Assembly: GCA_027449025.1 (NCBI GenBank) | Contig: DAIDMK010000001.1 | Location: 1-64,000, forward strand | Reading direction: 5' to 3' | Source of the DNA: Lutibacter sp. | GTDB taxonomy: Bacteria; Bacteroidota; Bacteroidia; Flavobacteriales; Flavobacteriaceae | Length of the DNA stretch: 64,000 bases | Shown here: piece after piece, positions 1 to 64,000 of the stretch | Layout of the letters: every line of letters starts with the position of its first letter | Numbering within the stretch: the stretch's first letter is position 1 | Made by a program: the position numbers and the translations under genes | Notes under the pieces: generated by a model | Told to the model about the DNA's origin: nothing | Databases searched by the model: none | What the model saw: only the letters and a program-made list of their open reading frames with translations

Positions 1-524
1 AAATACACATCATAAGCTAAAGAATCTGTAGTATCCACATCACTAGCGGTCCATTGTAAGTTTACTGTTGCTGTGGTTTGTACCGAATTTAAAGCCGGAC
101 TCACAAGTTCTGGTGAAAATGGCAAATGGTTTGTGACGCCAAGGCCATAAGTATAAAACTTAAATACTGAAGAATAACTACTGCTAGCTTCTCCATCTGT
201 TGCTTTTACTCTCCAATAATAGGCAACATCTTCTTCCAATGGCACCGATTGGGTTGTGGATTGACTATTAAACGTTTGTTTATCTAAAGTAAACGTACTA
301 TTTTTTGCAACTTCTATTTGATACGTTATCACATCGCCATCAGAATCAGCGGAGGCATTCCACTGACAAGTAACGGGATTGTCTATACATAATAAATTAT
401 TGGCTGGTGAAACCAAACTTGGCGTGGTAGGCACTGTGTTTACAGGTGCTGGATCGTCTCCGCCACCACCGCCGCACGACCATAAACCAAAACTTAATAC
501 TGTGATATATAAAAGATTTCTCAT
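1..524 (-). CDS. FnIII-like lipoprotein, 3' end cut by window edge
   Basis: I translated this reading frame by hand from the ATG at 524; about 174 residues are visible before the left edge. It opens with a lipoprotein signal peptide with lipobox LWSC (Cys17), followed by a Gly/Asp-rich stretch (GGGGDD) that resembles the export tag of Bacteroidota surface lipoproteins. Two fibronectin type III-like modules follow, with motifs such as YYWRVKATDG and NLQWTASDVD. It starts only 4 bp after the stop of the upstream T9SS nuclease gene on the same strand, so the two are probably co-transcribed. It is likely an outer-membrane or surface lipoprotein. Its function beyond adhesion-type modules cannot be told, because the C-terminal part lies outside the window. 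Confidence 0.85.
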   Translation of the reverse strand, partial: MRNLLYITVLSFGLWSCGGGGGDDPAPVNTVPTTPSLVSPANNLLCIDNPVTCQWNASADSDGDVITYQIEVAKNSTFTLDKQTFNSQSTTQSVPLEEDVAYYWRVKATDGEASSSYSSVFKFYTYGLGVTNHLPFSPELVSPALNSVQTTATVNLQWTASDVDTTDSLAYDVY

Positions 525-528
525 CGAT

Positions 529-3411
529 TTATTGTTTGATAATTTTAAAGGTTACAGGCTCATCTAATTTCACTTTTGCAATATATACCCCTGTTGGTTT
601 GTTCTCTAAACTTAACTGTACTTTTCCGTAAACAACAGGATATTTTTTTGCTGAAATCAATTGCGAATTAATGTTGTACAATTCAACAACAACTTCTTTT
701 TGTGAAGTAGGAACCGTGATTTCAAAAGTGTTATTTGTTGGATTTGGATAAGCAAAAGCACCCACATAACCATCAATGGTTTTTGAATAAACGCCTTCGC
801 AGGAAACAGCTGTTTTAACTTCTAAAATATCGCCGCCTTTTACATCAACCGAAAATATTGGTGCGGATGTTTCAAATTGTTCCTGTCCGTTTACAAATAC
901 GGTAAATGGTGCAGTTCCTTGTTCCATTTCAACGGAAGCTTTACCTGATGTAACGCTCGATTTACCTGAAACTATTGTTCCTGCAGCCACCTGAACAGTG
1001 TAGCATTGCTGATACGTTTCACCAGTAACACCAATGCAGACTTTGTAAGTTGCCGGTTTCAATTTTGCAGAAGTATAAGTTGTTGCTGTGGTGAAATTAT
1101 ATGGAGAATCATTAATTGTTAGGGTATAGCCTAAAGTTAAAAGTGCGGTGATTTTAATCTGCCCGTTGTTTTTACCCAGACAGGTTTCACTGGTTGTTTC
1201 CACCGTAAAATTATTTGCCGGCAAGGTAAAGCAACCTGTTGTATCTACCGATGAACCTGGTGCGGTGTTTGGACATTTATCTACATCATTCTTAACACCA
1301 TCATTGTCGTCGTCCAATTGACTTTGAGAACAGCCATTTAAGTTTACAGGTTCTTTACTTGGGGTATTTGGGCATAAATCAACATTATTCATCACCCCGT
1401 CATTGTCATCATCTAATTGACTTGCGGAGCATCCGCTTGCATTTACAGATTCACCTGTTGGCGTATCTGGACAAATATCAACGTTGTCCATCACGTTATC
1501 ACCGTCGGCATCAGTCTGTGATGATGAACAGCCGCTTGCGTTTATAGATTCACCACTTGGGGTATTTGGGCATAAATCAACATTATTCATCACCCCATCA
1601 TTGTCATCATCTAATTGACTTGCGGAGCATCCGCTTGCATTTACAGATTCACCTGTTGGCGTGTCTTGACAGGCATCGCAAACATTACCAACACCATCGC
1701 CATCTGCATCTGCTTGATCTGCATTCGCCACTGTGGGACAATTGTCATTAACATTTAGCACACCGTCACCATCCATATCAGGGTTTTCATTATCTGCTAC
1801 AATTTTAAAACTGTCCACCAACCATCTTGAGGGAGCAGCATCAGAGTAGTATTTAAACGCAAAATAAACCGTACCTGTTATGGAACTTATGTCAACATTA
1901 TTAAAAGTGAAAACTTCTTCTGTTCCACTGGTATTTGATTTAATTGGGATTGTTATATTAGGCACTTGCGTCCAAGTAGCATCACTTGGGTTTCCAGAAC
2001 CTGTATAATTTGCTGAATATAGCAGTAAAAGTGGTGTGGTTCCATAAGCAACATCGGTATAAAAACTTATTTTTTCACCCGTATTTTCATCAAAATTTAT
2101 TGAAGTTGAGGTAATTAACCAATCTTTACTCAGTACATCTTGTTGGTATCCATTTATATCCATCGCTCCTGAATTATTTTCGCCAAATTGTGTTTGACAA
2201 GTCCAGTTTTTATTACTAGCTTCACTGTAAGCAACAAATTTCAAATTTGCGCAATTGCTAAAATCTTCAGCAAATAAAATTTTTGGACCAACTAAAGTTG
2301 TTACATTCAGTATGGCGCTTGCGACGGAATAATTAAATGCCATATCTCGTGCTTTTATAGTGATATTGTAACTTGTATTTGGACTTAAATTTGTGATTGA
2401 AGTTGAAGTTGAAGAAGTTGATTTAAAATAAACACCATTTAAATAGATTGAATAATCGTATACACTAACATTGTCTGTTGAAGCATCCCAAGTAATAATT
2501 GCGTTGTTGTCGGTGATGTTTGAAGCCACAAGATTTGAAGGAGCACTTGGTGCTTCAGTATCTGATGAATTGTTGGACCACCATTTATCTTCAGCAGGCA
2601 ATCCTCCCCAAATTACGGTTGCTAAATAAGGATTATCAATATACGGATTCCTATTCTTTTGAATTCCGAAGAGTACTTCATTTCTATTTGCTTCAAATGA
2701 TGAAACTGGATCTTCAGCATTCCATTTCAGAAATAATTCAATCATATTTGGGTCAACGCTTAAAGTTGTTCCAATACCTACATTTATAGGCAAACATTTG
2801 GTTTCAGAAATCTGTGAGCCATTTCCGTGGTAGCGCGTGTACATATACATAACGATACGTGCAACATCACCTTTCCATTCATCACCAGGATACCAACCTC
2901 CGTTGGCAGTTACGGTATGTGAATCACCAATTCCATCAGTAAATGACCTGTTGCCTCTTTCACTATTTCTGTCCCTATCGGCCGGCCTTAAATTATGAAC
3001 GTCTGTTCCGGGTCCTGGTTCAGAAGTACTTAAGCTAGGAATTGCTAAAGATTGCGCAAAAACATGCTCTCTATTCCATACGCCCGAAGCACCAGTTCCA
3101 GTATCTTGTAAATTTTTATTTCTTGTTCTATCAGTATCCGGAATACCATCAGTATCATTGTACCCATAAATTAGCAATACATTTTCGCTGATATCCGGAT
3201 CCTCATCTGCCAGTTTACAAGCATCCCAAATATCTATTGAAGAGCTTGTATAAGGAATTCCGGAATGTGTTGCAGCCAAACGGGTTGATAACTCTAGAAA
3301 CAAATCGTTTCCTGTTTTTGTAAAATCTAAATCGTTATAATAAGATTGAATTTGTCCGTAAAATGGGGCGACAAATAATAATAGCAATACATTAATAAGT
3401 AGTTTTTTCAC
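529..3411 (-). CDS. Secreted endonuclease I-type nuclease with FnIII, TSP3 repeats and T9SS sorting domain
   Basis: 960 residues. Visible parts in order: a signal peptide ending at Gly-Gln near residue 20; an endonuclease I-type (EndA family) catalytic region to about residue 275, with GVWNREHVFAQS and DVHNLRPADRDRNSERGNR-like motifs typical of these ββα-metal nucleases; a fibronectin type III domain (about 285-370); a jelly-roll-like region (about 380-545); calcium-binding thrombospondin type 3 repeats rich in DxDxDGV (about 548-745); and a C-terminal type IX secretion sorting domain with YPNPTNNTFEI and PTGVYIAKV (about 885-960). It is expected to be exported by T9SS to the surface or medium, degrading extracellular DNA or RNA. 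The family assignment is firm; substrate preference is inferred. The adjacent lipoprotein gene starts 4 bp downstream. Confidence 0.9.
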   Translation of the reverse strand: MKKLLINVLLLLFVAPFYGQIQSYYNDLDFTKTGNDLFLELSTRLAATHSGIPYTSSSIDIWDACKLADEDPDISENVLLIYGYNDTDGIPDTDRTRNKNLQDTGTGASGVWNREHVFAQSLAIPSLSTSEPGPGTDVHNLRPADRDRNSERGNRSFTDGIGDSHTVTANGGWYPGDEWKGDVARIVMYMYTRYHGNGSQISETKCLPINVGIGTTLSVDPNMIELFLKWNAEDPVSSFEANRNEVLFGIQKNRNPYIDNPYLATVIWGGLPAEDKWWSNNSSDTEAPSAPSNLVASNITDNNAIITWDASTDNVSVYDYSIYLNGVYFKSTSSTSTSITNLSPNTSYNITIKARDMAFNYSVASAILNVTTLVGPKILFAEDFSNCANLKFVAYSEASNKNWTCQTQFGENNSGAMDINGYQQDVLSKDWLITSTSINFDENTGEKISFYTDVAYGTTPLLLLYSANYTGSGNPSDATWTQVPNITIPIKSNTSGTEEVFTFNNVDISSITGTVYFAFKYYSDAAPSRWLVDSFKIVADNENPDMDGDGVLNVNDNCPTVANADQADADGDGVGNVCDACQDTPTGESVNASGCSASQLDDDNDGVMNNVDLCPNTPSGESINASGCSSSQTDADGDNVMDNVDICPDTPTGESVNASGCSASQLDDDNDGVMNNVDLCPNTPSKEPVNLNGCSQSQLDDDNDGVKNDVDKCPNTAPGSSVDTTGCFTLPANNFTVETTSETCLGKNNGQIKITALLTLGYTLTINDSPYNFTTATTYTSAKLKPATYKVCIGVTGETYQQCYTVQVAAGTIVSGKSSVTSGKASVEMEQGTAPFTVFVNGQEQFETSAPIFSVDVKGGDILEVKTAVSCEGVYSKTIDGYVGAFAYPNPTNNTFEITVPTSQKEVVVELYNINSQLISAKKYPVVYGKVQLSLENKPTGVYIAKVKLDEPVTFKIIKQ
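1357..1662 (-). repeat. Near-identical 108-bp direct repeats in the TSP3 region
   Basis: Positions 1357-1464 and 1555-1662 match over 108 bp with a single difference (G/A near 1399 and 1597), a spacing of 198 bp or 66 codons. Both encode the thrombospondin type 3 unit containing SQLDDDNDGVMNNVDLC. The identity at DNA level points to recent duplication or gene conversion within the calcium-binding stalk. Confidence 0.9.
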
Positions 3412-3763
3412 AAATTTCGAATTTTTTATTAAATAAATTATTGGGACAACAAGCTTATTGATAATTTCAATAAAAGTCTGGTTATTTACCTTAAAATTTG
3501 ATTATAAAATTAGTTTATTTTTAGTTGATTTAAAACTATTTATAGCTGTTATTTATAGAAAAAACAATACCAACAGATTTAAATAAATTTAAGAAATAAA
3601 ATACTAATCCGTTGTAAAACTCTAAATTTGGTCAGCTGTTCAATTTGCGTTAAGGATTGAAGCGAAAATCCTTTTATTGCGAGGCTTCGCAATAAAAGAT
3701 TGTAGTGAAAAGCCTGACCCGTAGGGGAACGTTCATCGAAAAATTGGGCAGATTCATCTTGTT
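3412..3763. other. Intergenic region with a dispersed repeat
   Basis: A 352-bp stretch without a gene between the nuclease and the GtrA-like gene. The left half is AT-rich and probably holds the nuclease promoter, but I see no convincing -7/-33 pair. The right half holds the structured repeat listed at 3647-3732. Confidence 0.7.
3647..3732 (+). repeat. Dispersed structured intergenic repeat, copy 1
   Basis: This element begins GCGTTAAGGATTGAAGCG, carries a perfect 11-bp hairpin (TTTTATTGCGA / TCGCAATAAAA at about 3672-3697), and ends with GATTGTAGTGAAAAGCC and GACCCGTAGGGGAACG. The same start and end blocks recur, inverted, at 15931-16047 with a different central insert. Conserved ends with a variable central hairpin suggest a mobile REP-like unit or a structured RNA. 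I recognise this as a repeat type common between genes in flavobacteria (from memory). Confidence 0.75.
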
Positions 3764-4228
3764 TTAATTCACCAACGCGGTATCGGAAGTTTTAAACACC
3801 CAAAATTTTTGTCCCATAAAACTAAACGATGCGCTGAGGCCGGAGGCGCCAACAAAGGCGATGAGGTATTTGAAAGGCAAATCGACGAAATTTCTATATT
3901 GGTGCAAAAGGTACAACAACGCCGAGTTTGTGCCTACGTTTATAAGCAATGCGAGGCCGTATAAAAGCACGAATTTCAGCATTCTTTTGTGGGAGCGATC
4001 CTTTTTTTTCCAGGTCCAAAATTTGTTAAAAAAGTAGGTCACGGACATTCCGCACATAAAGGAGATGCTTTTGGAAAGCGCTTCATTGCCAACCGCTTGG
4101 AAAAGTTTTTGAGGAAGCGTGTTTAGCAGAATAAAATAGCACAATAAATCGACTGAAACAGCCAAAAGACCGATGAGCGTAAATTTTACCAGCTGTTTTT
4201 TTAAAGGTGATATTTCTTTTAATTTCAT
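3764..4228 (-). CDS. GtrA family membrane protein
   Basis: 154 residues with four predicted membrane segments, e.g. about 15-35 (FTLIGLLAVSVDLLCYFIL), 50-66, 84-106 and 120-140. The pattern KFxxIGxxA near the N-terminus and an aromatic-rich NKFWTW loop after helix 2 match the GtrA family, small membrane proteins implicated in moving lipid-linked sugars for cell-surface polysaccharides. The substrate is unknown. The gene stands alone between the antiporter gene and a repeat-bearing intergenic region, so context adds nothing. Confidence 0.85.
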   Translation of the reverse strand: MKLKEISPLKKQLVKFTLIGLLAVSVDLLCYFILLNTLPQKLFQAVGNEALSKSISFMCGMSVTYFFNKFWTWKKKDRSHKRMLKFVLLYGLALLINVGTNSALLYLLHQYRNFVDLPFKYLIAFVGASGLSASFSFMGQKFWVFKTSDTALVN

Positions 4229-4346
4229 TGTTTTATTGCTGTTTCTACACTATTTAGGCAGCAAATTACCCCCTTTTTAATTGTGCGGGTCGCTTTGTTA
4301 TGCGGTAAATTGTTTGCAAATATATTTAATCGATTTGTTTTATGAA

Positions 4347-6503
4347 TTATTCTTGGCTATCTTTTTTAAAGATGCTGCCAATGCCGCGTCCTATTTTTTG
4401 TACGGTTTCAATGCCTTTGCTTAGCGGTTCGGTGGTAATGTTATTATAGCGTACATTGTTGAAGCGCTGGCTGAATTGCTGCGGATAAATAGCGATTCGA
4501 CTGTTTTTTTCAAAATGTTTTTCGAGTTTTGAAGGCAAATGTTCCAATACGCTCATATAGGAAGCGGCGCCTTTGCGTGCGCAAACCAATACCAGTAAAT
4601 CATCTTGTTTGATAACTTTTGAAATAATGAAAAAATCGTCCCAATCTTCGAAGAAATAGGGTGTAATTAATGCTGTTAATCGCGCTTTTTTCATCAGTTT
4701 TTTTACATAGATTTTGGTGGTTTCGTTACAGCATAGCAAAATAGGAATGCTTAATTCTTGCGCCAATTTGGCCATTTTGGTAAACCATTGATTGAATCCG
4801 TTTTCATGTTCTGCCAAAGGAGGGACGACCATAGCAATGCGTTTGTGCAAAACCAAGGCCTTTTCAAAATGGCAAATAAAAGTGGTTTTGATGGTATTGT
4901 CTAAAATACTGTCAACTTTTTCGCCAATAAGTTTGTCTATCAAGCCTGCGCGCTGTGGCCAACCCAAAATAATAATATCTGCCATAATTTCCCTTGAAAT
5001 ACGGGAAATACCACTTGCCCGATTGTGATCTATGGTAGTTATAATATTTACTTTTGTTTCAGATGCTGAAGCTTGTTTTACATAAGCTTCGAGCTTGTTC
5101 CGTGCTTTCATAATATTAATTTCCGCTTCGTCATTGTTTGAAACAACTGAAAGAATAGACACCGGATTGGCCGATTTTTTATCCTTGATGAATATGGAAA
5201 ATTCGAGCAGTTTTTCTATGCTTTCTATATTGGCAATTGGAATTAGAATGTGTTCATTGTTGAATTCACTTGATTTTTTGAGATCGGCGGGCTCGTCATC
5301 CATTTCTATGACAATTTTTTTACCGGCCTTTTCAGTTGCAAAAGAAGCAATAATACAGGTAACTAAGATCAAAATAATGGTTCCATTCAAAATGTTTTCA
5401 TCTAAAATTTCGACCTTGTAACCCACCAATATAATGGCAAGCGTTGCTGCGGCATGAGAAGCGCTCAAACCAAAAATAAGTTGTCGCTGTGCGGATGAAT
5501 ACCCAAAAACGAGCTGTGTAAACAGCGCGGCAAACCATTTTCCGAATAAGGCCACAACAGTAAGTGTTGCTGCCACTATGATGGCTGTTGGACCTTTTGT
5601 GATTACGCTTACGTCAACAATCATTCCAACCGAAATTAGAAAAAATGGGATAAATAATGAGTTTCCAATAAACTCTATACGGTTCATCAATGCTGATGAA
5701 TGCGGAATCAATTTGTTCAGGGCCAAGCCGGCCACAAAAGCACCAATAATTGGTTCAACGCCAGCCACTTCCGCTAAAAATGCAGCGAAGAAAACAACGG
5801 ACAATACAAAAATATAGTGCGAATGTTTTTCGCTTTCAAGCTTGCTGAAAAACCATTTTGCGATTTTAGGAATCAGATAAAACATAATGGCAGCAAAGAT
5901 TGCCAAAGAAATTCCCAATTTAATCCAAAAATCCTGATTTAAATTTCCTTCGCTGTTGCCAATGATTACGGCCAAAATGATAAGGACAGCGGTATCTGTT
6001 AGGATGGTGCCACCAACCGTAATTGCAACTGCCTGATTTTTGGAGATTCCTAATTTGCTTACTATTGGGTAGGCAACGAGTGTATGGGTTGCAAACATAC
6101 TGGCGGTAAGCAAACTTGCGTTAAAATTGTAATCAAGAAAATAAAAACAAACCGGAAAACCAATGCTCAAAGGAATGATAAAAGTAAAAAAACCAAATAA
6201 AAGGCTTTTGTTTCTGTTGGCTTTAAACTGGTTCATGTCCAATTCAAGCCCGGCAATAAACATAATGTAGAGCAATCCAATGGTTGAAAATAGGTCGACC
6301 GCTGAGTTTTTTTCCAAAATATTTAAGCCATAAGGGCCAATCACCACACCGGATATAATTAAACCGATAATTCCTGGGATATTTAATTTTCTAAGTAGAA
6401 TAGGTGAGAGCAGGATAATAAGCAGAATTAATGAAAATATCAACACTGGATTTCCCAGCGGCAACTCAAATTCGTGGATTAAATGTTTAAAAAAATCTGC
6501 CAT
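4347..6503 (-). CDS. CPA2-type cation:proton antiporter with C-terminal USP-like region
   Basis: 718 residues. The first about 390 form a Kef/NhaA-type sodium/proton exchanger domain with some 12 membrane helices (GIIGLIISGVVIGPYGL near the N-terminus, TDTAVL in the pore region, EPIIGAFVAGLAL). Residues from about 410 to 690 are soluble and look like two degenerate universal stress protein modules (HILIPIANIESIEKLLEF; IIILGWPQR) rather than the TrkA-N domain of KefB/KefC. It likely exchanges K+ or Na+ for H+ at the inner membrane. The ion is not determinable from sequence alone. Confidence 0.88.
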   Translation of the reverse strand: MADFFKHLIHEFELPLGNPVLIFSLILLIILLSPILLRKLNIPGIIGLIISGVVIGPYGLNILEKNSAVDLFSTIGLLYIMFIAGLELDMNQFKANRNKSLLFGFFTFIIPLSIGFPVCFYFLDYNFNASLLTASMFATHTLVAYPIVSKLGISKNQAVAITVGGTILTDTAVLIILAVIIGNSEGNLNQDFWIKLGISLAIFAAIMFYLIPKIAKWFFSKLESEKHSHYIFVLSVVFFAAFLAEVAGVEPIIGAFVAGLALNKLIPHSSALMNRIEFIGNSLFIPFFLISVGMIVDVSVITKGPTAIIVAATLTVVALFGKWFAALFTQLVFGYSSAQRQLIFGLSASHAAATLAIILVGYKVEILDENILNGTIILILVTCIIASFATEKAGKKIVIEMDDEPADLKKSSEFNNEHILIPIANIESIEKLLEFSIFIKDKKSANPVSILSVVSNNDEAEINIMKARNKLEAYVKQASASETKVNIITTIDHNRASGISRISREIMADIIILGWPQRAGLIDKLIGEKVDSILDNTIKTTFICHFEKALVLHKRIAMVVPPLAEHENGFNQWFTKMAKLAQELSIPILLCCNETTKIYVKKLMKKARLTALITPYFFEDWDDFFIISKVIKQDDLLVLVCARKGAASYMSVLEHLPSKLEKHFEKNSRIAIYPQQFSQRFNNVRYNNITTEPLSKGIETVQKIGRGIGSIFKKDSQE

Positions 6504-6606
6504 TTGTTTTGCTTATTGCTATAAGTAGCTAATTTGTGCGTAAATATAATAGATTTAACTGCTATAAAAATGCTTCTTTTAGCAAAGCAAAAAAATATTT
6601 TTCGGT

Positions 6607-7125
6607 CTAAAGTTCTATTTTCATCATAATGTCGGTTTGAGGGTCGTTTCCGAGCATAAAAACATGGCTACTGAAGGCTTTTAGTCCATTTTTTTCATAA
6701 AATTTAATGGCGCCTGAATTTTTGTTCCAAACGCCCAGCCAAACATAATTGAACCTGGCTTGTTTTGCAATTTCAAGTGTTTTATCAAAAAGAACTTGTC
6801 CAATTTTCCTGCCCTGAAATTCTTTGAGCACATAAATACGTTCCAGTTCAAGGGCTTGCGGATCTTTCAATTCGGTTTGCGCTTCGCCAAAATTGATTTT
6901 CAAATAACCAACGGTTTGGTTGTTTAAAGTGGCTAAATAAAATTGGGAATTTGCATTGTTTACTTCGCTAGCTATTTTTTCAAAAGTGTAGGCTTCCGAA
7001 GCATATTGAAGCATATGTTCTTCGGAATTATCATCATTAAATTTTTCAAAAAAAGTTTGCCTGCCAATTGTTAGCAACAAAGCTGTATCTTTAGAGGTCG
7101 CTTTTCTTATTTCAAGGTTTTCCAT
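6607..7125 (-). CDS. GNAT family N-acetyltransferase (PaiA-like)
   Basis: 172 residues covering one GNAT fold. The acetyl-CoA pyrophosphate loop is visible as EFQGRKIGQVLFD, preceded by the β4 strand LERIYV. The C-terminal motif WLGVWNKNSGAIKFYEKNG is characteristic of PaiA-like spermine/spermidine or related small-amine acetyltransferases. The length is normal for the family. The substrate is inferred only from this resemblance. It is transcribed in the same direction as the lipoprotein gene upstream, 51 bp away. Confidence 0.88.
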   Translation of the reverse strand: MENLEIRKATSKDTALLLTIGRQTFFEKFNDDNSEEHMLQYASEAYTFEKIASEVNNANSQFYLATLNNQTVGYLKINFGEAQTELKDPQALELERIYVLKEFQGRKIGQVLFDKTLEIAKQARFNYVWLGVWNKNSGAIKFYEKNGLKAFSSHVFMLGNDPQTDIMMKIEL

Positions 7126-7176
7126 ATATCTGAGTTTTTTATTTAAGTTTTTTTCAGAGAAACTTTTAAAAGAAAC

Positions 7177-7980
7177 TTATTCTTTGGCGTAAACCAGCTG
7201 AAATTTGGCTAAGGAAACCATTGTTGCATTTTTTAGCGTTACGGTATCGTTTTTTACGGAATAATTATCGGTCATTTCTAATACATTGAGTAGCGCTTGT
7301 TCCGTTTTCATATAGTTACAAAACATTTTTGTTGTTGCTATTTTTGAAAATTTTATTTTATTACCTTCTGCAAGTTCATAGGATCCATGGATTTCATTAC
7401 AGCCCCCATTGCCATAAACAAGGCTATTTTCATCTTTTAGTATTAAGTGTGGCGCTGTATTTTGGCTTTTGCCTAAAATTATTTTCTTTTCATTCAACTC
7501 AAGAAGTTTCCAGTATTTTTCGGAAATTGTGTTATCGAATAGTACTTTTTTAAATTGGTATTTTTCTTTTAATTCCCCTTCAATCTTATTTCCGTCGGCA
7601 TCTAACATAAAAAGCATGTTTTCGCCCACCAAATATCGATTGGTTACGGCTGTTGAATCCGCATTTTCCAAGGTTATTTTGGAGCCGGCTTCATCCCAAG
7701 TAAAAGTGCCGTTTTCTTTAAATGCTTCTTCATTTTTTCCTAAATATTTTGAAGACATTCTATAGCTTAAATCGGCATTTATCTTAATTTCAGTTTCGAT
7801 ACCTTCGCAGTCAGCACAAGGCAAAATGCCTCTGTAAACACCATTCCAATCTAAGGAAGTTCGACTATTGTCGGGCATTTCATCTTTTTTATTGTCTGAA
7901 GATTCGGTGGATTTTGGGTTGGAATTACAGGCGATGATAATTGTTAAAAATGCTAATAGTAAGGGGAATTTGTTTTTCAT
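7177..7980 (-). CDS. NlpE-like plus META/HslJ domain lipoprotein
   Basis: 267 residues. The signal peptide ends in a lipobox (IIIAC, Cys18) followed by a polar linker. Residues about 45-145 form an NlpE-like N-terminal domain with the CADC motif (ILPCADCEG). Residues about 150-260 form a META/HslJ domain (YWKLLELNEKK, NGGCNEIHGSY, TTKMFC). NlpE-like proteins sense envelope or copper stress in enterobacteria, and META domains occur in heat-inducible and motility-linked proteins. In Bacteroidota the role is not established. It follows the M16 peptidase pair with 12 bp spacing and is probably co-transcribed with it. Confidence 0.86.
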   Translation of the reverse strand: MKNKFPLLLAFLTIIIACNSNPKSTESSDNKKDEMPDNSRTSLDWNGVYRGILPCADCEGIETEIKINADLSYRMSSKYLGKNEEAFKENGTFTWDEAGSKITLENADSTAVTNRYLVGENMLFMLDADGNKIEGELKEKYQFKKVLFDNTISEKYWKLLELNEKKIILGKSQNTAPHLILKDENSLVYGNGGCNEIHGSYELAEGNKIKFSKIATTKMFCNYMKTEQALLNVLEMTDNYSVKNDTVTLKNATMVSLAKFQLVYAKE

Positions 7981-7992
7981 GATTTATGTTTG

Positions 7993-9375
7993 TTAATCTT
8001 TTATATTCACTTCGGTTACTGTGCCATATTTTGCAGCAATATTTTTAATATCGGCTGCTTTTCCCACAAGCACAAATTGAAAATTGTTAGCAGGAAAATA
8101 ATCAGTAATAATTTGGTTTGCCTTTTTAAGATCTATACTGTCAACATTCTTTTCAAAATTTTCGATAAAAGAAGCGTTAAAATTATACCAAAACATTTGT
8201 GTCAGCAAGTTTGCCAGTTGGCTCGTTGTTTCATAACGCGGCGGAAACTGTCCTTTTACATAATTTTTCGCTGATGCTAGTGATTTTTCGTCGATGCCAT
8301 TGGTGTGTAACTTATTCAAAACCTCCAAAGATTTATCAATAGCGGCTTCAGTAGTTATGCTTGCGGTAAAAGTGCTGATAACAAAAGAACCGCCATTTTT
8401 TAAGGTGTTAAAACGGCTGCCGGCACCATATGTTAGTCCGGAGTTTACGCGCAGTTCATCATTGAGCATTGAAGTAAATCGACCTCCAAACAAGGTATTA
8501 ATTACTTCAATGGCTACAAAATCGGGATTATTTCTGGGAATGCCTTTTGCCCCAATATAAAATGTTGTTTCTTTTGCGTCCTCTTTATTTACCAGCATGA
8601 CACGATCTTCTGCCGGATAAACGATGGGTTTTGTTGCCAAGTTTTCTAGGTCATTTTCGCTTTTTTTCCAGCTTGAGAATAAAGCAGTTAATTTGGCTTT
8701 CATTTCTTTTGTTGAAAAATCACCAACAATACTGATGGCTGCCTGATTTGGCTTATAATTTGTGTTGTAAAAGGATTTCACATCATCCACAGTTAGTTTT
8801 TCTACACTCGCATTATTTCCTTGTATTTCATTTCCATAAACGTGATCGCCGTATAAAAGTTTGTCAAAATAATTGCCTATTACGGCTCTCGGACTTTCCT
8901 TTTGCTGTTCAAGGCTAACCAACATCCTACTTTTTTCTTTTTCAAACTCTTCAACATCAAAAACAGGATTGAGCAATATTTCTTTAATTAGCGTCAGCAT
9001 TTTGTCTTGGTCTTTTGCCGCAAATTTTGATGAAAGACTGGCGTATTCTTTTGATGCATCTGTGCCGACATAGGCCCCGATGAAGTCAATTTCTTCATCA
9101 AGTTTTGATTTACTGAAATTTTTTGTGCCGTGTTTAAGCGATTTTGCAGTTAAAAATGCCAATCCGTATTTTTCCTTATCATAAATAGCGCCAGCAGGCA
9201 AAACTGCAGAAACACTAATCACAGGAACGTCATGTTGCTCCATTAAATAAATGGTAAGTCCGTTTGGTAATTTGAAATTTGTGTGTTCGGGTAATTTAAA
9301 GCTTTGTGCCGATAAATTTGAAAAAGTGAACAAAAATAGGCAGATGACGATGAGTTTTTTTGTGATGCGTTCCAT
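7993..9375 (-). CDS. M16 family peptidase-like protein, non-catalytic subunit
   Basis: 460 residues with a signal peptide (FTFSNLSAQ). It has the full M16 (insulinase/pitrilysin) fold of two halves, but where active members carry HxxEH it reads FLTAKSLKHGT, so the zinc-binding motif is absent. The C-terminal M16 domain hallmark is present (GGRFTSMLNDELRVNSGLTYG). In many bacteria such an inactive half pairs with an active partner into a periplasmic heterodimer. The active partner is the next gene, 4 bp upstream. The subunit pairing is inferred from family knowledge. Confidence 0.9.
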   Translation of the reverse strand: MERITKKLIVICLFLFTFSNLSAQSFKLPEHTNFKLPNGLTIYLMEQHDVPVISVSAVLPAGAIYDKEKYGLAFLTAKSLKHGTKNFSKSKLDEEIDFIGAYVGTDASKEYASLSSKFAAKDQDKMLTLIKEILLNPVFDVEEFEKEKSRMLVSLEQQKESPRAVIGNYFDKLLYGDHVYGNEIQGNNASVEKLTVDDVKSFYNTNYKPNQAAISIVGDFSTKEMKAKLTALFSSWKKSENDLENLATKPIVYPAEDRVMLVNKEDAKETTFYIGAKGIPRNNPDFVAIEVINTLFGGRFTSMLNDELRVNSGLTYGAGSRFNTLKNGGSFVISTFTASITTEAAIDKSLEVLNKLHTNGIDEKSLASAKNYVKGQFPPRYETTSQLANLLTQMFWYNFNASFIENFEKNVDSIDLKKANQIITDYFPANNFQFVLVGKAADIKNIAAKYGTVTEVNIKD

Positions 9376-9379
9376 AAAA

Positions 9380-10693
9380 TTATTCTTCTACATTTGTTTT
9401 TAATATTCCTACTGTTCTGTTGCTTTTTGTAAAATATTTTTTAGCGACGTTTTGCACATCTGCAACTTTAATTTTATTGTAATTGTTTGGCGCATCGAAC
9501 ATTTTTTTATAATCGCCAAAAAACACTTCGTAAGTTCCAATATTGTTCGACTTTCCGTTGATGGTTTCTACCTGATTGTAAAATTCCATCAATTTTTGAT
9601 TTTTAATTTTCTGAAGCTCAATTTCACTAATACCTTCATTTTTTATTTTTTCAATTTCAACATAAATGGCGTTCTCTAAATCCAAATGATTTATATCTTT
9701 ATTTGCGATGGCATAAATACTGAAAAGACTAGGATTAAAACTCTCACCAAAATCGGTGAATACAGAAGTAGCCAGCTGTTGTTCATTAACCAACTGAGAG
9801 TACAATCTCGATGATTGCCCTCTTGAAAGTATGTCGCTTAGTATGTTCAACGCATAATAATCTTCGTGGTTGGTTTCTGGCGTATGATAAGCAATCATCA
9901 AATACGGATTGGCAACTTCTTTTTGAACTGTAATTCTTCGTTCTCCTGTTTGTGCAGGTTCTTCAATGGTTATTTTTGGCGGCGCTGTTTGGGCAGGAAT
10001 TGGCTCCAAATATTTTTCAGCCAATCGTTTAACTTCTGCTGTTTTGATAGCTCCAGAAACAACCACCACACAATTGTTGGGTGCATAATACATTTTAAAA
10101 TATCGCTCCAAATCTTGTTGTTTCCAATTTTTCATATCATCTTCATAACCAATCACCGACCAATGATACGGATGCTCCTGAAAAGCAGTGGCTTCAACGG
10201 ATTCTGATAAGCGTCGCCAAGGTGAATTTTCAAGTCCGGTACTTCGTTCACTTAATACAACACCTCTTTCGCTTTCCACTATTGTAGGATCAATGCTAAG
10301 GCTGGAAATTCTGTCGCCTTCCAAATCAAAAATAATTTCCATGGCATTTGCAGGAAACCAATTGGTGTAAACGGTAACATCTTTGGTGGTATAAGCATTG
10401 TTGGCGCCGCCATTAAATTCCATGGTTTGATCGAATTGTTTTGGACCATATTTTTTGGCTCCGTTGAACATCATATGTTCAAAAAAGTGAGAAAGACCTG
10501 TAATTCCTTGATATTCGTTTCGGCTTCCAACTTTGTAAAATAAATACATATTGGCGTTAGGAATGGAAAAATCTTCCACCACAAGGAATTTCATTCCGTT
10601 TTTTAACGTAAAAGTTTTTACATCATCGGCTTTCATTTGGGCATTTATAGAGACCGTTAGCAAAAGAAACAGAAAGAGCGTTATTTTTTTCAT
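9380..10693 (-). CDS. M16 family zinc metallopeptidase, catalytic subunit
   Basis: 437 residues with a signal peptide (residues 1-19, ending SINAQ). The inverted zinc motif HFFEH lies at residues 69-73, and the third-ligand region ESERGVVLSER lies about 75 residues further on. The C-terminal domain shows SRGQSSRLYSQLVNEQQLA. It is expected to degrade peptides in the periplasm together with the non-catalytic subunit 4 bp downstream. The 536-bp region upstream must hold the promoter of this two- or three-gene unit. Confidence 0.93.
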   Translation of the reverse strand: MKKITLFLFLLLTVSINAQMKADDVKTFTLKNGMKFLVVEDFSIPNANMYLFYKVGSRNEYQGITGLSHFFEHMMFNGAKKYGPKQFDQTMEFNGGANNAYTTKDVTVYTNWFPANAMEIIFDLEGDRISSLSIDPTIVESERGVVLSERSTGLENSPWRRLSESVEATAFQEHPYHWSVIGYEDDMKNWKQQDLERYFKMYYAPNNCVVVVSGAIKTAEVKRLAEKYLEPIPAQTAPPKITIEEPAQTGERRITVQKEVANPYLMIAYHTPETNHEDYYALNILSDILSRGQSSRLYSQLVNEQQLATSVFTDFGESFNPSLFSIYAIANKDINHLDLENAIYVEIEKIKNEGISEIELQKIKNQKLMEFYNQVETINGKSNNIGTYEVFFGDYKKMFDAPNNYNKIKVADVQNVAKKYFTKSNRTVGILKTNVEE

Positions 10694-11229
10694 ATGTAAA
10701 TATTTATTGTTTTTTATTGGTCACATGTAATGCGCATATTTTCATAGGTGATTGCATCGTGTTTGCGTTATGCACATTTCATATTTAATAAGTTAAGAGG
10801 TTTTAAAATTACACAATTTTTTTATCTTGGATACCTGGTAAAAAATAGAAGACGCTTCAAAATCCTTTATAAAATAACAATTAAACAATGGGATAGTATC
10901 ATTTTTGATAGATGCCTTTTGTTATAAGAGTCCCTTTTAAATTGTTTGTTACAATTTTTCTACTAAATAACTTACAATTTAAATATTGCGAAACCCAAAT
11001 AATTCTTGTGGCATTATAAATTAGCGCTGCATTTTTTTTTAAAATAATCGGCAATCCTATGTTCGCTATTTTGCTTTAATAGTTTAACTTACCATTTCAT
11101 AGCTAATTAATATTTATAGAAAAACGAATGAAATTAGAAACTGGCTTCATTTTTAAAGAGAAAAATATCAGAAAGACTGATGGTGACAATTTCTAACAAT
11201 TAACCCAATTGCAAAGCAGTTAACTCAAA
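10694..11229. other. Divergent intergenic region, no gene seen
   Basis: 536 bp of AT-rich sequence between two divergent genes. It should contain both promoters, but I find no clear TTTG/TAnnTTTG pair on either strand. A 22-codon frame at 11128 has no recognisable features and is not called. Confidence 0.6.
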
Positions 11230-13380
11230 ATGAATCTACAATTTAGTATATTTATAAAAAAATCGGGAATGTATCGAATATGCCTTCTTTTTTTGCTCAT
11301 TTTAACCAATTGTAACCAAAAAACTGCGACCAAAATGCCCGAACATCAATTTACCAACAGCCTAATAAACGAAACAAGTCCGTACTTGTTGCAACATGCC
11401 CATAACCCTGTAAACTGGTATGCGTGGAATAAGGAAACGTTGGCACTTGCCAAAAAAGAAAATAAATTGTTGCTGATTTCTGTGGGCTATTCTTCGTGCC
11501 ATTGGTGCCATGTGATGGCGCATGAAAGTTTTGAAAATGAAGAAGTGGCAGCGGTGATGAACAAGTATTTTATCAATATAAAAGTCGATAGGGAAGAACG
11601 TCCCGATGTTGACCAAGTTTACATGAACGCGATCCAATTAATTACCGGCAGAGGCGGTTGGCCATTAAACTGCGTGGCTTTGCCCGACGGAAGACCTATT
11701 TGGGGCGGTACGTATTTCCCTAAAGACAATTGGATGAATGCCTTGGAACAGTTGGCGAAATTGTATGAAGATACACCGGAAAAAGCCATTGAATATGCAG
11801 AGAAATTAACCGAAGGTGTTAAAAAGTCGGATTTGGTGGCATTTAACGATAAAAAAGAGGCCTTTACGGCGGATGATTTAGACAAGGCTGTGCTTGAATG
11901 GAAACAGTATATGGATGCTGATTTGGGTGGAAGAAAGGGGGCACCTAAGTTTCCAATGCCCAATAATTACCAATTTTTATTGAATTACGCAGTTCGTTCT
12001 GGAAATGAGGAAATGATGAATTATGTAAATACTTCCCTAACAAAGATGGCTTATGGCGGAATACACGATCAAATTGGGGGCGGATTTTCGCGTTATTCTG
12101 TCGATGCAAAATGGCATGTGCCGCATTTTGAGAAAATGTTGTATGACAACGGACAATTGGTGAGTTTGTATGCGGAAGCTTATCGCGCCACCAAAAATGA
12201 ATTGTATAAAAAAACAGTTTACCACACGCTCGAATTTATTGAACGGGAACTCACCACCAAAGAAGGTGCTTTTTACTCTTCTTTGGATGCCGATAGCCTT
12301 AATGAAGAAGGAAAATTGGAAGAAGGCGCTTTTTATGTTTGGACACAAAATGAATTGAAAACCATTTTAGGAAAGGATTACGATTTGTTTGCCGACTATT
12401 ACAATGTTAATTATTATGGACTTTGGGAACATGAAAATTATGTATTGATCAGAAAAAATAGCGATGCGGAAATTGCCAAAAAACACGCAATTTCAGTAAC
12501 GGAACTTGAAAGCAAAGTTATTTCCTGGCAAAAACTATTACTGAAGGAACGCGCCAAAAAAGAACGACCAAGACGCGACGATAAATCGCTAACTTCTTGG
12601 AATGCCTTGATGTTAAAAGGATATGTGGACGCTTATTCAGCATTTAACGAGCAACGTTTTTTAGACGCCGCCATAAAAAACGCCACATTTATTTACACCA
12701 AACAAATGCAGGAAGAAGGAAACTTAAACCACAGTTATAAAAATGGAAAAAGCACCATAAACGGATATTTGGAAGATTATGCAACGGTAATTGAAGCTTA
12801 CATTTCTTTGTATGAAGCCACTTTTAATGAAACTTGGTTGCACGCTGCCAAACAACTGACGGATTATACTTTCGATCATTTTTTTGATATAAACAGTTCC
12901 ATGTTTTATTTCACGTCAGATCAGGATGCCGATTTAATTGCGCGGAAAATGGAAATTGAGGACAATGTAATGCCGGCTTCAAACTCAATTATGGCTAAAA
13001 ATTTATTTAAATTAAGCCATTATTATTCCAATAGTTATTACTTAAAAGTGAGCGAACAAATGTTGCATAATGTGAAAGATCGAACCAAACAATATGGCTC
13101 GGGATATTCCAATTGGCTGCAGTTGGGCTCAAACTTTGTTGGGGAATTTTACGAGATTGCCATTTCTGGTAAAAATGCCTTAATTCAGCTTAAAGAGATT
13201 AATGTGCACTATATTCCTAACAAATTAATAGCTGGAAGCACCAAAAAAAGTTTGATTCCGCTATTGGAAAGTCGTTTTAGTGAAACCGAAACCCTCATTT
13301 ATATCTGTATTGAAGGAGCTTGTAAATTGCCAGAAAGCAATATGAAAAAAGCATTGGAACAACTAAAAACAGGATTTTAG
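11230..13380 (+). CDS. Thioredoxin domain-containing protein, YyaL/DUF255 family
   Basis: 716 residues. After a lipoprotein-like N-terminus ([10 protein letters not shown]) comes the DUF255 thioredoxin-like domain (about 40-200) with the [14 protein letters not shown] motif (CHWC active-site pair) and [11 protein letters not shown]. It is followed by an α/α-toroid resembling cellobiose epimerase/AGE folds ([30 protein letters not shown]). This is the bacterial counterpart of mammalian SPATA20; the biochemical role is not established. An alternative ATG at 11269 would place the lipobox Cys at residue 15 and is also plausible. The anchored form is unusual, since most homologues are cytosolic. 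Confidence 0.9.
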
Positions 13381-13438
13381 CGAGGTCGGCAATTCAAATA
13401 TATTTTATGATTTTGAGACTATTTTATTGGGAAAGTAA

Positions 13439-14110
13439 CTACTTTTTTGAGATACCGCCTATAAATTCTTTTAGGTAAAACGGCTCAAAGTAGGCCACAT
13501 CTTCAAATTCGGTTTTTTTGAATTTTTCAAATGAAAGGGTCGACATCTCTTTTGCCGAGGGAAATTTCCCGTCGATAAAAATAGCATTATTATGAATGAT
13601 AATTTCCTTGCATTTTTCGGCACCGTCTCCAAAAAAATAAACTTTTTCAGCATTTAAAAATTCTGAGAAAGCATTGGCATCAATTATTTCTGCGTGAACA
13701 GCGCGAATTATTTCATTTTTTTTGCTAAATACCTGACTGTAAACTTCCATTCTTCTTGCATCCAACAACGGAACTTTATAGCCTTTTTCAATGGAAACAG
13801 AAAGCGCAAGGGATTGTAAGGTATTTACGGAAATCAGCGGAATGTCCAACGCAAAACACAATCCTTTTGCTGCGGAAACACCAATGCGCAAACCGGTGTA
13901 TGAACCAGGACCTTTGCTTACAGCAACGGCTTTTAAATCGGATAGCGAAATTTCGGCTTCCAAAATAACTTGCCCAATAAATTCGTGCAATTTTTCGGCA
14001 TGCGAATAATTACCGTCATTCAATTCTTTTAAAGCAATGGTTTTGCCTTCTTTTGAAATGCTTACCGAGCAATTTTTTGTTGCAGTTTCTATGTTTAATA
14101 TAAATACCAA
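13439..14110 (-). CDS. tsaB: tRNA threonylcarbamoyladenosine biosynthesis protein TsaB
   Basis: About 223 residues from the TTG codon at 14110, giving the canonical start MVFILNIETATKNCSVSI. The ASKHA-fold signatures are visible (SKGPGSYTGLRIGVSAAKGL, LLDARRMEVY). TsaB is the scaffold partner of TsaD in making t6A37 on ANN-decoding tRNAs. A longer frame from the ATG at 14143 would add MEYLCLFKIKK, which is foreign to the family, and a -7 promoter element (TATCTTTG on the minus strand, 14130-14137) lies inside that extension. I therefore choose the TTG start. Confidence 0.9.
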   Translation of the reverse strand: MVFILNIETATKNCSVSISKEGKTIALKELNDGNYSHAEKLHEFIGQVILEAEISLSDLKAVAVSKGPGSYTGLRIGVSAAKGLCFALDIPLISVNTLQSLALSVSIEKGYKVPLLDARRMEVYSQVFSKKNEIIRAVHAEIIDANAFSEFLNAEKVYFFGDGAEKCKEIIIHNNAIFIDGKFPSAKEMSTLSFEKFKKTEFEDVAYFEPFYLKEFIGGISKK

Positions 14111-14129
14111 TTTCTTTATTTTAAAAAGG

Positions 14130-14137
14130 CAAAGATA
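14130..14137 (-). promoter_or_regulatory. Candidate -7 promoter element for tsaB
   Basis: The minus strand reads TATCTTTG, a match to the Bacteroidota TAnnTTTG element, 20 bp upstream of the TTG start at 14110. It argues against initiation at the further-upstream ATG. No clear -33 TTG was confirmed. Confidence 0.5.
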
Positions 14138-14342
14138 CTCCATTCATCTGTTTTATTTTTTATTTTTTATTGGAAACAGATATAGTCCCCATTAATCATT
14201 TTTTTGTGTGTCAATATTGGTATTACTCGTTTTATTTTTTATTTGTCAAATGGAGCGCTTAGAATCTTCCTTTTTCTTTAGATGTTTTGTTGTAGCTGTT
14301 TCATCTATTTAAATTTTACTAAGCACGTTTCATTTTTATAAA

Positions 14343-14374
14343 AAAAACATCCAACGTTTTGCGTTGGATGTTTG
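14343..14374 (-). terminator. Rho-independent terminator after the TolC-like gene
   Basis: AACATCCAACG and CGTTGGATGTT form an 11-bp stem with a TTTTG loop, followed on the minus strand by a run of T. It lies 25 bp beyond the stop at 14398. Confidence 0.88.
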
Positions 14375-14397
14375 CGTGAATTAAAAAATAACAATTA

Positions 14398-15768
14398 TTA
14401 TTCAAGGACAATAGGAATGCCTAAATAATATTCTAACAATTTGGTTCTGAAAACAAAATTGTATTTTGCATTGGCCAATGATGATTGTGCGTTCACCAGC
14501 CTGTTTCTTACTTGGTCAAAATCAAAAGAAGTCATCACGCCCGAATCATAGCTTACTTGGGCGTTTTTAAAAGATTCATTTTGCGCCAATAACGATTTTT
14601 CTGCCGAGATGTACTGGTTTAAAGCAGCTTTGGCATCGGCATAAGCCTTTTCAATAGTTTCCCTTAATTTAACTTGTCTGTCTTCCAATTGCAAGGCTGC
14701 TATTTCCTGATTTATTTGGGCTTTTGCTACGTTTGATTTTGTTTGAAATCGGTTAAAAATTGGAATATTTAGGGAAAATCCTAAATTGTAGCCTAAATTG
14801 TCTTCCAGCTGTTTTCCAAATCCGTTTGAAACATAAGTGATTGTATTGGTGTTTGGGTCAACTATTGGTCGCACATCTTTTTCTCCCTGATTGTGTTGGT
14901 AAGAAGTTCCCAATCCTGCACCAAAAGAAAGCGACGGATAATAAGCACCTTTTGCTGTTTTTACACCAATTTCTGAACGTTCAAGAAGAACTTCAGCACT
15001 TTTAATTTCAGGTAAATTAGCAATAGCAGTGTTAAAAATCACATCGGTATCGTTATAAATTAACGATGCTGCATCAATGGTTAAAGCCACATCTTGAATG
15101 TCAAAACCTTTGTGAGAAATCTGTAACAATTGCGCCAAGCTTAGCAGGGAAAGATCTAGTGCGTTTTGCGCAGCGGTTAATTGTTCTTCATTTGCCGCCA
15201 AAGTGGCTTCTGTTTCTAAAAGTGTCGATTTTGGCTGTGAACCCGCATCAACCAAAGCCTTTGCTTTTTCAACCTGATTTTTGCTGATCTCAATCTGGTC
15301 TTGGGCAATAATGATACTTTCTTTGTTCAGCAGCACGTTTAAATAAAGGTTAACGACATTTAGCATTATACCATTTTTATTTTCTTCCAAATCAAAGCCA
15401 GCTGCTTCCAAACTTTTTTGAACTTGCAGCAAATTGTTTTTATTTCTGTTTCCGTTATAAAGCGTTACGTTTGAACTTAACCCCAAACTATTGGAGCGGC
15501 TGTCTGTGGAAACCCGACCGCCATAATTATCTATATAAGATCCGAAATTCCAGTTTTGTGAAACCGAAGAATTTAAGGAAGGATAAAAATTACCCTTGGC
15601 AATGGTAATGTCTTCTTCAGCTAAATCTTTGCTGAGTGCCTGTTGTTTTATGGAAATATTGTGGTCTAAAGCGTAGTCGACACATTCTTGAAGTGTCCAT
15701 TTTTTATCTTGTGCGTTTGCGTTTATAAATAACACAAAAGCCAAAATACTAACAATTTTTGTTCTCAT
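14398..15768 (-). CDS. TolC family outer-membrane efflux protein
   Basis: 456 residues with a signal peptide (residues 1-19, ending NANAQ). There are two homologous halves rich in coiled-coil helices (ENKNGIMLNVVNLYLNVLL; KLRETIEKAYADAKAALNQY) and β-barrel strands (SLSFGAGLGTSYQHNQG). This is the trimeric channel-tunnel family serving type I secretion or RND pumps. No adaptor or pump gene adjoins it, so its partner must be elsewhere. A second TolC-like protein of the NodT type sits in the RND operon near 50 kb. Confidence 0.92.
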   Translation of the reverse strand: MRTKIVSILAFVLFINANAQDKKWTLQECVDYALDHNISIKQQALSKDLAEEDITIAKGNFYPSLNSSVSQNWNFGSYIDNYGGRVSTDSRSNSLGLSSNVTLYNGNRNKNNLLQVQKSLEAAGFDLEENKNGIMLNVVNLYLNVLLNKESIIIAQDQIEISKNQVEKAKALVDAGSQPKSTLLETEATLAANEEQLTAAQNALDLSLLSLAQLLQISHKGFDIQDVALTIDAASLIYNDTDVIFNTAIANLPEIKSAEVLLERSEIGVKTAKGAYYPSLSFGAGLGTSYQHNQGEKDVRPIVDPNTNTITYVSNGFGKQLEDNLGYNLGFSLNIPIFNRFQTKSNVAKAQINQEIAALQLEDRQVKLRETIEKAYADAKAALNQYISAEKSLLAQNESFKNAQVSYDSGVMTSFDFDQVRNRLVNAQSSLANAKYNFVFRTKLLEYYLGIPIVLE

Positions 15769-16173
15769 TTTAGTTGACTGAGTTTTATTAGTAATGCTGA
15801 TTCTTGTATATGACGACTAAAATTAGCATTTGTTACACTTTTAGTCACTTATGGAAATGTTAAATTTTGTTCCTTTTATTTTCGGACAATCTTATTCAAC
15901 TAATATTTTGAACCTACCCGCATTTTTGGAGGGCGTTCCCGCAAGGGTCGGGCTTTCCGCTGCAATCTGTCATTGCCACAAGGCAATTTTTAAATTTTCT
16001 TATTTTTAGGCTTGCAATGCCAGTATTTCCGCTTTAATCCCTAACGCGCATTCAATTATTAATTGATATTCTATAAATTTTTTTTGTGTTCCTAGCGAAA
16101 TTTCTTTGGAGTGTTTGGGGTTAAAAAATCACTTAGATTAAGAATTTTTAAAATTTTAGTCATGTTATTAATA
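15769..16173. other. Intergenic region with a dispersed repeat
   Basis: 405 bp without a gene. Its central part is the second copy of the structured repeat (15931-16047). The remainder is AT-rich with no feature I can support. Confidence 0.65.
15931..16047 (-). repeat. Dispersed structured intergenic repeat, copy 2
   Basis: Read on the minus strand it begins GCGTTAGGGATTAAAGCGG and ends GATTGCAGCGGAAAGCCCG plus ACCCTTGCGGGAACGCCC, matching copy 1 at 3647-3732 at both ends. The central part differs and includes ATTGCC-TTGT-GGCAAT, a small hairpin. The ends are conserved while the middle is exchanged. Confidence 0.78.
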
Positions 16174-16398
16174 TCAATTTCTATTAATTTTCTTTTTTGC
16201 TAATCTATACCTAACAATTATTAAAAATAAGGTGCCTAGTAAGATATAAGGAAATGTCATTAAATATATGATACCCGAATTTAATCCCTCGGCTTCGCTT
16301 GAACTTCCACTTTCAACAACCGCTCTACACATGGCACATTGCGCATCGGCTATATGAACAACAAAAAGTAATATTATTGTAAGTAATGATTTTTTCAT
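16174..16398 (-). CDS. Small membrane protein with CAMC motif, oxidase-cluster companion
   Basis: 74 residues: a cleavable signal peptide (ending IADAQ), then CAMCRAVVESG, then one membrane helix (about 43-66) and a short basic tail (RYRLAKKKINRN). The two cysteines spaced CxxC directly after the signal sequence would face the periplasm. I have no named family. Its place at the end of the block with SCO and DUF420 suggests a role in cytochrome oxidase assembly or copper/heme redox handling. That is inference from context. The predicted start gives a standard signal peptide. Confidence 0.75.
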   Translation of the reverse strand: MKKSLLTIILLFVVHIADAQCAMCRAVVESGSSSEAEGLNSGIIYLMTFPYILLGTLFLIIVRYRLAKKKINRN

Positions 16399-16538
16399 AA
16401 AGATGCTTATTTAGTTAGTAGTTAGTAGTTAATTATGGTGTAATTGCGAAGTTTTGGCAAAAAAACTGTAGCAACCTGTTGTTATTTATACTCATATTTG
16501 TTTGTTATCATTAAATTTTCCCGTCAATGGTTAAGGGG

Positions 16539-17054
16539 TTAATAATACGGAAAAATCATCACATAAACAATTACACCACTTACAGCAACATACAACCATA
16601 ACGGAAATGTAAATCGCGCTATTTTTTTATGCAATTCCACTTGGTTTGTGATGGCTCTTACATAGGTAATCAAAACAAAAGGGATAACAATCACCGACAA
16701 TAATATATGTGTAATTAAAATAATAAAATAAACCGTTTTTAAAGTGCCTTCACCGCCAAATTTTGTGGAATCTGAGGTCATATGATATGCCATATAAAGC
16801 ACTAAAAATACTACAGATAAAATGATGGCTGTTTTCATCAATTTCTCATGAAATTTCACTTTTTTGTTTTTGATTGCCCAAAAAGCCGTAATTAAAAGTA
16901 TAGCTGTAAAAGCATTTATGGTGGCATAAATAGGCGGCAAAAAAACAGGAAGTTTCACAGCTATTTTAACGCTAAACAACCCTGCAACTACTAGTGGGAT
17001 TACCATGGATAAAATAACAATCCATTTATTGTATTTTTTTGAAACAGTTGCCAT
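16539..17054 (-). CDS. DUF420 family membrane protein
   Basis: 171 residues with five predicted membrane helices (about 12-30, 38-60, 73-92, 105-128, 143-165) and conserved histidines at helix ends (MAYHM, THILLS, LHKKIARFT). It matches the DUF420 family, often encoded beside cytochrome oxidase and SCO genes (CtaM-like in Firmicutes, where it is needed for oxidase function). Its start ATG shares position 17054 with the stop of the SCO gene, so the two are translationally coupled. Confidence 0.85.
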   Translation of the reverse strand: MATVSKKYNKWIVILSMVIPLVVAGLFSVKIAVKLPVFLPPIYATINAFTAILLITAFWAIKNKKVKFHEKLMKTAIILSVVFLVLYMAYHMTSDSTKFGGEGTLKTVYFIILITHILLSVIVIPFVLITYVRAITNQVELHKKIARFTFPLWLYVAVSGVIVYVMIFPYY

Positions 17055-17680
17055 TATTCTTTTAAAAGTATTTTAATGTCTTCTTTAATTTGTTGCACGC
17101 CTTGCGGGTTGAGTCCATCATAAAAAGCAATCGGATTTCCATATTCATCCAATCTCGAGCGAATGTTACCATTTTTATCAACCAAAGCAAACATCCCAGA
17201 ATGTTCAAATCCGCCCTCTGCATTGCTATCTTCTCCAGCATATAAAGTAAATCCAGTATTTGCCAATTCATAAATTTTATCCTGTTCACCCGTTAAAAAG
17301 TTCCAATTTTTTGAAGTTGCACCGTGCACTTTGGCATATTCCTTTAAAATTTCAGGCGTGTCATATTTGGGGTTGATGCTGAAAGAAGCAATGCCAAAAT
17401 CAGGATTCCCATAAAACTCATTTTGAATTTTCTGCATGTTTTCATTCATTTTCGGACAAATGGTAGGGCAGGTGGTGAAGAAGAATTCAACCACATATAC
17501 TTTTTTATCATAAAATGAATCTGAAATTAATTTGCCATCCTGATTGGTAAATTCAAAGGAAGGAGCCTTGGCGATGGTGACCAATGTTGGTGTATTAAAC
17601 TTATTTACAATTTTTGGAACTGCATATATTCCAAAGATTAAAATGATAAAGGCAACACCTACGTAACTATATTTCTTCAT
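17054..17680 (-). CDS. SCO1/SenC family copper chaperone/thiol protein
   Basis: 208 residues: an N-terminal membrane anchor (about 5-22) and a periplasmic thioredoxin-fold domain. The copper motif CPTICP (CxxxC) is present within FFFTTCPTICPKMNENM, and the conserved distal histidine lies in EHSGMFALVDKNG. SCO proteins deliver copper to, or reduce, the CuA site of cytochrome c oxidase subunit II. Subunits I and II are not in this window. The gene overlaps DUF420 downstream by one base and lies 10 bp from the preceding gene. Confidence 0.92.
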   Translation of the reverse strand: MKKYSYVGVAFIILIFGIYAVPKIVNKFNTPTLVTIAKAPSFEFTNQDGKLISDSFYDKKVYVVEFFFTTCPTICPKMNENMQKIQNEFYGNPDFGIASFSINPKYDTPEILKEYAKVHGATSKNWNFLTGEQDKIYELANTGFTLYAGEDSNAEGGFEHSGMFALVDKNGNIRSRLDEYGNPIAFYDGLNPQGVQQIKEDIKILLKE

Positions 17681-17690
17681 TTTAGTATAA

Positions 17691-18338
17691 TTAAATTTCT
17701 CTTTTTCTTCTTTGCTGCTTTTCGGCAGATTTTTTCAATTGGTAATAAATAATATCAATATCGTCTTTCATTTTATTTTTCAATGTTGAAACCGACTTCA
17801 TATTATAACCATATAATTTTCCTCCTTTGGTGTCTTCATCATCTTTTCTTCCGCGCAATCGGAATTCCATATCCACAATATAAGCATTTTCAGAATAAAG
17901 GTTTTTATTTAATTTAAAAGGTGTTTCAAAGCTATCAAAAAGTAAATTGATGTTTTGTGGGCTTGCATAAATAAAATGCCATTTGCCAATATCCGTAAAG
18001 GCAGAAAGCTCATTTATTGTTTCGCTATATTCATTTTCCATTCCCTGCGGAAGTATGGCAACCATCTGAAAAAAAGGTTTTTGGTAATACCTTTTGTAAA
18101 TGGTTTGGTTTAAATTGAAAATACTTGCTCTCGCCATGCCAATATCGCTTCCCAAAAAACAAATAACGGTCAATTTCTCAGAAAAAGTGGCAGTTGTCAA
18201 CGGAGATACTGTTTTTAAGTCAATTATATCTTCTGTTAATATTGGTAAATTGGCATATTTATAGATTCCTTTCGATAGAAATATGTAAAATACCAAAGGC
18301 AATACAAACAGGCTAAAAAGCACCCAGAATTTTTTCAT
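17691..18338 (-). CDS. Membrane-anchored protein of unknown function in oxidase block
   Basis: 215 residues with an N-terminal membrane anchor (about 4-22) and a soluble periplasmic region. The layout (strand-rich LTVICFLGSDIGMARASIFN, later KWHFIYASPQNINLLFDS and AYIVDMEFRLRGRKDD) recalls an SCO/thioredoxin fold, but the CxxxC motif is missing: only one Cys, in the FLGSD strand, is near the expected place. The C-terminus is strongly basic (KKSAEKQQRRKREI). It sits between subunit IV and SCO, 10 bp from SCO. A degenerate SCO-like assembly factor is the best guess, and it is only a guess. Confidence 0.7.
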   Translation of the reverse strand: MKKFWVLFSLFVLPLVFYIFLSKGIYKYANLPILTEDIIDLKTVSPLTTATFSEKLTVICFLGSDIGMARASIFNLNQTIYKRYYQKPFFQMVAILPQGMENEYSETINELSAFTDIGKWHFIYASPQNINLLFDSFETPFKLNKNLYSENAYIVDMEFRLRGRKDDEDTKGGKLYGYNMKSVSTLKNKMKDDIDIIYYQLKKSAEKQQRRKREI

Positions 18339-18353
18339 GTGATTAAAGTTAAC

Positions 18354-18382
18354 AAAAAAGGTGGCTAAAAACCACCTTTTTT
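18354..18382 (-). terminator. Terminator-like hairpin after oxidase subunit IV gene
   Basis: AAAAAAGGTGG and CCACCTTTTTT form an 11-bp stem around CTAAAAA. On the minus strand it sits 12 bp past the subunit IV stop, before the SCO-like gene. It can end or attenuate transcription, so the downstream assembly genes may be made at lower level. It is symmetrical and could act in both directions. Confidence 0.8.
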
Positions 18383-18394
18383 CTATTTAAAATA

Positions 18395-18748
18395 TTAGTA
18401 GTTCCACTTTGTAAGCGGACCCAAAACATCTTTGATGTAGTTCCCTTCAATTAATAGCAATGTGGCTAAATAAATGATTAAGAAAACGGCTGTCCAAACC
18501 ACGGCCCTTCTTAAACCCTTTTTTTCATCGGCCATGTGCATAAAAAACCAGGTGATAAAGTAGGCTTTTACCAGAGTTAAAATCAGGAAAATGATATTTA
18601 ACGGACTTGTGCCTAAAAATTTGGTTAAATAAAGTGAATCTGGCTTTATAATTCCCAAAGCAACTTCAACAATAGTGATGACTGAAAGAATGGCAAATAC
18701 TTTCCAGATTAATTTTGTGTGCGACGTATGTTCTTGTGCGTGTGTCAT
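18395..18748 (-). CDS. Cytochrome c oxidase subunit IV family protein
   Basis: 117 residues with three predicted membrane helices (about 12-30, 42-66, 82-102) and the motif VKAYFITWFFMHMADEKKG between helices 2 and 3, typical of the CyoD/CoxD-like small subunit of bacterial heme-copper oxidases. It lies 19 bp after the larger subunit III gene on the same strand. It is a structural subunit without cofactor. Confidence 0.9.
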   Translation of the reverse strand: MTHAQEHTSHTKLIWKVFAILSVITIVEVALGIIKPDSLYLTKFLGTSPLNIIFLILTLVKAYFITWFFMHMADEKKGLRRAVVWTAVFLIIYLATLLLIEGNYIKDVLGPLTKWNY

Positions 18749-18767
18749 TTTAGTGTCTTTTTATGAA

Positions 18768-19748
18768 TTAAATCAGGTAGAAGAAGGTGAATACAAATAC
18801 CCAAACCAAATCTACAAAGTGCCAATAAAGTCCAACTTTTTCAACCATTTCATAATGTCCCCTGCGCTCATAAGTACCAACAATCACATTAAAAAAGATG
18901 ATAGAGTTTATAATAACTCCTGTTAAAACGTGGAATCCGTGGAATCCTGTGATAAAGAAAAAGAAATTGGCAAACAATGTTTTTCCGTATTCATTTTCTC
19001 TTAAATTGGCGCCCATAACCACCGATTCAGCCTCGTTCAAAAAGCCCATGGCTTCATTGTGCGGAATAATGGTTTTTGATTTTAATTCTGGATCTACTTG
19101 CTCTGTTCTTATTGCAATTTTCGGATTTGCCTTAAAACTTTCAACAATTTCATTTAAGGTAAAAGGAGGTAATTTGGCTTCTTTTACATACCAAATTCCC
19201 TTATTGGCAGTATGTTGTGTTCTTTCTGATTGTTGCGATTTCACAAAACTTTCCAAGGTGATTTGCGCTCCTGTAGCATCAACAAATTGGATAATTTTTC
19301 CGTCGCTTAATTTTACCGCACCATAGGATCCGTTTATGAAATTTTTCCATTCCCATGCTTGTGAGCCCAAGAAAATGGCGCCGCCAAGAATGGTAAGCAA
19401 CATATAAAAAGTTACTTTCTTTTTATTCATTTGGTGGCCAGCATCAACCGCCAAAACCATAGTTACCGATGAAAATATCAAAATAAAAGTCATTAATGCC
19501 ACATAATACATCGGTGCATGCAGCCCATGTAAAAAAGGAAAGTGGGTAAATACTTCATCGGCTATTGGCCAAGAATCGTGAAATTTAAAGCGCATTAGAC
19601 CATATGCGCCCAAGAAACCTGAAAATGTTAGCGCATCAGATAAAATGAAAAACCACATCATCATTTTGCCATAACTCGCGCCTAGAGGTTTTTGAGTTCC
19701 TCCGCTCCAGTTATTTTCATTACTGTCAGTAGCAATAGTTGCTTCCAT
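18768..19748 (-). CDS. Cytochrome c oxidase subunit III, long form with insertion
   Basis: About 326 residues from the ATG at 19748 (MEATIATDSNENNWSGG). It is a heme-copper oxidase subunit III with helices such as MMMWFFILSDALTFSGFLGAYG and the conserved C-terminal helices FFFITGFHGFHVLTGV and GLYWHFVDLVWVFVFTFFYL. Between two helices there is a soluble insertion of roughly 110 residues (after WEWKNFINGSYGA to NEYGKTLF) absent from textbook CoxC. A start at 19790 would add 14 residues, but a -7 element overlaps that position. It is paired with a short subunit III paralogue immediately upstream. Confidence 0.92.
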   Translation of the reverse strand: MEATIATDSNENNWSGGTQKPLGASYGKMMMWFFILSDALTFSGFLGAYGLMRFKFHDSWPIADEVFTHFPFLHGLHAPMYYVALMTFILIFSSVTMVLAVDAGHQMNKKKVTFYMLLTILGGAIFLGSQAWEWKNFINGSYGAVKLSDGKIIQFVDATGAQITLESFVKSQQSERTQHTANKGIWYVKEAKLPPFTLNEIVESFKANPKIAIRTEQVDPELKSKTIIPHNEAMGFLNEAESVVMGANLRENEYGKTLFANFFFFITGFHGFHVLTGVIINSIIFFNVIVGTYERRGHYEMVEKVGLYWHFVDLVWVFVFTFFYLI

Positions 19749-19787
19749 AAAAGTTTTGTTTTGATTTTTAGTTATAGTTAGTTCTGC

Positions 19788-19795
19788 CAAAAGTA
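19788..19795 (-). promoter_or_regulatory. Candidate -7 element for the long subunit III gene
   Basis: The minus strand reads TACTTTTG (TAnnTTTG), 40 bp upstream of the chosen ATG at 19748. It falls across the alternative start at 19790, which supports the shorter protein. Confidence 0.4.
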
Positions 19796-19807
19796 CATAT
19801 TTTTTTA

Positions 19808-20389
19808 TTATCTAATAAAATAGAAAAATAAAAACAAATATATCCAAAGAATATCTACGAAATGCCAGAAAATGGCGCCTAATTCAAGTCCAAGCGTATC
19901 ATTTGCTGAATATTTTTTATTGAAGTGGTTGTAAATTACCACCAGCAATACCACAATTCCCGCTGCAATATGCGCCAGATGGGCCATGGTGATGCCGTAG
20001 ATAAAAGATGATTTTACGGTGCTTTGTTCACCAGTAAAATACAATCCCGAATTCAATAATTCGCTAAATCCTTCAAACTGAAAAAACACAAATGCCACCC
20101 CTAAAAGTAAGGTTGATAATAAAAAGGTACTTGTTAATGTTCGGTTATTTTGTTTGATAAAGCGTTTGGCTAGCATAAAAGTAATGCTGCTCAACACAAT
20201 TAAAAACGTGCTGACATAAAAGGCCTGCGGCAAATCGAAAGAAACCCAATCAATACGTTTTCTGCTTACCACATAAGCACTTGTGAGTCCGGCAAACATC
20301 ATGGTCATGCTCACCATAGAAACCCATAACATTGGTTTTGCTGATTTCCGTTTTGCCCTTATGTAATCTTGCTCTAAAGTTTGTTTCAT
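19808..20389 (-). CDS. Heme-copper oxidase subunit III, short form
   Basis: 193 residues with five predicted membrane helices, including MLWVSMVSMTMMFAGLTSAYVV near the N-terminus and LELGAIFWHFVDILWIYLFLFFYF at the C-terminus, the subunit III signature. It is a paralogue of the long form 18 bp downstream on the coding strand. Tandem subunit III genes are usual in flavobacteria, and one or both join the same oxidase. It has no cofactor site of its own. Confidence 0.9.
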   Translation of the reverse strand: MKQTLEQDYIRAKRKSAKPMLWVSMVSMTMMFAGLTSAYVVSRKRIDWVSFDLPQAFYVSTFLIVLSSITFMLAKRFIKQNNRTLTSTFLLSTLLLGVAFVFFQFEGFSELLNSGLYFTGEQSTVKSSFIYGITMAHLAHIAAGIVVLLVVIYNHFNKKYSANDTLGLELGAIFWHFVDILWIYLFLFFYFIR

Positions 20390-20453
20390 GAAATGTTTAA
20401 TTATTTAATTGTTGAACTTTTGATTCGTTTTTTAAAGGTAAAATGAAAAATTT

Positions 20454-20490
20454 AAAAAATTCGTAAATCAAAAATTGTACTTCGTTATTT
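20454..20490. repeat. AT-rich dispersed repeat (TTCGTAAATCAAAAATTGTA type)
   Basis: AAATTCGTAAATCAAAAATT resembles the repeats at 29453-29640 and 39783-39896. It lies in the 106 bp between the short subunit III gene and ctaB. It is low complexity, so relatedness is only moderately certain. Confidence 0.45.
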
Positions 20491-20495
20491 AAATT

Positions 20496-21401
20496 TTAAT
20501 GTAAAAATTTATCCACTACATAAATAATCTGTACCAACGTAATGTACAATACGCTTGACAGCATTAATTGTCTTGCTTCTTTATTGGATTGATTTTTATA
20601 CAGTTTTACCGCATAAAATAACATAATACTACCCAAAAATGCTAAAATAACTGCTGTGAACGGATAAATATAAAAATTTCCTGTCAATTTCAAAACTGGA
20701 ATCACAGAAACTATAATCAAACAAATGGTATAAATAATGATTTGTACCACTGCCTTCTTATTTTTTTGCCCCATCGGCATTAAATTATAGCCGGCTTTTT
20801 TGTATTCATCATACTGAAGCCAGGCGATTGCCCAAAAATGGGGAAACTGCCAAAAAAACTGAATTAAAAATAACATGCCAGGCTCAATGGAAAAATCATT
20901 GGTTGCGGCAACCCACCCCAACATAAAAGGAATGGCTCCCGGTATGGCTCCAACAAAAACCGCTAAAGGTGTTACCGATTTTAACGGCGTGTAAACACTG
21001 GTATATAAAAAAATGGAAATAGCGCCAAACAAAGCACTTTTAGGATTGATACTGTATAAAATGGACAAACCTAAAATAGTAAAGAAAACCGCAATGACCA
21101 TCGCCATAGACACATGCATTCTGCCGGCGGGCAAAGGCCTGTTCATTGTGCGTTTCATTAAGGCATCTGTATCTTTTTCTATAATTTGGTTAAATGCGTT
21201 TGAGGCACCCACCATTAAATAACCTCCAATAGCCAGTAAAATAAGAATTGAAATTTGAATTTTATCAACAGCCAATAAATATCCAGCCAATGAAGAAAAT
21301 ACCACGCTTAAGGACAAGCCAACTTTGGTTAACTGCTTAAAATCGCTAAATATCGCTGAAAAATTCACTTTAGGTTGAAGATAATTTGAGATTATTTGCA
21401 T
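20496..21401 (-). CDS. ctaB: Protoheme IX farnesyltransferase (heme O synthase)
   Basis: 301 residues with about eight or nine membrane helices. The UbiA-family prenyl-diphosphate site NAFNQIIEKDTDALMKR (first Asp-rich motif) is followed by TMNRPLPAGR, the heme O synthase signature; the second motif is seen in AWLQYDEYKKAGYNLMP. It attaches farnesyl to heme b to make heme O, needed by the oxidases whose subunits lie downstream. A good promoter lies just upstream (21422-21451), making this the likely first gene of the block. Confidence 0.95.
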   Translation of the reverse strand: MQIISNYLQPKVNFSAIFSDFKQLTKVGLSLSVVFSSLAGYLLAVDKIQISILILLAIGGYLMVGASNAFNQIIEKDTDALMKRTMNRPLPAGRMHVSMAMVIAVFFTILGLSILYSINPKSALFGAISIFLYTSVYTPLKSVTPLAVFVGAIPGAIPFMLGWVAATNDFSIEPGMLFLIQFFWQFPHFWAIAWLQYDEYKKAGYNLMPMGQKNKKAVVQIIIYTICLIIVSVIPVLKLTGNFYIYPFTAVILAFLGSIMLFYAVKLYKNQSNKEARQLMLSSVLYITLVQIIYVVDKFLH

Positions 21402-21421
21402 TAAAAATAGTTTGAATAGTG

Positions 21422-21451
21422 CAAATATATTTTAATATTACAGAATTACAA
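21422..21451 (-). promoter_or_regulatory. Promoter for ctaB (Bacteroidota type)
   Basis: On the minus strand TTG (21451-21449) is followed after 19 bp by TATATTTG (21429-21422), matching the TTG-N19-TAnnTTTG consensus. The -7 element ends 20 bp before the ATG at 21401. Confidence 0.72.
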
Positions 21452-21502
21452 CCTTAAAATTAGCGGATTAAAAAATCTTTTAAATAAAATTAAAAAATTA
21501 GC

Positions 21503-21532
21503 TTTGCAATTAAGAGAATTGTTTTAAATTTG
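21503..21532 (+). promoter_or_regulatory. Promoter for the tRNA-Gly/tRNA-Leu unit
   Basis: TTTG at 21503-21506 and TAAATTTG at 21525-21532 are separated by 18 bp, a near-consensus Bacteroidota promoter. Transcription would start about 40 bp before tRNA-Gly. Confidence 0.75.
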
Positions 21533-21576
21533 CCCACTCATTTAAGCAATTAAATGGGCGTTCTTTAAAAATTACT

Positions 21577-21648
21577 GCGAAAGTAGCTCAGGGGTAGAGC
21601 ACCACCTTGCCAAGGTGGGGGTCGCGGGTTCAAATCCCGTCTTTCGCT
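21577..21648 (+). tRNA. tRNA-Gly (GCC)
   Basis: A complete 72-nt cloverleaf: acceptor GCGAAAG/CTTTCGC, D arm GCTC/GAGC, anticodon stem CCACC/GGTGG with loop TTGCCAA (anticodon GCC), and T arm GCGGG/CCCGT with loop TTCAAAT. CCA is not encoded, as usual in this phylum. It is co-transcribed with tRNA-Leu 20 bp downstream. Confidence 0.96.
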
Positions 21649-21668
21649 CTAAACAATATTAGTCCCAT

Positions 21669-21754
21669 GCAGGAGTGGTGGAACTGGTAGACACGCTGGA
21701 CTTAAAATCCAGTGGGCTGTAAGGCCCGTGCGGGTTCAAGTCCCGCCTCTTGTA
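21669..21754 (+). tRNA. tRNA-Leu (TAA)
   Basis: An 86-nt class II tRNA: acceptor GCAGGAG/CTCTTGT (two G-U pairs), anticodon stem TGGA/TCCA with loop CTTAAAA (anticodon TAA), a long variable arm (GGGCTGTAAGGCCC) and T arm GCGGG/CCCGC. CCA is not encoded. Confidence 0.95.
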
Positions 21755-21756
21755 CT

Positions 21757-21794
21757 AAAACCCTTGATAATCGTTTGATTTTCAAGGGTTTTTT
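21757..21794 (+). terminator. Terminator of the tRNA unit
   Basis: AAAACCCTTGA and TCAAGGGTTTT pair around a 14-nt loop, followed by further T residues, directly after tRNA-Leu. Confidence 0.8.
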
Positions 21795-21812
21795 AATTTT
21801 AAAAATTTAAAA

Positions 21813-22097
21813 ATGGTTTATGTTTATATTTTATACTCAAAATCACTTCAGTGACATTTTATTGGCGGTTGTAAAAATTTGAAAACTAGATTGTTTAAGC
21901 ATAATAATGGCACTTTTGAAAATAGTTTTACATCAAAAGCTAAAGATTGGGTATTGTTATTAAAAATTGAAAATTTAGGATATAAACAAGACAGAGATAT
22001 TGAAAAACATATCAAAAGGATGAAAAGTAAAATTTTCATTGAAAACTTACAGGAATACTCTGAATTAATGGAGAAACTAAAGACTAAATATTCCTAG
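21813..22097 (+). pseudogene. GIY-YIG nuclease (UPF0213/URI type) interrupted by a stop codon
   Basis: From the ATG at 21813 the frame reads MVYVYILYSKSLQ, then TGA at 21852-21854, and continues in the same frame HFIGGCKNLKTRLFKHNNG to the stop at 22097. This is the usual order of a small GIY-YIG protein (YVYIL, then YIG...L..RL..HN), about 94 residues. Besides the nonsense codon, the YIG tyrosine is Phe. A downstream ATG at 21879 would give 72 residues lacking the whole catalytic N-terminus. I take it as a decayed gene; a sequencing error at TGA is the alternative. It lies directly behind a tRNA pair. Confidence 0.75.
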
Positions 22098-22170
22098 AGG
22101 GTTCATTCCGATAGCTTTCGGAACCAGACTTTTTCGATTTTATGTGAATTTATTAAACCAAGTATAAATT

Positions 22171-22629
22171 TTATAAGTGCTGGCAGTTAGATTTGGTATA
22201 ATTGTTTATCCAGTTTGTGGCAGCTGCTTTGGTAGAAAAAATTTGAAATTTAGACCTGCTATTTTTAATTAAATTTTGGAATAACATTGCAAAAGCGGTC
22301 TCCTTAGGAGTATCCAATATTATAGCGATAACGATATATTCATATTTTTCAATAACTTTGAAGTGTTCTTCTGCCAGTATAGATAATTCATTTGATGAAA
22401 AATTTGCAATGGCTTTTTTAGAATCTATCAATATTTTCAAAAATCTGGGGTAGGACTCATTCTCTTTTATAGCAAGGCTACTTTCAATTAATTCTTCTAC
22501 AGTTAAATACCCTTCAAATTTGGATTCCAATATGGCTGTTCGATGATTATATTTTGTAAAAAACATGTTTGTTTTTTTATTCTGGCTGTTAACTATTTTG
22601 GTTAAAGGATGTTGTGGTATTGAAATCAT
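22171..22629 (-). CDS. STAS/SpoIIAA-like domain protein
   Basis: 152 residues. The pattern of alternating strands and helices (FEGYLTVEELIESSLAIKEN; LKILIDSKKAIANFSSNELSIL; YEYIVIAIILDTPKETAFAMLF; FQIFSTKAAATNWI) resembles the SpoIIAA-like or SEC14/STAS-type domains found in small flavobacterial proteins. An in-frame ATG at 22566 (MFFTKYNHRTAI) fits the domain boundary better and may be the true start. It is a lone gene divergent from the LytTR regulator. The role is unknown; binding a small molecule or partner protein is typical of the fold. Confidence 0.65.
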   Translation of the reverse strand: MISIPQHPLTKIVNSQNKKTNMFFTKYNHRTAILESKFEGYLTVEELIESSLAIKENESYPRFLKILIDSKKAIANFSSNELSILAEEHFKVIEKYEYIVIAIILDTPKETAFAMLFQNLIKNSRSKFQIFSTKAAATNWINNYTKSNCQHL

Positions 22630-22825
22630 AATGTTTCGATATCTTAAATTATTTATTTGAAAGTATCCTTTATTTATTTTAGGAGTATGCTCAAATTTAG
22701 CAATCTGAATTTTAAAAAACAGTGGATTATCCTTTCACATAGTAATGATAAACCTTACTTATTTTATAGGGAATTGCCGTAAATTTATTCACTAAAATAT
22801 TTATTAACTAAATTTTATACGAAAA

Positions 22826-23554
22826 TTGCGTAATTATTTTATCATAGCCAAAGAGACAAATTCAACCCATTGTATTAAAAATGTAATGGAAGATTATCAT
22901 GAATTTAATTGTATCGGTGTTTCTGGTGAGTATGATTACGCTTTAAACTTTATATTAAAAGAAACTCCAAATTTGGTGTTTATTGATATAGACAACACTT
23001 TTGAAAAACCATTTGAACTAGTAAATGAGTTAAATTCATTATTTTGTGATTATTTTCCTGTTTTTATTGCAATATCTTCTTCAAAAGACAAAGCATACGA
23101 AGCGATAAAAAATGGTTTTTTTGATTTTATATTAAACCCACTATCAGAATTGGAAATAAGAAAATCCATTTTAAAATTTCAAAAAAGAAATCCTACCATT
23201 ATCAATAAGAATATTTGTTTAAAATCGAATAAAGATTATCAATACCTAAACACAGATGAAATCCTTTTTTTAAAAGCTGATAACAATACCACAGATTTTT
23301 ATATGAGTGACGGCAATATTATAAGCGCTTTTAAAACATTAAAAACTTTTGAAGATGTACTTCCTGAAAATTTTCTGCGAATTCACAAAAGTTATATCAT
23401 AAATAAAAATTTTGTTTCAAGAATTCAATATGGTAAATTAATTTGCACTATTAAAAAAAACAGTTATGATATTCCGTTTACCAAAACCTATATTGATAAT
23501 ATTGAAATTATGAAAAAGGCATTGTCACACAATTCCTTTCAATCGTTAAATTAA
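22826..23554 (+). CDS. LytTR family DNA-binding regulator with degenerate receiver
   Basis: 242 residues from a TTG codon (no ATG fits better). Residues 1-120 have a receiver-like layout with the phospho-site strand NLVFIDID, but the acidic pair after the first strand is missing (YFIIAKET) and the usual Lys-Pro is Asn-Pro (FILNPLS). Residues about 135-235 are a LytTR DNA-binding domain (YLNTDEILFLKADNNTTDFYM; LPENFLRIHKSYIINKNFV). It may act without phosphorylation. No kinase of the LytS type is adjacent; the nearest is the TPR kinase 560 bp downstream. Confidence 0.88.
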   Translation: MRNYFIIAKETNSTHCIKNVMEDYHEFNCIGVSGEYDYALNFILKETPNLVFIDIDNTFEKPFELVNELNSLFCDYFPVFIAISSSKDKAYEAIKNGFFDFILNPLSELEIRKSILKFQKRNPTIINKNICLKSNKDYQYLNTDEILFLKADNNTTDFYMSDGNIISAFKTLKTFEDVLPENFLRIHKSYIINKNFVSRIQYGKLICTIKKNSYDIPFTKTYIDNIEIMKKALSHNSFQSLN

Positions 23555-23732
23555 GTTTGCCTTTCAAAACATAGCATTTTACTCATACAAATAGTACTTT
23601 CACTAAAAGAGAATCTATTTATTGGTTAAGTGCTTATTGTAATAATATCTTCGTATTAATAAAAGCTTTTTGCTGTAGTATCAGGAGATTACATTTATAT
23701 CTCCGTACTTTTTATCATATAAAATTAATGAA

Positions 23733-23747
23733 TGCCAATATTTGGCA
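23733..23747. promoter_or_regulatory. Short palindrome upstream of small lipoprotein gene
   Basis: TGCCAA-TAT-TTGGCA is a perfect 6-bp inverted repeat 36 bp before the ATG at 23783. It could be an operator; nothing in the sequence names the protein that might bind it. Confidence 0.35.
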
Positions 23748-23782
23748 ATTAGAACTGTTATAAATCTTAAAAACCCTATTTT

Positions 23783-23944
23783 ATGAAAACTTTTAAATAT
23801 TTTATTGCGCTTTTTGTAGTCCTTAATGCATTCACTTTCACTTCTTGCACCTCAAATGATACTGAAGAAGACCAATTGACAATTACAGTCCAAGATACAT
23901 ATGCTACGGCAGGAAATGAAACGCCACCTGCGGGGAAAAATTAA
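23783..23944 (+). CDS. Tiny lipoprotein, 53 residues
   Basis: I translated this short frame by hand: MKTFKYFIALFVVLNAFTF, then TSC with Cys22 as lipobox cysteine, then an acidic stretch SNDTEEDQ and a mature tail of about 31 residues ending PPAGKN. The signal peptide is textbook and the acidic residues after Cys match the surface-export pattern of Bacteroidota. It lies 173 bp upstream of the TPR kinase gene on the same strand. The function is unknown; a link to the signalling genes is a guess from position. Confidence 0.7.
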   Translation: MKTFKYFIALFVVLNAFTFTSCTSNDTEEDQLTITVQDTYATAGNETPPAGKN

Positions 23945-24098
23945 GTATTAATGTTCCGCTTATTCTAAAAACAGCACCCTTTAAGAAAGTCATTATAAGA
24001 AACTGTTTAAAAAAATATTTTACCAATCTGAATTTGTTTAAATGATTAAACAGGTTCAGATTGTTGATTTTCAAAACTTTTTATTAGCCTTTTTTTAG

Positions 24099-24106
24099 TA
24101 GATTTG
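24099..24106 (+). promoter_or_regulatory. Candidate -7 element for the TPR kinase
   Basis: TAGATTTG matches TAnnTTTG. It ends only 11 bp before the TTG start at 24118, so either the leader is very short or this element is fortuitous. Confidence 0.4.
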
Positions 24107-24117
24107 TTTTTTGAATC

Positions 24118-26184
24118 TTGACTGCATTGAAAACAATTCCAGCTGCATACAATCGCGTATTTAAATTATTTTTTTTAATGCTGCTTGCAATTACAGTAAC
24201 AAGATGCCATGCACCCAATCAAGATATTTCAACCAAATTAGTTAAAGTTGACAGTATTTCCATCTGGATTCAAAATGCAAAGAACCAATCAATTACTCTT
24301 GAAAAAAGAAAACAAATAATACATAAAGCATACAAACAGAACAGTTTCCAAAAAAATGATTCCGTTAAAAATAGCAATTTAGCAAAAATAGCCTATGAAG
24401 GCTATCAATTAAAGGATTCTGTATTCTTTCTAAAAGCCAACCTTGAGGCCCAAAAATTATCGATAAAACTGCGCGATACTTTTGGAATTGCAGATACGCA
24501 TTGGAGCTATGGAATGTACTATTTAGAAAAAGAGCTTAATGACAGTGCTTATTTTCATTATTATGAAGCCTTTAAGTACTTCCAAGCCATAAAGCATGAA
24601 TATTTTGCCGGAAAAATGCTCTACAATATGGCCATAATACAAAAGGATGTAAAGGATTATACGGGGAGTGAAGTGTTGACATTTCAAGCAATTTCAAAAT
24701 TCCAAAAGTTAAAGAAACCTTTAGATCTTTATTTGTGCTACAATCTATTAGGTGTTGTTTTAAATGAAATTCAAGAATTTGATAATTCAATCTTTTATCA
24801 TAATAGGGCCATAGAAAACTTAGAAAATATAAAACAGACGGGCACATATAAAGAAGCTAGTTTAAATAATTTAGGACTGGTTTATCACGCCAGAAAGGAT
24901 TATAAAGAAGCCTTAGAACATTATAAAAAAGCATTGCAAAATGAAAGTCTAAGAAGTCAAAATATAAATCTTTATGCAAATATTATTGATAACCTAGCCT
25001 ATGCGAAATTTTTAAATGGAGACACTTCTAATTTACCACAAGATTTTTATATAGCATTATTTATAAGGGACAGTATTAATTATACTTCCGGAGTTATATT
25101 GAGTAAATTACACTTGGCAGAATTTTATATGAAATATGCCGATACTACTAAAGCTTTATTAAATGCTGAAGAAGCTCATAAATTAGCAAAAGAAATCAAC
25201 AATAACAGAGATGTTTTGGCGTCATTACAGTTACTTTCAGCATTAGACACCAAAAATGCAAGTCGTTATTTTAAAAACTATGCGGTTTTAAGTGATAGTC
25301 TTCAAGTTGAAGAACGTAAAATAAGAGATAAGTTTACTAGAATCCGCTTTGAAACAGATGCGTATATTGAGGAGACAGAAATGCTTTCAGATCAAAAATT
25401 AAAAATTTCTGTTGCAAGTGTTATAGCGGTATTGATACTTTCATTAATGTATTTTCTAAAAGTGCAACGTACTAAAAATAAAGAACTCCTTTTTGAAAAA
25501 AGGCAACAGAAAGCGAATGAAGAAATTTATTCTTTAATGTTAAAGCAGCAGTCATCTTTGGAAGAGGGGCGATTAAAGGAGCGTCAAAGAATATCGGAAG
25601 ACTTGCATGACGGTGTTTTGGGTAAAATTTTTGGAACCAGGCTGGCATTGGGTTTTTTAAATATTAAAGGTGATGATGAAGTCATTACAAAGCACAAACT
25701 TTACGTAGATGAATTGCAAAATATTGAAAAGGAAATAAGAACAATTTCGCACGAATTAAAAAATGAAATATTATCGTCACAAACTGATTTCATAAAAATA
25801 GTAGAAGACCTGTTAATAACACAAAGTGAAATAGGCGGCTTTAAATTTAAAATCATTAATAATAAAGCTGCTTGGGACACAATTGACAACAAAATAAAAA
25901 TTAATTTTTACAGAATAATACAAGAAGCCATTCAAAATATCAATAAATATGCAAAAGCCAAGAATGTTAAAATAGAATTCGATTTAATTAATAACGGCAT
26001 TTCCCTTAATATTGAAGATGATGGTATTGGATTTGAGGGCAAGAATAAAAGCGCAGGGATTGGCTTAAAGAATATGAAATCCAGAGTTTCTATACTAAAA
26101 GGTAATTTTGATATCAAATCTTCTGTAAATATGGGCACAAAAATAAGTATATTTGTTCCTGTTGATACTGATAATTATGAATAG
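24118..26184 (+). CDS. TPR sensor histidine kinase (HisKA_3 type)
   Basis: 688 residues from a TTG codon; an N-terminal hydrophobic segment (LFFLMLLAITV) exports the sensor. Residues about 90-400 are tetratricopeptide repeats (e.g. EASLNNLGLVYHARKDYKEALEHYKKAL). A membrane helix follows (about 428-446, SVASVIAVLILSLMYFL) and a coiled coil. The phospho-acceptor region RQRISEDLHDGVLGK has His497, and the HATPase domain shows DDGIGFEG and GIGLKNMKSRV. NarX/DesK-like signalling is expected. The next downstream ATG at 24178 would truncate the export signal. The stop overlaps the regulator gene by 8 bp, so they form a cognate pair. Confidence 0.9.
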   Translation: MTALKTIPAAYNRVFKLFFLMLLAITVTRCHAPNQDISTKLVKVDSISIWIQNAKNQSITLEKRKQIIHKAYKQNSFQKNDSVKNSNLAKIAYEGYQLKDSVFFLKANLEAQKLSIKLRDTFGIADTHWSYGMYYLEKELNDSAYFHYYEAFKYFQAIKHEYFAGKMLYNMAIIQKDVKDYTGSEVLTFQAISKFQKLKKPLDLYLCYNLLGVVLNEIQEFDNSIFYHNRAIENLENIKQTGTYKEASLNNLGLVYHARKDYKEALEHYKKALQNESLRSQNINLYANIIDNLAYAKFLNGDTSNLPQDFYIALFIRDSINYTSGVILSKLHLAEFYMKYADTTKALLNAEEAHKLAKEINNNRDVLASLQLLSALDTKNASRYFKNYAVLSDSLQVEERKIRDKFTRIRFETDAYIEETEMLSDQKLKISVASVIAVLILSLMYFLKVQRTKNKELLFEKRQQKANEEIYSLMLKQQSSLEEGRLKERQRISEDLHDGVLGKIFGTRLALGFLNIKGDDEVITKHKLYVDELQNIEKEIRTISHELKNEILSSQTDFIKIVEDLLITQSEIGGFKFKIINNKAAWDTIDNKIKINFYRIIQEAIQNINKYAKAKNVKIEFDLINNGISLNIEDDGIGFEGKNKSAGIGLKNMKSRVSILKGNFDIKSSVNMGTKISIFVPVDTDNYE

Positions 26185-26854
26185 AGTTTATAAAGTTTTA
26201 TTGATAGATGATCATCCAATAATATTGGAAGTTTACAAAATGGCTTTAAATAATGCCAGTTTGGTTATTGAGAACGTTTCTTTTGAAATTGAAACCGCAG
26301 AAAATTCTGACATTGCGCTTAAAAAAATAGCAATTGCTTCAAAATCTGATGGTTTTGACATTATTTTTTTAGACATCAAATTGCCGGTTTCCTCTGATGG
26401 AAAAATTTTATCGGGTGAAGATATTGGCGTGAGAATAAATCAAATGCTTCCCAATGCAAAAATAATTATTTCTACAACTTTTAATGACAATTATCGAGTT
26501 CAAAATATATTGAAAAATGTAAATCCTGATGGGTTTTTAGTAAAAAACGATATAGATACCGAAGAATTAATTGAAGCAATTAAGACCGTAATTTTTGACC
26601 CTCCATATTACAGTAAGTCTGTTATAAAATTACTGCGAAAGCAAATCTCAAGCGACTATTTACTTGACAAAATTGACAGACAATTATTGCATGAGTTATC
26701 TATTGGTACTAAAATGAAAGATCTTCCTAATGTTATTCCTATGTCAATAGCCGGAATTGAAAAAAGAAAAAGACAACTTAAAGAAATGTTTAATGTTCAG
26801 GAAAATGAAGATAGAGATTTGATTATAAAAGCGAAAGAAAAAGGGTTTATTTAA
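26177..26854 (+). CDS. NarL-like response regulator
   Basis: 225 residues from the ATG at 26177, which overlaps the kinase stop (ATGAATAG). Receiver features are intact: LLIDDHP, phospho-Asp in IIFLDIKLP, and Lys in GFLVKND. The C-terminal part (about 165-225) is a divergent helix-turn-helix (LLHELSIGTKMKDLPNVIPMSIAGIEKRKRQL) lacking the classic LuxR wording. A start 24 bp earlier would add a hydrophobic octapeptide unlike the family. It is the output partner of the TPR kinase. Confidence 0.9.
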   Translation: MNRVYKVLLIDDHPIILEVYKMALNNASLVIENVSFEIETAENSDIALKKIAIASKSDGFDIIFLDIKLPVSSDGKILSGEDIGVRINQMLPNAKIIISTTFNDNYRVQNILKNVNPDGFLVKNDIDTEELIEAIKTVIFDPPYYSKSVIKLLRKQISSDYLLDKIDRQLLHELSIGTKMKDLPNVIPMSIAGIEKRKRQLKEMFNVQENEDRDLIIKAKEKGFI

Positions 26855-26870
26855 CAAATAAACCCTTTTC
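26839..26870 (+). terminator. Terminator of the kinase/regulator operon
   Basis: AAAAAGGGTTTATT and AAATAAACCCTTTT pair around the stop codon region (loop TAAC). The stem includes the last codons of the regulator gene. Confidence 0.8.
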
Positions 26871-27008
26871 ATAGCAATTTTCCATCATAAATTAAATCCA
26901 TAAATTTTTATAGATCATAACTCTACTTATTAGACGGAGTAAATTTATAATAAAACAATTTTCAATTATACAAATATTGATAATAATTTAGGAAAGAATT
27001 TTTTTTTA

Positions 27009-27050
27009 TGGTTTTACCCTACTTAAGTAAGGCAAAACCTTACTTTTTTG
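27009..27050 (+). promoter_or_regulatory. Two mutually exclusive hairpins (attenuator-like)
   Basis: Three segments can pair in two ways. The segment GGTTTTACCCTACTT pairs with AAGTAAGGCAAAACC (13 of 15), while AAGTAAGG also pairs with CCTTACTT, which is followed by T6 like a terminator. No + strand gene starts downstream, so a small RNA or a relic is as likely as attenuation. Confidence 0.4.
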
Positions 27051-27092
27051 CAATAAAAAATTAAAAAAGCAATCAAAATCCGTTTTAGCACG

Positions 27093-27126
27093 AAAAAAGC
27101 CGAAACAATTTGTTTCGGCTTTTTTG
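27093..27126 (-). terminator. Strong terminator after the NTF2-like gene
   Basis: AAAAAAGCCGAAACAA and TTGTTTCGGCTTTTTT form a near-perfect stem, 22 bp beyond the stop at 27148 on the minus strand. It is symmetrical, so it may also stop readthrough from the left. Confidence 0.9.
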
Positions 27127-27147
27127 TTTATAAAAAAAACCTTGTTA

Positions 27148-28086
27148 TTATTCCAGCATTTTTTCACTGTAATAAATTAATTCTGAATTTATTTTGCCCT
27201 CATCATTAAAGTTGTGAATATAAAATACGGGTAATACAATACTCTTTTTGTCAGATTTTCTAATCAACCTAAAGTTCCACCATGATTGTACAACCTTTGC
27301 GTCTCCCAATTCATAATGTAAATAGTCTGGATATCCGGTCACATCAATACTTGTAATTTCAAATTTTTCGAAAAACTTTTTATCTTCTTCTTTCATTTGA
27401 GCTAAGGTTAATGCTTTCGCACTAGGAGGCATATTGCTGCTGCTGAATTGGGCTTTATCATCATAAAAACTATAGGCGGTTTCATAATCCTTATTTTCAA
27501 ATGCGTTAAGCATTTTTCGAACGGTATTAATATATTCGTGATTGTTATAAATAACGCCATTGGTTCTATTATTAAAACTATTGCCAATTTCACGGTATGC
27601 ACCGCGGTCAAAATAGTTTATCATTGTTTTAATCTTATTGTTTTTATTAACAATAAACAATCGATGAACCGGCATATCTAATTTTACCCCCGTTTTGTTA
27701 TGCATTCCATTTATATGATCCCAAGTTTGCACCCAAACAACATCATCATTGGTTCCGTCTTTATATTCTAGAGCATCTGGATATGCGCCTTCAGATCGTT
27801 TTATGCTTAAATAGGAAAAATTATCTTTCCAAAACTTTACATCATCTAAAAACTCCTGTTTGTCTCCTCCTTTAGCATCTTTGTTGGTATTGGAGCCATA
27901 ATATTGCTTAAAGTCGTCGGCCAAAAAACTGGAGACCTTATCGGCGTCACCTTTTATAAATGCCTGCATCATTGATTCAACATTGATAATTGCAGGATGT
28001 TCCGAATAAATAGTTCCGTTTGTTTTCTTTTGTGCGTAAGTGATGATTGTGGAAATCATCATCAAAACCAGTGCGATTTTTCTCAT
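27148..28086 (-). CDS. Secreted protein with two NTF2/SnoaL-like domains
   Basis: 312 residues from the ATG at 28086, which gives a clean signal peptide (MRKIALVLMMISTIITYAQ). Two repeats of an NTF2-like cone fold follow: about 30-165 (INVESMMQAFIKGDADKVSSFLADDF) and 175-310 (INTVRKMLNAFENKDYETAYSFYDD). Such domains serve as enzymes or scaffolds; no catalytic set is evident. A longer frame to 28149 adds an unlikely N-terminus. It is a periplasmic or secreted protein of unknown function. Confidence 0.78.
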   Translation of the reverse strand: MRKIALVLMMISTIITYAQKKTNGTIYSEHPAIINVESMMQAFIKGDADKVSSFLADDFKQYYGSNTNKDAKGGDKQEFLDDVKFWKDNFSYLSIKRSEGAYPDALEYKDGTNDDVVWVQTWDHINGMHNKTGVKLDMPVHRLFIVNKNNKIKTMINYFDRGAYREIGNSFNNRTNGVIYNNHEYINTVRKMLNAFENKDYETAYSFYDDKAQFSSSNMPPSAKALTLAQMKEEDKKFFEKFEITSIDVTGYPDYLHYELGDAKVVQSWWNFRLIRKSDKKSIVLPVFYIHNFNDEGKINSELIYYSEKMLE

Positions 28087-28149
28087 TATAATATATTTTT
28101 TAGTTAGTAATTTTATAAATCTAGTGAAAATATTTTGATTTTTGCACAT

Positions 28150-28519
28150 TTAACTATTTTAATTTCAGGTTGTTACTAGTTATGAAATAAGTGCTAAAAA
28201 CAGTATTTTTAATGAAAGTAACCACTTATTTGAAAAACATAACCACCTGCATACTAAAATTGATTTCGCAGCTTATCTTCAGCTTTATTTAGGATTTTAA
28301 GAATTCTTTTAAGAAAATTGGATTAATGCATGAAATCATGTAAAGCAATCTTTTAAAAAATATTTCTTGTCAGGTTAGCCATTCACAATCTCCAAGAAAG
28401 CATGAGGATTCTCAAAAAAATGATTTTTTGGCTTATAAAATTGGTGTATTCCCCTCAAAATATAATGTTTATGGTATTATATAATTTTGTATTTTTAATA
28501 GCACTCAATTTTATAACAG
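28150..28519. other. Intergenic region upstream of the metal transporter
   Basis: 370 bp, AT-rich, divergent promoters expected. A -7-like TAATTTTG lies at 28482-28489. I see no other feature. Confidence 0.55.
28482..28489 (+). promoter_or_regulatory. Candidate -7 element for the metal transporter gene
   Basis: TAATTTTG within the block ATTATATAATTT at about 28476-28487, 30 bp upstream of the ATG. The same 12-bp block precedes hypA, so the two genes may share control. Confidence 0.45.
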
Positions 28520-29305
28520 ATGGAATTTTCTATTCCTTTATTTGCTGGCGTAATTGCCGCAATATTGCACGTAATATCAGGTCCGGATCACTTGGCGGCA
28601 GTAACTCCTTTTGCCATTGAAAGTAAAAAGAAAGCTTGGAAAGTAGGGCTTTTTTGGGGCATTGGGCATTTGCTAGGAATGCTTAGCATTGGTGTTTTAT
28701 TTTTGATATTTAAAGAACTGATACCTGTGGAAAAAATATCGATGCATAGTGAAAAGATGGTCGGCATTATTTTAATAGGTTTAGCCTTATGGATTTTCTA
28801 TAAAATTTTTAAGGATGAAAAATATCACGAACATACACACATACATGTTGAAGGAAATCCAATAATTCATGAACATCCGCACATTCATGAGGAGATTGGT
28901 TCAGAAATTAAGAAACATTCAGGCATTGGCTATGAAGTTGGTGAGGTTATTAGGAATCATCCTCACATTCACCAAACTGAAAAATCACATATCCACAGTA
29001 ACTCAGCGTTAAAACAAGGCATTATTGCTTCTTTATCGGTGGGTTTTGTTCATGGTTTGGCAGGTGTTGCACATTTTTTACTGTTTCTTCCTGTCATCGG
29101 GTTTGCCTCAAAACTGGAGTCCGCAAAATACATTATCGGTTTTGGAATAGGAACTTTGGCAGCGATGATATCTTTTGCTTTTGTGATTGGCAGTGTAGCT
29201 GCATTTTCAAAAAAGGACCACAACAATACTTTTTTCAAAGGAATTAGAATGGCTGGCGGTTTGTTTGCTCTTTTGATAGGGATTTATTGGTTTATGGCGA
29301 ATTAA
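28520..29305 (+). CDS. NicO/UreH-like nickel (metal) transporter, His-rich
   Basis: 261 residues with about six membrane helices. Helix 1 carries HVISGPDHLAAVTPF, close to the HxxxxDH metal signature of nickel/cobalt transporters, and the second half repeats it as GFVHGLAGVAHFLL. A long loop (about 100-155) is packed with histidines (HEHTHIHVEGNPIIHEHPHIHEE). It probably brings Ni2+ to the cytoplasm for the hydrogenase encoded next to it; this is inference from motif plus context. The family name also covers urease and sulfite-exporter relatives, but no urease gene is present. Confidence 0.82.
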   Translation: MEFSIPLFAGVIAAILHVISGPDHLAAVTPFAIESKKKAWKVGLFWGIGHLLGMLSIGVLFLIFKELIPVEKISMHSEKMVGIILIGLALWIFYKIFKDEKYHEHTHIHVEGNPIIHEHPHIHEEIGSEIKKHSGIGYEVGEVIRNHPHIHQTEKSHIHSNSALKQGIIASLSVGFVHGLAGVAHFLLFLPVIGFASKLESAKYIIGFGIGTLAAMISFAFVIGSVAAFSKKDHNNTFFKGIRMAGGLFALLIGIYWFMAN

Positions 29306-29635
29306 AATTTGAAATTTTTTTCCTTAACAGCAAAGTTCCTAGAACCTTAGAAATTCTTTGTGAAACTTAGTTATTCTCCGTGAATCTTTGTGAAATAGCT
29401 GTGTCATGAAGTTTCAAAGATTGAAAAAGAGTATTGAGCGGAGCTTAAGTGAAAAATCGTAAATCAAAAATGATAATTTGTAAACAAAAAGTTTAACTGC
29501 AAAGGCGCAAATATTTTCGCAAAAGGCGCTAAATGTTTAGAAATCGCAATTAGCCTTGCGGTTAGGTTTTCAAAAGTCTCGAAGTCTAAATTCAAAAAAT
29601 CGTATATCAAAAATCGTGATTCGTAAATAAAAAGT
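29306..29635. other. Intergenic region between transporter and hypE, repeat-rich
   Basis: 330 bp between convergent genes. It contains phrases such as CTTTGTGAAACTTAG and GCAAAGGCGCAAATATTTTCGC, reminiscent of common Bacteroidota intergenic repeats, plus a pair of 46-bp direct repeats listed separately. Confidence 0.6.
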
Positions 29636-29640
29636 TTAAC
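29453..29640. repeat. Pair of 46-bp imperfect direct repeats at hypE 3' end
   Basis: 29453-29497 and 29595-29640 match at about 39 of 46 positions (both begin AAAAATCGTA and end AAAAAGTTTAAC). The second copy runs over the hypE stop codon (29636-29638). Similar phrases occur upstream of hypC and near 20460. Confidence 0.65.
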
Positions 29641-30661
29641 AAATTCTTGGTAATTGTTCACCAACCAAAGGACTTACAATTCTTTTTCCTCCAATAAAGC
29701 TTTGCATCACCACTTTATTGGGGTGTTCATTGGTAATTTCACCAATTAAAGCAGCATTTTTACCTTTTTCATGATTTTTCATGAATGCTAAAACTTCAGC
29801 TTCAATACTTGAATCAATAACTACTAAAAAAACACCTTCATTGGCAACATACATAGGATCTAACCCTAACATTTCACAAGCTGCTGCTACTTGTTTTTCT
29901 AGTGGAATAAATTCTTCTTTTAAAAACACACCTTTTGAAATGTCGTTGGCAATTTCATGTAAAACAGTTCCTAAACCACCACGCGTTGGATCTCTGAATA
30001 ATTTAATTTTTTCACCAAATTGATCTAATAAATCTTTAACTAAAAAGTTTAAATTGGTTGAATCACTTTCAATATTCGATTCAAATTGTAACCCTTCACG
30101 TTCACTCATAATTGCCATTCCGTGCTGAGCTATATAACCATTTACTAAAATTTTATCACCTTCTTTTATATGATGAACAGAAATATTTGCTTTTGGATGA
30201 ACTTCTCCAAAACCTGTTGTATTAATAAATATTTTATCACCTTTTCCTCTTTCCACCACTTTAGTATCACCTGTAATTATTAATACCCCACTTTCATCAG
30301 CCGCTTTTTTAATAGATTGAACAATTTGTATAAATTCTGAAACTTTTAATCCTTCTTCAATAATAAAAGCCAATGATAAATACTTTGGAATGGCACCGCA
30401 CATAGCAACGTCATTTACAGTGCCGTGAACTGCTAAACTACCAATATCTCCACCTTTAAAAAAAATAGGAGTAATTACAAAACTATCCGTTGAAATTGCA
30501 ATTTTCCCATTAAATTTCACAATAGAGCCATCGTGTTTTTGGTCTAAAAAAGGATTACTAAATGTTGTGAAAATAATTTTATCTAATAAATTTCTAGTGA
30601 GTTCGCCGCCGCTTCCATGGCCTAAATTTATAGTTTCAAATCCTATATCTTCTATGTTCAT
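29636..30661 (-). CDS. hypE: Hydrogenase maturation protein HypE
   Basis: 341 residues with a PurM/AIR synthase-like fold (LGHGSGGELTRNLLDKI, then TDSFVITPIFFKGGDIGSLAVHGT) and FRDPTRGGLGTVLHEIA. The protein ends in PRIC, the C-terminal cysteine that HypF carbamoylates and HypE dehydrates to thiocyanate, the source of the active-site cyanide. The terminal Cys is at residue 341. It is separated from hypD by 3 bp in the hypF-hypD-hypE unit. Confidence 0.96.
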   Translation of the reverse strand: MNIEDIGFETINLGHGSGGELTRNLLDKIIFTTFSNPFLDQKHDGSIVKFNGKIAISTDSFVITPIFFKGGDIGSLAVHGTVNDVAMCGAIPKYLSLAFIIEEGLKVSEFIQIVQSIKKAADESGVLIITGDTKVVERGKGDKIFINTTGFGEVHPKANISVHHIKEGDKILVNGYIAQHGMAIMSEREGLQFESNIESDSTNLNFLVKDLLDQFGEKIKLFRDPTRGGLGTVLHEIANDISKGVFLKEEFIPLEKQVAAACEMLGLDPMYVANEGVFLVVIDSSIEAEVLAFMKNHEKGKNAALIGEITNEHPNKVVMQSFIGGKRIVSPLVGEQLPRIC

Positions 30662-30664
30662 TTT

Positions 30665-31756
30665 TTAGTCTATTAAATTATTTGAAAAATGATAATATGC
30701 TGCGCATGCACCTTCCGAAGAAACCATTGGAGCTCCCAACGGATTTGCCGGCTTACAAGCTTTCCCAAACTGATCGCACTGATTTGGTTTTTTAATTCCT
30801 CTTAAAATTTCACCTGCAATACAATTTGAATTTTCAGGTACTTTTATATAACTGATATTAAATTTTGATTCAGCATCATATTTTCTATAGGCTTCTTTAA
30901 TAACGTAGCCACTATTTGGAATTTCACCAATACCTCTCCATTCTCTATTCCCAATTTCAAACACTTTATAAATCACATCAATTGCCGCTTTATTCCCATG
31001 TTCTTTTACCACACGTGCATATTGATTTTCTAATTTATATTGCCCTGCTTCTAATTGTTTTACAGCCATATAAATACCTTGAACTAAATCTAATGGTTCA
31101 AAACCTGTGACAACTATTGGAATTTTATATGTTGAAACTAACGGATAATATTCTTGTATTCCCATAATGGCGCATACATGCCCAGCACCCAAAAAAGCAT
31201 CAATAGTACTCAATTTATCGTCTAAAATAGCTTCCATAGCTGGAGGAACTACAACATGTGATGCAAGAATTGAATAATTACTAATCCCTTCTTTTTCAGC
31301 ATGTAAGACAGACAATGCATTGGCTGGAGCAGTAGTTTCAAACCCAACTGCAAAAAAAACAACTTCTTTATCTGGATTTTGTTTTGCTATTGAAACTGCT
31401 TCAATGGGTGAATATAAAATTCGTAAATCACCCCCAAGTGCTTTTGCTTCTAACAAACTTTTTTTACTTCCTGGTACTCGGATCATATCTCCAAAAGAAC
31501 AAACAATAACTCCTTGTTCTAATAATTCAATAGCTTTATCAATTAAATTTAAAGGCGTTACACAAACTGGGCATCCAGGACCATGAATCATTCTTACTTT
31601 TTCAGGAAGTAATTCTAAAATCCCATTTTTCACCAGTCCATGAGTTTGTCCACCACAAATTTCCATAATATTCCATTCACGTGTTACTATTTTATGAATT
31701 TCATCTAAGATTTTTTTAGTTGCCTCAAAGTTTCTATATTCGGTTAAGTACTTCAT
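30665..31756 (-). CDS. hypD: Hydrogenase maturation protein HypD
   Basis: 363 residues. The catalytic core is visible as MEICGGQTHGLVKNG and HGPGCPVCVTP (thiols and [4Fe-4S] vicinity). The C-terminal cluster cysteines are in NQCDQFGKACKPANP and SEGACAAYYHF. With HypC it builds the Fe(CN)2CO group. The length is normal. It is translationally close to hypF (3 bp) and hypE (3 bp). Confidence 0.96.
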   Translation of the reverse strand: MKYLTEYRNFEATKKILDEIHKIVTREWNIMEICGGQTHGLVKNGILELLPEKVRMIHGPGCPVCVTPLNLIDKAIELLEQGVIVCSFGDMIRVPGSKKSLLEAKALGGDLRILYSPIEAVSIAKQNPDKEVVFFAVGFETTAPANALSVLHAEKEGISNYSILASHVVVPPAMEAILDDKLSTIDAFLGAGHVCAIMGIQEYYPLVSTYKIPIVVTGFEPLDLVQGIYMAVKQLEAGQYKLENQYARVVKEHGNKAAIDVIYKVFEIGNREWRGIGEIPNSGYVIKEAYRKYDAESKFNISYIKVPENSNCIAGEILRGIKKPNQCDQFGKACKPANPLGAPMVSSEGACAAYYHFSNNLID

Positions 31757-31759
31757 TTC

Positions 31760-34015
31760 TTAATTTTTGACATTTAAATAATACATCAATTGCCCAAAAG
31801 AAATATTTTCATCGTTTGGTGACACCTCTTTATGGAAATACAATTTTAGCTCATTTGGTGCTAATGCTAATAACATATCAATCAGCGTTGTATTTTGAAA
31901 AACACCTCCGCTTACTGCAATATAGTTGTAATTATTAATTTTTGCTGTTTCAACAATTGTGTTTGCTAAAGTAAATAGGAAATTTACAACAATCGTTTCT
32001 TTTAACACTCCATTTTTAAAATCTATAGCAATATTTTTAATTATTTCTTTAGAAGAAATTTCGGCTTCAAAAGATTTTAAATAGCTTCTACAAGTTTTTA
32101 AATCATATTTTGTAACCAAATTTTCCAGCAAAATTGCTGCTTCACCTTCGTATGAGTTAAAATCTGTAATATTTAACAATGAAGCAACAGCATCAAATAA
32201 CCTTCCAACTGAAGATGTTTTAAGTTTGTTTATTTTCTTTAAAGATTGGTAGGTTTTTAATTCGTTTGAAGAAAATTTTTCAACTAAAATAGATTGCATT
32301 TCATTTGAAACCAATGACAATAACGCAAGCCTAGGTTCTTTAGACATTTTATCGCCTAACAACCAATCAAAATATTCAAAATGATTGATTCTTTCCATTG
32401 TATTAGCTTCATAGTTAAAAAACTCTCCGCCCCAAATTTGTTCATCATCACCAAAACCAGTGCCATCAAAAACAACGCCTAACACTCTTTTATTAAATAA
32501 ATTATGCTCACCCAAAATGGCTGCAAAATGCGCTTTATGATGTTGGATTTTAATTAGTTTTGATGTTGTTTTTACCGCCAATTCTTTGCCATATTGCGAA
32601 CTGTGATAAAGGGGATGTTTGTCTATTAAAATAACTTCAGGTTGTTGTTCAAAAATGTTTATAAATGAATTTACTTCAGAAGTAAACCTATTATAAACAT
32701 CAAAATTTTCTAAATTCCCTAAATACTGACTTACATACAAATATTGATTAGGATAAAAAGCAATACTACTTTTTAAATCAGCTCCTAATGCCATTATTTT
32801 TTCTTCAGAATTTATTGAAACATTTAAATAATTAGGAGCATAACCACGTGATCTACGAAATAAAACCTCTTGATTAAATTTAGCACTAAACTTAACCACA
32901 GAATCATCCTGAGGATGCATAATTGGTAAATTATGATGCAAAAAATAATCGGCAACATGCTGTAATTTTTCAAAAGCATCATTATTTTCACTAATAATTG
33001 GTGAACTATGAATATTACCACTTGTGGCAACTATTGGAAAATTTAATTCATTTGCTAGCAACTGTAAAATCCCTGTATATGGAAGCATAACACCTAACTG
33101 ATTTAAACCTGGAGCAACCTCATCTAATACCATATTTCCTTTATAATTAATTGATGAAATAATAGTGATTGGACGTTCGGTTGAAGTAAGCAATTTCTGC
33201 TGCTTCTCAGTTAGTTTAACTTCATTTTTAAGAAACTCCATGGATGGATACAAAACTGCAAAAGGCTTGTTTGGCCTGTTTTTTTTAATTCGTAATTTAA
33301 GTACAACTTCCTCATTTTCAGCATTACAACATAACAAATAGCCACTGGTATTTTTAATTGCAATAATATTTCCATTGGAAAGTAATTTTGCTATTTCTTT
33401 AAATAAATTGTGTTGTGAAATTTCAATTTTACTAGAATTAGTATCAACTAAATACAATTGAATTCCACAAGAAGAACATGTATTTGTTTGTGAATGAAAT
33501 CTTCTATAAGTTGGTGAAATATATTCGTTTTTACATTCTTCACACATAGAAAATTTCTCAATACTTGTATGATTTCTTTCAAACGGGAATGTTTTGGTAA
33601 TTGCCCAACGAGGACCACAATTTACACAAGTTGTAAATGCATAATTATATCTACGGTTTTTTAAATCACTTATATCGTTTTTACAATCTTCACAAATAGC
33701 AAAATCAGGTGTTAGTGGTAAATTTAAGTTTCCGCTCTTATTAGATAGTATAATTTTAAAATCGTCAAATGGTTGAAAGTCAATTTGTGCAATTAAACTA
33801 TCTTTTATGCAAGAAACTGGTGGTGGAAATTGAATTAATTTATTATAAAACTTTTGTATTGAATTTTCAACTCCAGATACAAATATGATAACACCTTTCT
33901 CATTATTTGAAACTGTTCCTGTTAAAGAAAATGTTTTAGCTAAACCATATACATAAGGACGAAAGCCCACACCTTGAACTTGTCCTGAAATAGTTATTCT
34001 ATATGTTTTATGCAT
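31760..34015 (-). CDS. hypF: Carbamoyltransferase HypF
   Basis: 751 residues, the usual length, with all four parts: acylphosphatase-like (1-90, GQVQGVGFRPYVYGLA); two C4 zinc fingers (about 105-180, CEDCKN, CVNCGPRW, CEECKN, CSSCG); a YrdC-like domain (about 200-380, KKNRPNKPFAVLYP); and a Kae1/TobZ-like carbamoyltransferase (about 400-745, IQHHKAHFAAILGEH, FDGTGFGDD). It uses carbamoyl phosphate and ATP to charge the HypE cysteine. It lies behind a terminator-like hairpin that follows hyaD. Confidence 0.96.
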   Translation of the reverse strand: MHKTYRITISGQVQGVGFRPYVYGLAKTFSLTGTVSNNEKGVIIFVSGVENSIQKFYNKLIQFPPPVSCIKDSLIAQIDFQPFDDFKIILSNKSGNLNLPLTPDFAICEDCKNDISDLKNRRYNYAFTTCVNCGPRWAITKTFPFERNHTSIEKFSMCEECKNEYISPTYRRFHSQTNTCSSCGIQLYLVDTNSSKIEISQHNLFKEIAKLLSNGNIIAIKNTSGYLLCCNAENEEVVLKLRIKKNRPNKPFAVLYPSMEFLKNEVKLTEKQQKLLTSTERPITIISSINYKGNMVLDEVAPGLNQLGVMLPYTGILQLLANELNFPIVATSGNIHSSPIISENNDAFEKLQHVADYFLHHNLPIMHPQDDSVVKFSAKFNQEVLFRRSRGYAPNYLNVSINSEEKIMALGADLKSSIAFYPNQYLYVSQYLGNLENFDVYNRFTSEVNSFINIFEQQPEVILIDKHPLYHSSQYGKELAVKTTSKLIKIQHHKAHFAAILGEHNLFNKRVLGVVFDGTGFGDDEQIWGGEFFNYEANTMERINHFEYFDWLLGDKMSKEPRLALLSLVSNEMQSILVEKFSSNELKTYQSLKKINKLKTSSVGRLFDAVASLLNITDFNSYEGEAAILLENLVTKYDLKTCRSYLKSFEAEISSKEIIKNIAIDFKNGVLKETIVVNFLFTLANTIVETAKINNYNYIAVSGGVFQNTTLIDMLLALAPNELKLYFHKEVSPNDENISFGQLMYYLNVKN

Positions 34016-34025
34016 TAAATAAGCT

Positions 34026-34073
34026 TAAAAAAAATCCCTATAAATTTACAGTTTTTAATGTAATTTATAGGGA
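34026..34073 (-). terminator. Terminator-like hairpin between hyaD and hypF
   Basis: On the minus strand CCCTATAAATTACA pairs with TGTAAATTTATAGGG (one bulge) around TTAAAAAC, followed by ATTTTTTTT. It lies 35 bp beyond the hyaD stop and separates the structural operon from hypFDE. I see no -7 element between it and hypF, so hypFDE may depend on readthrough. Confidence 0.78.
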
Positions 34074-34106
34074 AGATTCAATAAAAAGAATGGTTAATAT
34101 TTATTT

Positions 34107-34637
34107 TTAAATCGTTATTTCTTTTAAAATAGTTAATATTTTATGTTCTACATTTTTAATATTAGATTGAACTTTTTGAGTTAAATTAATCGTCATTGGA
34201 ATCATTTCTGAAATAGAAACGGTAACTAAAATAATTTCAGGTAATTGGTTTTGAAATTCCAACGCTTCAATCATATCTTTCAGTCCTACATCATGAGCGC
34301 TTAAAACACTTGGAAAATCTGCTGCAAATTTAGGATAAATCACATCAATAGTACCTGCTGCTCTTCCATCCATTGTAGCATCAACAAAAATCACCAAAGG
34401 GTATTGAGATAAAATAGGCATCAAATCAAAACTCCCTGTTCCTCCGTCCATAATATCTACATTTTTAGGTAAATCAATTTTACTTAATGCATGAATTGTA
34501 TGTACTCCAACACCTTCATCACCCATTAAATAATTACCAATGCCAAGTATTAAAATTCTATCTTTTTTCTCACTATTCAAATAATCATGAGTTTGATAAA
34601 ACAATTTTTGCAATTCCATTACATCATCTGAAATCAT
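34107..34637 (-). CDS. hyaD: Hydrogenase large-subunit maturation protease (HyaD/HybD type)
   Basis: 176 residues of the M52 peptidase fold. The nickel-probing residues are visible: Glu in LGIGNYLMGDEGVGVH, Asp in DGGTGSFDLMP and His in SAHDVGLKDMIEAL. It removes the C-terminal tail of the large subunit after nickel insertion; the predicted cut is after His558 of HyaB. The stop of hyaC is 3 bp upstream. The gene is cytoplasmic and the length is normal. Confidence 0.93.
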   Translation of the reverse strand: MISDDVMELQKLFYQTHDYLNSEKKDRILILGIGNYLMGDEGVGVHTIHALSKIDLPKNVDIMDGGTGSFDLMPILSQYPLVIFVDATMDGRAAGTIDVIYPKFAADFPSVLSAHDVGLKDMIEALEFQNQLPEIILVTVSISEMIPMTINLTQKVQSNIKNVEHKILTILKEITI

Positions 34638-34640
34638 TCT

Positions 34641-35423
34641 CTATTTTTTTTTAGGTTTCTTTTTAGCTGGTTTTTTGTTTCCTTCCCACATTTGTTGTTT
34701 GGCTTTATCTATAATTTCTTCTTCAGTTTCTTTTACTCTTTCAGCGCGAATAAATTTAAAACCACTTATCATAGCTGAAGCTTCTCCTCTTGCTTCAACA
34801 TAATCATGGAATAAAACTAAATACACATGAATAACAACAAAAGCCATAAATATCCAAGTAAGAATATGGTGTATATATCGTGTGGTAATATCACCACCAA
34901 ACATAGTTGAAACCCATTTAAACATGTCTGGTAACCACCAACTTGAAGTGTCGGCAATTAATGATAGGCCAGTCATTACTTGTAATATAAAGAACAAAGT
35001 CATAATAAAATATGAAAAAGCTGCTAAATAATTATGCCCAATACTAATATTATGCAGTTTATGTTCTTTATCTTCCATTAAGAAGATATCAACTTTAAGT
35101 ACATGTATAATATTATATATTCCTTTTTTAGTGTATGGAATAAAATTACGCCAGTTTGCAAATTGATTGCCTGCAAAAGCCCAATAAATCCTAAAAATTA
35201 AATTTGCAATTAAAATATAGGCGGTTATAAAATGAATTGCTCTAACATAACCAAACCAAAATGAATTGGTAGCTTCTACATTGGCACTAATTGCTGGTGG
35301 ATTTGCAATGATAAATCCTGTTATTACCAAAATAGTTGTTGAAAATGCGGTTACCCAATGAAAAAGTCTAACAGGTAATTCCCATACATATATTCTTTTA
35401 AAATTAAATGTTGTTACTGCCAT
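34641..35423 (-). CDS. hyaC: Ni/Fe-hydrogenase b-type cytochrome subunit
   Basis: 260 residues with four main membrane helices (about 17-40, 58-82, 130-158, 180-205). Heme-ligand histidines sit in LPVRLFHWVTAFS, AIHFITAYIL and TRYIHHILTWIFMAFVVIHVYLVLFHDY. This HyaC-like cytochrome anchors the periplasmic dimer and passes electrons to quinone. The C-terminus is basic (KKPAKKKPKKK), facing the cytoplasm. It lies 26 bp after hyaB. Confidence 0.93.
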   Translation of the reverse strand: MAVTTFNFKRIYVWELPVRLFHWVTAFSTTILVITGFIIANPPAISANVEATNSFWFGYVRAIHFITAYILIANLIFRIYWAFAGNQFANWRNFIPYTKKGIYNIIHVLKVDIFLMEDKEHKLHNISIGHNYLAAFSYFIMTLFFILQVMTGLSLIADTSSWWLPDMFKWVSTMFGGDITTRYIHHILTWIFMAFVVIHVYLVLFHDYVEARGEASAMISGFKFIRAERVKETEEEIIDKAKQQMWEGNKKPAKKKPKKK

Positions 35424-35449
35424 TACTATAAATTTTAATGGTTTACTAA

Positions 35450-37186
35450 TTAAATACTACAAGATCCACCAATTTGAATTTGACTCACATGTTTTCCATG
35501 TTCATCATACAAATGCACTGCACAGGCCAAACAAGGGTCAAATGAGTGAATGGTTCTTAATATTTCAACAGGATTATTTGGATCTTCAATAGGAGTTCCA
35601 ATTAAAGCTGACTCATAAGCTGACATTTGTCCTTTTGGATCACGTGGAGAGGCATTCCAAGTAGTTGGAACTACCATTTGATAATTATCGGTTTTACCAT
35701 CTTTAATCACTATCCAGTGAGCCAAACCACCTCTAGGCGCTTCCATATATCCAACTCCTTTCGCTTCTTTAGGCCAAGTTTTCGGTTCCCATTTTTCTAA
35801 ATTAGCCATTCTAGTATCACCGTTTTTAATATTGGCAATTAACTTGTCGTAAAATTCTAATCCCCAATCGGCTAATAATTTAGATTCTAATCCTCTTGCA
35901 GCTGTTCTACCTAAAGTAGAGAATAAAGCGGTAACTGGAACATCTAATGCTTTCAAAGCTCCGTCTACTACGTTTTTAAATTCTGGTTTCCCTGAAGCAT
36001 AACCTACTAACATTCTAGATAATGGACCTACTTCCATAGGTTTTCCTTGCCATCGTGGAGTTTTTAAGAAACTATATTCTTTATCAATGTCTAAATGCTC
36101 GAACGGAGGTTTAGGACCCGTATAATTAATATTAGTTTCCCCTTCCCAAGGATGTAATCCGTTTTCTTTTCCTCCAGAATAATCATACCAAGATTTATTT
36201 ACAAATTCTTGAATTTCACTTGTATTTTCTAAATCAACTGGATGAACTTTACTTATGTCTCCATTTAAAATAACTCCTTGTGGCCATTTAAAACTTGCAG
36301 GATTTCTGTAATTATCAGTAGGTAAATCCCCATAAGATAAATAGTTGTTAAATTTAGAATCTCCAATAGCTCCCCAATCTTTATAGAAAGATGCAATGGC
36401 TAATAAATCTGGAACATAAACTTCATTAATAAATTTATGTGCATCTTTTAATAATTGACCAACATAGGCTAGGCGTTCCATATTTAAACCTCCAGCACCA
36501 TCTAAATTAATAGGACTTGCCATACCTCCAACTAAGAAATGAGGATGTGGATTTTTACCACCTAAAATAGTATGTACTTTTACAATTTCTTTTTGCCATT
36601 CTAAAGCTTCTAAATAATGTGCAACAGCCATTAAATTAACTTCTGCTGGCAATTTCATTGCTTTATGTCCCCAATATCCTTTTGCGAAAATTCCTAACTG
36701 ACCACTCTCCACAAACTTTTTAATTCGTTCTTTTACATCTGCAAAATATCCTGGTGAACTATTGTGCCATTTAGAAATACTTTGAGCTAATTCTGAAGTT
36801 GCCTTAGGATCTGCACTTAATACTTGAGTTACATCTACCCAATCTAGTGCATGTAAATGGTAAAAATGTACCACGTGATCTTGCATTGCGTGAGCAATAG
36901 TTACAATATTTCTTGTTATTTCAGCATTTGGCGGGATTACAATGTCTAATGCGTCTTCAACGCTACGTATAGATGCAATTGCATGAACGGTAGTACATAC
37001 ACCACAAGTTCGTTGAACAAATGCCCATACATCTCGTGGATCTCTGCCTTGCACTATTTTTTCCATTCCTCTTATCATTGTAGAGGAAGTATATGCATCT
37101 ACTACTTTTCCATCTTTTATTTCAGCTTCAACGCGTAAATGCCCTTCTATTCTAGTAATTGGATCTATTACAATTCTATTTGCCAT
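35450..37186 (-). CDS. hyaB: [NiFe] hydrogenase large subunit, group 1
   Basis: 578 residues. The N-terminal nickel ligands are in RTCGVCTTVHA (Cys61, Cys64) and the C-terminal pair in FDPCLACAVH (Cys552, Cys555). The tail after His558 (20 residues, ending GGSCSI) should be cut off by HyaD. Other group 1 landmarks: MIRGMEKIVQGRDPRD and RGGLAHWIVIKDGK. It holds the Ni-Fe(CN)2CO active site, oxidises H2 in the periplasm, and is co-exported with the Tat-borne small subunit 11 bp upstream. Confidence 0.97.
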   Translation of the reverse strand: MANRIVIDPITRIEGHLRVEAEIKDGKVVDAYTSSTMIRGMEKIVQGRDPRDVWAFVQRTCGVCTTVHAIASIRSVEDALDIVIPPNAEITRNIVTIAHAMQDHVVHFYHLHALDWVDVTQVLSADPKATSELAQSISKWHNSSPGYFADVKERIKKFVESGQLGIFAKGYWGHKAMKLPAEVNLMAVAHYLEALEWQKEIVKVHTILGGKNPHPHFLVGGMASPINLDGAGGLNMERLAYVGQLLKDAHKFINEVYVPDLLAIASFYKDWGAIGDSKFNNYLSYGDLPTDNYRNPASFKWPQGVILNGDISKVHPVDLENTSEIQEFVNKSWYDYSGGKENGLHPWEGETNINYTGPKPPFEHLDIDKEYSFLKTPRWQGKPMEVGPLSRMLVGYASGKPEFKNVVDGALKALDVPVTALFSTLGRTAARGLESKLLADWGLEFYDKLIANIKNGDTRMANLEKWEPKTWPKEAKGVGYMEAPRGGLAHWIVIKDGKTDNYQMVVPTTWNASPRDPKGQMSAYESALIGTPIEDPNNPVEILRTIHSFDPCLACAVHLYDEHGKHVSQIQIGGSCSI

Positions 37187-37197
37187 GATAAGTTATT

Positions 37198-38322
37198 TTA
37201 TGCTTTAATATTTTTTTCATTTTCTTCACCACATTCTTCAGCTTCTCTCAATTCTTTTTTCTTTGCGATATTGGTTGCTATTGAATGTATAACTGCCCCA
37301 CCGATAGCTGCTCCAACTACAATTTTACCAATTTTATCGGCTGTTGCTTCAATACCCATACCTGGTACATTTTCCAATCTTTCAGTAAATGGAGAATTAT
37401 CCCAGAAATCTGGCTCACTACACCCTATACAAGGATACCCTGATTTAATAGGGAAACTTACACCATTATTCCAACCCATGGTACCACATGCATTATAAGT
37501 TACTGGGCCTCTACAACCTAATTTATATAAACAGTGACCATCTTTGGCTTCTTGACTGTCAAAACTTTCGGCAAATAAGCCTGCATCAAAATAAGGTCTT
37601 CTATAACAGCTGTCATGAACTCTCTTGGCATAAAATTGTTTTGGCCTTCCTAATGAATCTAACTGTGGCAATACTCCAAAAGTTGCATAATGCATAATAA
37701 CTCCAGTCATAACTTCCCCAATTGGTGGGCAACCAGGTACTCTAATAATTGGTTTGTCCTTAATAATTGCATCTACAGGAACAGATCCTGTTGGATTAGG
37801 GTATGCTGCTTGTATACCTCCCCAAGCTGAACAACTTCCAAAAGTAATAATTGCGGCAGCACCTGCTGCTGATTCTTTCAAAATATCTATTGCAGATCTT
37901 CCAGCTATAGTACAATATACACCATCATCTTTCATTGGAATTGCGCCTTCTACAACTAATATATAGTTGCCATAATTCTCTTTCATAGATTCCTGTTTGG
38001 CTTCTTCGGCATTATGTCCTGAAGCAGCCATTAAAGTATCACTATAATCTAATGAAATATTCTCTAGTATTAAATCCGCTACTAAAGGATGATCCGAACG
38101 AATAAATGATTCCGAACAACCAGTACATTCCTGAAAGTGTTCCCAAATAACTGGAATTCGTTTTTTGGTTTCCATTGCTTTAACAACTTGCCCAACCATA
38201 CTAGATTCTAGCCCCATAAAAGCAGCCATATATGTCGTAAACTTCATAAAATCTCTACGGCTATAACCACTTTCAATAATGCTTTCATAATATGTTTTTC
38301 GATTTGCATTTTTAATAGACAT
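37198..38322 (-). CDS. hyaA: [NiFe] hydrogenase small subunit, Tat-exported
   Basis: 374 residues. A twin-arginine signal is present (RRDFMK at 22-27). Proximal cluster ligands are Cys66 and Cys69 (ECTGCSESF), then FGSCSAWGG and VPGCPP. Distal and medial cluster ligands are in HDSCYRRP, CLYKLGCRGP, YNACGTMGWN and YPCIGCSEPDFW. The two supernumerary cysteines of O2-tolerant enzymes are Gly here (CTGC, WGGIQ), so a standard [4Fe-4S] proximal cluster is expected. A C-terminal membrane helix (about 327-348) anchors it. It is the first gene of the hya operon. Confidence 0.97.
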   Translation of the reverse strand: MSIKNANRKTYYESIIESGYSRRDFMKFTTYMAAFMGLESSMVGQVVKAMETKKRIPVIWEHFQECTGCSESFIRSDHPLVADLILENISLDYSDTLMAASGHNAEEAKQESMKENYGNYILVVEGAIPMKDDGVYCTIAGRSAIDILKESAAGAAAIITFGSCSAWGGIQAAYPNPTGSVPVDAIIKDKPIIRVPGCPPIGEVMTGVIMHYATFGVLPQLDSLGRPKQFYAKRVHDSCYRRPYFDAGLFAESFDSQEAKDGHCLYKLGCRGPVTYNACGTMGWNNGVSFPIKSGYPCIGCSEPDFWDNSPFTERLENVPGMGIEATADKIGKIVVGAAIGGAVIHSIATNIAKKKELREAEECGEENEKNIKA

Positions 38323-38537
38323 ATCTAAAAGTTTTTAGTAATAAGATAGATTATTTAATTTTTTTCATATTTTTTAATGAAAAGAACGGCACTAAGTTAC
38401 AAATAATAGGTATTGATATTACACTAACTAGCTAATTTAGAACGATTTGAAATAAGAGCGATCTGCCTTTAAATGCTATAAATGTTACAATTAAAATTTA
38501 GTGATTTTATTGAATAGGTTTACAATTATATAATTTG

Positions 38538-38545
38538 TAATTTTG
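38538..38545 (+). promoter_or_regulatory. Candidate -7 element for hypA
   Basis: TAATTTTG, 34 bp upstream of the hypA ATG, within a block that shares ATTATATAATTT with the region before the metal transporter gene. No well-spaced -33 TTG is seen. Confidence 0.45.
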
Positions 38546-38578
38546 AGAGTAACTATATTGTAACGATATTATTAAAGT

Positions 38579-38920
38579 ATGCATGAATTATCAATAGCAA
38601 TTGGTATTGTTAAAATAGCTGAAGATGAAACGGCAAAAGCAAAAGCAAAACAAGTTACTAAAATTGAACTTGAAATTGGGGTTTTATCCGGTATTGAATT
38701 AGAATCTCTAAATTTTGTTTGGGAATCTGCCGTAAAAAATACAGTATTAGAATTTGCCAAGAAGGAGATTGATATTATTAAAGGAATTGGAAAATGTTTA
38801 GATTGTGATACAGAATTTGAAATGAAATATGTATATGATACATGCCCAAAATGTAAAAGTAATTTTAAAGGCATATTAAAAGGAAAAGAATTAAGAGTAA
38901 AAGCTATAGAAGTCATTTAA
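38579..38920 (+). CDS. hypA: Hydrogenase nickel incorporation protein HypA
   Basis: 113 residues beginning with the nickel-binding MHELSIA (His2, Glu3). The zinc loop has two CxxC pairs, CLDCDTEF and CPKCKS. It passes nickel to the large subunit together with HypB, whose gene begins 12 bp downstream. The gene is divergent from hyaA, the pair sharing a 256-bp intergenic region. Confidence 0.95.
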   Translation: MHELSIAIGIVKIAEDETAKAKAKQVTKIELEIGVLSGIELESLNFVWESAVKNTVLEFAKKEIDIIKGIGKCLDCDTEFEMKYVYDTCPKCKSNFKGILKGKELRVKAIEVI

Positions 38921-38932
38921 ATTTATAAAATT

Positions 38933-39760
38933 ATGTGTGGAACTTGTGGTTGCGGATCTGAAAATAATGGCCCTACAATTTTAAAACCTGGAGAGCATAT
39001 TCATGCTCATAATGAACATCAACACGAACACTCTCATGGAGAACATTCTCATTCACATCAAGAAGAACATCACCATCACGATGGTCATACACATTCTCAT
39101 GACCATAATCACAAACATAAAGTTTTAGAAATTGAGCAAGATATATTGCAAAACAATCAGGTTTTAGCAGCTAGAAATAGAGGTTATTTTGAAGCTAAAA
39201 ATATATTTGCGCTAAATATGGTCAGTTCACCGGGTTCAGGAAAAACTTCAATACTAGAAAGAACATTAACCCATTTAAAAGATGAAGTATCATTTTATGT
39301 GATTGAAGGTGACCAACAAACTTTAAATGATGCCAATAGAATCGATGCAATAAACATTCCTGTAATTCAAATAAATACAGGGAAAGGATGTCACTTAGAA
39401 AGTGATATGGTATATGATGCTGTTAAAAGGTTAAATATAAAAGACAATTCAATTTTGATGATTGAAAATGTTGGAAATCTAGTTTGCCCATCTATGTTTG
39501 ATTTAGGAGAAAGTAAGCGTGTTGTAATTATTAGTACTACTGAAGGTGAAGACAAACCAATTAAATATCCAGATATGTTTTATACTTCAGATATTTGCAT
39601 TATCAATAAAATTGATTTATTACCTTATGTAAATATTGACATTCAAAAATTAAAAAATTATGCTTTGCAAGTAAATCCAAATTTGCAATTTTTTGAAATT
39701 TCAGCTACTACGGGAGAGGGAATGGATGAATGGTATAAATGGTTGAAAAGCCCATCCTAA
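38933..39760 (+). CDS. hypB: Hydrogenase nickel GTPase HypB
   Basis: 275 residues. The N-terminal high-affinity nickel motif MCGTCGCG is followed by a histidine-rich store (about 23-62). The SIMIBI GTPase motifs are present: SSPGSGKTS (P-loop), EGDQQT, and NKIDLLPY (G4). Zinc/nickel ligand Cys and His are in GKGCHLE. It delivers or stores nickel in a GTP-dependent way with HypA. Confidence 0.96.
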   Translation: MCGTCGCGSENNGPTILKPGEHIHAHNEHQHEHSHGEHSHSHQEEHHHHDGHTHSHDHNHKHKVLEIEQDILQNNQVLAARNRGYFEAKNIFALNMVSSPGSGKTSILERTLTHLKDEVSFYVIEGDQQTLNDANRIDAINIPVIQINTGKGCHLESDMVYDAVKRLNIKDNSILMIENVGNLVCPSMFDLGESKRVVIISTTEGEDKPIKYPDMFYTSDICIINKIDLLPYVNIDIQKLKNYALQVNPNLQFFEISATTGEGMDEWYKWLKSPS

Positions 39761-39782
39761 ATCTTTCCCAAAAGGAAGGAAT

Positions 39783-39896
39783 AATTTATAAATCAAAATT
39801 CGTAAATCTAAAATTAAAAATAATGAGATTCTGAAACAAGTTCAGAATGACGATTCTAAAAAATCAAAATTCGTAATTCTAAAATCATAAATTAAC
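39783..39896. repeat. AT-rich repeats between hypB and hypC
   Basis: TCAAAATTCGTAAATCTAAA and TCAAAATTCGTAATTCTAAA occur about 74 bp apart, flanking a palindromic unit at 39828-39848. They resemble the repeats at the hypE end. Otherwise the 136-bp gap has no gene. Confidence 0.6.
39828..39848. repeat. Palindromic repeat (ATTCTGAA-ACAAG-TTCAGAAT)
   Basis: A perfect 8-bp stem with a 5-nt loop, in the wider phrase GAGATTCTGAAACAAGTTC followed by AGAATGACG. I recognise this from memory as a repeat scattered through many Bacteroidota genomes. It may also form a hairpin in the hypABC transcript. Confidence 0.6.
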
Positions 39897-40145
39897 ATGT
39901 GTTTATCAATTCCTGGAAAATTAATAGAAATAACTTCTCAACTAGATGAAGTTTTTAGAGTTGGAAAAGTCTCTTTTGATGGAATTATTAAAGAAGTGAG
40001 CTTAACTTTAGTTCCTGAAGCAGTTATTGGAGATTATGTAATGGTACATGTAGGAGCCGCAATTTCTATAATTGATGAAGATGAAGCCAAAAAAACTTTT
40101 GATATTTTGAAACAACTCGGAGAACTTCAGGATTTAGCCCCCTAA
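39897..40145 (+). CDS. hypC: Hydrogenase assembly chaperone HypC
   Basis: 82 residues beginning MCLSIPGKLIEI, with the essential Cys2 that binds the Fe(CN)2CO group and escorts it to the large subunit with HypD. The domain is a small β-barrel (VGKVSFDGIIKEVSLTLVPEAVIGDYVMVHVGAAI). It is 136 bp beyond hypB, an unusual gap filled with repeats. Its last codons and stop overlap the left arm of an inverted repeat (40137-40160). Confidence 0.95.
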   Translation: MCLSIPGKLIEITSQLDEVFRVGKVSFDGIIKEVSLTLVPEAVIGDYVMVHVGAAISIIDEDEAKKTFDILKQLGELQDLAP

Positions 40146-40325
40146 CCTTCGAAGGGGGGGAGTTAAAAGTTCAATGCTGAAAAATTAATTTATTTACTGC
40201 TTGTTTTTTTCCTTTCACCTTTAGCCTTTCACCTTTAATACCCTTGCGCCAGCTGGTACATTCACTAAAAATGTTCACTGAACATTTTCTTAACGTTCTG
40301 TCCTCCCTTCGGGGGTTAGGGGGCT
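40136..40325. repeat. Inverted repeat pair AGCCCCCTAACC / GGTTAGGGGGCT
   Basis: 40136-40160 and 40301-40325 carry the same unit (AGCCCCCTAACC followed by TTCGAAGGG or CCCGAAGGG) in opposite orientation, 165 bp apart. The left copy overlaps the end of hypC and the right one abuts the thioredoxin-like gene stop. A perfect palindrome AAAATGTTCA-C-TGAACATTTT lies between (40268-40288). It may form a large stem-loop or serve as a bidirectional stop. Confidence 0.7.
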
Positions 40326-40850
40326 TTATTCGTACGAATGTTTGTAAGGTTGGCCACTAACAATTTTCAACAAATCGGCTTCTACAGATTCTCTCGGATA
40401 TTCAACCAAACGACCAATTTCTTTATCGTTTTTGTACACAATAAAAGTAGGGACTCTTTCAATATTGAAACCTTCCTGTAAATTATCTGGGGTGGTTTTG
40501 CTTCTGTTTACGGTTATTAATTCTAAATGGCTATAGTTAAAATCTACTTCATCCAAAATTTTATACAACACGGGCGTTTGATCTTGGCTATCGCCGCACC
40601 AAGTTCCCATAAATGCTTTGATGGTTACTTCTTTTAGAAGAGGTGTCAGTTTTGCGGTAACTTCTTTGTCTGTTTCATAAGAAGTATAATTTGGCGTGAA
40701 CCACTCATTAAATGGTGCTTCAAGAAAACTTTCTTTATTGGCAACGCCAATCAAATTTCCTGAGGAATCTTTTACCGAGGTTCCAATATTTTTTTGAGCA
40801 AAACAACTCATAGTGCTTAGAATAAGGATGAAATAAAATACATTTTTCAT
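40326..40850 (-). CDS. Secreted thioredoxin-like protein with WCGDS active site
   Basis: 174 residues from the ATG at 40850 (MKNVFYFILILSTMSCFAQ, signal peptide). A thioredoxin fold follows with GTWCGDSQDQTPVLYKIL where thioredoxins have WCxxC, so the second cysteine is Ser-replaced; the cis-Pro region is FNIERVPTFIVYK. A -7 element (40872-40879) lies upstream of this start and within the alternative 8-residue extension. Such one-Cys proteins can act as thiol peroxidase-like or isomerase-like folds; the role is not determined. Confidence 0.82.
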   Translation of the reverse strand: MKNVFYFILILSTMSCFAQKNIGTSVKDSSGNLIGVANKESFLEAPFNEWFTPNYTSYETDKEVTAKLTPLLKEVTIKAFMGTWCGDSQDQTPVLYKILDEVDFNYSHLELITVNRSKTTPDNLQEGFNIERVPTFIVYKNDKEIGRLVEYPRESVEADLLKIVSGQPYKHSYE

Positions 40851-40871
40851 TGTGTAAAAATTTAATTGCGG

Positions 40872-40879
40872 CAAAACTA
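40872..40879 (-). promoter_or_regulatory. Candidate -7 element for the thioredoxin-like gene
   Basis: The minus strand reads TAGTTTTG (TAnnTTTG), 21 bp before the ATG at 40850, in the gap after gpmI. Confidence 0.4.
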
Positions 40880-40884
40880 CAAAA

Positions 40885-42402
40885 TTAAATTAAGGAATGA
40901 CGCGTCATTACTTCTGGTTTTTCAATACCCATTAATTCTAAAATTGTAGGTGCAATATCACCTAAAACGCCATCATCAATATGTTTCAATTCTTTATCTA
41001 CCAAAATTACGGGAACTGGGTTGGTAGTGTGAGAGGTGTTTGGTGTTCCATCAGGATTTATCATGGTTTCGCAATTTCCGTGATCGGCAATAATAATGGT
41101 GGTATAATCGTTTTTTAAAGCAGCAGCAACCACATCTTCCACACATTTATCAACGGCTTCACAAGCTTTTATGGCTGCTTCCATCACACCTGTATGTCCA
41201 ACCATATCGCCATTGGCAAAGTTTAAACATACAAAATCAACTGCTTTTTTGTCCAATTCAGGAATAATGGCATCGCGTATGTCAAAAGCGCTCATTTCGG
41301 GTTTTAAATCGTAAGTAGCAACTTTTGGGGACGGACATAAAATGCGGGTTTCATTTTCAAATGTTTTTTCTCTTCCTCCTGAAAAGAAAAATGTAACATG
41401 AGGGTATTTTTCTGATTCCGCAATTCTGATTTGTTTTTTGCCGACTTTTTCCAGCACTTCACCCAGTGTATTTTCTAGATTATCTGTTGTATAAATGACA
41501 TGAATATTTTTGAAAGTATCATCATAACTCGTTAAGGTTACATAATACAACGGCATTGTTTTCATTCCAAATTCAGGATAATCTTTTTGCGTTAGCACTT
41601 CTGTCAATTCTCGCCCTCTATCGGTTCTGTAATTGAAGAAAATAACAACATCATCTGCTTTAATTTGCGCTTTTGGATGACCATTTTCATCGGTCATAAT
41701 AATGGGTTTGATAAACTCATCGGTCACATCATTGGTATAACTTTTTTCGATGCTTTTAATGGCGTTGGTCGATTTTTCACCTTCGGAATTTACCATCGCA
41801 TCATAAGCCAATTTGATGCGTTCCCAGCGTTTATCTCTGTCCATTGCATAATAACGTCCAGTAATTGTAGCCAATTCACCCGTGGTTTCTTTCATATAAT
41901 TTTGGATGGTTTCAATGAAATCTATGCCCGATTTTGGATCGCAATCTCTTCCGTCTGTAAATGCGTGTATAAACACATTTTTTAAGTTATGTTCTGCAGC
42001 AACATCCAACAAACCTTTTAAATGATCAATGTGGGAATGGATGCCTCCATCGGAAACCAATCCCAACATGTGGATATTTTTATTGTTTTCTTTTGCATAA
42101 GAAATGGCATCAAGTAACGCTTTTTCTTTTCCCAGCGTTTTATTTTTAACAGCCATATTCAGCCGCACCAAGTTTTGATACACAATCCTTCCAGCACCTA
42201 AATTCATATGTCCAACTTCACTGTTTCCCATTTGTCCTTCCGGTAGTCCCACATATTCTCCGTCGGTGCGCAAACTAGCATTTGCGTACTTACCGTATAA
42301 ACTGTCTATATAAGAAGTTTTTGCATTAAAAATAGCTGAAACTTTCGGGTCTTGGGTAATTCCCCAGCCATCTAAAATCATTAAAATCACCTTTTTGTTC
42401 AT
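40885..42402 (-). CDS. gpmI: 2,3-bisphosphoglycerate-independent phosphoglycerate mutase
   Basis: 505 residues from the ATG at 42402. Alkaline-phosphatase superfamily metal sites are visible: Asp11 in MILDGWG, the phospho-Ser61 in GQMGNSEVGHMNLG, then FTDGRDCDPKSG, FADGDMVGHTG-like region (NFANGDMVGHTG) and IIADHGNCETM. It interconverts 3- and 2-phosphoglycerate in glycolysis using Mn2+. A start 27 bp earlier is less likely. The -7 element at 42429-42436 supports the chosen start. Confidence 0.96.
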   Translation of the reverse strand: MNKKVILMILDGWGITQDPKVSAIFNAKTSYIDSLYGKYANASLRTDGEYVGLPEGQMGNSEVGHMNLGAGRIVYQNLVRLNMAVKNKTLGKEKALLDAISYAKENNKNIHMLGLVSDGGIHSHIDHLKGLLDVAAEHNLKNVFIHAFTDGRDCDPKSGIDFIETIQNYMKETTGELATITGRYYAMDRDKRWERIKLAYDAMVNSEGEKSTNAIKSIEKSYTNDVTDEFIKPIIMTDENGHPKAQIKADDVVIFFNYRTDRGRELTEVLTQKDYPEFGMKTMPLYYVTLTSYDDTFKNIHVIYTTDNLENTLGEVLEKVGKKQIRIAESEKYPHVTFFFSGGREKTFENETRILCPSPKVATYDLKPEMSAFDIRDAIIPELDKKAVDFVCLNFANGDMVGHTGVMEAAIKACEAVDKCVEDVVAAALKNDYTTIIIADHGNCETMINPDGTPNTSHTTNPVPVILVDKELKHIDDGVLGDIAPTILELMGIEKPEVMTRHSLI

Positions 42403-42428
42403 AAGAATAGGATTTATTTTGAAAAACA

Positions 42429-42436
42429 CAAAGATA
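42429..42436 (-). promoter_or_regulatory. Candidate -7 element for gpmI
   Basis: The minus strand reads TATCTTTG, 26 bp before the ATG at 42402, a good match to TAnnTTTG. Confidence 0.5.
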
Positions 42437-42642
42437 CAAAGTATTCAATTGAAGCGCTTTTGATTGCATCATAAATTCTTGTAAAAATTACTAAAACGTT
42501 TGCAGAAAGCTTCCTTTCCTATTAATGAGGAATTAAGATGGAAAACTTTTTTTGAAAATAAGGAATCAAATAGGAATATTAGTTTCCGTTTTTTAAGTGG
42601 AGTTTTTAAAAATTTGTAAATTCACGGTGTAAAATGCATTAA

Positions 42643-44388
42643 ATGAAAAGCACCATAAAATTTAATAAAGTAACAGAACGATTACCAAAACATTTGCATC
42701 AGTTCATTGTGAAGCAACCTTATGCGGAATATACAGCCCAAAATCAGGCAGTATGGCGTTATGTGATGCGCATGAATATTGATTTTTTGAGTAAAGTGGC
42801 ACATGAATCGTATTTGGATGGCTTGAAAAAAACGGGTATTTCTGAAGAGGTTATTCCGAAAATGGAGGGAATGAACCGTATTTTAAAGGATATTGGCTGG
42901 GCGGCAGTTTCTGTTGATGGATTTATTCCTCCCAATGCTTTTATGGAGTTTCAGGCATACAATGTGCTGGTAATTGCTTCTGATATTAGAACGATTGACC
43001 ATCTTGAATATACACCGGCGCCCGATATTATCCACGAAGCCGCTGGTCACGCACCAATTATTGCCAATCCAGAATATGCCGAATATTTGCGCAGGTTTGG
43101 CGAAATTGGCTGCAAAGCAATTTCTTCTTCTGAAGATTACGAAATGTATGAAGCCATCAGATTGCTTTCTATTTTAAAGGAAGATCCAAATTCTTCAGAA
43201 GTTGAAATTGGAAAAGCCCAACAAAAAGTGGAAGATTTGCAAAATACTATGGGAGAGCTTTCTGAAATGGCTCAAATACGGAATTTGCATTGGTGGACAG
43301 TTGAATATGGCTTAATAGGGATATTGGAAAGTCCGAAAATATATGGCGCTGGATTGCTTTCATCCATCGGTGAAAGCAAAAAGTGCTTAACAAAAGAGGT
43401 TGAAAAAGTTCCTTATACTATAGAAGCAGCAACACAAAATTTCGACATTACCAAACCACAGCCACAACTATTTGTAACACCCGATTTCGCGCATTTAAGT
43501 TTTGTGCTCGAAGAATTCGCCAATAAAATGGCATTGAGAACTGGCGGATTATCAGGCATACAAAAGTTGATAAAATCTAAAAATATTGGCACAATTGAAT
43601 TGAGCACCGGACTTCAAATTTCGGGTGTTTTTTCCAATGTGATTGTGGATGGCAACAATAAACCCATTTACGTTCAAACTTCCGGCCCAACTGCTTTGGC
43701 GAGCAGGGACAAGGAATTAATTGGGCACGGAATCGATTATCATATGGAAGGTTTCGGAAGTCCATTAGGGAAATTAAAAGGTATCAACTTAGCGATTGAA
43801 GATATGTTCCCAAAAGACCTAGAGGTTTACGGAATTTATGAAGGCAAAAAAACAACCTTAATGTTTGAGGGAGATATCAAAGTGGAAGGTGAAGTAATTA
43901 CGGGAAAACGCGATATGAAAGGGAAGATTTTATTGATTTCTTTTAAAAATTGTATGGTAACGCATAACGATAAAGTGTTGTTTCGACCGGAATGGGGAAT
44001 TTATGATATGGCTGTGGGAAAAGACATCATTTCAGCCCATGCCGGACCGGCTTCCGTTAATTCGTTTAAGAATTTAGGAGAAGTTTCAACAACCAAAACA
44101 CATAAAATTTCGTATTCAGAAGAAGAAATTAAGTTGCATATAATGTATCAGGATATCGCTGAAATGAGAAAGAGTGGCGTATTGGATTTTCTGAAAATTA
44201 GCTTAATTTTTGAAAAATTAAAAGTAAATTTTACTTCAGATTGGTTATTGCCCTTAGAGATGTATGAACTTGTTTACCACATGGATACAAAAATGAAAAC
44301 TGAAATTCTAGCGTATTTAATAGCGCTTAAAAAAATTAAAAAGTACGAACAGCTTATCACTAATGGAATCCGTATTATTTCAAAATAG
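42643..44388 (+). CDS. Biopterin-dependent aromatic amino acid hydroxylase with long C-terminal extension
   Basis: 581 residues. The N-terminal about 300 residues match the phenylalanine-4-hydroxylase fold: iron ligands in DIIHEAAGHAPI (two His), the Glu ligand region around WWTVEYGLIG, and PDFAHLSFVLEEFANKMA. The remaining about 280 residues (TGLQISGVFSNVIVDGN, EGDIKVEGEVITGKRDMKG) form a separate β-rich region absent from bacterial PhhA. It probably hydroxylates Phe to Tyr (substrate inferred). The gene stands alone. Confidence 0.88.
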   Translation: MKSTIKFNKVTERLPKHLHQFIVKQPYAEYTAQNQAVWRYVMRMNIDFLSKVAHESYLDGLKKTGISEEVIPKMEGMNRILKDIGWAAVSVDGFIPPNAFMEFQAYNVLVIASDIRTIDHLEYTPAPDIIHEAAGHAPIIANPEYAEYLRRFGEIGCKAISSSEDYEMYEAIRLLSILKEDPNSSEVEIGKAQQKVEDLQNTMGELSEMAQIRNLHWWTVEYGLIGILESPKIYGAGLLSSIGESKKCLTKEVEKVPYTIEAATQNFDITKPQPQLFVTPDFAHLSFVLEEFANKMALRTGGLSGIQKLIKSKNIGTIELSTGLQISGVFSNVIVDGNNKPIYVQTSGPTALASRDKELIGHGIDYHMEGFGSPLGKLKGINLAIEDMFPKDLEVYGIYEGKKTTLMFEGDIKVEGEVITGKRDMKGKILLISFKNCMVTHNDKVLFRPEWGIYDMAVGKDIISAHAGPASVNSFKNLGEVSTTKTHKISYSEEEIKLHIMYQDIAEMRKSGVLDFLKISLIFEKLKVNFTSDWLLPLEMYELVYHMDTKMKTEILAYLIALKKIKKYEQLITNGIRIISK

Positions 44389-44424
44389 CGTAACTATAGT
44401 TACCTATGTGACATTATATTAAAT

Positions 44425-44432
44425 TACCTTTG
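44425..44432 (+). promoter_or_regulatory. Candidate -7 element for the rhodanese gene
   Basis: TACCTTTG matches TAnnTTTG, 23 bp before the ATG at 44456. Confidence 0.5.
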
Positions 44433-44455
44433 CCAAAATTTTAAAATTAAAAAAA

Positions 44456-44767
44456 ATGGGTTTTTTTGGAATGTTTGGTGGAGGAAATAGTAGTGCTTCA
44501 ATTGAAGAATATTTAAAAGAAGGTGCCGTTGTTATTGATGTAAGAACGGCAGAAGAGTTTAGAGAAGGGCACGTAAAAGGCTCAAAAAATATGGTGCTAA
44601 ATACCATTCCCACAAAAGTTTTAGAGATAAAAAAAATGAATAAAAAAGTGATTGCAGTTTGCAGAAGTGGTGCAAGAAGCGGACAGGCTGCTTCGTTTTT
44701 AAAACAACAAGGAATTGACGCCATTAACGGAGGTCAATGGCAAAGTGTAGCTAAAGTCTTGAAATAA
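44456..44767 (+). CDS. Rhodanese-like sulfurtransferase
   Basis: 103 residues, a single rhodanese domain. The active-site loop CRSGARS has Cys69, and the CH2A/B strands are VVIDVRTAEEFREGHVKGS. Single-domain rhodaneses carry persulfide sulfur; the acceptor is unknown here. A Gly-rich N-terminus (GFFGMFGGGNSS) precedes the domain. It ends in a strong terminator at 44791-44819. Confidence 0.93.
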   Translation: MGFFGMFGGGNSSASIEEYLKEGAVVIDVRTAEEFREGHVKGSKNMVLNTIPTKVLEIKKMNKKVIAVCRSGARSGQAASFLKQQGIDAINGGQWQSVAKVLK

Positions 44768-44790
44768 AGACCGATAACAGATATGACGAA

Positions 44791-44819
44791 AAGAAGAGGC
44801 AACCGCCTCTTCTTTTTTT
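44791..44819 (+). terminator. Terminator after the rhodanese gene
   Basis: AGAAGAGGC and GCCTCTTCT pair around AACC, followed by T7. Confidence 0.92.
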
Positions 44820-44838
44820 AACATAAATTTAACACACG

Positions 44839-44875
44839 GTTAGTTCGGAAGTAAACGAACTAACGTTTATTTTTG
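44839..44875 (+). promoter_or_regulatory. Palindromic operator overlapping the efflux operon promoter
   Basis: GTTAGTTCG (44839-44847) and CGAACTAAC (44856-44864) are perfect 9-bp inverted repeats with an 8-bp spacer. They are followed at once by TATTTTTG (44868-44875), a TAnnTTTG -7 element, and the ATG of the GbsR/MarR-type gene lies 16 bp further. This fits autorepression of the operon by its first gene product. Confidence 0.75.
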
Positions 44876-44891
44876 CCAAAATTTTCACAGT

Positions 44892-45404
44892 ATGATTAAT
44901 CAAAATAATTTGATGGCTGAAAAATTGGCTTTGGTTGAAGAACTTGGTGTTCATTTTGAGTCTTCTGATAATTTAGCGCCTTTAGCTTCCAGAATTTTTG
45001 TGTACTTAATATTAAATGGCATTGAGGGTGCAACTTTTGAGGAGCTTACAGAAAAATTGGAAGCAAGCAAAAGCTCAATTTCAACAAATTTACAATTGCT
45101 TCAATCTCTTGGAAGAATTACCTATTACACCAAGTGCGGTGATAGAAAACGCTATTTTAAAGTTTCCCAAAATCATATTATTTCAAGGTTAGACGAAAAA
45201 ATAGAGATGTGGACAAAAGATAAAAACAATCATCAAAAAATATATAATTATAAAAAAAAATTGTTTCAATTAAATAATAATTATGACGAAAATAATTTAA
45301 GCGTACAATTTAACAGACAATACATAGAATTTATTGATAAAATGATCGATAATTTAACTGAATTAAAACAAAACATACTAACCATTGTAAATCAAAAAGA
45401 ATAA
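44892..45404 (+). CDS. GbsR/MarR family transcriptional regulator
   Basis: 170 residues. A winged helix lies at about 25-100 (LNGIEGATFEELTEKLEASKSSISTNLQLLQSLG recognition region, then the wing ITYYTKCGDRKRYFKV), followed by a helical C-terminal part for dimerisation. It is the first gene of an RND efflux operon, its stop overlapping the adaptor start (TAATG). It likely represses the operon by binding the palindrome at 44839-44864; inducer unknown. Confidence 0.88.
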   Translation: MINQNNLMAEKLALVEELGVHFESSDNLAPLASRIFVYLILNGIEGATFEELTEKLEASKSSISTNLQLLQSLGRITYYTKCGDRKRYFKVSQNHIISRLDEKIEMWTKDKNNHQKIYNYKKKLFQLNNNYDENNLSVQFNRQYIEFIDKMIDNLTELKQNILTIVNQKE

Positions 45405-46498
45405 TGCTATCAATTAAAAACATCCTCAAATCTACATTCGCCATCTTGTTGGTTTTTTCAGCCGTCAGCTGTAAAAAAGATAAACCACAACAACAGGCAA
45501 AAGATCCAATTACGCTAAACGTCCAAAAAGTTAAAAAACAAGATGCCGTTGTTTATCAGCAATATTCGGCTAATTTGGAAGGACAACAAAATGTGGAAAT
45601 AAGGCCAAAAGTGACTGGTTTTATCCAAAAAATTTATATTGATGAAGGCCAGATTGTAAAAAAAGGACAACTTTTATTTAAATTGGAAACAGCAAAGCTA
45701 AGTCAGGATGCTTCAGCAGAAAAAGCCAAAGTGAAAGCAGCGCAGGTAGAGGTTGACCGATTGGTTCCTTTGGTAGAAAGAAACATCATCAGCAATGTTC
45801 AGCTAGAAACAGCCAAAGCAAATTTAGCCCAAGCAAAAAGCAATTACAACAGTATTATTGCAAATATCAATTACGCCAACATCACAAGTCCGGTGAATGG
45901 TGTTGTAGGAAGCCTTCCCTATAAAGAAGGCAGTTTGGTAAATATAGATATTATAGAGCCTTTAACCACTGTTTCGGATACTAAAAACATGAGGGTCTAT
46001 TTTTCCATGAATGAAAAAGAATTATTGGATTTCAGCAGAACTTTCAAAGGAAATACGATGCAGGAAAAAATAAACAATATTGCAGATGTTTCTCTTATTT
46101 TGGTTGATAATTCAATTTATGAACATAGCGGTAAAATTGAAACTATTAATGGCTTAATAAATAAAAGAACTGGCAGTACAGAAATTAGAGCCACTTTCCA
46201 AAATCCGGAAGGAATTTTAAGAAGCGGTGGAAGCGGGATAGTTCAAATTCCATTTTCAGAAAAAAATATTGTTTTGGTGCCGCAGGTTGCCGTTTTTGAA
46301 ATGCAGGGAAAAAAGATAGTTTATTTGGTTGGGAAAGACAATAAGGTGGAATCACGTGTAATAGACACGAAAGGAACTTTGGATTTAGATTTTATCGTTT
46401 CTGGCGGGATTAAAGAAGGGGATTTGCTTGTGGTGGAAGGTGTTTCAAAACTTACTGAAGGCCAGGAAATTATTCCGAATGTTACCGCTAAAAAATAA
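45404..46498 (+). CDS. RND efflux periplasmic adaptor (membrane fusion protein)
   Basis: 364 residues. A lipobox (FSAVSC, Cys about 23) anchors it in the membrane. The lipoyl-like halves are seen in VEIRPKVTGFIQKIYIDEGQIVKKGQLLFKL and NITSPVNGVVGSLPYKEGSLV, with an α-hairpin between them (AKVKAAQVEVDRLVPLVERN). The family is AcrA/MexA-like. It bridges the pump and the outer-membrane channel encoded downstream. Confidence 0.95.
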   Translation: MLSIKNILKSTFAILLVFSAVSCKKDKPQQQAKDPITLNVQKVKKQDAVVYQQYSANLEGQQNVEIRPKVTGFIQKIYIDEGQIVKKGQLLFKLETAKLSQDASAEKAKVKAAQVEVDRLVPLVERNIISNVQLETAKANLAQAKSNYNSIIANINYANITSPVNGVVGSLPYKEGSLVNIDIIEPLTTVSDTKNMRVYFSMNEKELLDFSRTFKGNTMQEKINNIADVSLILVDNSIYEHSGKIETINGLINKRTGSTEIRATFQNPEGILRSGGSGIVQIPFSEKNIVLVPQVAVFEMQGKKIVYLVGKDNKVESRVIDTKGTLDLDFIVSGGIKEGDLLVVEGVSKLTEGQEIIPNVTAKK

Positions 46499-46538
46499 TC
46501 AAAATAGGCTAAAATATCAATCCGATAATTTTTAAATT

Positions 46539-49500
46539 ATGATAAAAAAATTTATTGACAGACCCGTTTTGTCAACAGTAATTTCCATTTTAATAACCAT
46601 TGTAGGGGTATTGGGATTAATGTCGCTACCCATTGAGCAATATCCGGATATTGCGCCGCCAACAGTTCAAGTAAGTGCCACTTATATTGGCGCAAATGCT
46701 GAAACAGTGCTAAACAGTGTTGTAATTCCCTTGGAAGAAGAAATAAATGGTGTAGAAGGAATGACCTATATGTCTTCTACAGCCAGTAACAGTGGTGCAG
46801 CAAGCATCAGTGTGTTTTTTGAACAAGGCATAAATGCCGATATTGCTGCGGTTAATGTTCAAAACCGAGTTTCAAGAGCCACCAGTAAATTACCTTCTGT
46901 AGTCATACAGACAGGTGTTACTACTATTAAAAAACAAACTAGCGCATTGCTGTATTTCTCTTTGTTTTCTGACAATAAAGAATATGATGAAACTTTTGTC
47001 CAGAATTATGCAAAAATAAATATTGTTCCGCTATTGCAAAGGATAAAAGGAGTAGGACAGGTAAATATTTTTGGAGCAAAAGATTATTCCATGCGTATTT
47101 GGATCGATCCCCAAAAGATGGCGATGTACAATATTGTGCCGTCGGATATTCAGGCAGCGCTACTAGAACAAAACATTGAGGCTGCACCAGGTAAATTTGG
47201 TGAAAATGCAGAGGGTATTTATGAATACACCATGAAGTATAAAGGCCGATTATCGCAAGTTTCCGAATACGAAAATATAATTATAAGATCCGAAGGGAAT
47301 GGAGAGTTTTTGAGACTTAAAGATGTTGCTAACATAGAATTAGGTGCGTTTAACTACACTTCCAAAAACATGGGAATGGGGAAACCAGGTGTATCTGGAG
47401 GTATTTTTCAAACTCCGGGATCAAACGCACAAGAAGTTACCGAAGAGGTGATGAAAATATTGGAAGAAGCCAAAAAGGATTTTCCAAAAGGGCTAGATTA
47501 TGTGGTCCCATTTAACGTAAATACTTTTTTAGATGCTTCCATAGAGAAAGTGGTGACTACTTTGCTGGAAGCTTTTGTATTGGTATTTTTGGTGGTATTT
47601 GTTTTTCTTCAGGACTTTAGGTCTACATTAATTCCGGTTATAGCTGTTCCTGTTGCCATTATTGGAACTTTTTTCTTTATGAACTTGTTTGGGTATTCCA
47701 TCAATATGTTAACGCTTTTTGCCATTGTGCTTTCTATTGGAATTGTGGTTGATGACGCCATTGTGGTGGTAGAAGCGGTGCATGCTAAATTGGATCAAGG
47801 CGCAAAATCAAGTAAACAAGCCACCGTTTCGGCTATGAGTGAAATTACAGGCGCTATTATATCTATCACGCTGGTGATGTCGGCAGTATTTTTGCCAGTT
47901 ACTTTTATTAAGGGGTCTTCAGGTATTTTTTACCAGCAGTTTGCCATCACTTTAGCCATTGCTATTTTAATTTCAGCCGTAAATGCTTTGACTTTAAGTC
48001 CGGCATTGTGTGCTTTATTTTTAAAACCCCATAAGGAATCGGAGCATGAAAAAACCAAGCTAAAAGAAAAATTTAAAATGGCTTTTAATACAAGTTTTGA
48101 TACCATGCAAGGTAAATACAACCGAATTTTGACAGTATTAATGAAGCGAAAATGGATAACCGGTATTATTTTATTATTGGCTACGGTTGGATCCTTTTAC
48201 TTGTTTAAGGTTACGCCATCGGGTTTTATTCCTTCAGAAGACAGAGGAATTATTATGGCTGATATTTCTTTGCCACCAGGATCAACATTAGAACAAACCC
48301 AAAAAATTGTAAATAACCTCGATTCTATTATAAACTCCATGGATGTTGTTGAAGCCAGATTGAATGTGGTTGGTTTTAGTTTGCTGAATGGCGTTAACGG
48401 AGGGTCTTATGCTTTTGCCATTGTGAAGTTAAAGGATTGGGGCGAAAGAAAAGATAAAAACCAATCGGTTGATGCCGTAGTTGGACAACTTTTTGCAAAA
48501 ACAGCCGAAATTAAAGATGCAAAATTAATCTTTTTTACACCGCCAAGTGTTCAGGGTTTTGGGTCGTCGGATGGATTTGAGTTCAAATTGCAAAGCAAAG
48601 GAGATGATTCTTGGACAGAAATGGGAAATGTTTCTGGTCAATTTCTTCAGGAATTAAATAAAAGACCCGAAATTCAATATGCGATGATGAGTTTTAATCC
48701 TAACTTTCCTCAATATCAATTGGACATCAATATTGAGAAAATTAAAGATGCGGGTTTAACGGTAAGCGATATATTTAATACACTTCAGGGATATTATGGC
48801 GGATTATATACCACCGATTTTAACCGATTTGGAAAGCAATATCGTGTGATGATTCAGGCAAAACCAGAAGATAGGGCAACTGCTGAAACTTTAAACAATA
48901 TTTTTATCAGAAACAACAATAATGAATCTGTGGCAATTAGCCAGTTTGTAAGTTTAGAAAGAATATATGGGCCAGAATTTGTGTCGCGTTACAACCTTTT
49001 AAATGCGATTGCAATTACAGGTAAATCGAATCCAGGATATAGTACAGGAGATGCTATTAAGGCGGTAGAAGAAGTTGCCTCACAGCATTTGCCAAAAAAT
49101 TATGGCTATGAATTTTCAGGGATGACGCGTGAAGAAATTTTAGCGGGAGGACAAGCAATTTGGGTATTTTTATTGAGTTTAATATTTGTTTATTTCTTGT
49201 TGGCTGCACAATATGAAAGTTATATTCTGCCACTTTCGGTATTGTTTTCATTGCCTGTTGGAGTGGCTGGTGCAATCGGATTTATAAATTTAGCTGGATT
49301 GGAAAATAATATTTATTTTCAGATAACATTAATTATGCTGATTGGCTTGTTGGCTAAAAATGCCATTTTAATTGTGGAATTTGCCTTGCAGCGAAGACGT
49401 CACGGTATGTCTCTGTACGAATCTGCAATTCAAGGCGCCAAAGCACGTTTGCGACCAATTATTATGACATCATTTGCCTTTATTTTTGGAATGTTGCCTT

Positions 49501-49682
49501 TAGTGTTGGCAGGAGGTGTGGGCGCTGTCGGAAACCGATCTATAGGAACAGGGGCAGCCGGCGGCATGTTAATAGGAACCATGGTTGGTGTACTGGTAAT
49601 TCCGGTGTTGTTCGTTATTTTCCAAAGTTTACAGGAACTTATCGGAAAAAAACCAAGTGTAGATGATCCTGAAATTTTATAA
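46539..49682 (+). CDS. RND multidrug efflux permease (HAE-1 family)
   Basis: 1047 residues, the usual AcrB length with 12 membrane helices and two large periplasmic loops. The N-terminus MIKKFIDRPVLSTVISILI and the helix-4 proton relay region (GIVVDDAIVVVEAV, with two Asp) are typical of hydrophobic/amphiphilic efflux type 1 pumps. Other landmarks are GYSINMLTLFAIVLSIG and RLRPIIMTSFAFIFGMLPL. It exports drugs, dyes or detergents using proton motive force; the substrate range cannot be told. Confidence 0.96.
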   Translation: MIKKFIDRPVLSTVISILITIVGVLGLMSLPIEQYPDIAPPTVQVSATYIGANAETVLNSVVIPLEEEINGVEGMTYMSSTASNSGAASISVFFEQGINADIAAVNVQNRVSRATSKLPSVVIQTGVTTIKKQTSALLYFSLFSDNKEYDETFVQNYAKINIVPLLQRIKGVGQVNIFGAKDYSMRIWIDPQKMAMYNIVPSDIQAALLEQNIEAAPGKFGENAEGIYEYTMKYKGRLSQVSEYENIIIRSEGNGEFLRLKDVANIELGAFNYTSKNMGMGKPGVSGGIFQTPGSNAQEVTEEVMKILEEAKKDFPKGLDYVVPFNVNTFLDASIEKVVTTLLEAFVLVFLVVFVFLQDFRSTLIPVIAVPVAIIGTFFFMNLFGYSINMLTLFAIVLSIGIVVDDAIVVVEAVHAKLDQGAKSSKQATVSAMSEITGAIISITLVMSAVFLPVTFIKGSSGIFYQQFAITLAIAILISAVNALTLSPALCALFLKPHKESEHEKTKLKEKFKMAFNTSFDTMQGKYNRILTVLMKRKWITGIILLLATVGSFYLFKVTPSGFIPSEDRGIIMADISLPPGSTLEQTQKIVNNLDSIINSMDVVEARLNVVGFSLLNGVNGGSYAFAIVKLKDWGERKDKNQSVDAVVGQLFAKTAEIKDAKLIFFTPPSVQGFGSSDGFEFKLQSKGDDSWTEMGNVSGQFLQELNKRPEIQYAMMSFNPNFPQYQLDINIEKIKDAGLTVSDIFNTLQGYYGGLYTTDFNRFGKQYRVMIQAKPEDRATAETLNNIFIRNNNNESVAISQFVSLERIYGPEFVSRYNLLNAIAITGKSNPGYSTGDAIKAVEEVASQHLPKNYGYEFSGMTREEILAGGQAIWVFLLSLIFVYFLLAAQYESYILPLSVLFSLPVGVAGAIGFINLAGLENNIYFQITLIMLIGLLAKNAILIVEFALQRRRHGMSLYESAIQGAKARLRPIIMTSFAFIFGMLPLVLAGGVGAVGNRSIGTGAAGGMLIGTMVGVLVIPVLFVIFQSLQELIGKKPSVDDPEIL

Positions 49683-49693
49683 AAATATTGAAA

Positions 49694-51061
49694 ATGAAAA
49701 AACAACATATATCAAAATTAGCTATTATAGTAATTTCAGCAGCATTGTTGCAGTCGTGTTTTGTGGCTAAAAATTATGAAAGCCCAGAAGTTAAAACCGA
49801 CAGTCTTTTCCGAACGACACAAACGCTAGATAGTGCTTCGATAGCAGCTGTTTCCTGGGATAAATTATTTACTGATCCCATTTTACAGCAATATATCAAC
49901 CAAGGGTTGGTACATAATTACGACATAAAAATTGCGCTTCAAAATTTAAGGGCTGCAGAAGAAAATATGAAGCAGGGTAAAGCAGGCTATTTACCTACTT
50001 TATATGGCAATGCGAGTTGGTTGCGCCAAGATTTTGACCAAAGTAATTTTGAACAGTTTGAATTTTCTGGAAACCTTTCTTGGGAAGCTGATATTTGGGG
50101 GAAAATAAGAAGCAATAAAAGAGCTTCTGTTGCTGCTTATTTACAGACTGTTTCGGCGCAACAAGCCATTCAAACACAGTTGGTGGCAAACATCGCTTCA
50201 ACATATTTTCAGTTGTTGGCATTGGATGCGCAAGTGAAAGTGGCAGAAGAAACTTTAATTAACAGGGTGGAAAGCATTGAAACAATAAAGGCTTTAAAAA
50301 CTGCCGGAATTGTGAATGAAGTTTCCGTAAAACAAACCGAAGCCCAAAAATATGCCACGGAAATTATTTTGAAAGATTTAAAATACAGCGTGAAAATTGC
50401 TGAAAATACCTTGAGTATTTTGCTTGGAAAAACACCGCAAACTATTGAAAGAGGACTTTTTGAATCACAGGAGATAAGGGCAGACATAGAAGTTGGAATT
50501 CCAGCCTTGTTATTAAGCAGAAGACCAGACGTGGTTTCAGCCGAATTAAATTTTAGGCAGTCTTTTGAACTGACAAATGTGGCTCGAAGCAATTTTTATC
50601 CTTCTTTAATGATCAACGCTTCGGGCGGATTCCAAAGTTTGGAAATTAAGGACTGGTTTAACGCAAACTCACTTTTTTCTTCTGTTTTTACTAGTTTAAC
50701 GCAGCCAATTTTAAACCAGAGAAAAGTAAAAACAGGCTATAATATTGCCAAAGCAAATCAGCAAAAAGCGTATTTGCAATTTGAGCAAACTTTATTATTG
50801 GCAGGAAAAGAAGTTTCAGATGCCTTGGCAGATTATGAAAATGAATCAGAAAAATTAACAATAAGAGCCCATAAATTGGATGCATTGAAAAAGGCAGCCA
50901 CCTATTCCGATGAATTATTACAATATGGACTGATAAATTATTTGGATGTTTTAACAGCAAAAGACGATGCGTTAAGAACTGAATTAGAATTAATTAACAA
51001 CAAATATCGTCAGGTGTATGCCGTCATTAATTTATACAAAGCTTTGGGTGGTGGTTATTAA
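49694..51061 (+). CDS. NodT-type outer-membrane efflux lipoprotein (TolC family)
   Basis: 455 residues from the ATG at 49694 (a TTG 6 bp earlier is possible). A lipobox LLQSC (Cys20) marks the NodT/OprM subfamily. Helical hairpins such as LRAAEENMKQGKAGYLPTLYG and the loop IPALLLSRRPDVVSAE are signature elements. It forms the exit duct for the upstream pump and ends the operon before a terminator. Confidence 0.94.
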   Translation: MKKQHISKLAIIVISAALLQSCFVAKNYESPEVKTDSLFRTTQTLDSASIAAVSWDKLFTDPILQQYINQGLVHNYDIKIALQNLRAAEENMKQGKAGYLPTLYGNASWLRQDFDQSNFEQFEFSGNLSWEADIWGKIRSNKRASVAAYLQTVSAQQAIQTQLVANIASTYFQLLALDAQVKVAEETLINRVESIETIKALKTAGIVNEVSVKQTEAQKYATEIILKDLKYSVKIAENTLSILLGKTPQTIERGLFESQEIRADIEVGIPALLLSRRPDVVSAELNFRQSFELTNVARSNFYPSLMINASGGFQSLEIKDWFNANSLFSSVFTSLTQPILNQRKVKTGYNIAKANQQKAYLQFEQTLLLAGKEVSDALADYENESEKLTIRAHKLDALKKAATYSDELLQYGLINYLDVLTAKDDALRTELELINNKYRQVYAVINLYKALGGGY

Positions 51062-51094
51062 AATTTAGGAGTAAAATATATTTTTGATAATGAT

Positions 51095-51129
51095 AAAAGA
51101 AGGAATTACTATAGTGATTCCTTCTTTTT
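51095..51129 (+). terminator. Terminator of the RND efflux operon
   Basis: AAAAGAAGGAATTACT and AGTGATTCCTTCTTTT pair with one G-U, followed by T. It lies 34 bp after the NodT-type gene. Confidence 0.88.
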
Positions 51130-51162
51130 GGAATTTTATCCATAAAAAGATGCGCTAAAGGA

Positions 51163-51813
51163 TTAAATAAGATTGTGTTTTCTAGCTTTTGAAACCGCCT
51201 CCATTTTATTGTGAACCTGTAATTTTTTGTAAATATTTTCTATATGTTTTCTAACTGTTGAAGGAGAAATAATTAAATTGTCGGCTATTTCATTATAATT
51301 TAAACCTTTACTTAAGTGTTCCAAAATTTCGTTTTCCCTTGTAGTAAGTTTTATTTTTTCCAATTCATTTTTAGGGATTGTAAATACAGGATTACGTAAA
51401 AGGTTGAGTGTTTTTAATGCGATACTTGACGTCATTGGTGCACCGCCATTTATGACATCTAAAATACAATTATGTAAACTTTCTGCATCTATTTCTTTAA
51501 GCAAATATCCATTTGCACCGGCTTTAATAGCATTAAATATATTTTCATCATCATCAAAAACAGTGAGCATAATTATTTTAATGTGAGGATATTTAGATTT
51601 TATAATTTCGGTTGCCGTTATACCATCCATTTCAGGCATTTGTATGTCCATTAATATAACATCAATATTATGATTTACCTCTAATTTTCCAATCAATTCT
51701 GCACCATTATTGCCTTTAAACTTAAAATCTAAATCTTTAAAAAAAGACAGCTTTTCTATAACAGCTTTTGCTAAAAAACTATTATCTTCTGCAATGGCTA
51801 TTTTTAGGTTCAT
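51163..51813 (-). CDS. LuxR/NarL family response regulator
   Basis: 216 residues. The receiver has the acidic pair (IAIAEDNSF), phospho-Asp in VILMDIQMPEMDG and Lys in GYLLKEI. The LuxR helix-turn-helix is complete: LTTRENEILEHLSKGLNYNE and SPSTVRKHIENIYKKL. It lies 52 bp downstream of a TPR kinase gene on the same strand and is its probable partner. Confidence 0.94.
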   Translation of the reverse strand: MNLKIAIAEDNSFLAKAVIEKLSFFKDLDFKFKGNNGAELIGKLEVNHNIDVILMDIQMPEMDGITATEIIKSKYPHIKIIMLTVFDDDENIFNAIKAGANGYLLKEIDAESLHNCILDVINGGAPMTSSIALKTLNLLRNPVFTIPKNELEKIKLTTRENEILEHLSKGLNYNEIADNLIISPSTVRKHIENIYKKLQVHNKMEAVSKARKHNLI

Positions 51814-51865
51814 AATATTTGATTTATTTAGTATTTGTAAATTTAATTAGAAATACTTTGCAAAA

Positions 51866-53812
51866 CTATACGGCATTTGTCTTATTTTTAGGACAAACAA
51901 TTTTAATGGATGTTCCTCTATTTGGTTGAGAATTGATTAAAATAGTGCCGCCAACTTCCATGATTCTTTGTTGCATATTTTCCAATCCATTGCCAAGTTC
52001 AACGGTATTTTTATCAAAACCTTTACCGTTGTCTTTTATTTCGAATTCGATGTTTGTTGAGTTTTCAGAAATTAATATATTTACTTCGGTTGCTTCTGCA
52101 TATTTAATAGTATTGTTAATGGCTTCTTGAAAAACCCTAAAGATGTTCATTCCTTTAATTGAAGAAAATACAATGGTACCTGTAACGTCAGATTTAAATT
52201 GAAAATGAATATTGGACGCTACACTTTTTGCTTTTTCAATAAATGTTAATAAGCGGGACTGAAATTCTTCATAACTAATCTCATTTTTATTCATTGCCCA
52301 AATGGTATCTCTTAATTGACCAATTGTGGAGGTCGCAAATTGGTTAATTTCAGTTAATTTATTTTTAAATTTATCATTAGTTGCATCTGTTAAAAATTTT
52401 AAGTTGTCAATAGAGGAGATTATAAAGGTAAGTTGGGATCCAATATTGTCATGTAAATCTCGTGAAATACGTAAACGTTGATCTTGCAGTTTGTTATAAG
52501 TTTGAGCTTCTTTAAGCTGAAGTTGGTTATTATACTCTCTTTTTTTATGTTGCTGACGTTTATATAAGCCAAAAGAAACAATTCCAAATACTAAAAATCC
52601 AGATCCAAAAAGAAGTGCGTATAAATTTTTATTTTTTATTTCTAATTCATTTTTTAATAATTGTTCTTTTTGTTGTGCTATTTCTTTTTCACGTTGTGAA
52701 GTATCATATTTTTCTTGAATTTCTGCAATTTCTTTTGTAATTCTTGAACTAAATATGCTGTCTTGAGCTATCGAATATAATTTTTGGTAATGAAGAACAC
52801 TATCAGTATTTTTTTTGACGGCAAAAAATGAAAGGAGCCCTTTATAAGCTTTCATTTCTAACTCATTTGCATTTATTTTTTTCGCCAATAACAATCCCCT
52901 TCTAAGATTTAATTCTGCATCTTTCATTTTTCCGGTAGATAAGTATAAATCACCTATATTTTGACTTACACTGGCAATACCATAACTATCATTTAATTTT
53001 TCTCTTAGTTTTAAGGATTTATTAAAAAAGATTATTGCTTTATCGAATTTTTTTTGATTATTTAAAATAGTACCGTAGTTGTTATACAGTGTAGATAATT
53101 CTTGCTCATAATTATTTTTTTCAGCAATTTTAATCCCTTTTTTATAAAAAATGACACTTTTTAGGGTATCCTTTAAAAATAAATAGGAATTACCAATATT
53201 GGTATAAGATTGAGCCAATCCAAATTCATCATTAATATGTTCTCTTATTTTAGCGACATCTAAATGTTCATTTAATGCTTTTTGATATTGTTTTAGGTTA
53301 AAATAAATATTTGCAATGTTGTTTTTTACCAATGCAACATATGGTTTGTTTTTTATGCTTTCAAAAATTTCTAAGGCTTTTGTGTTGTAATAAATTGCCG
53401 AATCCATTTTGAAAATACGTTGATACGCGATTCCCATTTTATTATAAAGACTGCCTATACCTAAAGTGTCTTTATTTTTTAACCGAATAACCAATGCTTT
53501 TTTATAATAGGTATTGGAAGTGTCAAAATTTGAAAGTTTATAATGGATAATTCCAAAATCGTTATAAGCTTGTGCTTCACCATTTAAATTATTGGTTTTT
53601 TTGGATAAATCCAATGCAATATTTCCAAAGTAAAATGCTGAATCTGTTGAAATACCACTATAATACCAACATAGATCTCCATAAGCTTTAATTTTTACAG
53701 AATCGGATATTTTTGTTTTAACAAGTGTTTTTAAACTGTCAATAACTTTGGTTTGAGCGCCAACAATTGAAAGGCTAAATATTGAAAATAAGATGGTTAG
53801 TTTTAGTTTCAT
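51866..53812 (-). CDS. TPR sensor histidine kinase (HisKA_3 type)
   Basis: 648 residues: a signal peptide (ending SIVGAQ), about seven tetratricopeptide repeats to about residue 340 (SLYNKMGIAYQRIFKMDSAIYYNTKAL), a membrane helix (about 395-414), a coiled coil, then DHp region LRISRDLHDNIGSQL with His454, and the HATPase with IEFEIKDNGKGFDKN and GNGLENMQQRI. The architecture is the same as the kinase at 24118. The sensor domain would be periplasmic. Ligand unknown. Confidence 0.92.
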   Translation of the reverse strand: MKLKLTILFSIFSLSIVGAQTKVIDSLKTLVKTKISDSVKIKAYGDLCWYYSGISTDSAFYFGNIALDLSKKTNNLNGEAQAYNDFGIIHYKLSNFDTSNTYYKKALVIRLKNKDTLGIGSLYNKMGIAYQRIFKMDSAIYYNTKALEIFESIKNKPYVALVKNNIANIYFNLKQYQKALNEHLDVAKIREHINDEFGLAQSYTNIGNSYLFLKDTLKSVIFYKKGIKIAEKNNYEQELSTLYNNYGTILNNQKKFDKAIIFFNKSLKLREKLNDSYGIASVSQNIGDLYLSTGKMKDAELNLRRGLLLAKKINANELEMKAYKGLLSFFAVKKNTDSVLHYQKLYSIAQDSIFSSRITKEIAEIQEKYDTSQREKEIAQQKEQLLKNELEIKNKNLYALLFGSGFLVFGIVSFGLYKRQQHKKREYNNQLQLKEAQTYNKLQDQRLRISRDLHDNIGSQLTFIISSIDNLKFLTDATNDKFKNKLTEINQFATSTIGQLRDTIWAMNKNEISYEEFQSRLLTFIEKAKSVASNIHFQFKSDVTGTIVFSSIKGMNIFRVFQEAINNTIKYAEATEVNILISENSTNIEFEIKDNGKGFDKNTVELGNGLENMQQRIMEVGGTILINSQPNRGTSIKIVCPKNKTNAV

Positions 53813-53898
53813 GGTATATTTTTAAAGCAATATACAAAAAAACCATATTCAATTTTTCTAAAAATTTAACCATTATTTCTTTTTCTCAATTTTTAACT

Positions 53899-53940
53899 AA
53901 AAAAGACTGCCTCAATTTGTAGGATATTGAGACAGCCTTT
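53899..53940 (-). terminator. Terminator after the PQQ-like propeller gene
   Basis: On the minus strand AAAGGCTGTCTCAAT pairs with ATTGAGGCAGTCTTT (two G-U wobbles), followed by T. It lies 16 bp after the stop at 53956. Confidence 0.82.
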
Positions 53941-53955
53941 CAAAGAATTATGTTT

Positions 53956-55866
53956 TTATTTTTTTAAATCGTAGGCATTCAAGGTGCTTTTATCGGCTTT
54001 ATAATATAGAAAACCACCCAAATCATCTATTTTATATTCTGGTTTTTTATCCTTTAAAAGAATTTCTTTCCCTGCTTTCCCAGAGTTTTTATCCACTATT
54101 ACCAACCCAGCTCCACCATCTAATTTTGATAAAATAAATTGGGTATTTTCAGTTGCAGCAGTTGCTTTAAACCGTTGTGACATCAATTTAAAGGAAGCGT
54201 CTCCAATAGAAGCAAACATGTCTGATGCCATTTTATTTTCTTTACCATAATCATTATAGCTGCTTAAATCGTTTGAATTACCAAAGGAAGATCTGTTAGC
54301 ACCAGCTCTTGCAGCGGTTGACATAGCTAGCGCAGTTGAAGCTACAGCAACAACTCCAGCCAACACTTTTACAAATCCACTGTTTGTGTTGGATTTAAAG
54401 TATTCATGATAAATTTGTTTGCCATTGGCATCTAACAACATCATATTTTGAGAAGAGCCTAAAAATATATTTCCGTTTTTAATTTCAAGTGTGTTAGGCA
54501 TTTCTTTTTCATCAAATTTTGTTTTTGCAAGCTCTGATATATCACCAGAGTTACCATCAATAGAATACAAAATTTCTTCTGCAGCAATAAGATATCTATT
54601 ATTAGCGCTGTCAAAAGTTGAGGCTACAGATGCTGAGTTTTTATATTTTAGAGGTTTTTTCCAAACTTGATCTCCTGTTTTTAAGTTTACAATATTGGCG
54701 TCTTCACTTGTAATATAAATTAAACCTTGTGGCGTTTCTGCCATAATCATAATATTTTCACCTGTTTTTAAGGGTTTTTTAAATAAGGCTTGTCCATCAA
54801 AAGAAATTTTATTGATACCACCTTGTTGGATTCCAAAAAGTATTCCATCATCTTGAATATAAAAATGCTGAACATATCCTTTTGTTTTTGGTGCTTTATC
54901 CCATACATCTTCACCTGTTGCAGCACTTAAAAAGGCAATTTCTGATTCATTTTTAGTTGCAAAAACGCTTGTGCTTCCTCCATCATCTTTATCACTTACA
55001 ACTGCTAATCCCTTTGGTGTAATTTCAAAATTAGATACATTTCCTTGTACTTTTCTGTCGTCTTTCCAAAGCTCTTCTCCGTTTTTACCAATTTTATGAA
55101 TTCTAGTGTTTTTACCATTTGTAGTTGTTTCAAAAGCATAAATTTCAGTTTCAGTAGCATCTGCAACCATCCAATTAATTCCTTTAACTTTATTTTCCCA
55201 AACATCTTCTCCCATGCTTGATTTGGCTAATAAACCCTGAGCTGTTGGGACAATTAAAAAGTCTTTTAATAGGAGAGGCGTGCCTGTAACGCTAAAATCT
55301 CTTGCAATACCAACCCTGCCCGGTTTATCTAAAAAGAAACTATAGTCTAATTTTCTTGAACTCAAATCATATACGGCTACTTTTGGCGTCATTTTCTCAA
55401 ATTTGTCTCCTTCTTTTTGAATGCCGCTAACAATTAATTTGTTTTCTGGAAGAATTACGTTACAGGTATAAATTTGATTCCAATTGTCATTTTCTGAATT
55501 AAATATTACATCACCTTGTATATAATCAATTACCGCTCTTTTTGTTTTAGTTAAACCGGCAAATTTAGAGTCTGCACCTTGCGAAACTACGATATATGGA
55601 GAATTTGGTATAAAATCGGTTTCTTCTGGTTTTAGTTTGCCAAACGTGTTGAACGTAAAAATCGGTTCTTTTTGTGTAGGTTTAATTCCTACCAAACCGT
55701 CATTGGTAGCAACAACTAAAATTCCTCCAATAGTTAAAGTCATTTCGTTAATGTTTGCGCCAAAATCGTAAACTGTATTGGGTGCTTCTGCCTTTTGGGC
55801 ATTTACAATAGTTACACTAAGCATTAGTGCAATTATTAATAATCTGTTTAATTTTTGAGTTTTCAT
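53956..55866 (-). CDS. Secreted PQQ-like β-propeller repeat protein
   Basis: 636 residues with a signal peptide (ending VTIVNAQ). The bulk shows repeated blade patterns of the PQQ/quinoprotein type (GEELWKDDRKVQG, TGEDVWDKAPKTKGYV, TGDQVWKKPLKYKN), without an evident cofactor site. Near residue 500 a hydrophobic stretch (GFVKVLAGVVAVASTALAM) interrupts the propeller and may be a membrane-contacting insert. It resembles BamB-like scaffolds only in general fold. Function unknown; probably periplasmic. Confidence 0.8.
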   Translation of the reverse strand: MKTQKLNRLLIIALMLSVTIVNAQKAEAPNTVYDFGANINEMTLTIGGILVVATNDGLVGIKPTQKEPIFTFNTFGKLKPEETDFIPNSPYIVVSQGADSKFAGLTKTKRAVIDYIQGDVIFNSENDNWNQIYTCNVILPENKLIVSGIQKEGDKFEKMTPKVAVYDLSSRKLDYSFFLDKPGRVGIARDFSVTGTPLLLKDFLIVPTAQGLLAKSSMGEDVWENKVKGINWMVADATETEIYAFETTTNGKNTRIHKIGKNGEELWKDDRKVQGNVSNFEITPKGLAVVSDKDDGGSTSVFATKNESEIAFLSAATGEDVWDKAPKTKGYVQHFYIQDDGILFGIQQGGINKISFDGQALFKKPLKTGENIMIMAETPQGLIYITSEDANIVNLKTGDQVWKKPLKYKNSASVASTFDSANNRYLIAAEEILYSIDGNSGDISELAKTKFDEKEMPNTLEIKNGNIFLGSSQNMMLLDANGKQIYHEYFKSNTNSGFVKVLAGVVAVASTALAMSTAARAGANRSSFGNSNDLSSYNDYGKENKMASDMFASIGDASFKLMSQRFKATAATENTQFILSKLDGGAGLVIVDKNSGKAGKEILLKDKKPEYKIDDLGGFLYYKADKSTLNAYDLKK

Positions 55867-56324
55867 AAATAGCCGTTTTGATTAGTATTAATCCAAAAGT
55901 CTTGTAAAATATAACGCAAATCAATACGGCAGATGACGTATTTTATTAAGTAAACTCTCTACAGAAAAAAAATATTGGTACTAGAAAGGTCTAATATCAA
56001 TAGCGTAATAAATTTAGGTATTGCAACATACAGACCTGTATGTTAGAGAACTAAAAAATTACACTTGAGGTATTGGCATTGAAAAATCAGAAAATAGAAG
56101 ATTTGTTGTTAATTATTCGGCAATAAGCGCATGCCAAATATAGTTACAATTACAAACGCCGATTAAATAGGCTTGAAGAGCAAATTAAAGCAGGGGAATT
56201 AACTAAATCAAACATCAATAAAAAAAGGGTATAATAAATATATAAGAGTAACTAAGATGTTTTTTAGAGGCTCAATTTTTAGGATTGAATCCTTTTTCAA
56301 AAAAAGCAATAAATTTATCTAAAA
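55867..56324. other. Intergenic region with a transposase relic
   Basis: 458 bp. It contains a small hairpin ACATACA-GACC-TGTATGT near 56028-56045 and a decayed transposase fragment (56069-56324, listed separately). Confidence 0.6.
56069..56324 (+). pseudogene. Transposase fragment, IS1634-like, with frameshifts
   Basis: Hand translation in three frames in order gives GIEKSENRRFVVNYSA, then NYKRRLNRLEEQIKAGELT plus KSNIN, then GYNKYIRVTK. In intact IS1634-type transposases of Bacteroidota the phrases ...TYS.KRAKKD..., LEK.IKSGKLTKSNINNRG and YNKFLKL follow in this order (from memory). A run of seven A at 56220-56226 marks one frame change and an earlier one lies near 56145. No inverted repeats or target duplications were identified. 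It is a relic. Confidence 0.5.
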
Positions 56325-57659
56325 TTACTTCTTTTTTTGCCCACGTGTTAACGGTTTTTTATATTTTTTCACAATTTCCCGGCGGTAAGAGCCACCTAGA
56401 TTTACTTTTCTGTTTTTTTCTTTTTTCTCATGAAATGCCAATCCGCCAGCAACCGTTTCCTTTTTCTTTTCATTTGAAGATTCTTCAAGTTCTGATCGTG
56501 GAATTTCCTCATCAATTAACTGGGTAGAAATTTCTATAACTTCAGGAAGGTCAAAAACATCTATTTCCCGATTCATCAACAATTCAATTTCACCTAAGTA
56601 ATCGGCTTCTGCTTCTGTAAATAATGAAATAGAAGTTCCCAATTGTTCGGCGCGACCTGTTCTACCAATTCGATGGATGTAATTTTCGGGTTCTTTTGGA
56701 ATATCGAAATTAATAACATGACTCACATTGGTTAAATCCAATCCACGTGCAATAATATCGGTGGCGATTAAAACAGAAATACTTCCTTTTTCGAATTTTT
56801 CTACAGAACGCAAGCGATAATTTTGTGTTTTGTTGGAGTGAATTACCGCCACTTGTTTTGGAAGTGCCAAATTCATTTCATCAAATAAAATAGTGGCTTG
56901 TTTTTTGTTTTTCACAAATACCAACACCTTGTTAAAGGTCTCTTTATCTTGCAGAATATTTTTTAAAAAGTTAACTTTCGTATAAAAATTTGGAACTGGA
57001 TAGGCTTGTTGCTGAATGGTATCTAACGGACTTCCGCTGGTTGAGACTTCAATTTTAACCGGAGATTTGAAAAAAGTATCCAACAAATTATCAACTTCTT
57101 TGGTTAAGGTTGCAGAAAATAAAATGCTCTGGCGTTTATTAGGAAGCAAATCCATCAAGGTAATAATTTGCGGTCTAAAACCCAGATTCATCATTTCATC
57201 AACTTCATCAATCACAAATTTTTGAATAAATTTGAGCTTTAAAATGCCGTCCAATGCCAGATCCAACAATCTTCCAGGGGTAGCAACTAAGATGTCTAAA
57301 CCTGCATGAACTAGCTGTTTATCGGTATTTATATTGGTACCGCCGTAAATTCCAGCAAATCGAACATTCATATAGGGCGTTAGACTTTTAATGTCTTTAA
57401 CAACCTGTACCACCAATTCACGGGTAGGAACAATAATTAAAACCCTTGGATGTTTTTGATCTGAAAACGTGTGCTGCCTTAATATAGGCAGTAAATAAGC
57501 AAAAGTTTTACCTGTTCCAGTTTGGGCAATACCAACAACATCTTTACTGCTCATAATCACCGAAAATGCCTTTTCTTGAATGGGCGTAGGAATGATAAAG
57601 CCTAAATCGTCTAAAGCATTTAATAAAAATCGGTTTAAATTTAAATCGGAAAAGGTCAT
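56325..57659 (-). CDS. DEAD-box ATP-dependent RNA helicase
   Basis: 444 residues with all core motifs: Q motif (GFIIPTPIQEKA), I (AQTGTGKT), Ia (PTRELVVQV), II written as DEVD (FVIDEVDEMM), III (SAT), IV, V (ATDIIARGLDL) and VI (HRIGRTGR). The C-terminal tail of about 70 residues is basic (RREIVKKYKKPLTRGQKKK), as in RhlE/CsdA-like proteins that bind structured RNA. The role may be ribosome assembly or cold adaptation. DEVD instead of DEAD is a known variant. Confidence 0.93.
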   Translation of the reverse strand: MTFSDLNLNRFLLNALDDLGFIIPTPIQEKAFSVIMSSKDVVGIAQTGTGKTFAYLLPILRQHTFSDQKHPRVLIIVPTRELVVQVVKDIKSLTPYMNVRFAGIYGGTNINTDKQLVHAGLDILVATPGRLLDLALDGILKLKFIQKFVIDEVDEMMNLGFRPQIITLMDLLPNKRQSILFSATLTKEVDNLLDTFFKSPVKIEVSTSGSPLDTIQQQAYPVPNFYTKVNFLKNILQDKETFNKVLVFVKNKKQATILFDEMNLALPKQVAVIHSNKTQNYRLRSVEKFEKGSISVLIATDIIARGLDLTNVSHVINFDIPKEPENYIHRIGRTGRAEQLGTSISLFTEAEADYLGEIELLMNREIDVFDLPEVIEISTQLIDEEIPRSELEESSNEKKKETVAGGLAFHEKKEKNRKVNLGGSYRREIVKKYKKPLTRGQKKK

Positions 57660-57729
57660 TCTTCTATTTTTTGCAAATGTAATACTTAATAAGTTAATAT
57701 GTAGGGACAGTTCGCAAGCTGTCTGTTCA

Positions 57730-57771
57730 GACGGAAGTCCGAAGACGGAAGACCGAAGACGGAAATCCGAA
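57730..57771. repeat. Three 14-bp tandem repeats
   Basis: GACGGAAGTCCGAA, GACGGAAGACCGAA and GACGGAAATCCGAA lie in tandem between the helicase promoter side and the M1 peptidase gene. Each is partly palindromic around TTCCG/CGGAA. It is a short variable-number-type repeat. Confidence 0.75.
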
Positions 57772-57793
57772 GTAAGAAGTTAAAAACTTAGAA

Positions 57794-59386
57794 CTAATCG
57801 ACTAGCGCAAACAACAACCAAGTATTTGGATCAAATTTCACGTCTTTTACTTCTCCTTTAGTTTCAATTTCATAAGGAATTGCTATTTTAGAAATTTCAA
57901 AAGTTTTTATTTCTGAAGATCCATCTGTATAAATTATTTCAACATCAAGCGGGAAATTAAAAGCGTTTTCCTGGGTTTGGTCCACAAGCAATCGAAGTTT
58001 GTTTTGGTAGTAAAGCCAAGAGGTTTTTAAAACTGGATGACCTGCATTTTGGAGCCATTGCGTAAAAAAAGTATCTAAATTTTTACTGGAAACTTCTGCC
58101 ATTACATTTTTAAAATCATTTGTAGAAGCATTGCTAAATTTGAATTTTTCATAATAGGTTTTTATTCCTTTCCAAAAGGTTTCATCACCTAATTTTTTGC
58201 GTAGCATATGCAACACCCAAGCACCTTTGTCATAAGAATTGGCGTTTAACAAGCTCATTAAATGGGTGTTTTCTATATCAACAACTGGCGTTTGTTTCTT
58301 TTTATAAAAATTTAAAACTTTTTCGCGCCTCTCTTTTAGTTTTTGTTGGAAAGCTTCATCTCCTTGGGTTTTTTGGAGGTATAAATCGGAGAAATAGGTT
58401 GCAAAACCTTCACTTAACCACAAATGAGACCAATCTGTTTCCGAGGCAGAATTCCCAAACCACTGATGCACAATTTCATGGGCTATCAAACCTTCATGGT
58501 TTTGCTCACCGTTCACCATTTTTTCAGCATAAAAAATTGCTCCGGCATTTTCTAGACCGCCAAATTGTGTTTTGGATTGTACATTTGCTAATTTTTGGTA
58601 TGGATATTCACCAAATTTTTCGATAAAGAAATCTAGAATATTTTTTGTGTTGGCAAAATCGTAAAATCCCTGTTCTTTAGTTTGTGGATAAACCCAAGTG
58701 GAGACAGGAATATTGTGTGTTTCTCCAAGATGCCGCACCGCAAAACGCGCAATGCCAATTGCCATTACTTTTGTTGGCAAAGGTTCGGCAGTTTTATAGT
58801 GGTACAACTTTAAATTTTCTGATAAATTGGTTTCTTCAAACAAGTAGCCGTTTGCGATTGCCTGATAATGATTGGGTACTTTAATTTTGAATTCAACTGT
58901 TGCTTTATCAGAAGGATGGTCTATGCAAGGAAACCAATTATGAGCCCTGTTCGGCCAATTATCTGCAAAAAAAGTTCGGTCTCCGTAAAGGTTCTCGCCA
59001 ATGATGAATCCGTCTTTTGGAACGCCTTCGTATGCTATTTCAAAGGTGTAAATGCTGTCGGTTTTTATAGCGTTTGGCTGAATGGTAATTTTATTGTCTG
59101 AATGTGTAAATTGAACCGTATCATTATTTTGAAAAATTGATGCAATGTGCATTCCTTTTCCTGTGGAATCTACTTGAACCAAATCCAAATAAAACGTATT
59201 TACCAATTGTTTAAACAACAATGAAACAGTCATTTTTGCCTGAATGTTGTTGGTTGAATCATTTACTTCTATCGCTAAATTATAATGTTTTATATCAATC
59301 TCATTAAATCGCTGTTTGTAGTTTTGAGCGGTAATGGCCGATTGAAATGCCAGCAGAATATAAATAAGCGTAAAAAATTTCATCAT
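57794..59386 (-). CDS. M1 family aminopeptidase, secreted
   Basis: 530 residues with a signal peptide (ending AITAQ). The zinc site is complete: HEIVHQWFGN and the downstream Glu in WLSEGFATYFSD. The exopeptidase motif reads GGLENAGAIFY (GxMEN-like). The C-terminal domain IV of long M1 enzymes is absent, which fits short bacterial forms. It cleaves N-terminal residues from peptides in the periplasm or outside. Confidence 0.93.
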   Translation of the reverse strand: MMKFFTLIYILLAFQSAITAQNYKQRFNEIDIKHYNLAIEVNDSTNNIQAKMTVSLLFKQLVNTFYLDLVQVDSTGKGMHIASIFQNNDTVQFTHSDNKITIQPNAIKTDSIYTFEIAYEGVPKDGFIIGENLYGDRTFFADNWPNRAHNWFPCIDHPSDKATVEFKIKVPNHYQAIANGYLFEETNLSENLKLYHYKTAEPLPTKVMAIGIARFAVRHLGETHNIPVSTWVYPQTKEQGFYDFANTKNILDFFIEKFGEYPYQKLANVQSKTQFGGLENAGAIFYAEKMVNGEQNHEGLIAHEIVHQWFGNSASETDWSHLWLSEGFATYFSDLYLQKTQGDEAFQQKLKERREKVLNFYKKKQTPVVDIENTHLMSLLNANSYDKGAWVLHMLRKKLGDETFWKGIKTYYEKFKFSNASTNDFKNVMAEVSSKNLDTFFTQWLQNAGHPVLKTSWLYYQNKLRLLVDQTQENAFNFPLDVEIIYTDGSSEIKTFEISKIAIPYEIETKGEVKDVKFDPNTWLLFALVD

Positions 59387-59407
59387 TTTTAAATGGTATT
59401 AGAATTT

Positions 59408-59415
59408 CAAATATA
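59408..59415 (-). promoter_or_regulatory. Candidate -7 element for the M1 aminopeptidase
   Basis: The minus strand reads TATATTTG, 21 bp before the ATG at 59386. Confidence 0.45.
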
Positions 59416-59430
59416 GTTAAAACAAATAAA

Positions 59431-59463
59431 AAAAGTCCGCTTATGAAAACATCAGCGGACTTT
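59431..59463 (-). terminator. Terminator after the unknown secreted protein gene
   Basis: AAAAGTCCGCT and AGCGGACTTTT form an 11-bp stem, 17 bp after the stop at 59481 on the minus strand. Confidence 0.88.
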
Positions 59464-59480
59464 TATAATTTCAAAAGAAA

Positions 59481-59987
59481 CTAACCTTGGTTGTAAAGTG
59501 TCACAATTTCTTTTAGATCCTGTAATTCTTTTGATTTAATTTTTTGGGAAATTTCAGGAGAATCGTTTAAAAAATCACCTAAAACTCTAGTGAATTTTGA
59601 ACCTGATGACGGAACTTTTATAAGTTCGTCAAAAACTTTTTCTACATAATAAGTAGCGGTTCCGTTGTAATCTCTTAAGTATAAATTTAATTTTTTTCCA
59701 GCGGTAATTTGTTTTACCAAAACCATATCACCATTGTTGTAAATGCGTGTAAAATTTTCATCGCCTCGGGTATAACTTTTTATGGATTCAATGTCAGGTT
59801 TTTGTTGGTTGCCATCGGCATCAATATAAGTTAAATGCAGCAAACTTTTTGCGTCATTTAATTTTTCAATTTTTACGTTTGTTATCGTGTCATAACGTTG
59901 GGTGATGATAATCCCAGTTTCAAATTCTTGTCCGTAGCTGCTTATTGAAAATATAAATAAGGAGATTAAAAATAAAGTGTTTCTCAT
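59481..59987 (-). CDS. Secreted protein of unknown function
   Basis: 168 residues with a clear signal peptide (MRNTLFLISLFIFSISSYGQ). The mature part is strand-rich at first (GIIITQRYDTITNVKIEKL, FTRIYNNGDMVLVKQITAGKKLNLYLRDYN) and ends in helices (LNDSPEISQKIKSKELQDLKEIVTLYNQG). I do not recognise the family. It is monocistronic, with a -7 element at 60032-60039 and its own terminator. Probably periplasmic or on the surface. Confidence 0.75.
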   Translation of the reverse strand: MRNTLFLISLFIFSISSYGQEFETGIIITQRYDTITNVKIEKLNDAKSLLHLTYIDADGNQQKPDIESIKSYTRGDENFTRIYNNGDMVLVKQITAGKKLNLYLRDYNGTATYYVEKVFDELIKVPSSGSKFTRVLGDFLNDSPEISQKIKSKELQDLKEIVTLYNQG

Positions 59988-60031
59988 TGCGTGTAATATT
60001 TATTATAAGTTTTAAATTAAAAATTCGTTAT

Positions 60032-60039
60032 CAAAGATA
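60032..60039 (-). promoter_or_regulatory. Candidate -7 element for the unknown secreted protein gene
   Basis: The minus strand reads TATCTTTG, 44 bp before the ATG at 59987. Confidence 0.4.
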
Positions 60040-60156
60040 AGTAATTTTATTATGCGCGCATAATAAAAGGGGATAAAATATGACCAAATAACCAATAGTA
60101 ATTTTAGATAAATAGATACAAATTTGTATTTCAGTTTAAAATAAATAAATACTTCA

Positions 60157-60164
60157 TATCTTTG
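60157..60164 (+). promoter_or_regulatory. Candidate -7 element for clpP-clpX
   Basis: TATCTTTG, 28 bp before the clpP ATG, fits TAnnTTTG. The nearest upstream TTTG (60123-60126) is spaced too far to be a regular -33. Confidence 0.5.
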
Positions 60165-60192
60165 TGCTCTAAATACTATAAAACACCGAACA

Positions 60193-60852
60193 ATGGATTA
60201 CGGAAAAGAATTTAAAAAATACGCAACGAAACACCAAGGAATCAATAGCATGTATTATGATAAGTTGGTTAGCAGTCTTACACCTTATATTATTGAAGAA
60301 CGTCAGTTAAATGTTGCGCAGATGGATGTATTTTCGCGTTTGATGATGGATAGAATTATTTTTCTGGGAACAGGAATTGATGATTATGTTGCCAATATTA
60401 TTCAGGCCCAATTGTTGTTTTTGGAAAGTGTTGACAGTTCAAAAGACATCTCTATTTATATCAATTCACCTGGTGGCGGTGTTTATGCTGGTTTGGGAAT
60501 TTACGACACCATGCAATTCATAAAACCTGACGTTGCTACAATTTGTACAGGAATAGCCGCATCAATGGGCGCTGTTTTAATGTGCGCAGGAACCAAAGGA
60601 AAACGTTCGGCATTGCCACATTCACGCGTTATGATTCACCAACCTTTGGGCGGTGCGCAAGGTCAGGCAAGTGATATTGAAATTACCACCCGCGAAATTT
60701 TGAAATTAAAAGATGAATTGTACCAAATAATTTCAAAACATTCAGGTCAAACCCTAAAAAAAGTGCATCATGATTCAGACCGTGATTACTGGATGAAAGC
60801 CGATGAAGCAAAAGCTTACGGAATGATTGATGAAGTTTTAGTAAGAAAATAA
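60193..60852 (+). CDS. clpP: ATP-dependent Clp protease proteolytic subunit ClpP
   Basis: 219 residues, normal length. The serine protease triad is seen as Ser124 in GIAASMGAVLM, His149 in VMIHQPLGGAQGQASD and Asp198 in DRDYWM. ClpP forms the double-heptamer chamber fed by ClpX, whose gene follows after 53 bp. The N-terminal extension (MDYGKEFKKYATKHQGIN) is typical of flavobacterial ClpP. Confidence 0.97.
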   Translation: MDYGKEFKKYATKHQGINSMYYDKLVSSLTPYIIEERQLNVAQMDVFSRLMMDRIIFLGTGIDDYVANIIQAQLLFLESVDSSKDISIYINSPGGGVYAGLGIYDTMQFIKPDVATICTGIAASMGAVLMCAGTKGKRSALPHSRVMIHQPLGGAQGQASDIEITTREILKLKDELYQIISKHSGQTLKKVHHDSDRDYWMKADEAKAYGMIDEVLVRK

Positions 60853-60905
60853 ATTGATTTTTGCTTACAAGAAAGAACCAATAAAAAATAAATAAAGTAA
60901 ATAGG

Positions 60906-62150
60906 ATGGCAAAAAAGGATGAAGTCTTGCAGTGTTCATTTTGTGGCAGAAAGAAGCCGGAAACAGATTTGTTAATTGCAGGTTTGGACGCGCATATTTG
61001 CGACAAATGTATTGAGCAAGCCCATGGAATTGTGATGGAAGAAATTGCAGGAAGTAATGCTTCTGCCCTTACTTTTGATTTGATTGTTAAGAAACCAAAA
61101 GATATTAAAGCATTTATTGACCAATATATGATTGGACAGGATCAGGCAAAACGCGTGATGGCTGTTGCGGTTTATAATCATTACAAGCGTTTGATTCAAC
61201 CAGACTCCAAAGATGAGGAAGAAATTGAAATTGAAAAAAGCAATATCATTATAGTTGGCGAAACAGGAACAGGAAAAACCTTAATTGCACGTACCATTGC
61301 AAGAATGTTAAATGTGCCTTTTTGTATTGTTGATGCCACAGTTTTAACCGAAGCAGGTTATGTAGGTGAAGATGTGGAAACTATTTTAACGCGTTTGCTG
61401 CAAGCAGCTGATTATGATGTGAGCAGAGCAGAGCGAGGGATTGTTTTTATAGATGAAATTGATAAAATTGCCCGAAAAGGCGATAATCCGTCAATAACTC
61501 GCGATGTTTCTGGGGAAGGCGTTCAACAAGCATTGTTAAAATTATTGGAAGGATCGGTTGTCAATGTTCCACCAAAAGGCGGAAGAAAACATCCCGACCA
61601 AAAATTTATTGAAGTCAACACCAAAAATATTTTATTTATGGCTGGTGGCGCATTTTCCGGAATTGATAAAGTTATTGGAAAAAGGCTCAACCGCCAAGAA
61701 GTTGGTTATGGCGCATCCATTAAAGGCGATGTTGTTGACCAAACAAATATGTTAAAATACATTATTCCAAAAGATTTAAGAGATTTTGGTTTAATTCCCG
61801 AAATTATTGGACGTTTGCCAGTATTGACCCATATGGATCCTTTGGATGAAAAAACGTTGAGAATGATTTTAACCGAACCGAAAAATTCCATCATTAAACA
61901 ATACCAAAAATTGTTTAAAATGGACGGTATTGATTTCACCATTAGCGAAAGCGCATTGATATATATCGTTGATAAAGCGGTTGAATACAAGTTAGGCGCT
62001 CGTGGATTGCGGTCACTTTGTGAAGCTATTTTAACCGATGCTATGTTTGACTTGCCAGGAACCAATGAAAAACAAATTAAAATCACAAAGGAATATGCCG
62101 AAGATAAAATTAATATGTCCACCATAAAAAAGTTAAAAGCGGTTTCATAA
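60906..62150 (+). CDS. clpX: ATP-dependent Clp protease ATPase subunit ClpX
   Basis: 414 residues. The zinc-binding domain uses Cys10, Cys13, Cys32 and Cys35 ([12 protein letters not shown]). The AAA+ core has Walker A GETGTGKT (118-125), Walker [10 protein letters not shown], a pore loop GYVG, the RKH loop (GGRKHPDQ) and sensor 2 GARGLRSL. It unfolds tagged substrates into ClpP, and ends in a terminator before dnaG. Confidence 0.97.
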
Positions 62151-62174
62151 ACCTAAAATAAATAAAATCGGAAG

Positions 62175-62215
62175 AAACTGTTTTAAAGGTAAAGTTCCTT
62201 GAACAGTTTTTTTTT
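62175..62215 (+). terminator. Terminator after clpX
   Basis: AAACTGTT-TT-AAAGG pairs with CCTT-G-AACAGTTT, followed by T. It lies 25 bp past the clpX stop. Confidence 0.82.
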
Positions 62216-62266
62216 GTCAGTTATAATTGTAATTTAGAAAAATTAAATTCAAAAAATATAGACCAG

Positions 62267-64000
62267 TTGATTTCTAGAAGTACCATAGATAAAGTTTTTG
62301 AAACTGCCCGTGTTGAAGAGGTTATCGGTGAGTTTGTTCAGTTAAAAAAATCTGGAAGCAATTACAAAGGATTAAGTCCGTTTTCTGATGAAAGAAGCCC
62401 GTCGTTTATGGTTTCTCCTGTGAAACAGATTTGGAAAGATTTTAGTTCTGGAAAAGGCGGAAATGTGGTCACTTTTTTAATGGAGCAGGAACATTATTCC
62501 TATCCGGAAGCTATTCGGTTCTTGGCGAGAAAATACAATATTGAAATTGAGGAAACCGAACAAAGCAATGAACAAAAACAGCAGGCAGACGAACGGGAAA
62601 GTATGTTTATTGTTTCAGAGTTTGCCCGAGATTATTTTCATGAAACTTTGCTGGAAAGTGATCAGGGAAAAGCAATTGGTCTAAGTTATTTTAAAGAACG
62701 CGGCTTTACCGATGAAACGATTCGTAAATTTCAATTGGGCTATTCGCTGAACGAGTGGGAAGCTTTTTCCACAGAGGCTTTAAATAAAGGGTATAACTTA
62801 AAATATTTGGAATCTACCGGACTTACAATAGTTAAGGACGATTTGCTCTCCTCAACAGGAACCAAACAATTCGACCGTTTTAAAGGGCGTGTGATGTTTC
62901 CAATTCACAGTATGAGCGGACGTGTTTTGGGTTTTGGAGGCAGAATTTTAATTAACGACAAAAAAGCAGCCAAATATTTAAACTCTCCAGAAAGTGAAAT
63001 TTACCATAAAGGCCATGTATTATATGGTATTTATTACGCAAAACAAAGCATTGCCAAAGAAGACAATTGCTTCCTGGTTGAAGGCTATACCGATGTGATT
63101 TCATTTAACCAAGCCGGTATTGAAAATGTGGTTTCCTCTTCTGGAACAGCGCTTTCTGAAAATCAAATCCGATTGATAAATAGGCTTACAAAAAATATCA
63201 CCATACTTTTTGATGGCGATGCCGCCGGTATTCGCGCTTCCATGCGTGGAATTGACCTCATTTTAGAGCAAGGTTTAAATGTAAAAGTAGTGATGTTTCC
63301 TGATGGAGACGATCCAGATAGTTTCTCAAAAAAAGTCACAAACCAAGAGCTCATAGAATATTTAAAACAAAATTCCAAAGATTTCATCAATTTTAAAGTG
63401 GCTTTATTGATGGAAGAAGCACAGCATGACCCTGTTAAAAAGGCAGGCTTAATTAGGGATATTGTAGTCAGCATTTCTAAAATCCCCGATAGAATTCAGC
63501 GTGAAGTATATATTCAGGAATGTTCCAGAATCATGGATATATCAGAGAATGTACTTTTCAGTGAACTGGCTCAAATCGATAAAAAGGAAGAAAGGGAAGC
63601 GGCAAACAGACCGATTCAGGAAAGGCCTACAGAGCCTGTTTTGCAAAAAACACCGCAATTTGAAAAAGTCAACGAACTTCAAAAGTATGAACGGGAAATT
63701 ATAAAAATTTTATTGCTGTACGGCAATAATGAAGTGGAATTTGTTGATTTTGTTGCTGGGGAAGATGCGGTAGATCCGGAACTTCAACCAATAAAAAAGG
63801 TAAAATTCAACAATGTGGTTTCAAAGGAAATCTATTTGAATTTACATGATGATGAGGTAGAATTTACCGATGACACTTTTAAAAATATTTATTTTGAAAT
63901 AATTTATCAATTAAATCAAGATGAAATTATTTCTGTGGATAAGTTGGTCAATCATGACAACGCCGAAGTTGCCAATTTGGTGACCACTATATTAATGGAC
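62267..64000 (+). CDS. dnaG: DNA primase DnaG, 3' end cut by window edge
   Basis: 578 residues are visible from the TTG at 62267 (MISRSTIDKVFETARVEEV), read by hand; no ATG fits the conserved start. The Toprim domain is intact (FLVEGYTDVISF, ILFDGDAAGIRA, PDGDDPDSF), and RFKGRVMFPIHSMSGRVLGFGG precedes it. The N-terminal CHC2 zinc finger has kept its shape (GLSPFSDERSPSFMVSP) but lost its ligands: Ser37, Ser40, Asp58 and Ser61 stand for Cys, His, Cys and Cys. The helicase-binding C-terminus is only partly included. It synthesises RNA primers at the fork. Confidence 0.95.
   Translation, partial: MISRSTIDKVFETARVEEVIGEFVQLKKSGSNYKGLSPFSDERSPSFMVSPVKQIWKDFSSGKGGNVVTFLMEQEHYSYPEAIRFLARKYNIEIEETEQSNEQKQQADERESMFIVSEFARDYFHETLLESDQGKAIGLSYFKERGFTDETIRKFQLGYSLNEWEAFSTEALNKGYNLKYLESTGLTIVKDDLLSSTGTKQFDRFKGRVMFPIHSMSGRVLGFGGRILINDKKAAKYLNSPESEIYHKGHVLYGIYYAKQSIAKEDNCFLVEGYTDVISFNQAGIENVVSSSGTALSENQIRLINRLTKNITILFDGDAAGIRASMRGIDLILEQGLNVKVVMFPDGDDPDSFSKKVTNQELIEYLKQNSKDFINFKVALLMEEAQHDPVKKAGLIRDIVVSISKIPDRIQREVYIQECSRIMDISENVLFSELAQIDKKEEREAANRPIQERPTEPVLQKTPQFEKVNELQKYEREIIKILLLYGNNEVEFVDFVAGEDAVDPELQPIKKVKFNNVVSKEIYLNLHDDEVEFTDDTFKNIYFEIIYQLNQDEIISVDKLVNHDNAEVANLVTTILMD

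Follow-up and report, generated by a model that had tools for sequence, protein, structure and literature searches.

A four-cysteine [NiFe] hydrogenase core, probably acquired by replacement in place, at a conserved Lutibacter locus

The [NiFe] hydrogenase locus of a Lutibacter sp. (assembly GCA_027449025.1) stands at a site that is conserved in the genus, but its core belongs to a distant clade that lacks two cysteines present in most congeners. We studied it in a window of 64,000 nucleotides (the whole stretch analysed, positions 1 to 64,000 of contig DAIDMK010000001.1), and we think, with good confidence, that a replacement in place has removed the resident version and that the site now holds a four-cysteine, presumably less O2-tolerant core. 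Homologous replacement in place is the scenario that fits best.

Results

Eleven intact open reading frames between positions 28520 and 40145 (Table 1) encode HyaA, HyaB, HyaC, a protease, HypA to HypF and a UreH-like transporter, in two divergent units (hyaA to hypE on the minus strand, hypABC on the plus strand). The matches of HypE, HypD, HypF, HypA and HypB, and those to TIGR02125, TIGR00391 and TIGR00072, are all above the curated family cut-offs, and the family scan also gives HyaB as PF00374 (780 bits) and HypC as PF01455 (84.9 bits). The complete membrane-bound uptake hydrogenase of eleven genes and the two divergent units described in the first-pass annotation are thus confirmed. The hypD gene is the sole hypD match found in its own genome. 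The transporter, which we take to be UreH, is weakly typed (PF13386, 25.3 bits for a cut-off of 24.9; an RcnA-like model, 28.7 bits against 195); the case for a nickel importer comes mainly from its position beside the hyp genes. A promoter scan gave 49 matches, i.e. fewer than the mean of 66.5 in shuffled sequences. A heme o synthase gene and an ORF resembling oxidase subunit III lie near the locus.

Table 1. Features of the hydrogenase locus and its surroundings (positions in the window)
Feature	Coordinates	Strand	Remarks
UreH-like transmembrane transporter, His-rich loop	28520..29305	+	candidate nickel transporter; resident by ancestry; groups with sisters (100)
spacer with clade-typical dispersed repeats	29447..29640		near left outer border of the putative replaced block
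hypE	29636..30661	-	TIGR02124, 438 bits; DNA nearest G036/G033
hypD	30665..31756	-	TIGR00075, 484 bits
hypF	31760..34015	-	TIGR00143, 679 bits
hydrogenase maturation protease, HyaD/HybD type	34107..34637	-	TIGR00072; foreign core; 87% to G010, 52-57% to six-Cys congeners
hyaC, cytochrome b subunit	34641..35423	-	TIGR02125; foreign core; 90% to G010, 51-57% to six-Cys congeners
hyaB, [NiFe] large subunit	35450..37186	-	PF00374; foreign core; 94% to G010, 72-74% to six-Cys congeners
hyaA, small subunit, Tat signal	37198..38322	-	four-Cys proximal site, with Gly at mature positions 19 and 120; foreign origin begins at about residue 46
hyaA-hypA divergent spacer, 256 bp	38323..38578
hypA	38579..38920	+	TIGR00100
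hypB, His-rich N-terminus	38933..39760	+	TIGR00073
hypB-hypC spacer, same clade-typical repeats	39790..39892		near right outer border
hypC	39897..40145	+	PF01455; ambiguous ancestry
resident flank: thioredoxin-like gene (PF00085/PF14595) and gpmI	40326..42429	-
resident flank: PAH	42643..44388	+	87-90% to species-tree sisters

The attribution of the locus to the group 1 [NiFe] membrane-bound uptake hydrogenases, made in the first pass, is supported by family profiles and best PDB matches; its predicted activity would be H2 oxidation coupled to quinone. All the nickel ligands of HyaB (C61, C64, C552 and C555, in two CxxC motifs) are present, HyaA retains its distal and medial cluster ligands (H187, C190, C215, C221, C230, C249 and C252, in a numbering that we assume), and it has a Tat signal (SRRDFMK) and a cytochrome b partner, HyaC. 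HyaB scores high on the NCBIfam large-subunit models yet under their strict cut-offs, which do not settle the subgroup. Its best PDB match is 3MYR, which we take to be the group 1e enzyme of Allochromatium vinosum. The Isp-type of group 1e (A. vinosum) is defined by isp genes between the small and large subunit genes; unlike in this type, there is none in the window, where hyaA and hyaB are 11 bp apart, and in the 119-row tree (below) eight gammaproteobacterial four-Cys relatives are placed outside the Bacteroidota-wide set to which the window belongs. The enzyme of the flavobacterium Robiginitalea biformata is called "group 1l" in PMC10305171; its congener R. marina sits in the six-Cys sister group (119-row tree, below), which is no more than a hint at group 1l membership.

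The order ureH-hypEDF-core-hypABC-thx-gpmI-PAH (gpmI and PAH being names that we presume) is the same in the sister genomes G011, G034 and G014, and in others as far as their contigs reach. In the tree of gyrA, our species marker (rpoB had no match in the window genome at the threshold), the window falls with ten sister genomes in an 11-row set (support 99; 97 for a 10-row set), and it falls in a 13-row set for gpmI and PAH DNA and in a 5-row set for ureH (100 in both cases). The flanks (ureH on one side, thx-gpmI-PAH on the other) follow the species tree, and the locus lies at a conserved Lutibacter site. HyaB occurs in 28 of 38 Lutibacter genomes, that of the window included, and, in our sample of Flavobacteriaceae, in 31 of 397 genomes; the earlier remark that hydrogenases are uncommon in Flavobacteriaceae is therefore right for the family sample and wrong for this genus. 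Elsewhere in the genus there is a core-less hyp scaffold and, probably, deletion of the whole locus; the missing HyaB of G018 may be due to fragmentation and not to loss, since the contig with its hyp genes stops within hypF. Uptake hydrogenase genes have already been described for Lutibacter in PMC11279179, and hydrogenases of sediment Flavobacteriaceae in PMC8443593 and PMC8857189.

The core, in contrast to the flanks, comes from elsewhere: hyaA, hyaB, hyaC and the protease belong to a distant clade made of L. profundi LP1 (G010), Lutibacter G020 and other genera. In the core tree the window groups with G010 and G020 (99), and these three group with six genomes from other genera (100), with 28 rows on the other side; trees in which the window is constrained with nine sisters (p-AU 1.2e-7), or all 27 Lutibacter rows together (p 2.5e-94), are rejected. 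Each of the four genes is closer to these six genomes (hyaA 78-82%, hyaB 80-86%, hyaC 62-75%, protease 71-80%) than to 24 six-Cys congeners (63-67% for hyaA; Table 1 for the others), and steps along the locus are visible in sliding DNA identity. The sisters G011 and G034 have the same site and gene order, and like R. marina (L098) have related hyp genes and a HyaB 71-73% identical to that of the window, but they have Cys19 and Cys120 where the window has Gly at both; the hyaC and protease of congeners are only 51-57% identical. At four-fold sites (sums over genes), identity with G011 is 430/736 (58%) for the flanks with gyrA, 140/396 (35%) for hypEDF and 124/337 (37%) for the core. L. profundi itself carries the same core (87-94% identity over the four genes) within Lutibacter hyp genes, but its thx-gpmI-PAH, which in the window adjoins hypC, lies on the side of ureH at a distance of about 40 kb, and its hypEDF does not group with that of the window. 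No recent donor is identified, because at four-fold sites the core agrees with G010 (218/468, 47%) about as well as gyrA does (122/279, 44%). G012 is counted as having the window core type, in this comparison as elsewhere, from a HyaB fragment and the identity of its hyaC and protease, HyaA being absent from its contig.

The origin of the outer block (hypE to about hypB/hypC) is less sure than that of the core. Grouping of the window with five sisters is rejected for hypE-D-F DNA (p 0.004), which probably came from another Lutibacter lineage. The block is less sure because grouping with sisters is not rejected for the hypEDF proteins (p 0.123) or for hypA plus hypB DNA (p 0.52), and because hypC is ambiguous; constraining the hypEDF proteins with G010 and G020 gave p 0.054. 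No integrase, transposase or terminal attachment repeat was recognised among the family-scanned ORFs between 24 and 50 kb (a scan without gpmI, PAH and small ORFs), and both outer borders have only clade-typical dispersed repeats. We considered these repeats as a cause of recombination and did not retain them: they are dispersed through the genomes of the window's own clade (matches and control matches per genome: G000 61/4, G011 47/3, G034 71/6, G036 8/4, G010 1/2), and their presence at both borders may be a coincidence. The "transferable cassette" of the first-pass annotation thus stands in so far as the core, and probably hypE-D-F, came from elsewhere, but a self-contained mobile island is not supported, and the site of the locus is shared with species-tree sisters; likewise, of the same place and congruent trees which were said to argue against recent transfer, the place is indeed the same and the trees are not congruent.

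HyaA of the window has Gly19 and Gly120 (mature numbering) in place of the Cys19/Cys120 signature of the O2-tolerant six-Cys enzymes. These two glycines are common to the window and its nine clade mates, whereas all 24 Lutibacter congeners with the other core have the six-Cys motif. In a tree of 119 rows (117 of them different), the window clade (10 rows, support 100) is nested in a 106-row set of which the other 96 rows are all six-Cys. Because of this nesting, the four-Cys state of the clade is best read as a derived natural loss of two cysteines in descendants of six-Cys enzymes. The tree includes a chosen 46 of the G genomes and leaves out L086, L087, L089 and L094 (the same records as G020, G270, G407 and G011), L096 (which has the six-Cys motif) and rows without a HyaA or HyaB match (L090, L153, G482); in the survey of cysteine states, the counts of 153 and 32 contain repeated loci. 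All 98 six-Cys rows have Trp at residue 112 of HyaA and none of the 21 four-Cys rows does, and several changes near the proximal site have been fixed together (W112F and A116S in HyaA; N216H in HyaB, two residues from the equivalent of His229). Glu73, given as another marker of O2 tolerance in PMC3940037, does not discriminate: the window has Gln at this position, but so do 36 of the 98 six-Cys rows.

Discussion

In the history that we favour, homologous recombination most likely brought in the outer block, which would derive from another Lutibacter lineage, and nested in it would be the core (hyaB, hyaC, protease and the part of hyaA that starts with the signal peptide), whose source would be a flavobacterial clade already without both supernumerary cysteines. 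The enzyme would oxidise H2 outside the cytoplasmic membrane and send electrons from the HyaA clusters through HyaC to the quinone pool; HypA to HypF and the protease would mature it, and a second, cytoplasmic Hox-type hydrogenase probably depends on this hyp set as well. Its proximal cluster would be a four-Cys [4Fe-4S] cluster instead of the six-Cys [4Fe-3S] cluster of most congeners, and with a lower O2 tolerance it would work mainly under microaerobic or anoxic conditions. The aerobic H2 oxidation suggested in the first pass finds no support in the sequence, Cys19 and Cys120 both being Gly, unlike in most congeners; from the four-Cys proximal site, microaerobic or anoxic H2 uptake appears likelier than aerobic use. 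L. profundi, which has the same core type, is described as microaerophilic (PMC5219744). R. biformata, by the account in PMC10305171, showed no substantial H2 consumption over three weeks, so activity of the window enzyme is not assured.

Other [NiFe] groups resist O2 without a [4Fe-3S] cluster, so that tolerance cannot be read from the cysteines alone. The enzyme might then still be aerobic and owe its resistance to something else (a gas channel, second-shell changes, coupling to an oxidase), and the changes fixed together near the proximal site, the oxidase-related genes nearby and the oxygen requirement of L. profundi, given in PMC5219744 as "microaerobic, aerobic", all go in this direction. 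We nevertheless find this unlikely, though worth keeping in mind: the best PDB match of the window HyaA is the C19G/C120G variant of the C. necator enzyme (8POU/8POV), which shares both glycines with it, and in PMC10583674 this engineered variant is reported to carry a Cys4 [4Fe-4S] cluster and to be less tolerant of O2, while PMC4486115 uses six versus four cysteines as a signature of tolerance.

As for the replacement itself, one could imagine that the Lutibacter ancestor had both cores and that each lineage kept one or the other, without any transfer into the window genome. The near-background divergence of the core from L. profundi at four-fold sites would agree with such old duplicates, but among the genomes sampled in the genus and the family none has both (one group 1 core per HyaB-positive genome, G012 being represented by a fragment), the four-Cys core occupies the very slot filled by the six-Cys core in sisters, hypEDF is also foreign at the DNA level, and relatives of the core occur in other genera, all of which makes the idea improbable. 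A chimera of assembly or binning, with a piece of another Lutibacter joined to the contig, is still harder to accept: the assembly consists of 136 contigs and is the one in which this particular mosaic occurs, but joins would be required at both block ends inside a 197-kb contig, and a four-Cys core within Lutibacter hyp genes is also present in G020 and in L. profundi, an isolate genome in a single contig of 2,966,978 bp. Finally, plain vertical inheritance of a fast-evolving core, compatible with a site and gene order identical to those of sisters, can practically be dismissed in view of the rejected constraints and of the closer identity of all four core genes to the six genomes of other genera.

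Replacement in place by a four-Cys core remains our preferred explanation, and it leads to a broader idea, to which we give slightly less than even credence. The locus may be a natural exchange slot, in which one maturation set is combined with an O2-tolerant six-Cys core, with a four-Cys core deprived of that tolerance by the same double change as the laboratory mutant, or with none, and which some genomes lack entirely, cores being traded between lineages at recurring junctions (the hyaA signal peptide and the hypF-protease spacer); the O2 tolerance of H2 uptake would then be tuned by exchange of alleles and not by point mutation in place.

In-place displacement of genes within operons is a known process. 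Our search, which covered an open-access library with some wordings, found neither a hydrogenase core described as displaced in this way nor a natural reversal from six to four cysteines. O2-tolerant hydrogenases have been dissected through mutation of Cys19 and Cys120. In nature, a lineage seems to have undergone the change of the C. necator laboratory mutant, in an otherwise intact enzyme and with neighbouring changes fixed alongside in its clade, and the four-Cys core appears to have spread into the locus of species whose sisters keep the six-Cys form. This provides natural pairs, matched in site and with related maturation genes but differing in their core, in which the costs and benefits of the [4Fe-3S] cluster could be tested, as well as which second-shell residues adapt. 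It is also a warning that the presence of a hydrogenase does not by itself mean aerobic use of H2 in Flavobacteriaceae.

Gene content and distribution

The window's genome (3.34 Mb, 136 contigs, with the window on the 196,754-bp contig C1) contains the hydrogenase genes named in the first-pass annotation, as ORF calls and family matches confirm, and their assignment to the group 1 membrane-bound uptake enzymes was right. The catalytic and cluster-ligand residues are all intact, so there is no sign of a decayed enzyme.

Features of the hydrogenase locus and other observations in the window
Feature	Position	Strand	Basis
UreH-like transporter	first ORF of 28520-40145	+	ORF calling, family matches
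hypE, hypD, hypF, protease, hyaC, hyaB, hyaA, in that order	within 28520-40145	-	ORFs, families
hypA, hypB, hypC, in that order	right end of 28520-40145	+	ORFs, families
AT-rich repeats (AAAATCGTAAATCAAAAAT type), both outer locus borders	29447-29640 and 39790-39892		
24-bp inverted repeat, arms 142 bp apart, between hypC and a thioredoxin-like gene	40136-40325		
Low-G+C block (about 27-31%), between tRNA genes and hydrogenase locus	22000-28400		
Flavo-1 RNA (RF01705), 61 bits	3642-3723		

Repeats of the AAAATCGTAAATCAAAAAT type have 61 matches in the window's genome, 47-71 in two sisters (the nearest Lutibacter genomes), 8 in G036 and 1 in L. profundi LP1. The low-G+C block carries a LytTR regulator, a TPR histidine kinase and a response regulator. 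A response regulator 91% identical to this one adjoins ureH in the sister G011; in G023 and G033 it is the heme o synthase gene that lies near ureH.

A Lutibacter MAG with genes for an uptake hydrogenase has been described before (PMC11279179). A group 1 HyaB match is present in 28 of 38 Lutibacter genomes (window counted), in 31/397 sampled genomes of the family and in 100/395 of the phylum, many of the latter from one family. Twenty-four of the 28 are 71-74% identical to the window's protein, and a second type comprises the window, L. profundi (94%), G020 (89%) and G012 (91%, a fragment).

A replaced core between resident flanks

The flanks indicate as the window's sisters G005, G011, G014, G015, G018, G022, G024, G031, G032 and G034 (gpmI 91-94%, PAH 87-90% and gyrA 95-96% identity; G015 gyrA 91%, in two pieces). 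The core is closest elsewhere. Identities for hyaA, hyaB, hyaC and the protease, in this order, are 86-89, 89-94, 81-90 and 81-87% with G020 and L. profundi; six genomes from other genera give 78-82, 80-86, 62-75 and 71-80%, and the remaining 24 congeners 63-67, 72-74, 51-57 and 52-57%. Unlike the core, hypD is 83-94% identical throughout Lutibacter and 67-71% to the six other-genus genomes. Sliding DNA scans against 14 genomes (300-bp and 75-bp steps) place the sisters closest over ureH and its spacer, G036 or G033 best in 13 of 15 hypE-D-F steps (the others being G020 once and G011 in the last step, adjoining the core), L. profundi or G020 best in 14/14 steps at 34.1-38.3 kb, and the sisters closest again from 40.1 kb onward. 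The window's HyaA matches the six-cysteine G036 at 23/24 positions of residues 22-45 (Tat signal) and L. profundi at 20/24, and over residues 46-120 it matches L. profundi at 70/75 vs 50/75 for G036; the inner right junction may thus lie inside hyaA, which is suggestive only because just 24 conserved residues are concerned.

The gyrA tree groups the window with its sisters (10-row set 97, 11-row set 99, both starred); the gpmI+PAH DNA tree has a 13-row set and the ureH tree a 5-row set, each with starred support of 100. For the core, a grouping of the window with nine sisters is rejected (p-AU 1.2e-7), as is a single group of all 27 Lutibacter rows (p 2.5e-94). For hypEDF the window-with-sisters grouping is rejected with DNA (p 0.004) and not rejected with protein (p 0.123); nor is it rejected with hypA+hypB DNA (p 0.52). 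At four-fold sites the window agrees with G011 in 430/736 for gyrA+gpmI+PAH+ureH, 140/396 for hypEDF and 124/337 for the core (all sums), with G036 in 208/419 for hypEDF, and with L. profundi in 218/468 for the core and 122/279 for gyrA. These tests therefore firmly indicate replacement of the core and make that of hypEDF likely, and they point to no recent donor; hypABC could be foreign or resident. The "transferable cassette" proposed earlier is half supported: transferred material (the core and probably hypEDF) finds support, a self-contained mobile island does not.

Other states of the locus

In G003 and G009 (loci L322 and L321) the hyp genes are present, hypA and hypF facing each other across gaps of 386 bp and about 340 bp in which core genes have no match; the G003 gap holds a 61-bp remnant resembling part of the G001 core region (E 5e-7), and both genomes retain a second hydrogenase. 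In the sister G024 (L237, about 13270-14560) ureH breaks off after residue 84 and continues into hypC, near an ORF6N-domain gene, hypD was not found in this 78% complete genome, and the junction is probably the scar of a whole-locus deletion. Within one genus the slot therefore holds a six-cysteine core, a four-cysteine core or none, and in one case the whole locus is probably gone.

Cysteine state and its history

The proximal site of the window's HyaA reads C17 G19 C20 C115 G120 C149 (C. necator numbering), and the earlier suggestion of aerobic H2 use finds no support in this G19/G120 state. A published survey sorted enzymes into tolerant and standard by six vs four cysteines (PMC4486115). 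The window shares both glycines with the engineered C. necator C19G/C120G enzyme, reported to have a Cys4 [4Fe-4S] cluster, lowered O2 tolerance and methylene blue activity 52% of native (PMC10583674).

In a quick HyaA+HyaB tree (LG+G4; 119 rows, 98 six-cysteine and 21 four-cysteine; two trait columns excluded), the window's ten-row clade (starred 100) is nested in a 106-row set (starred 100) that otherwise consists of 96 six-cysteine rows; the remaining 11 four-cysteine rows, eight Gammaproteobacteria and three Bacilli, lie outside it. Both cysteines would therefore have been lost within the window's flavobacterial clade, unless the root lies there. On the gyrA tree, the 21 Lutibacter rows require four switches of core type (G012 labelled without its HyaA seen). 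In the tree data, the hydrogenase of L105 (titled Comamonas) is nearly identical to that of L104 (titled Bacteroidetes), likely a mislabelled or mixed bin.

Fixed along with the loss, vs six-cysteine flavobacterial rows, are HyaA W112F, A116S, D207S and H247Y and HyaB N216H, among others. In the alignment, N216H falls two positions away from the counterpart of Salmonella Hyd-5 His229, a residue directed towards the proximal cluster (PMC3940037). One finding complicates this picture: the Glu73-equivalent marker of the large subunit is Gln in 21/21 four-cysteine rows and mixed in the 98 six-cysteine rows (36 Gln, 31 Gly, 31 Glu), which leaves the O2 tolerance of those Bacteroidota enzymes unproven as well.

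Proposed working and the second hydrogenase

From what is known of the family, HyaB would oxidise H2 and electrons would travel along the three HyaA clusters (proximal four-cysteine, distal and medial) to HyaC, the cytochrome b subunit, and on to the quinone pool, HypA-F and the protease maturing the enzyme. L. profundi, which has the same core type, is described as microaerophilic, and the word "hydrogenase" does not occur in the main text of the paper on its genome (PMC5219744). R. biformata, a flavobacterium whose enzyme is called "group 1l", reportedly showed no substantial H2 consumption (PMC10305171), so activity of the window's enzyme is not a given.

A second, cytoplasmic hydrogenase operon on contig C6 (L314 = G000:C6:99001-112000, positions 2568-7559) encodes NuoE/F-like proteins, a HoxU+HoxY-like fusion, a [NiFe] large subunit and a protease; similar large subunits (about 485-490 aa) have matches in 29/38 Lutibacter genomes. 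Since the window's genome has one hypD match, both enzymes are probably matured by a single hyp set. Such shared maturation duty would hold the hyp genes under selection during core exchange, and it is this exchange in place, of a six-cysteine for a four-cysteine core, that we consider the notable part of the locus.
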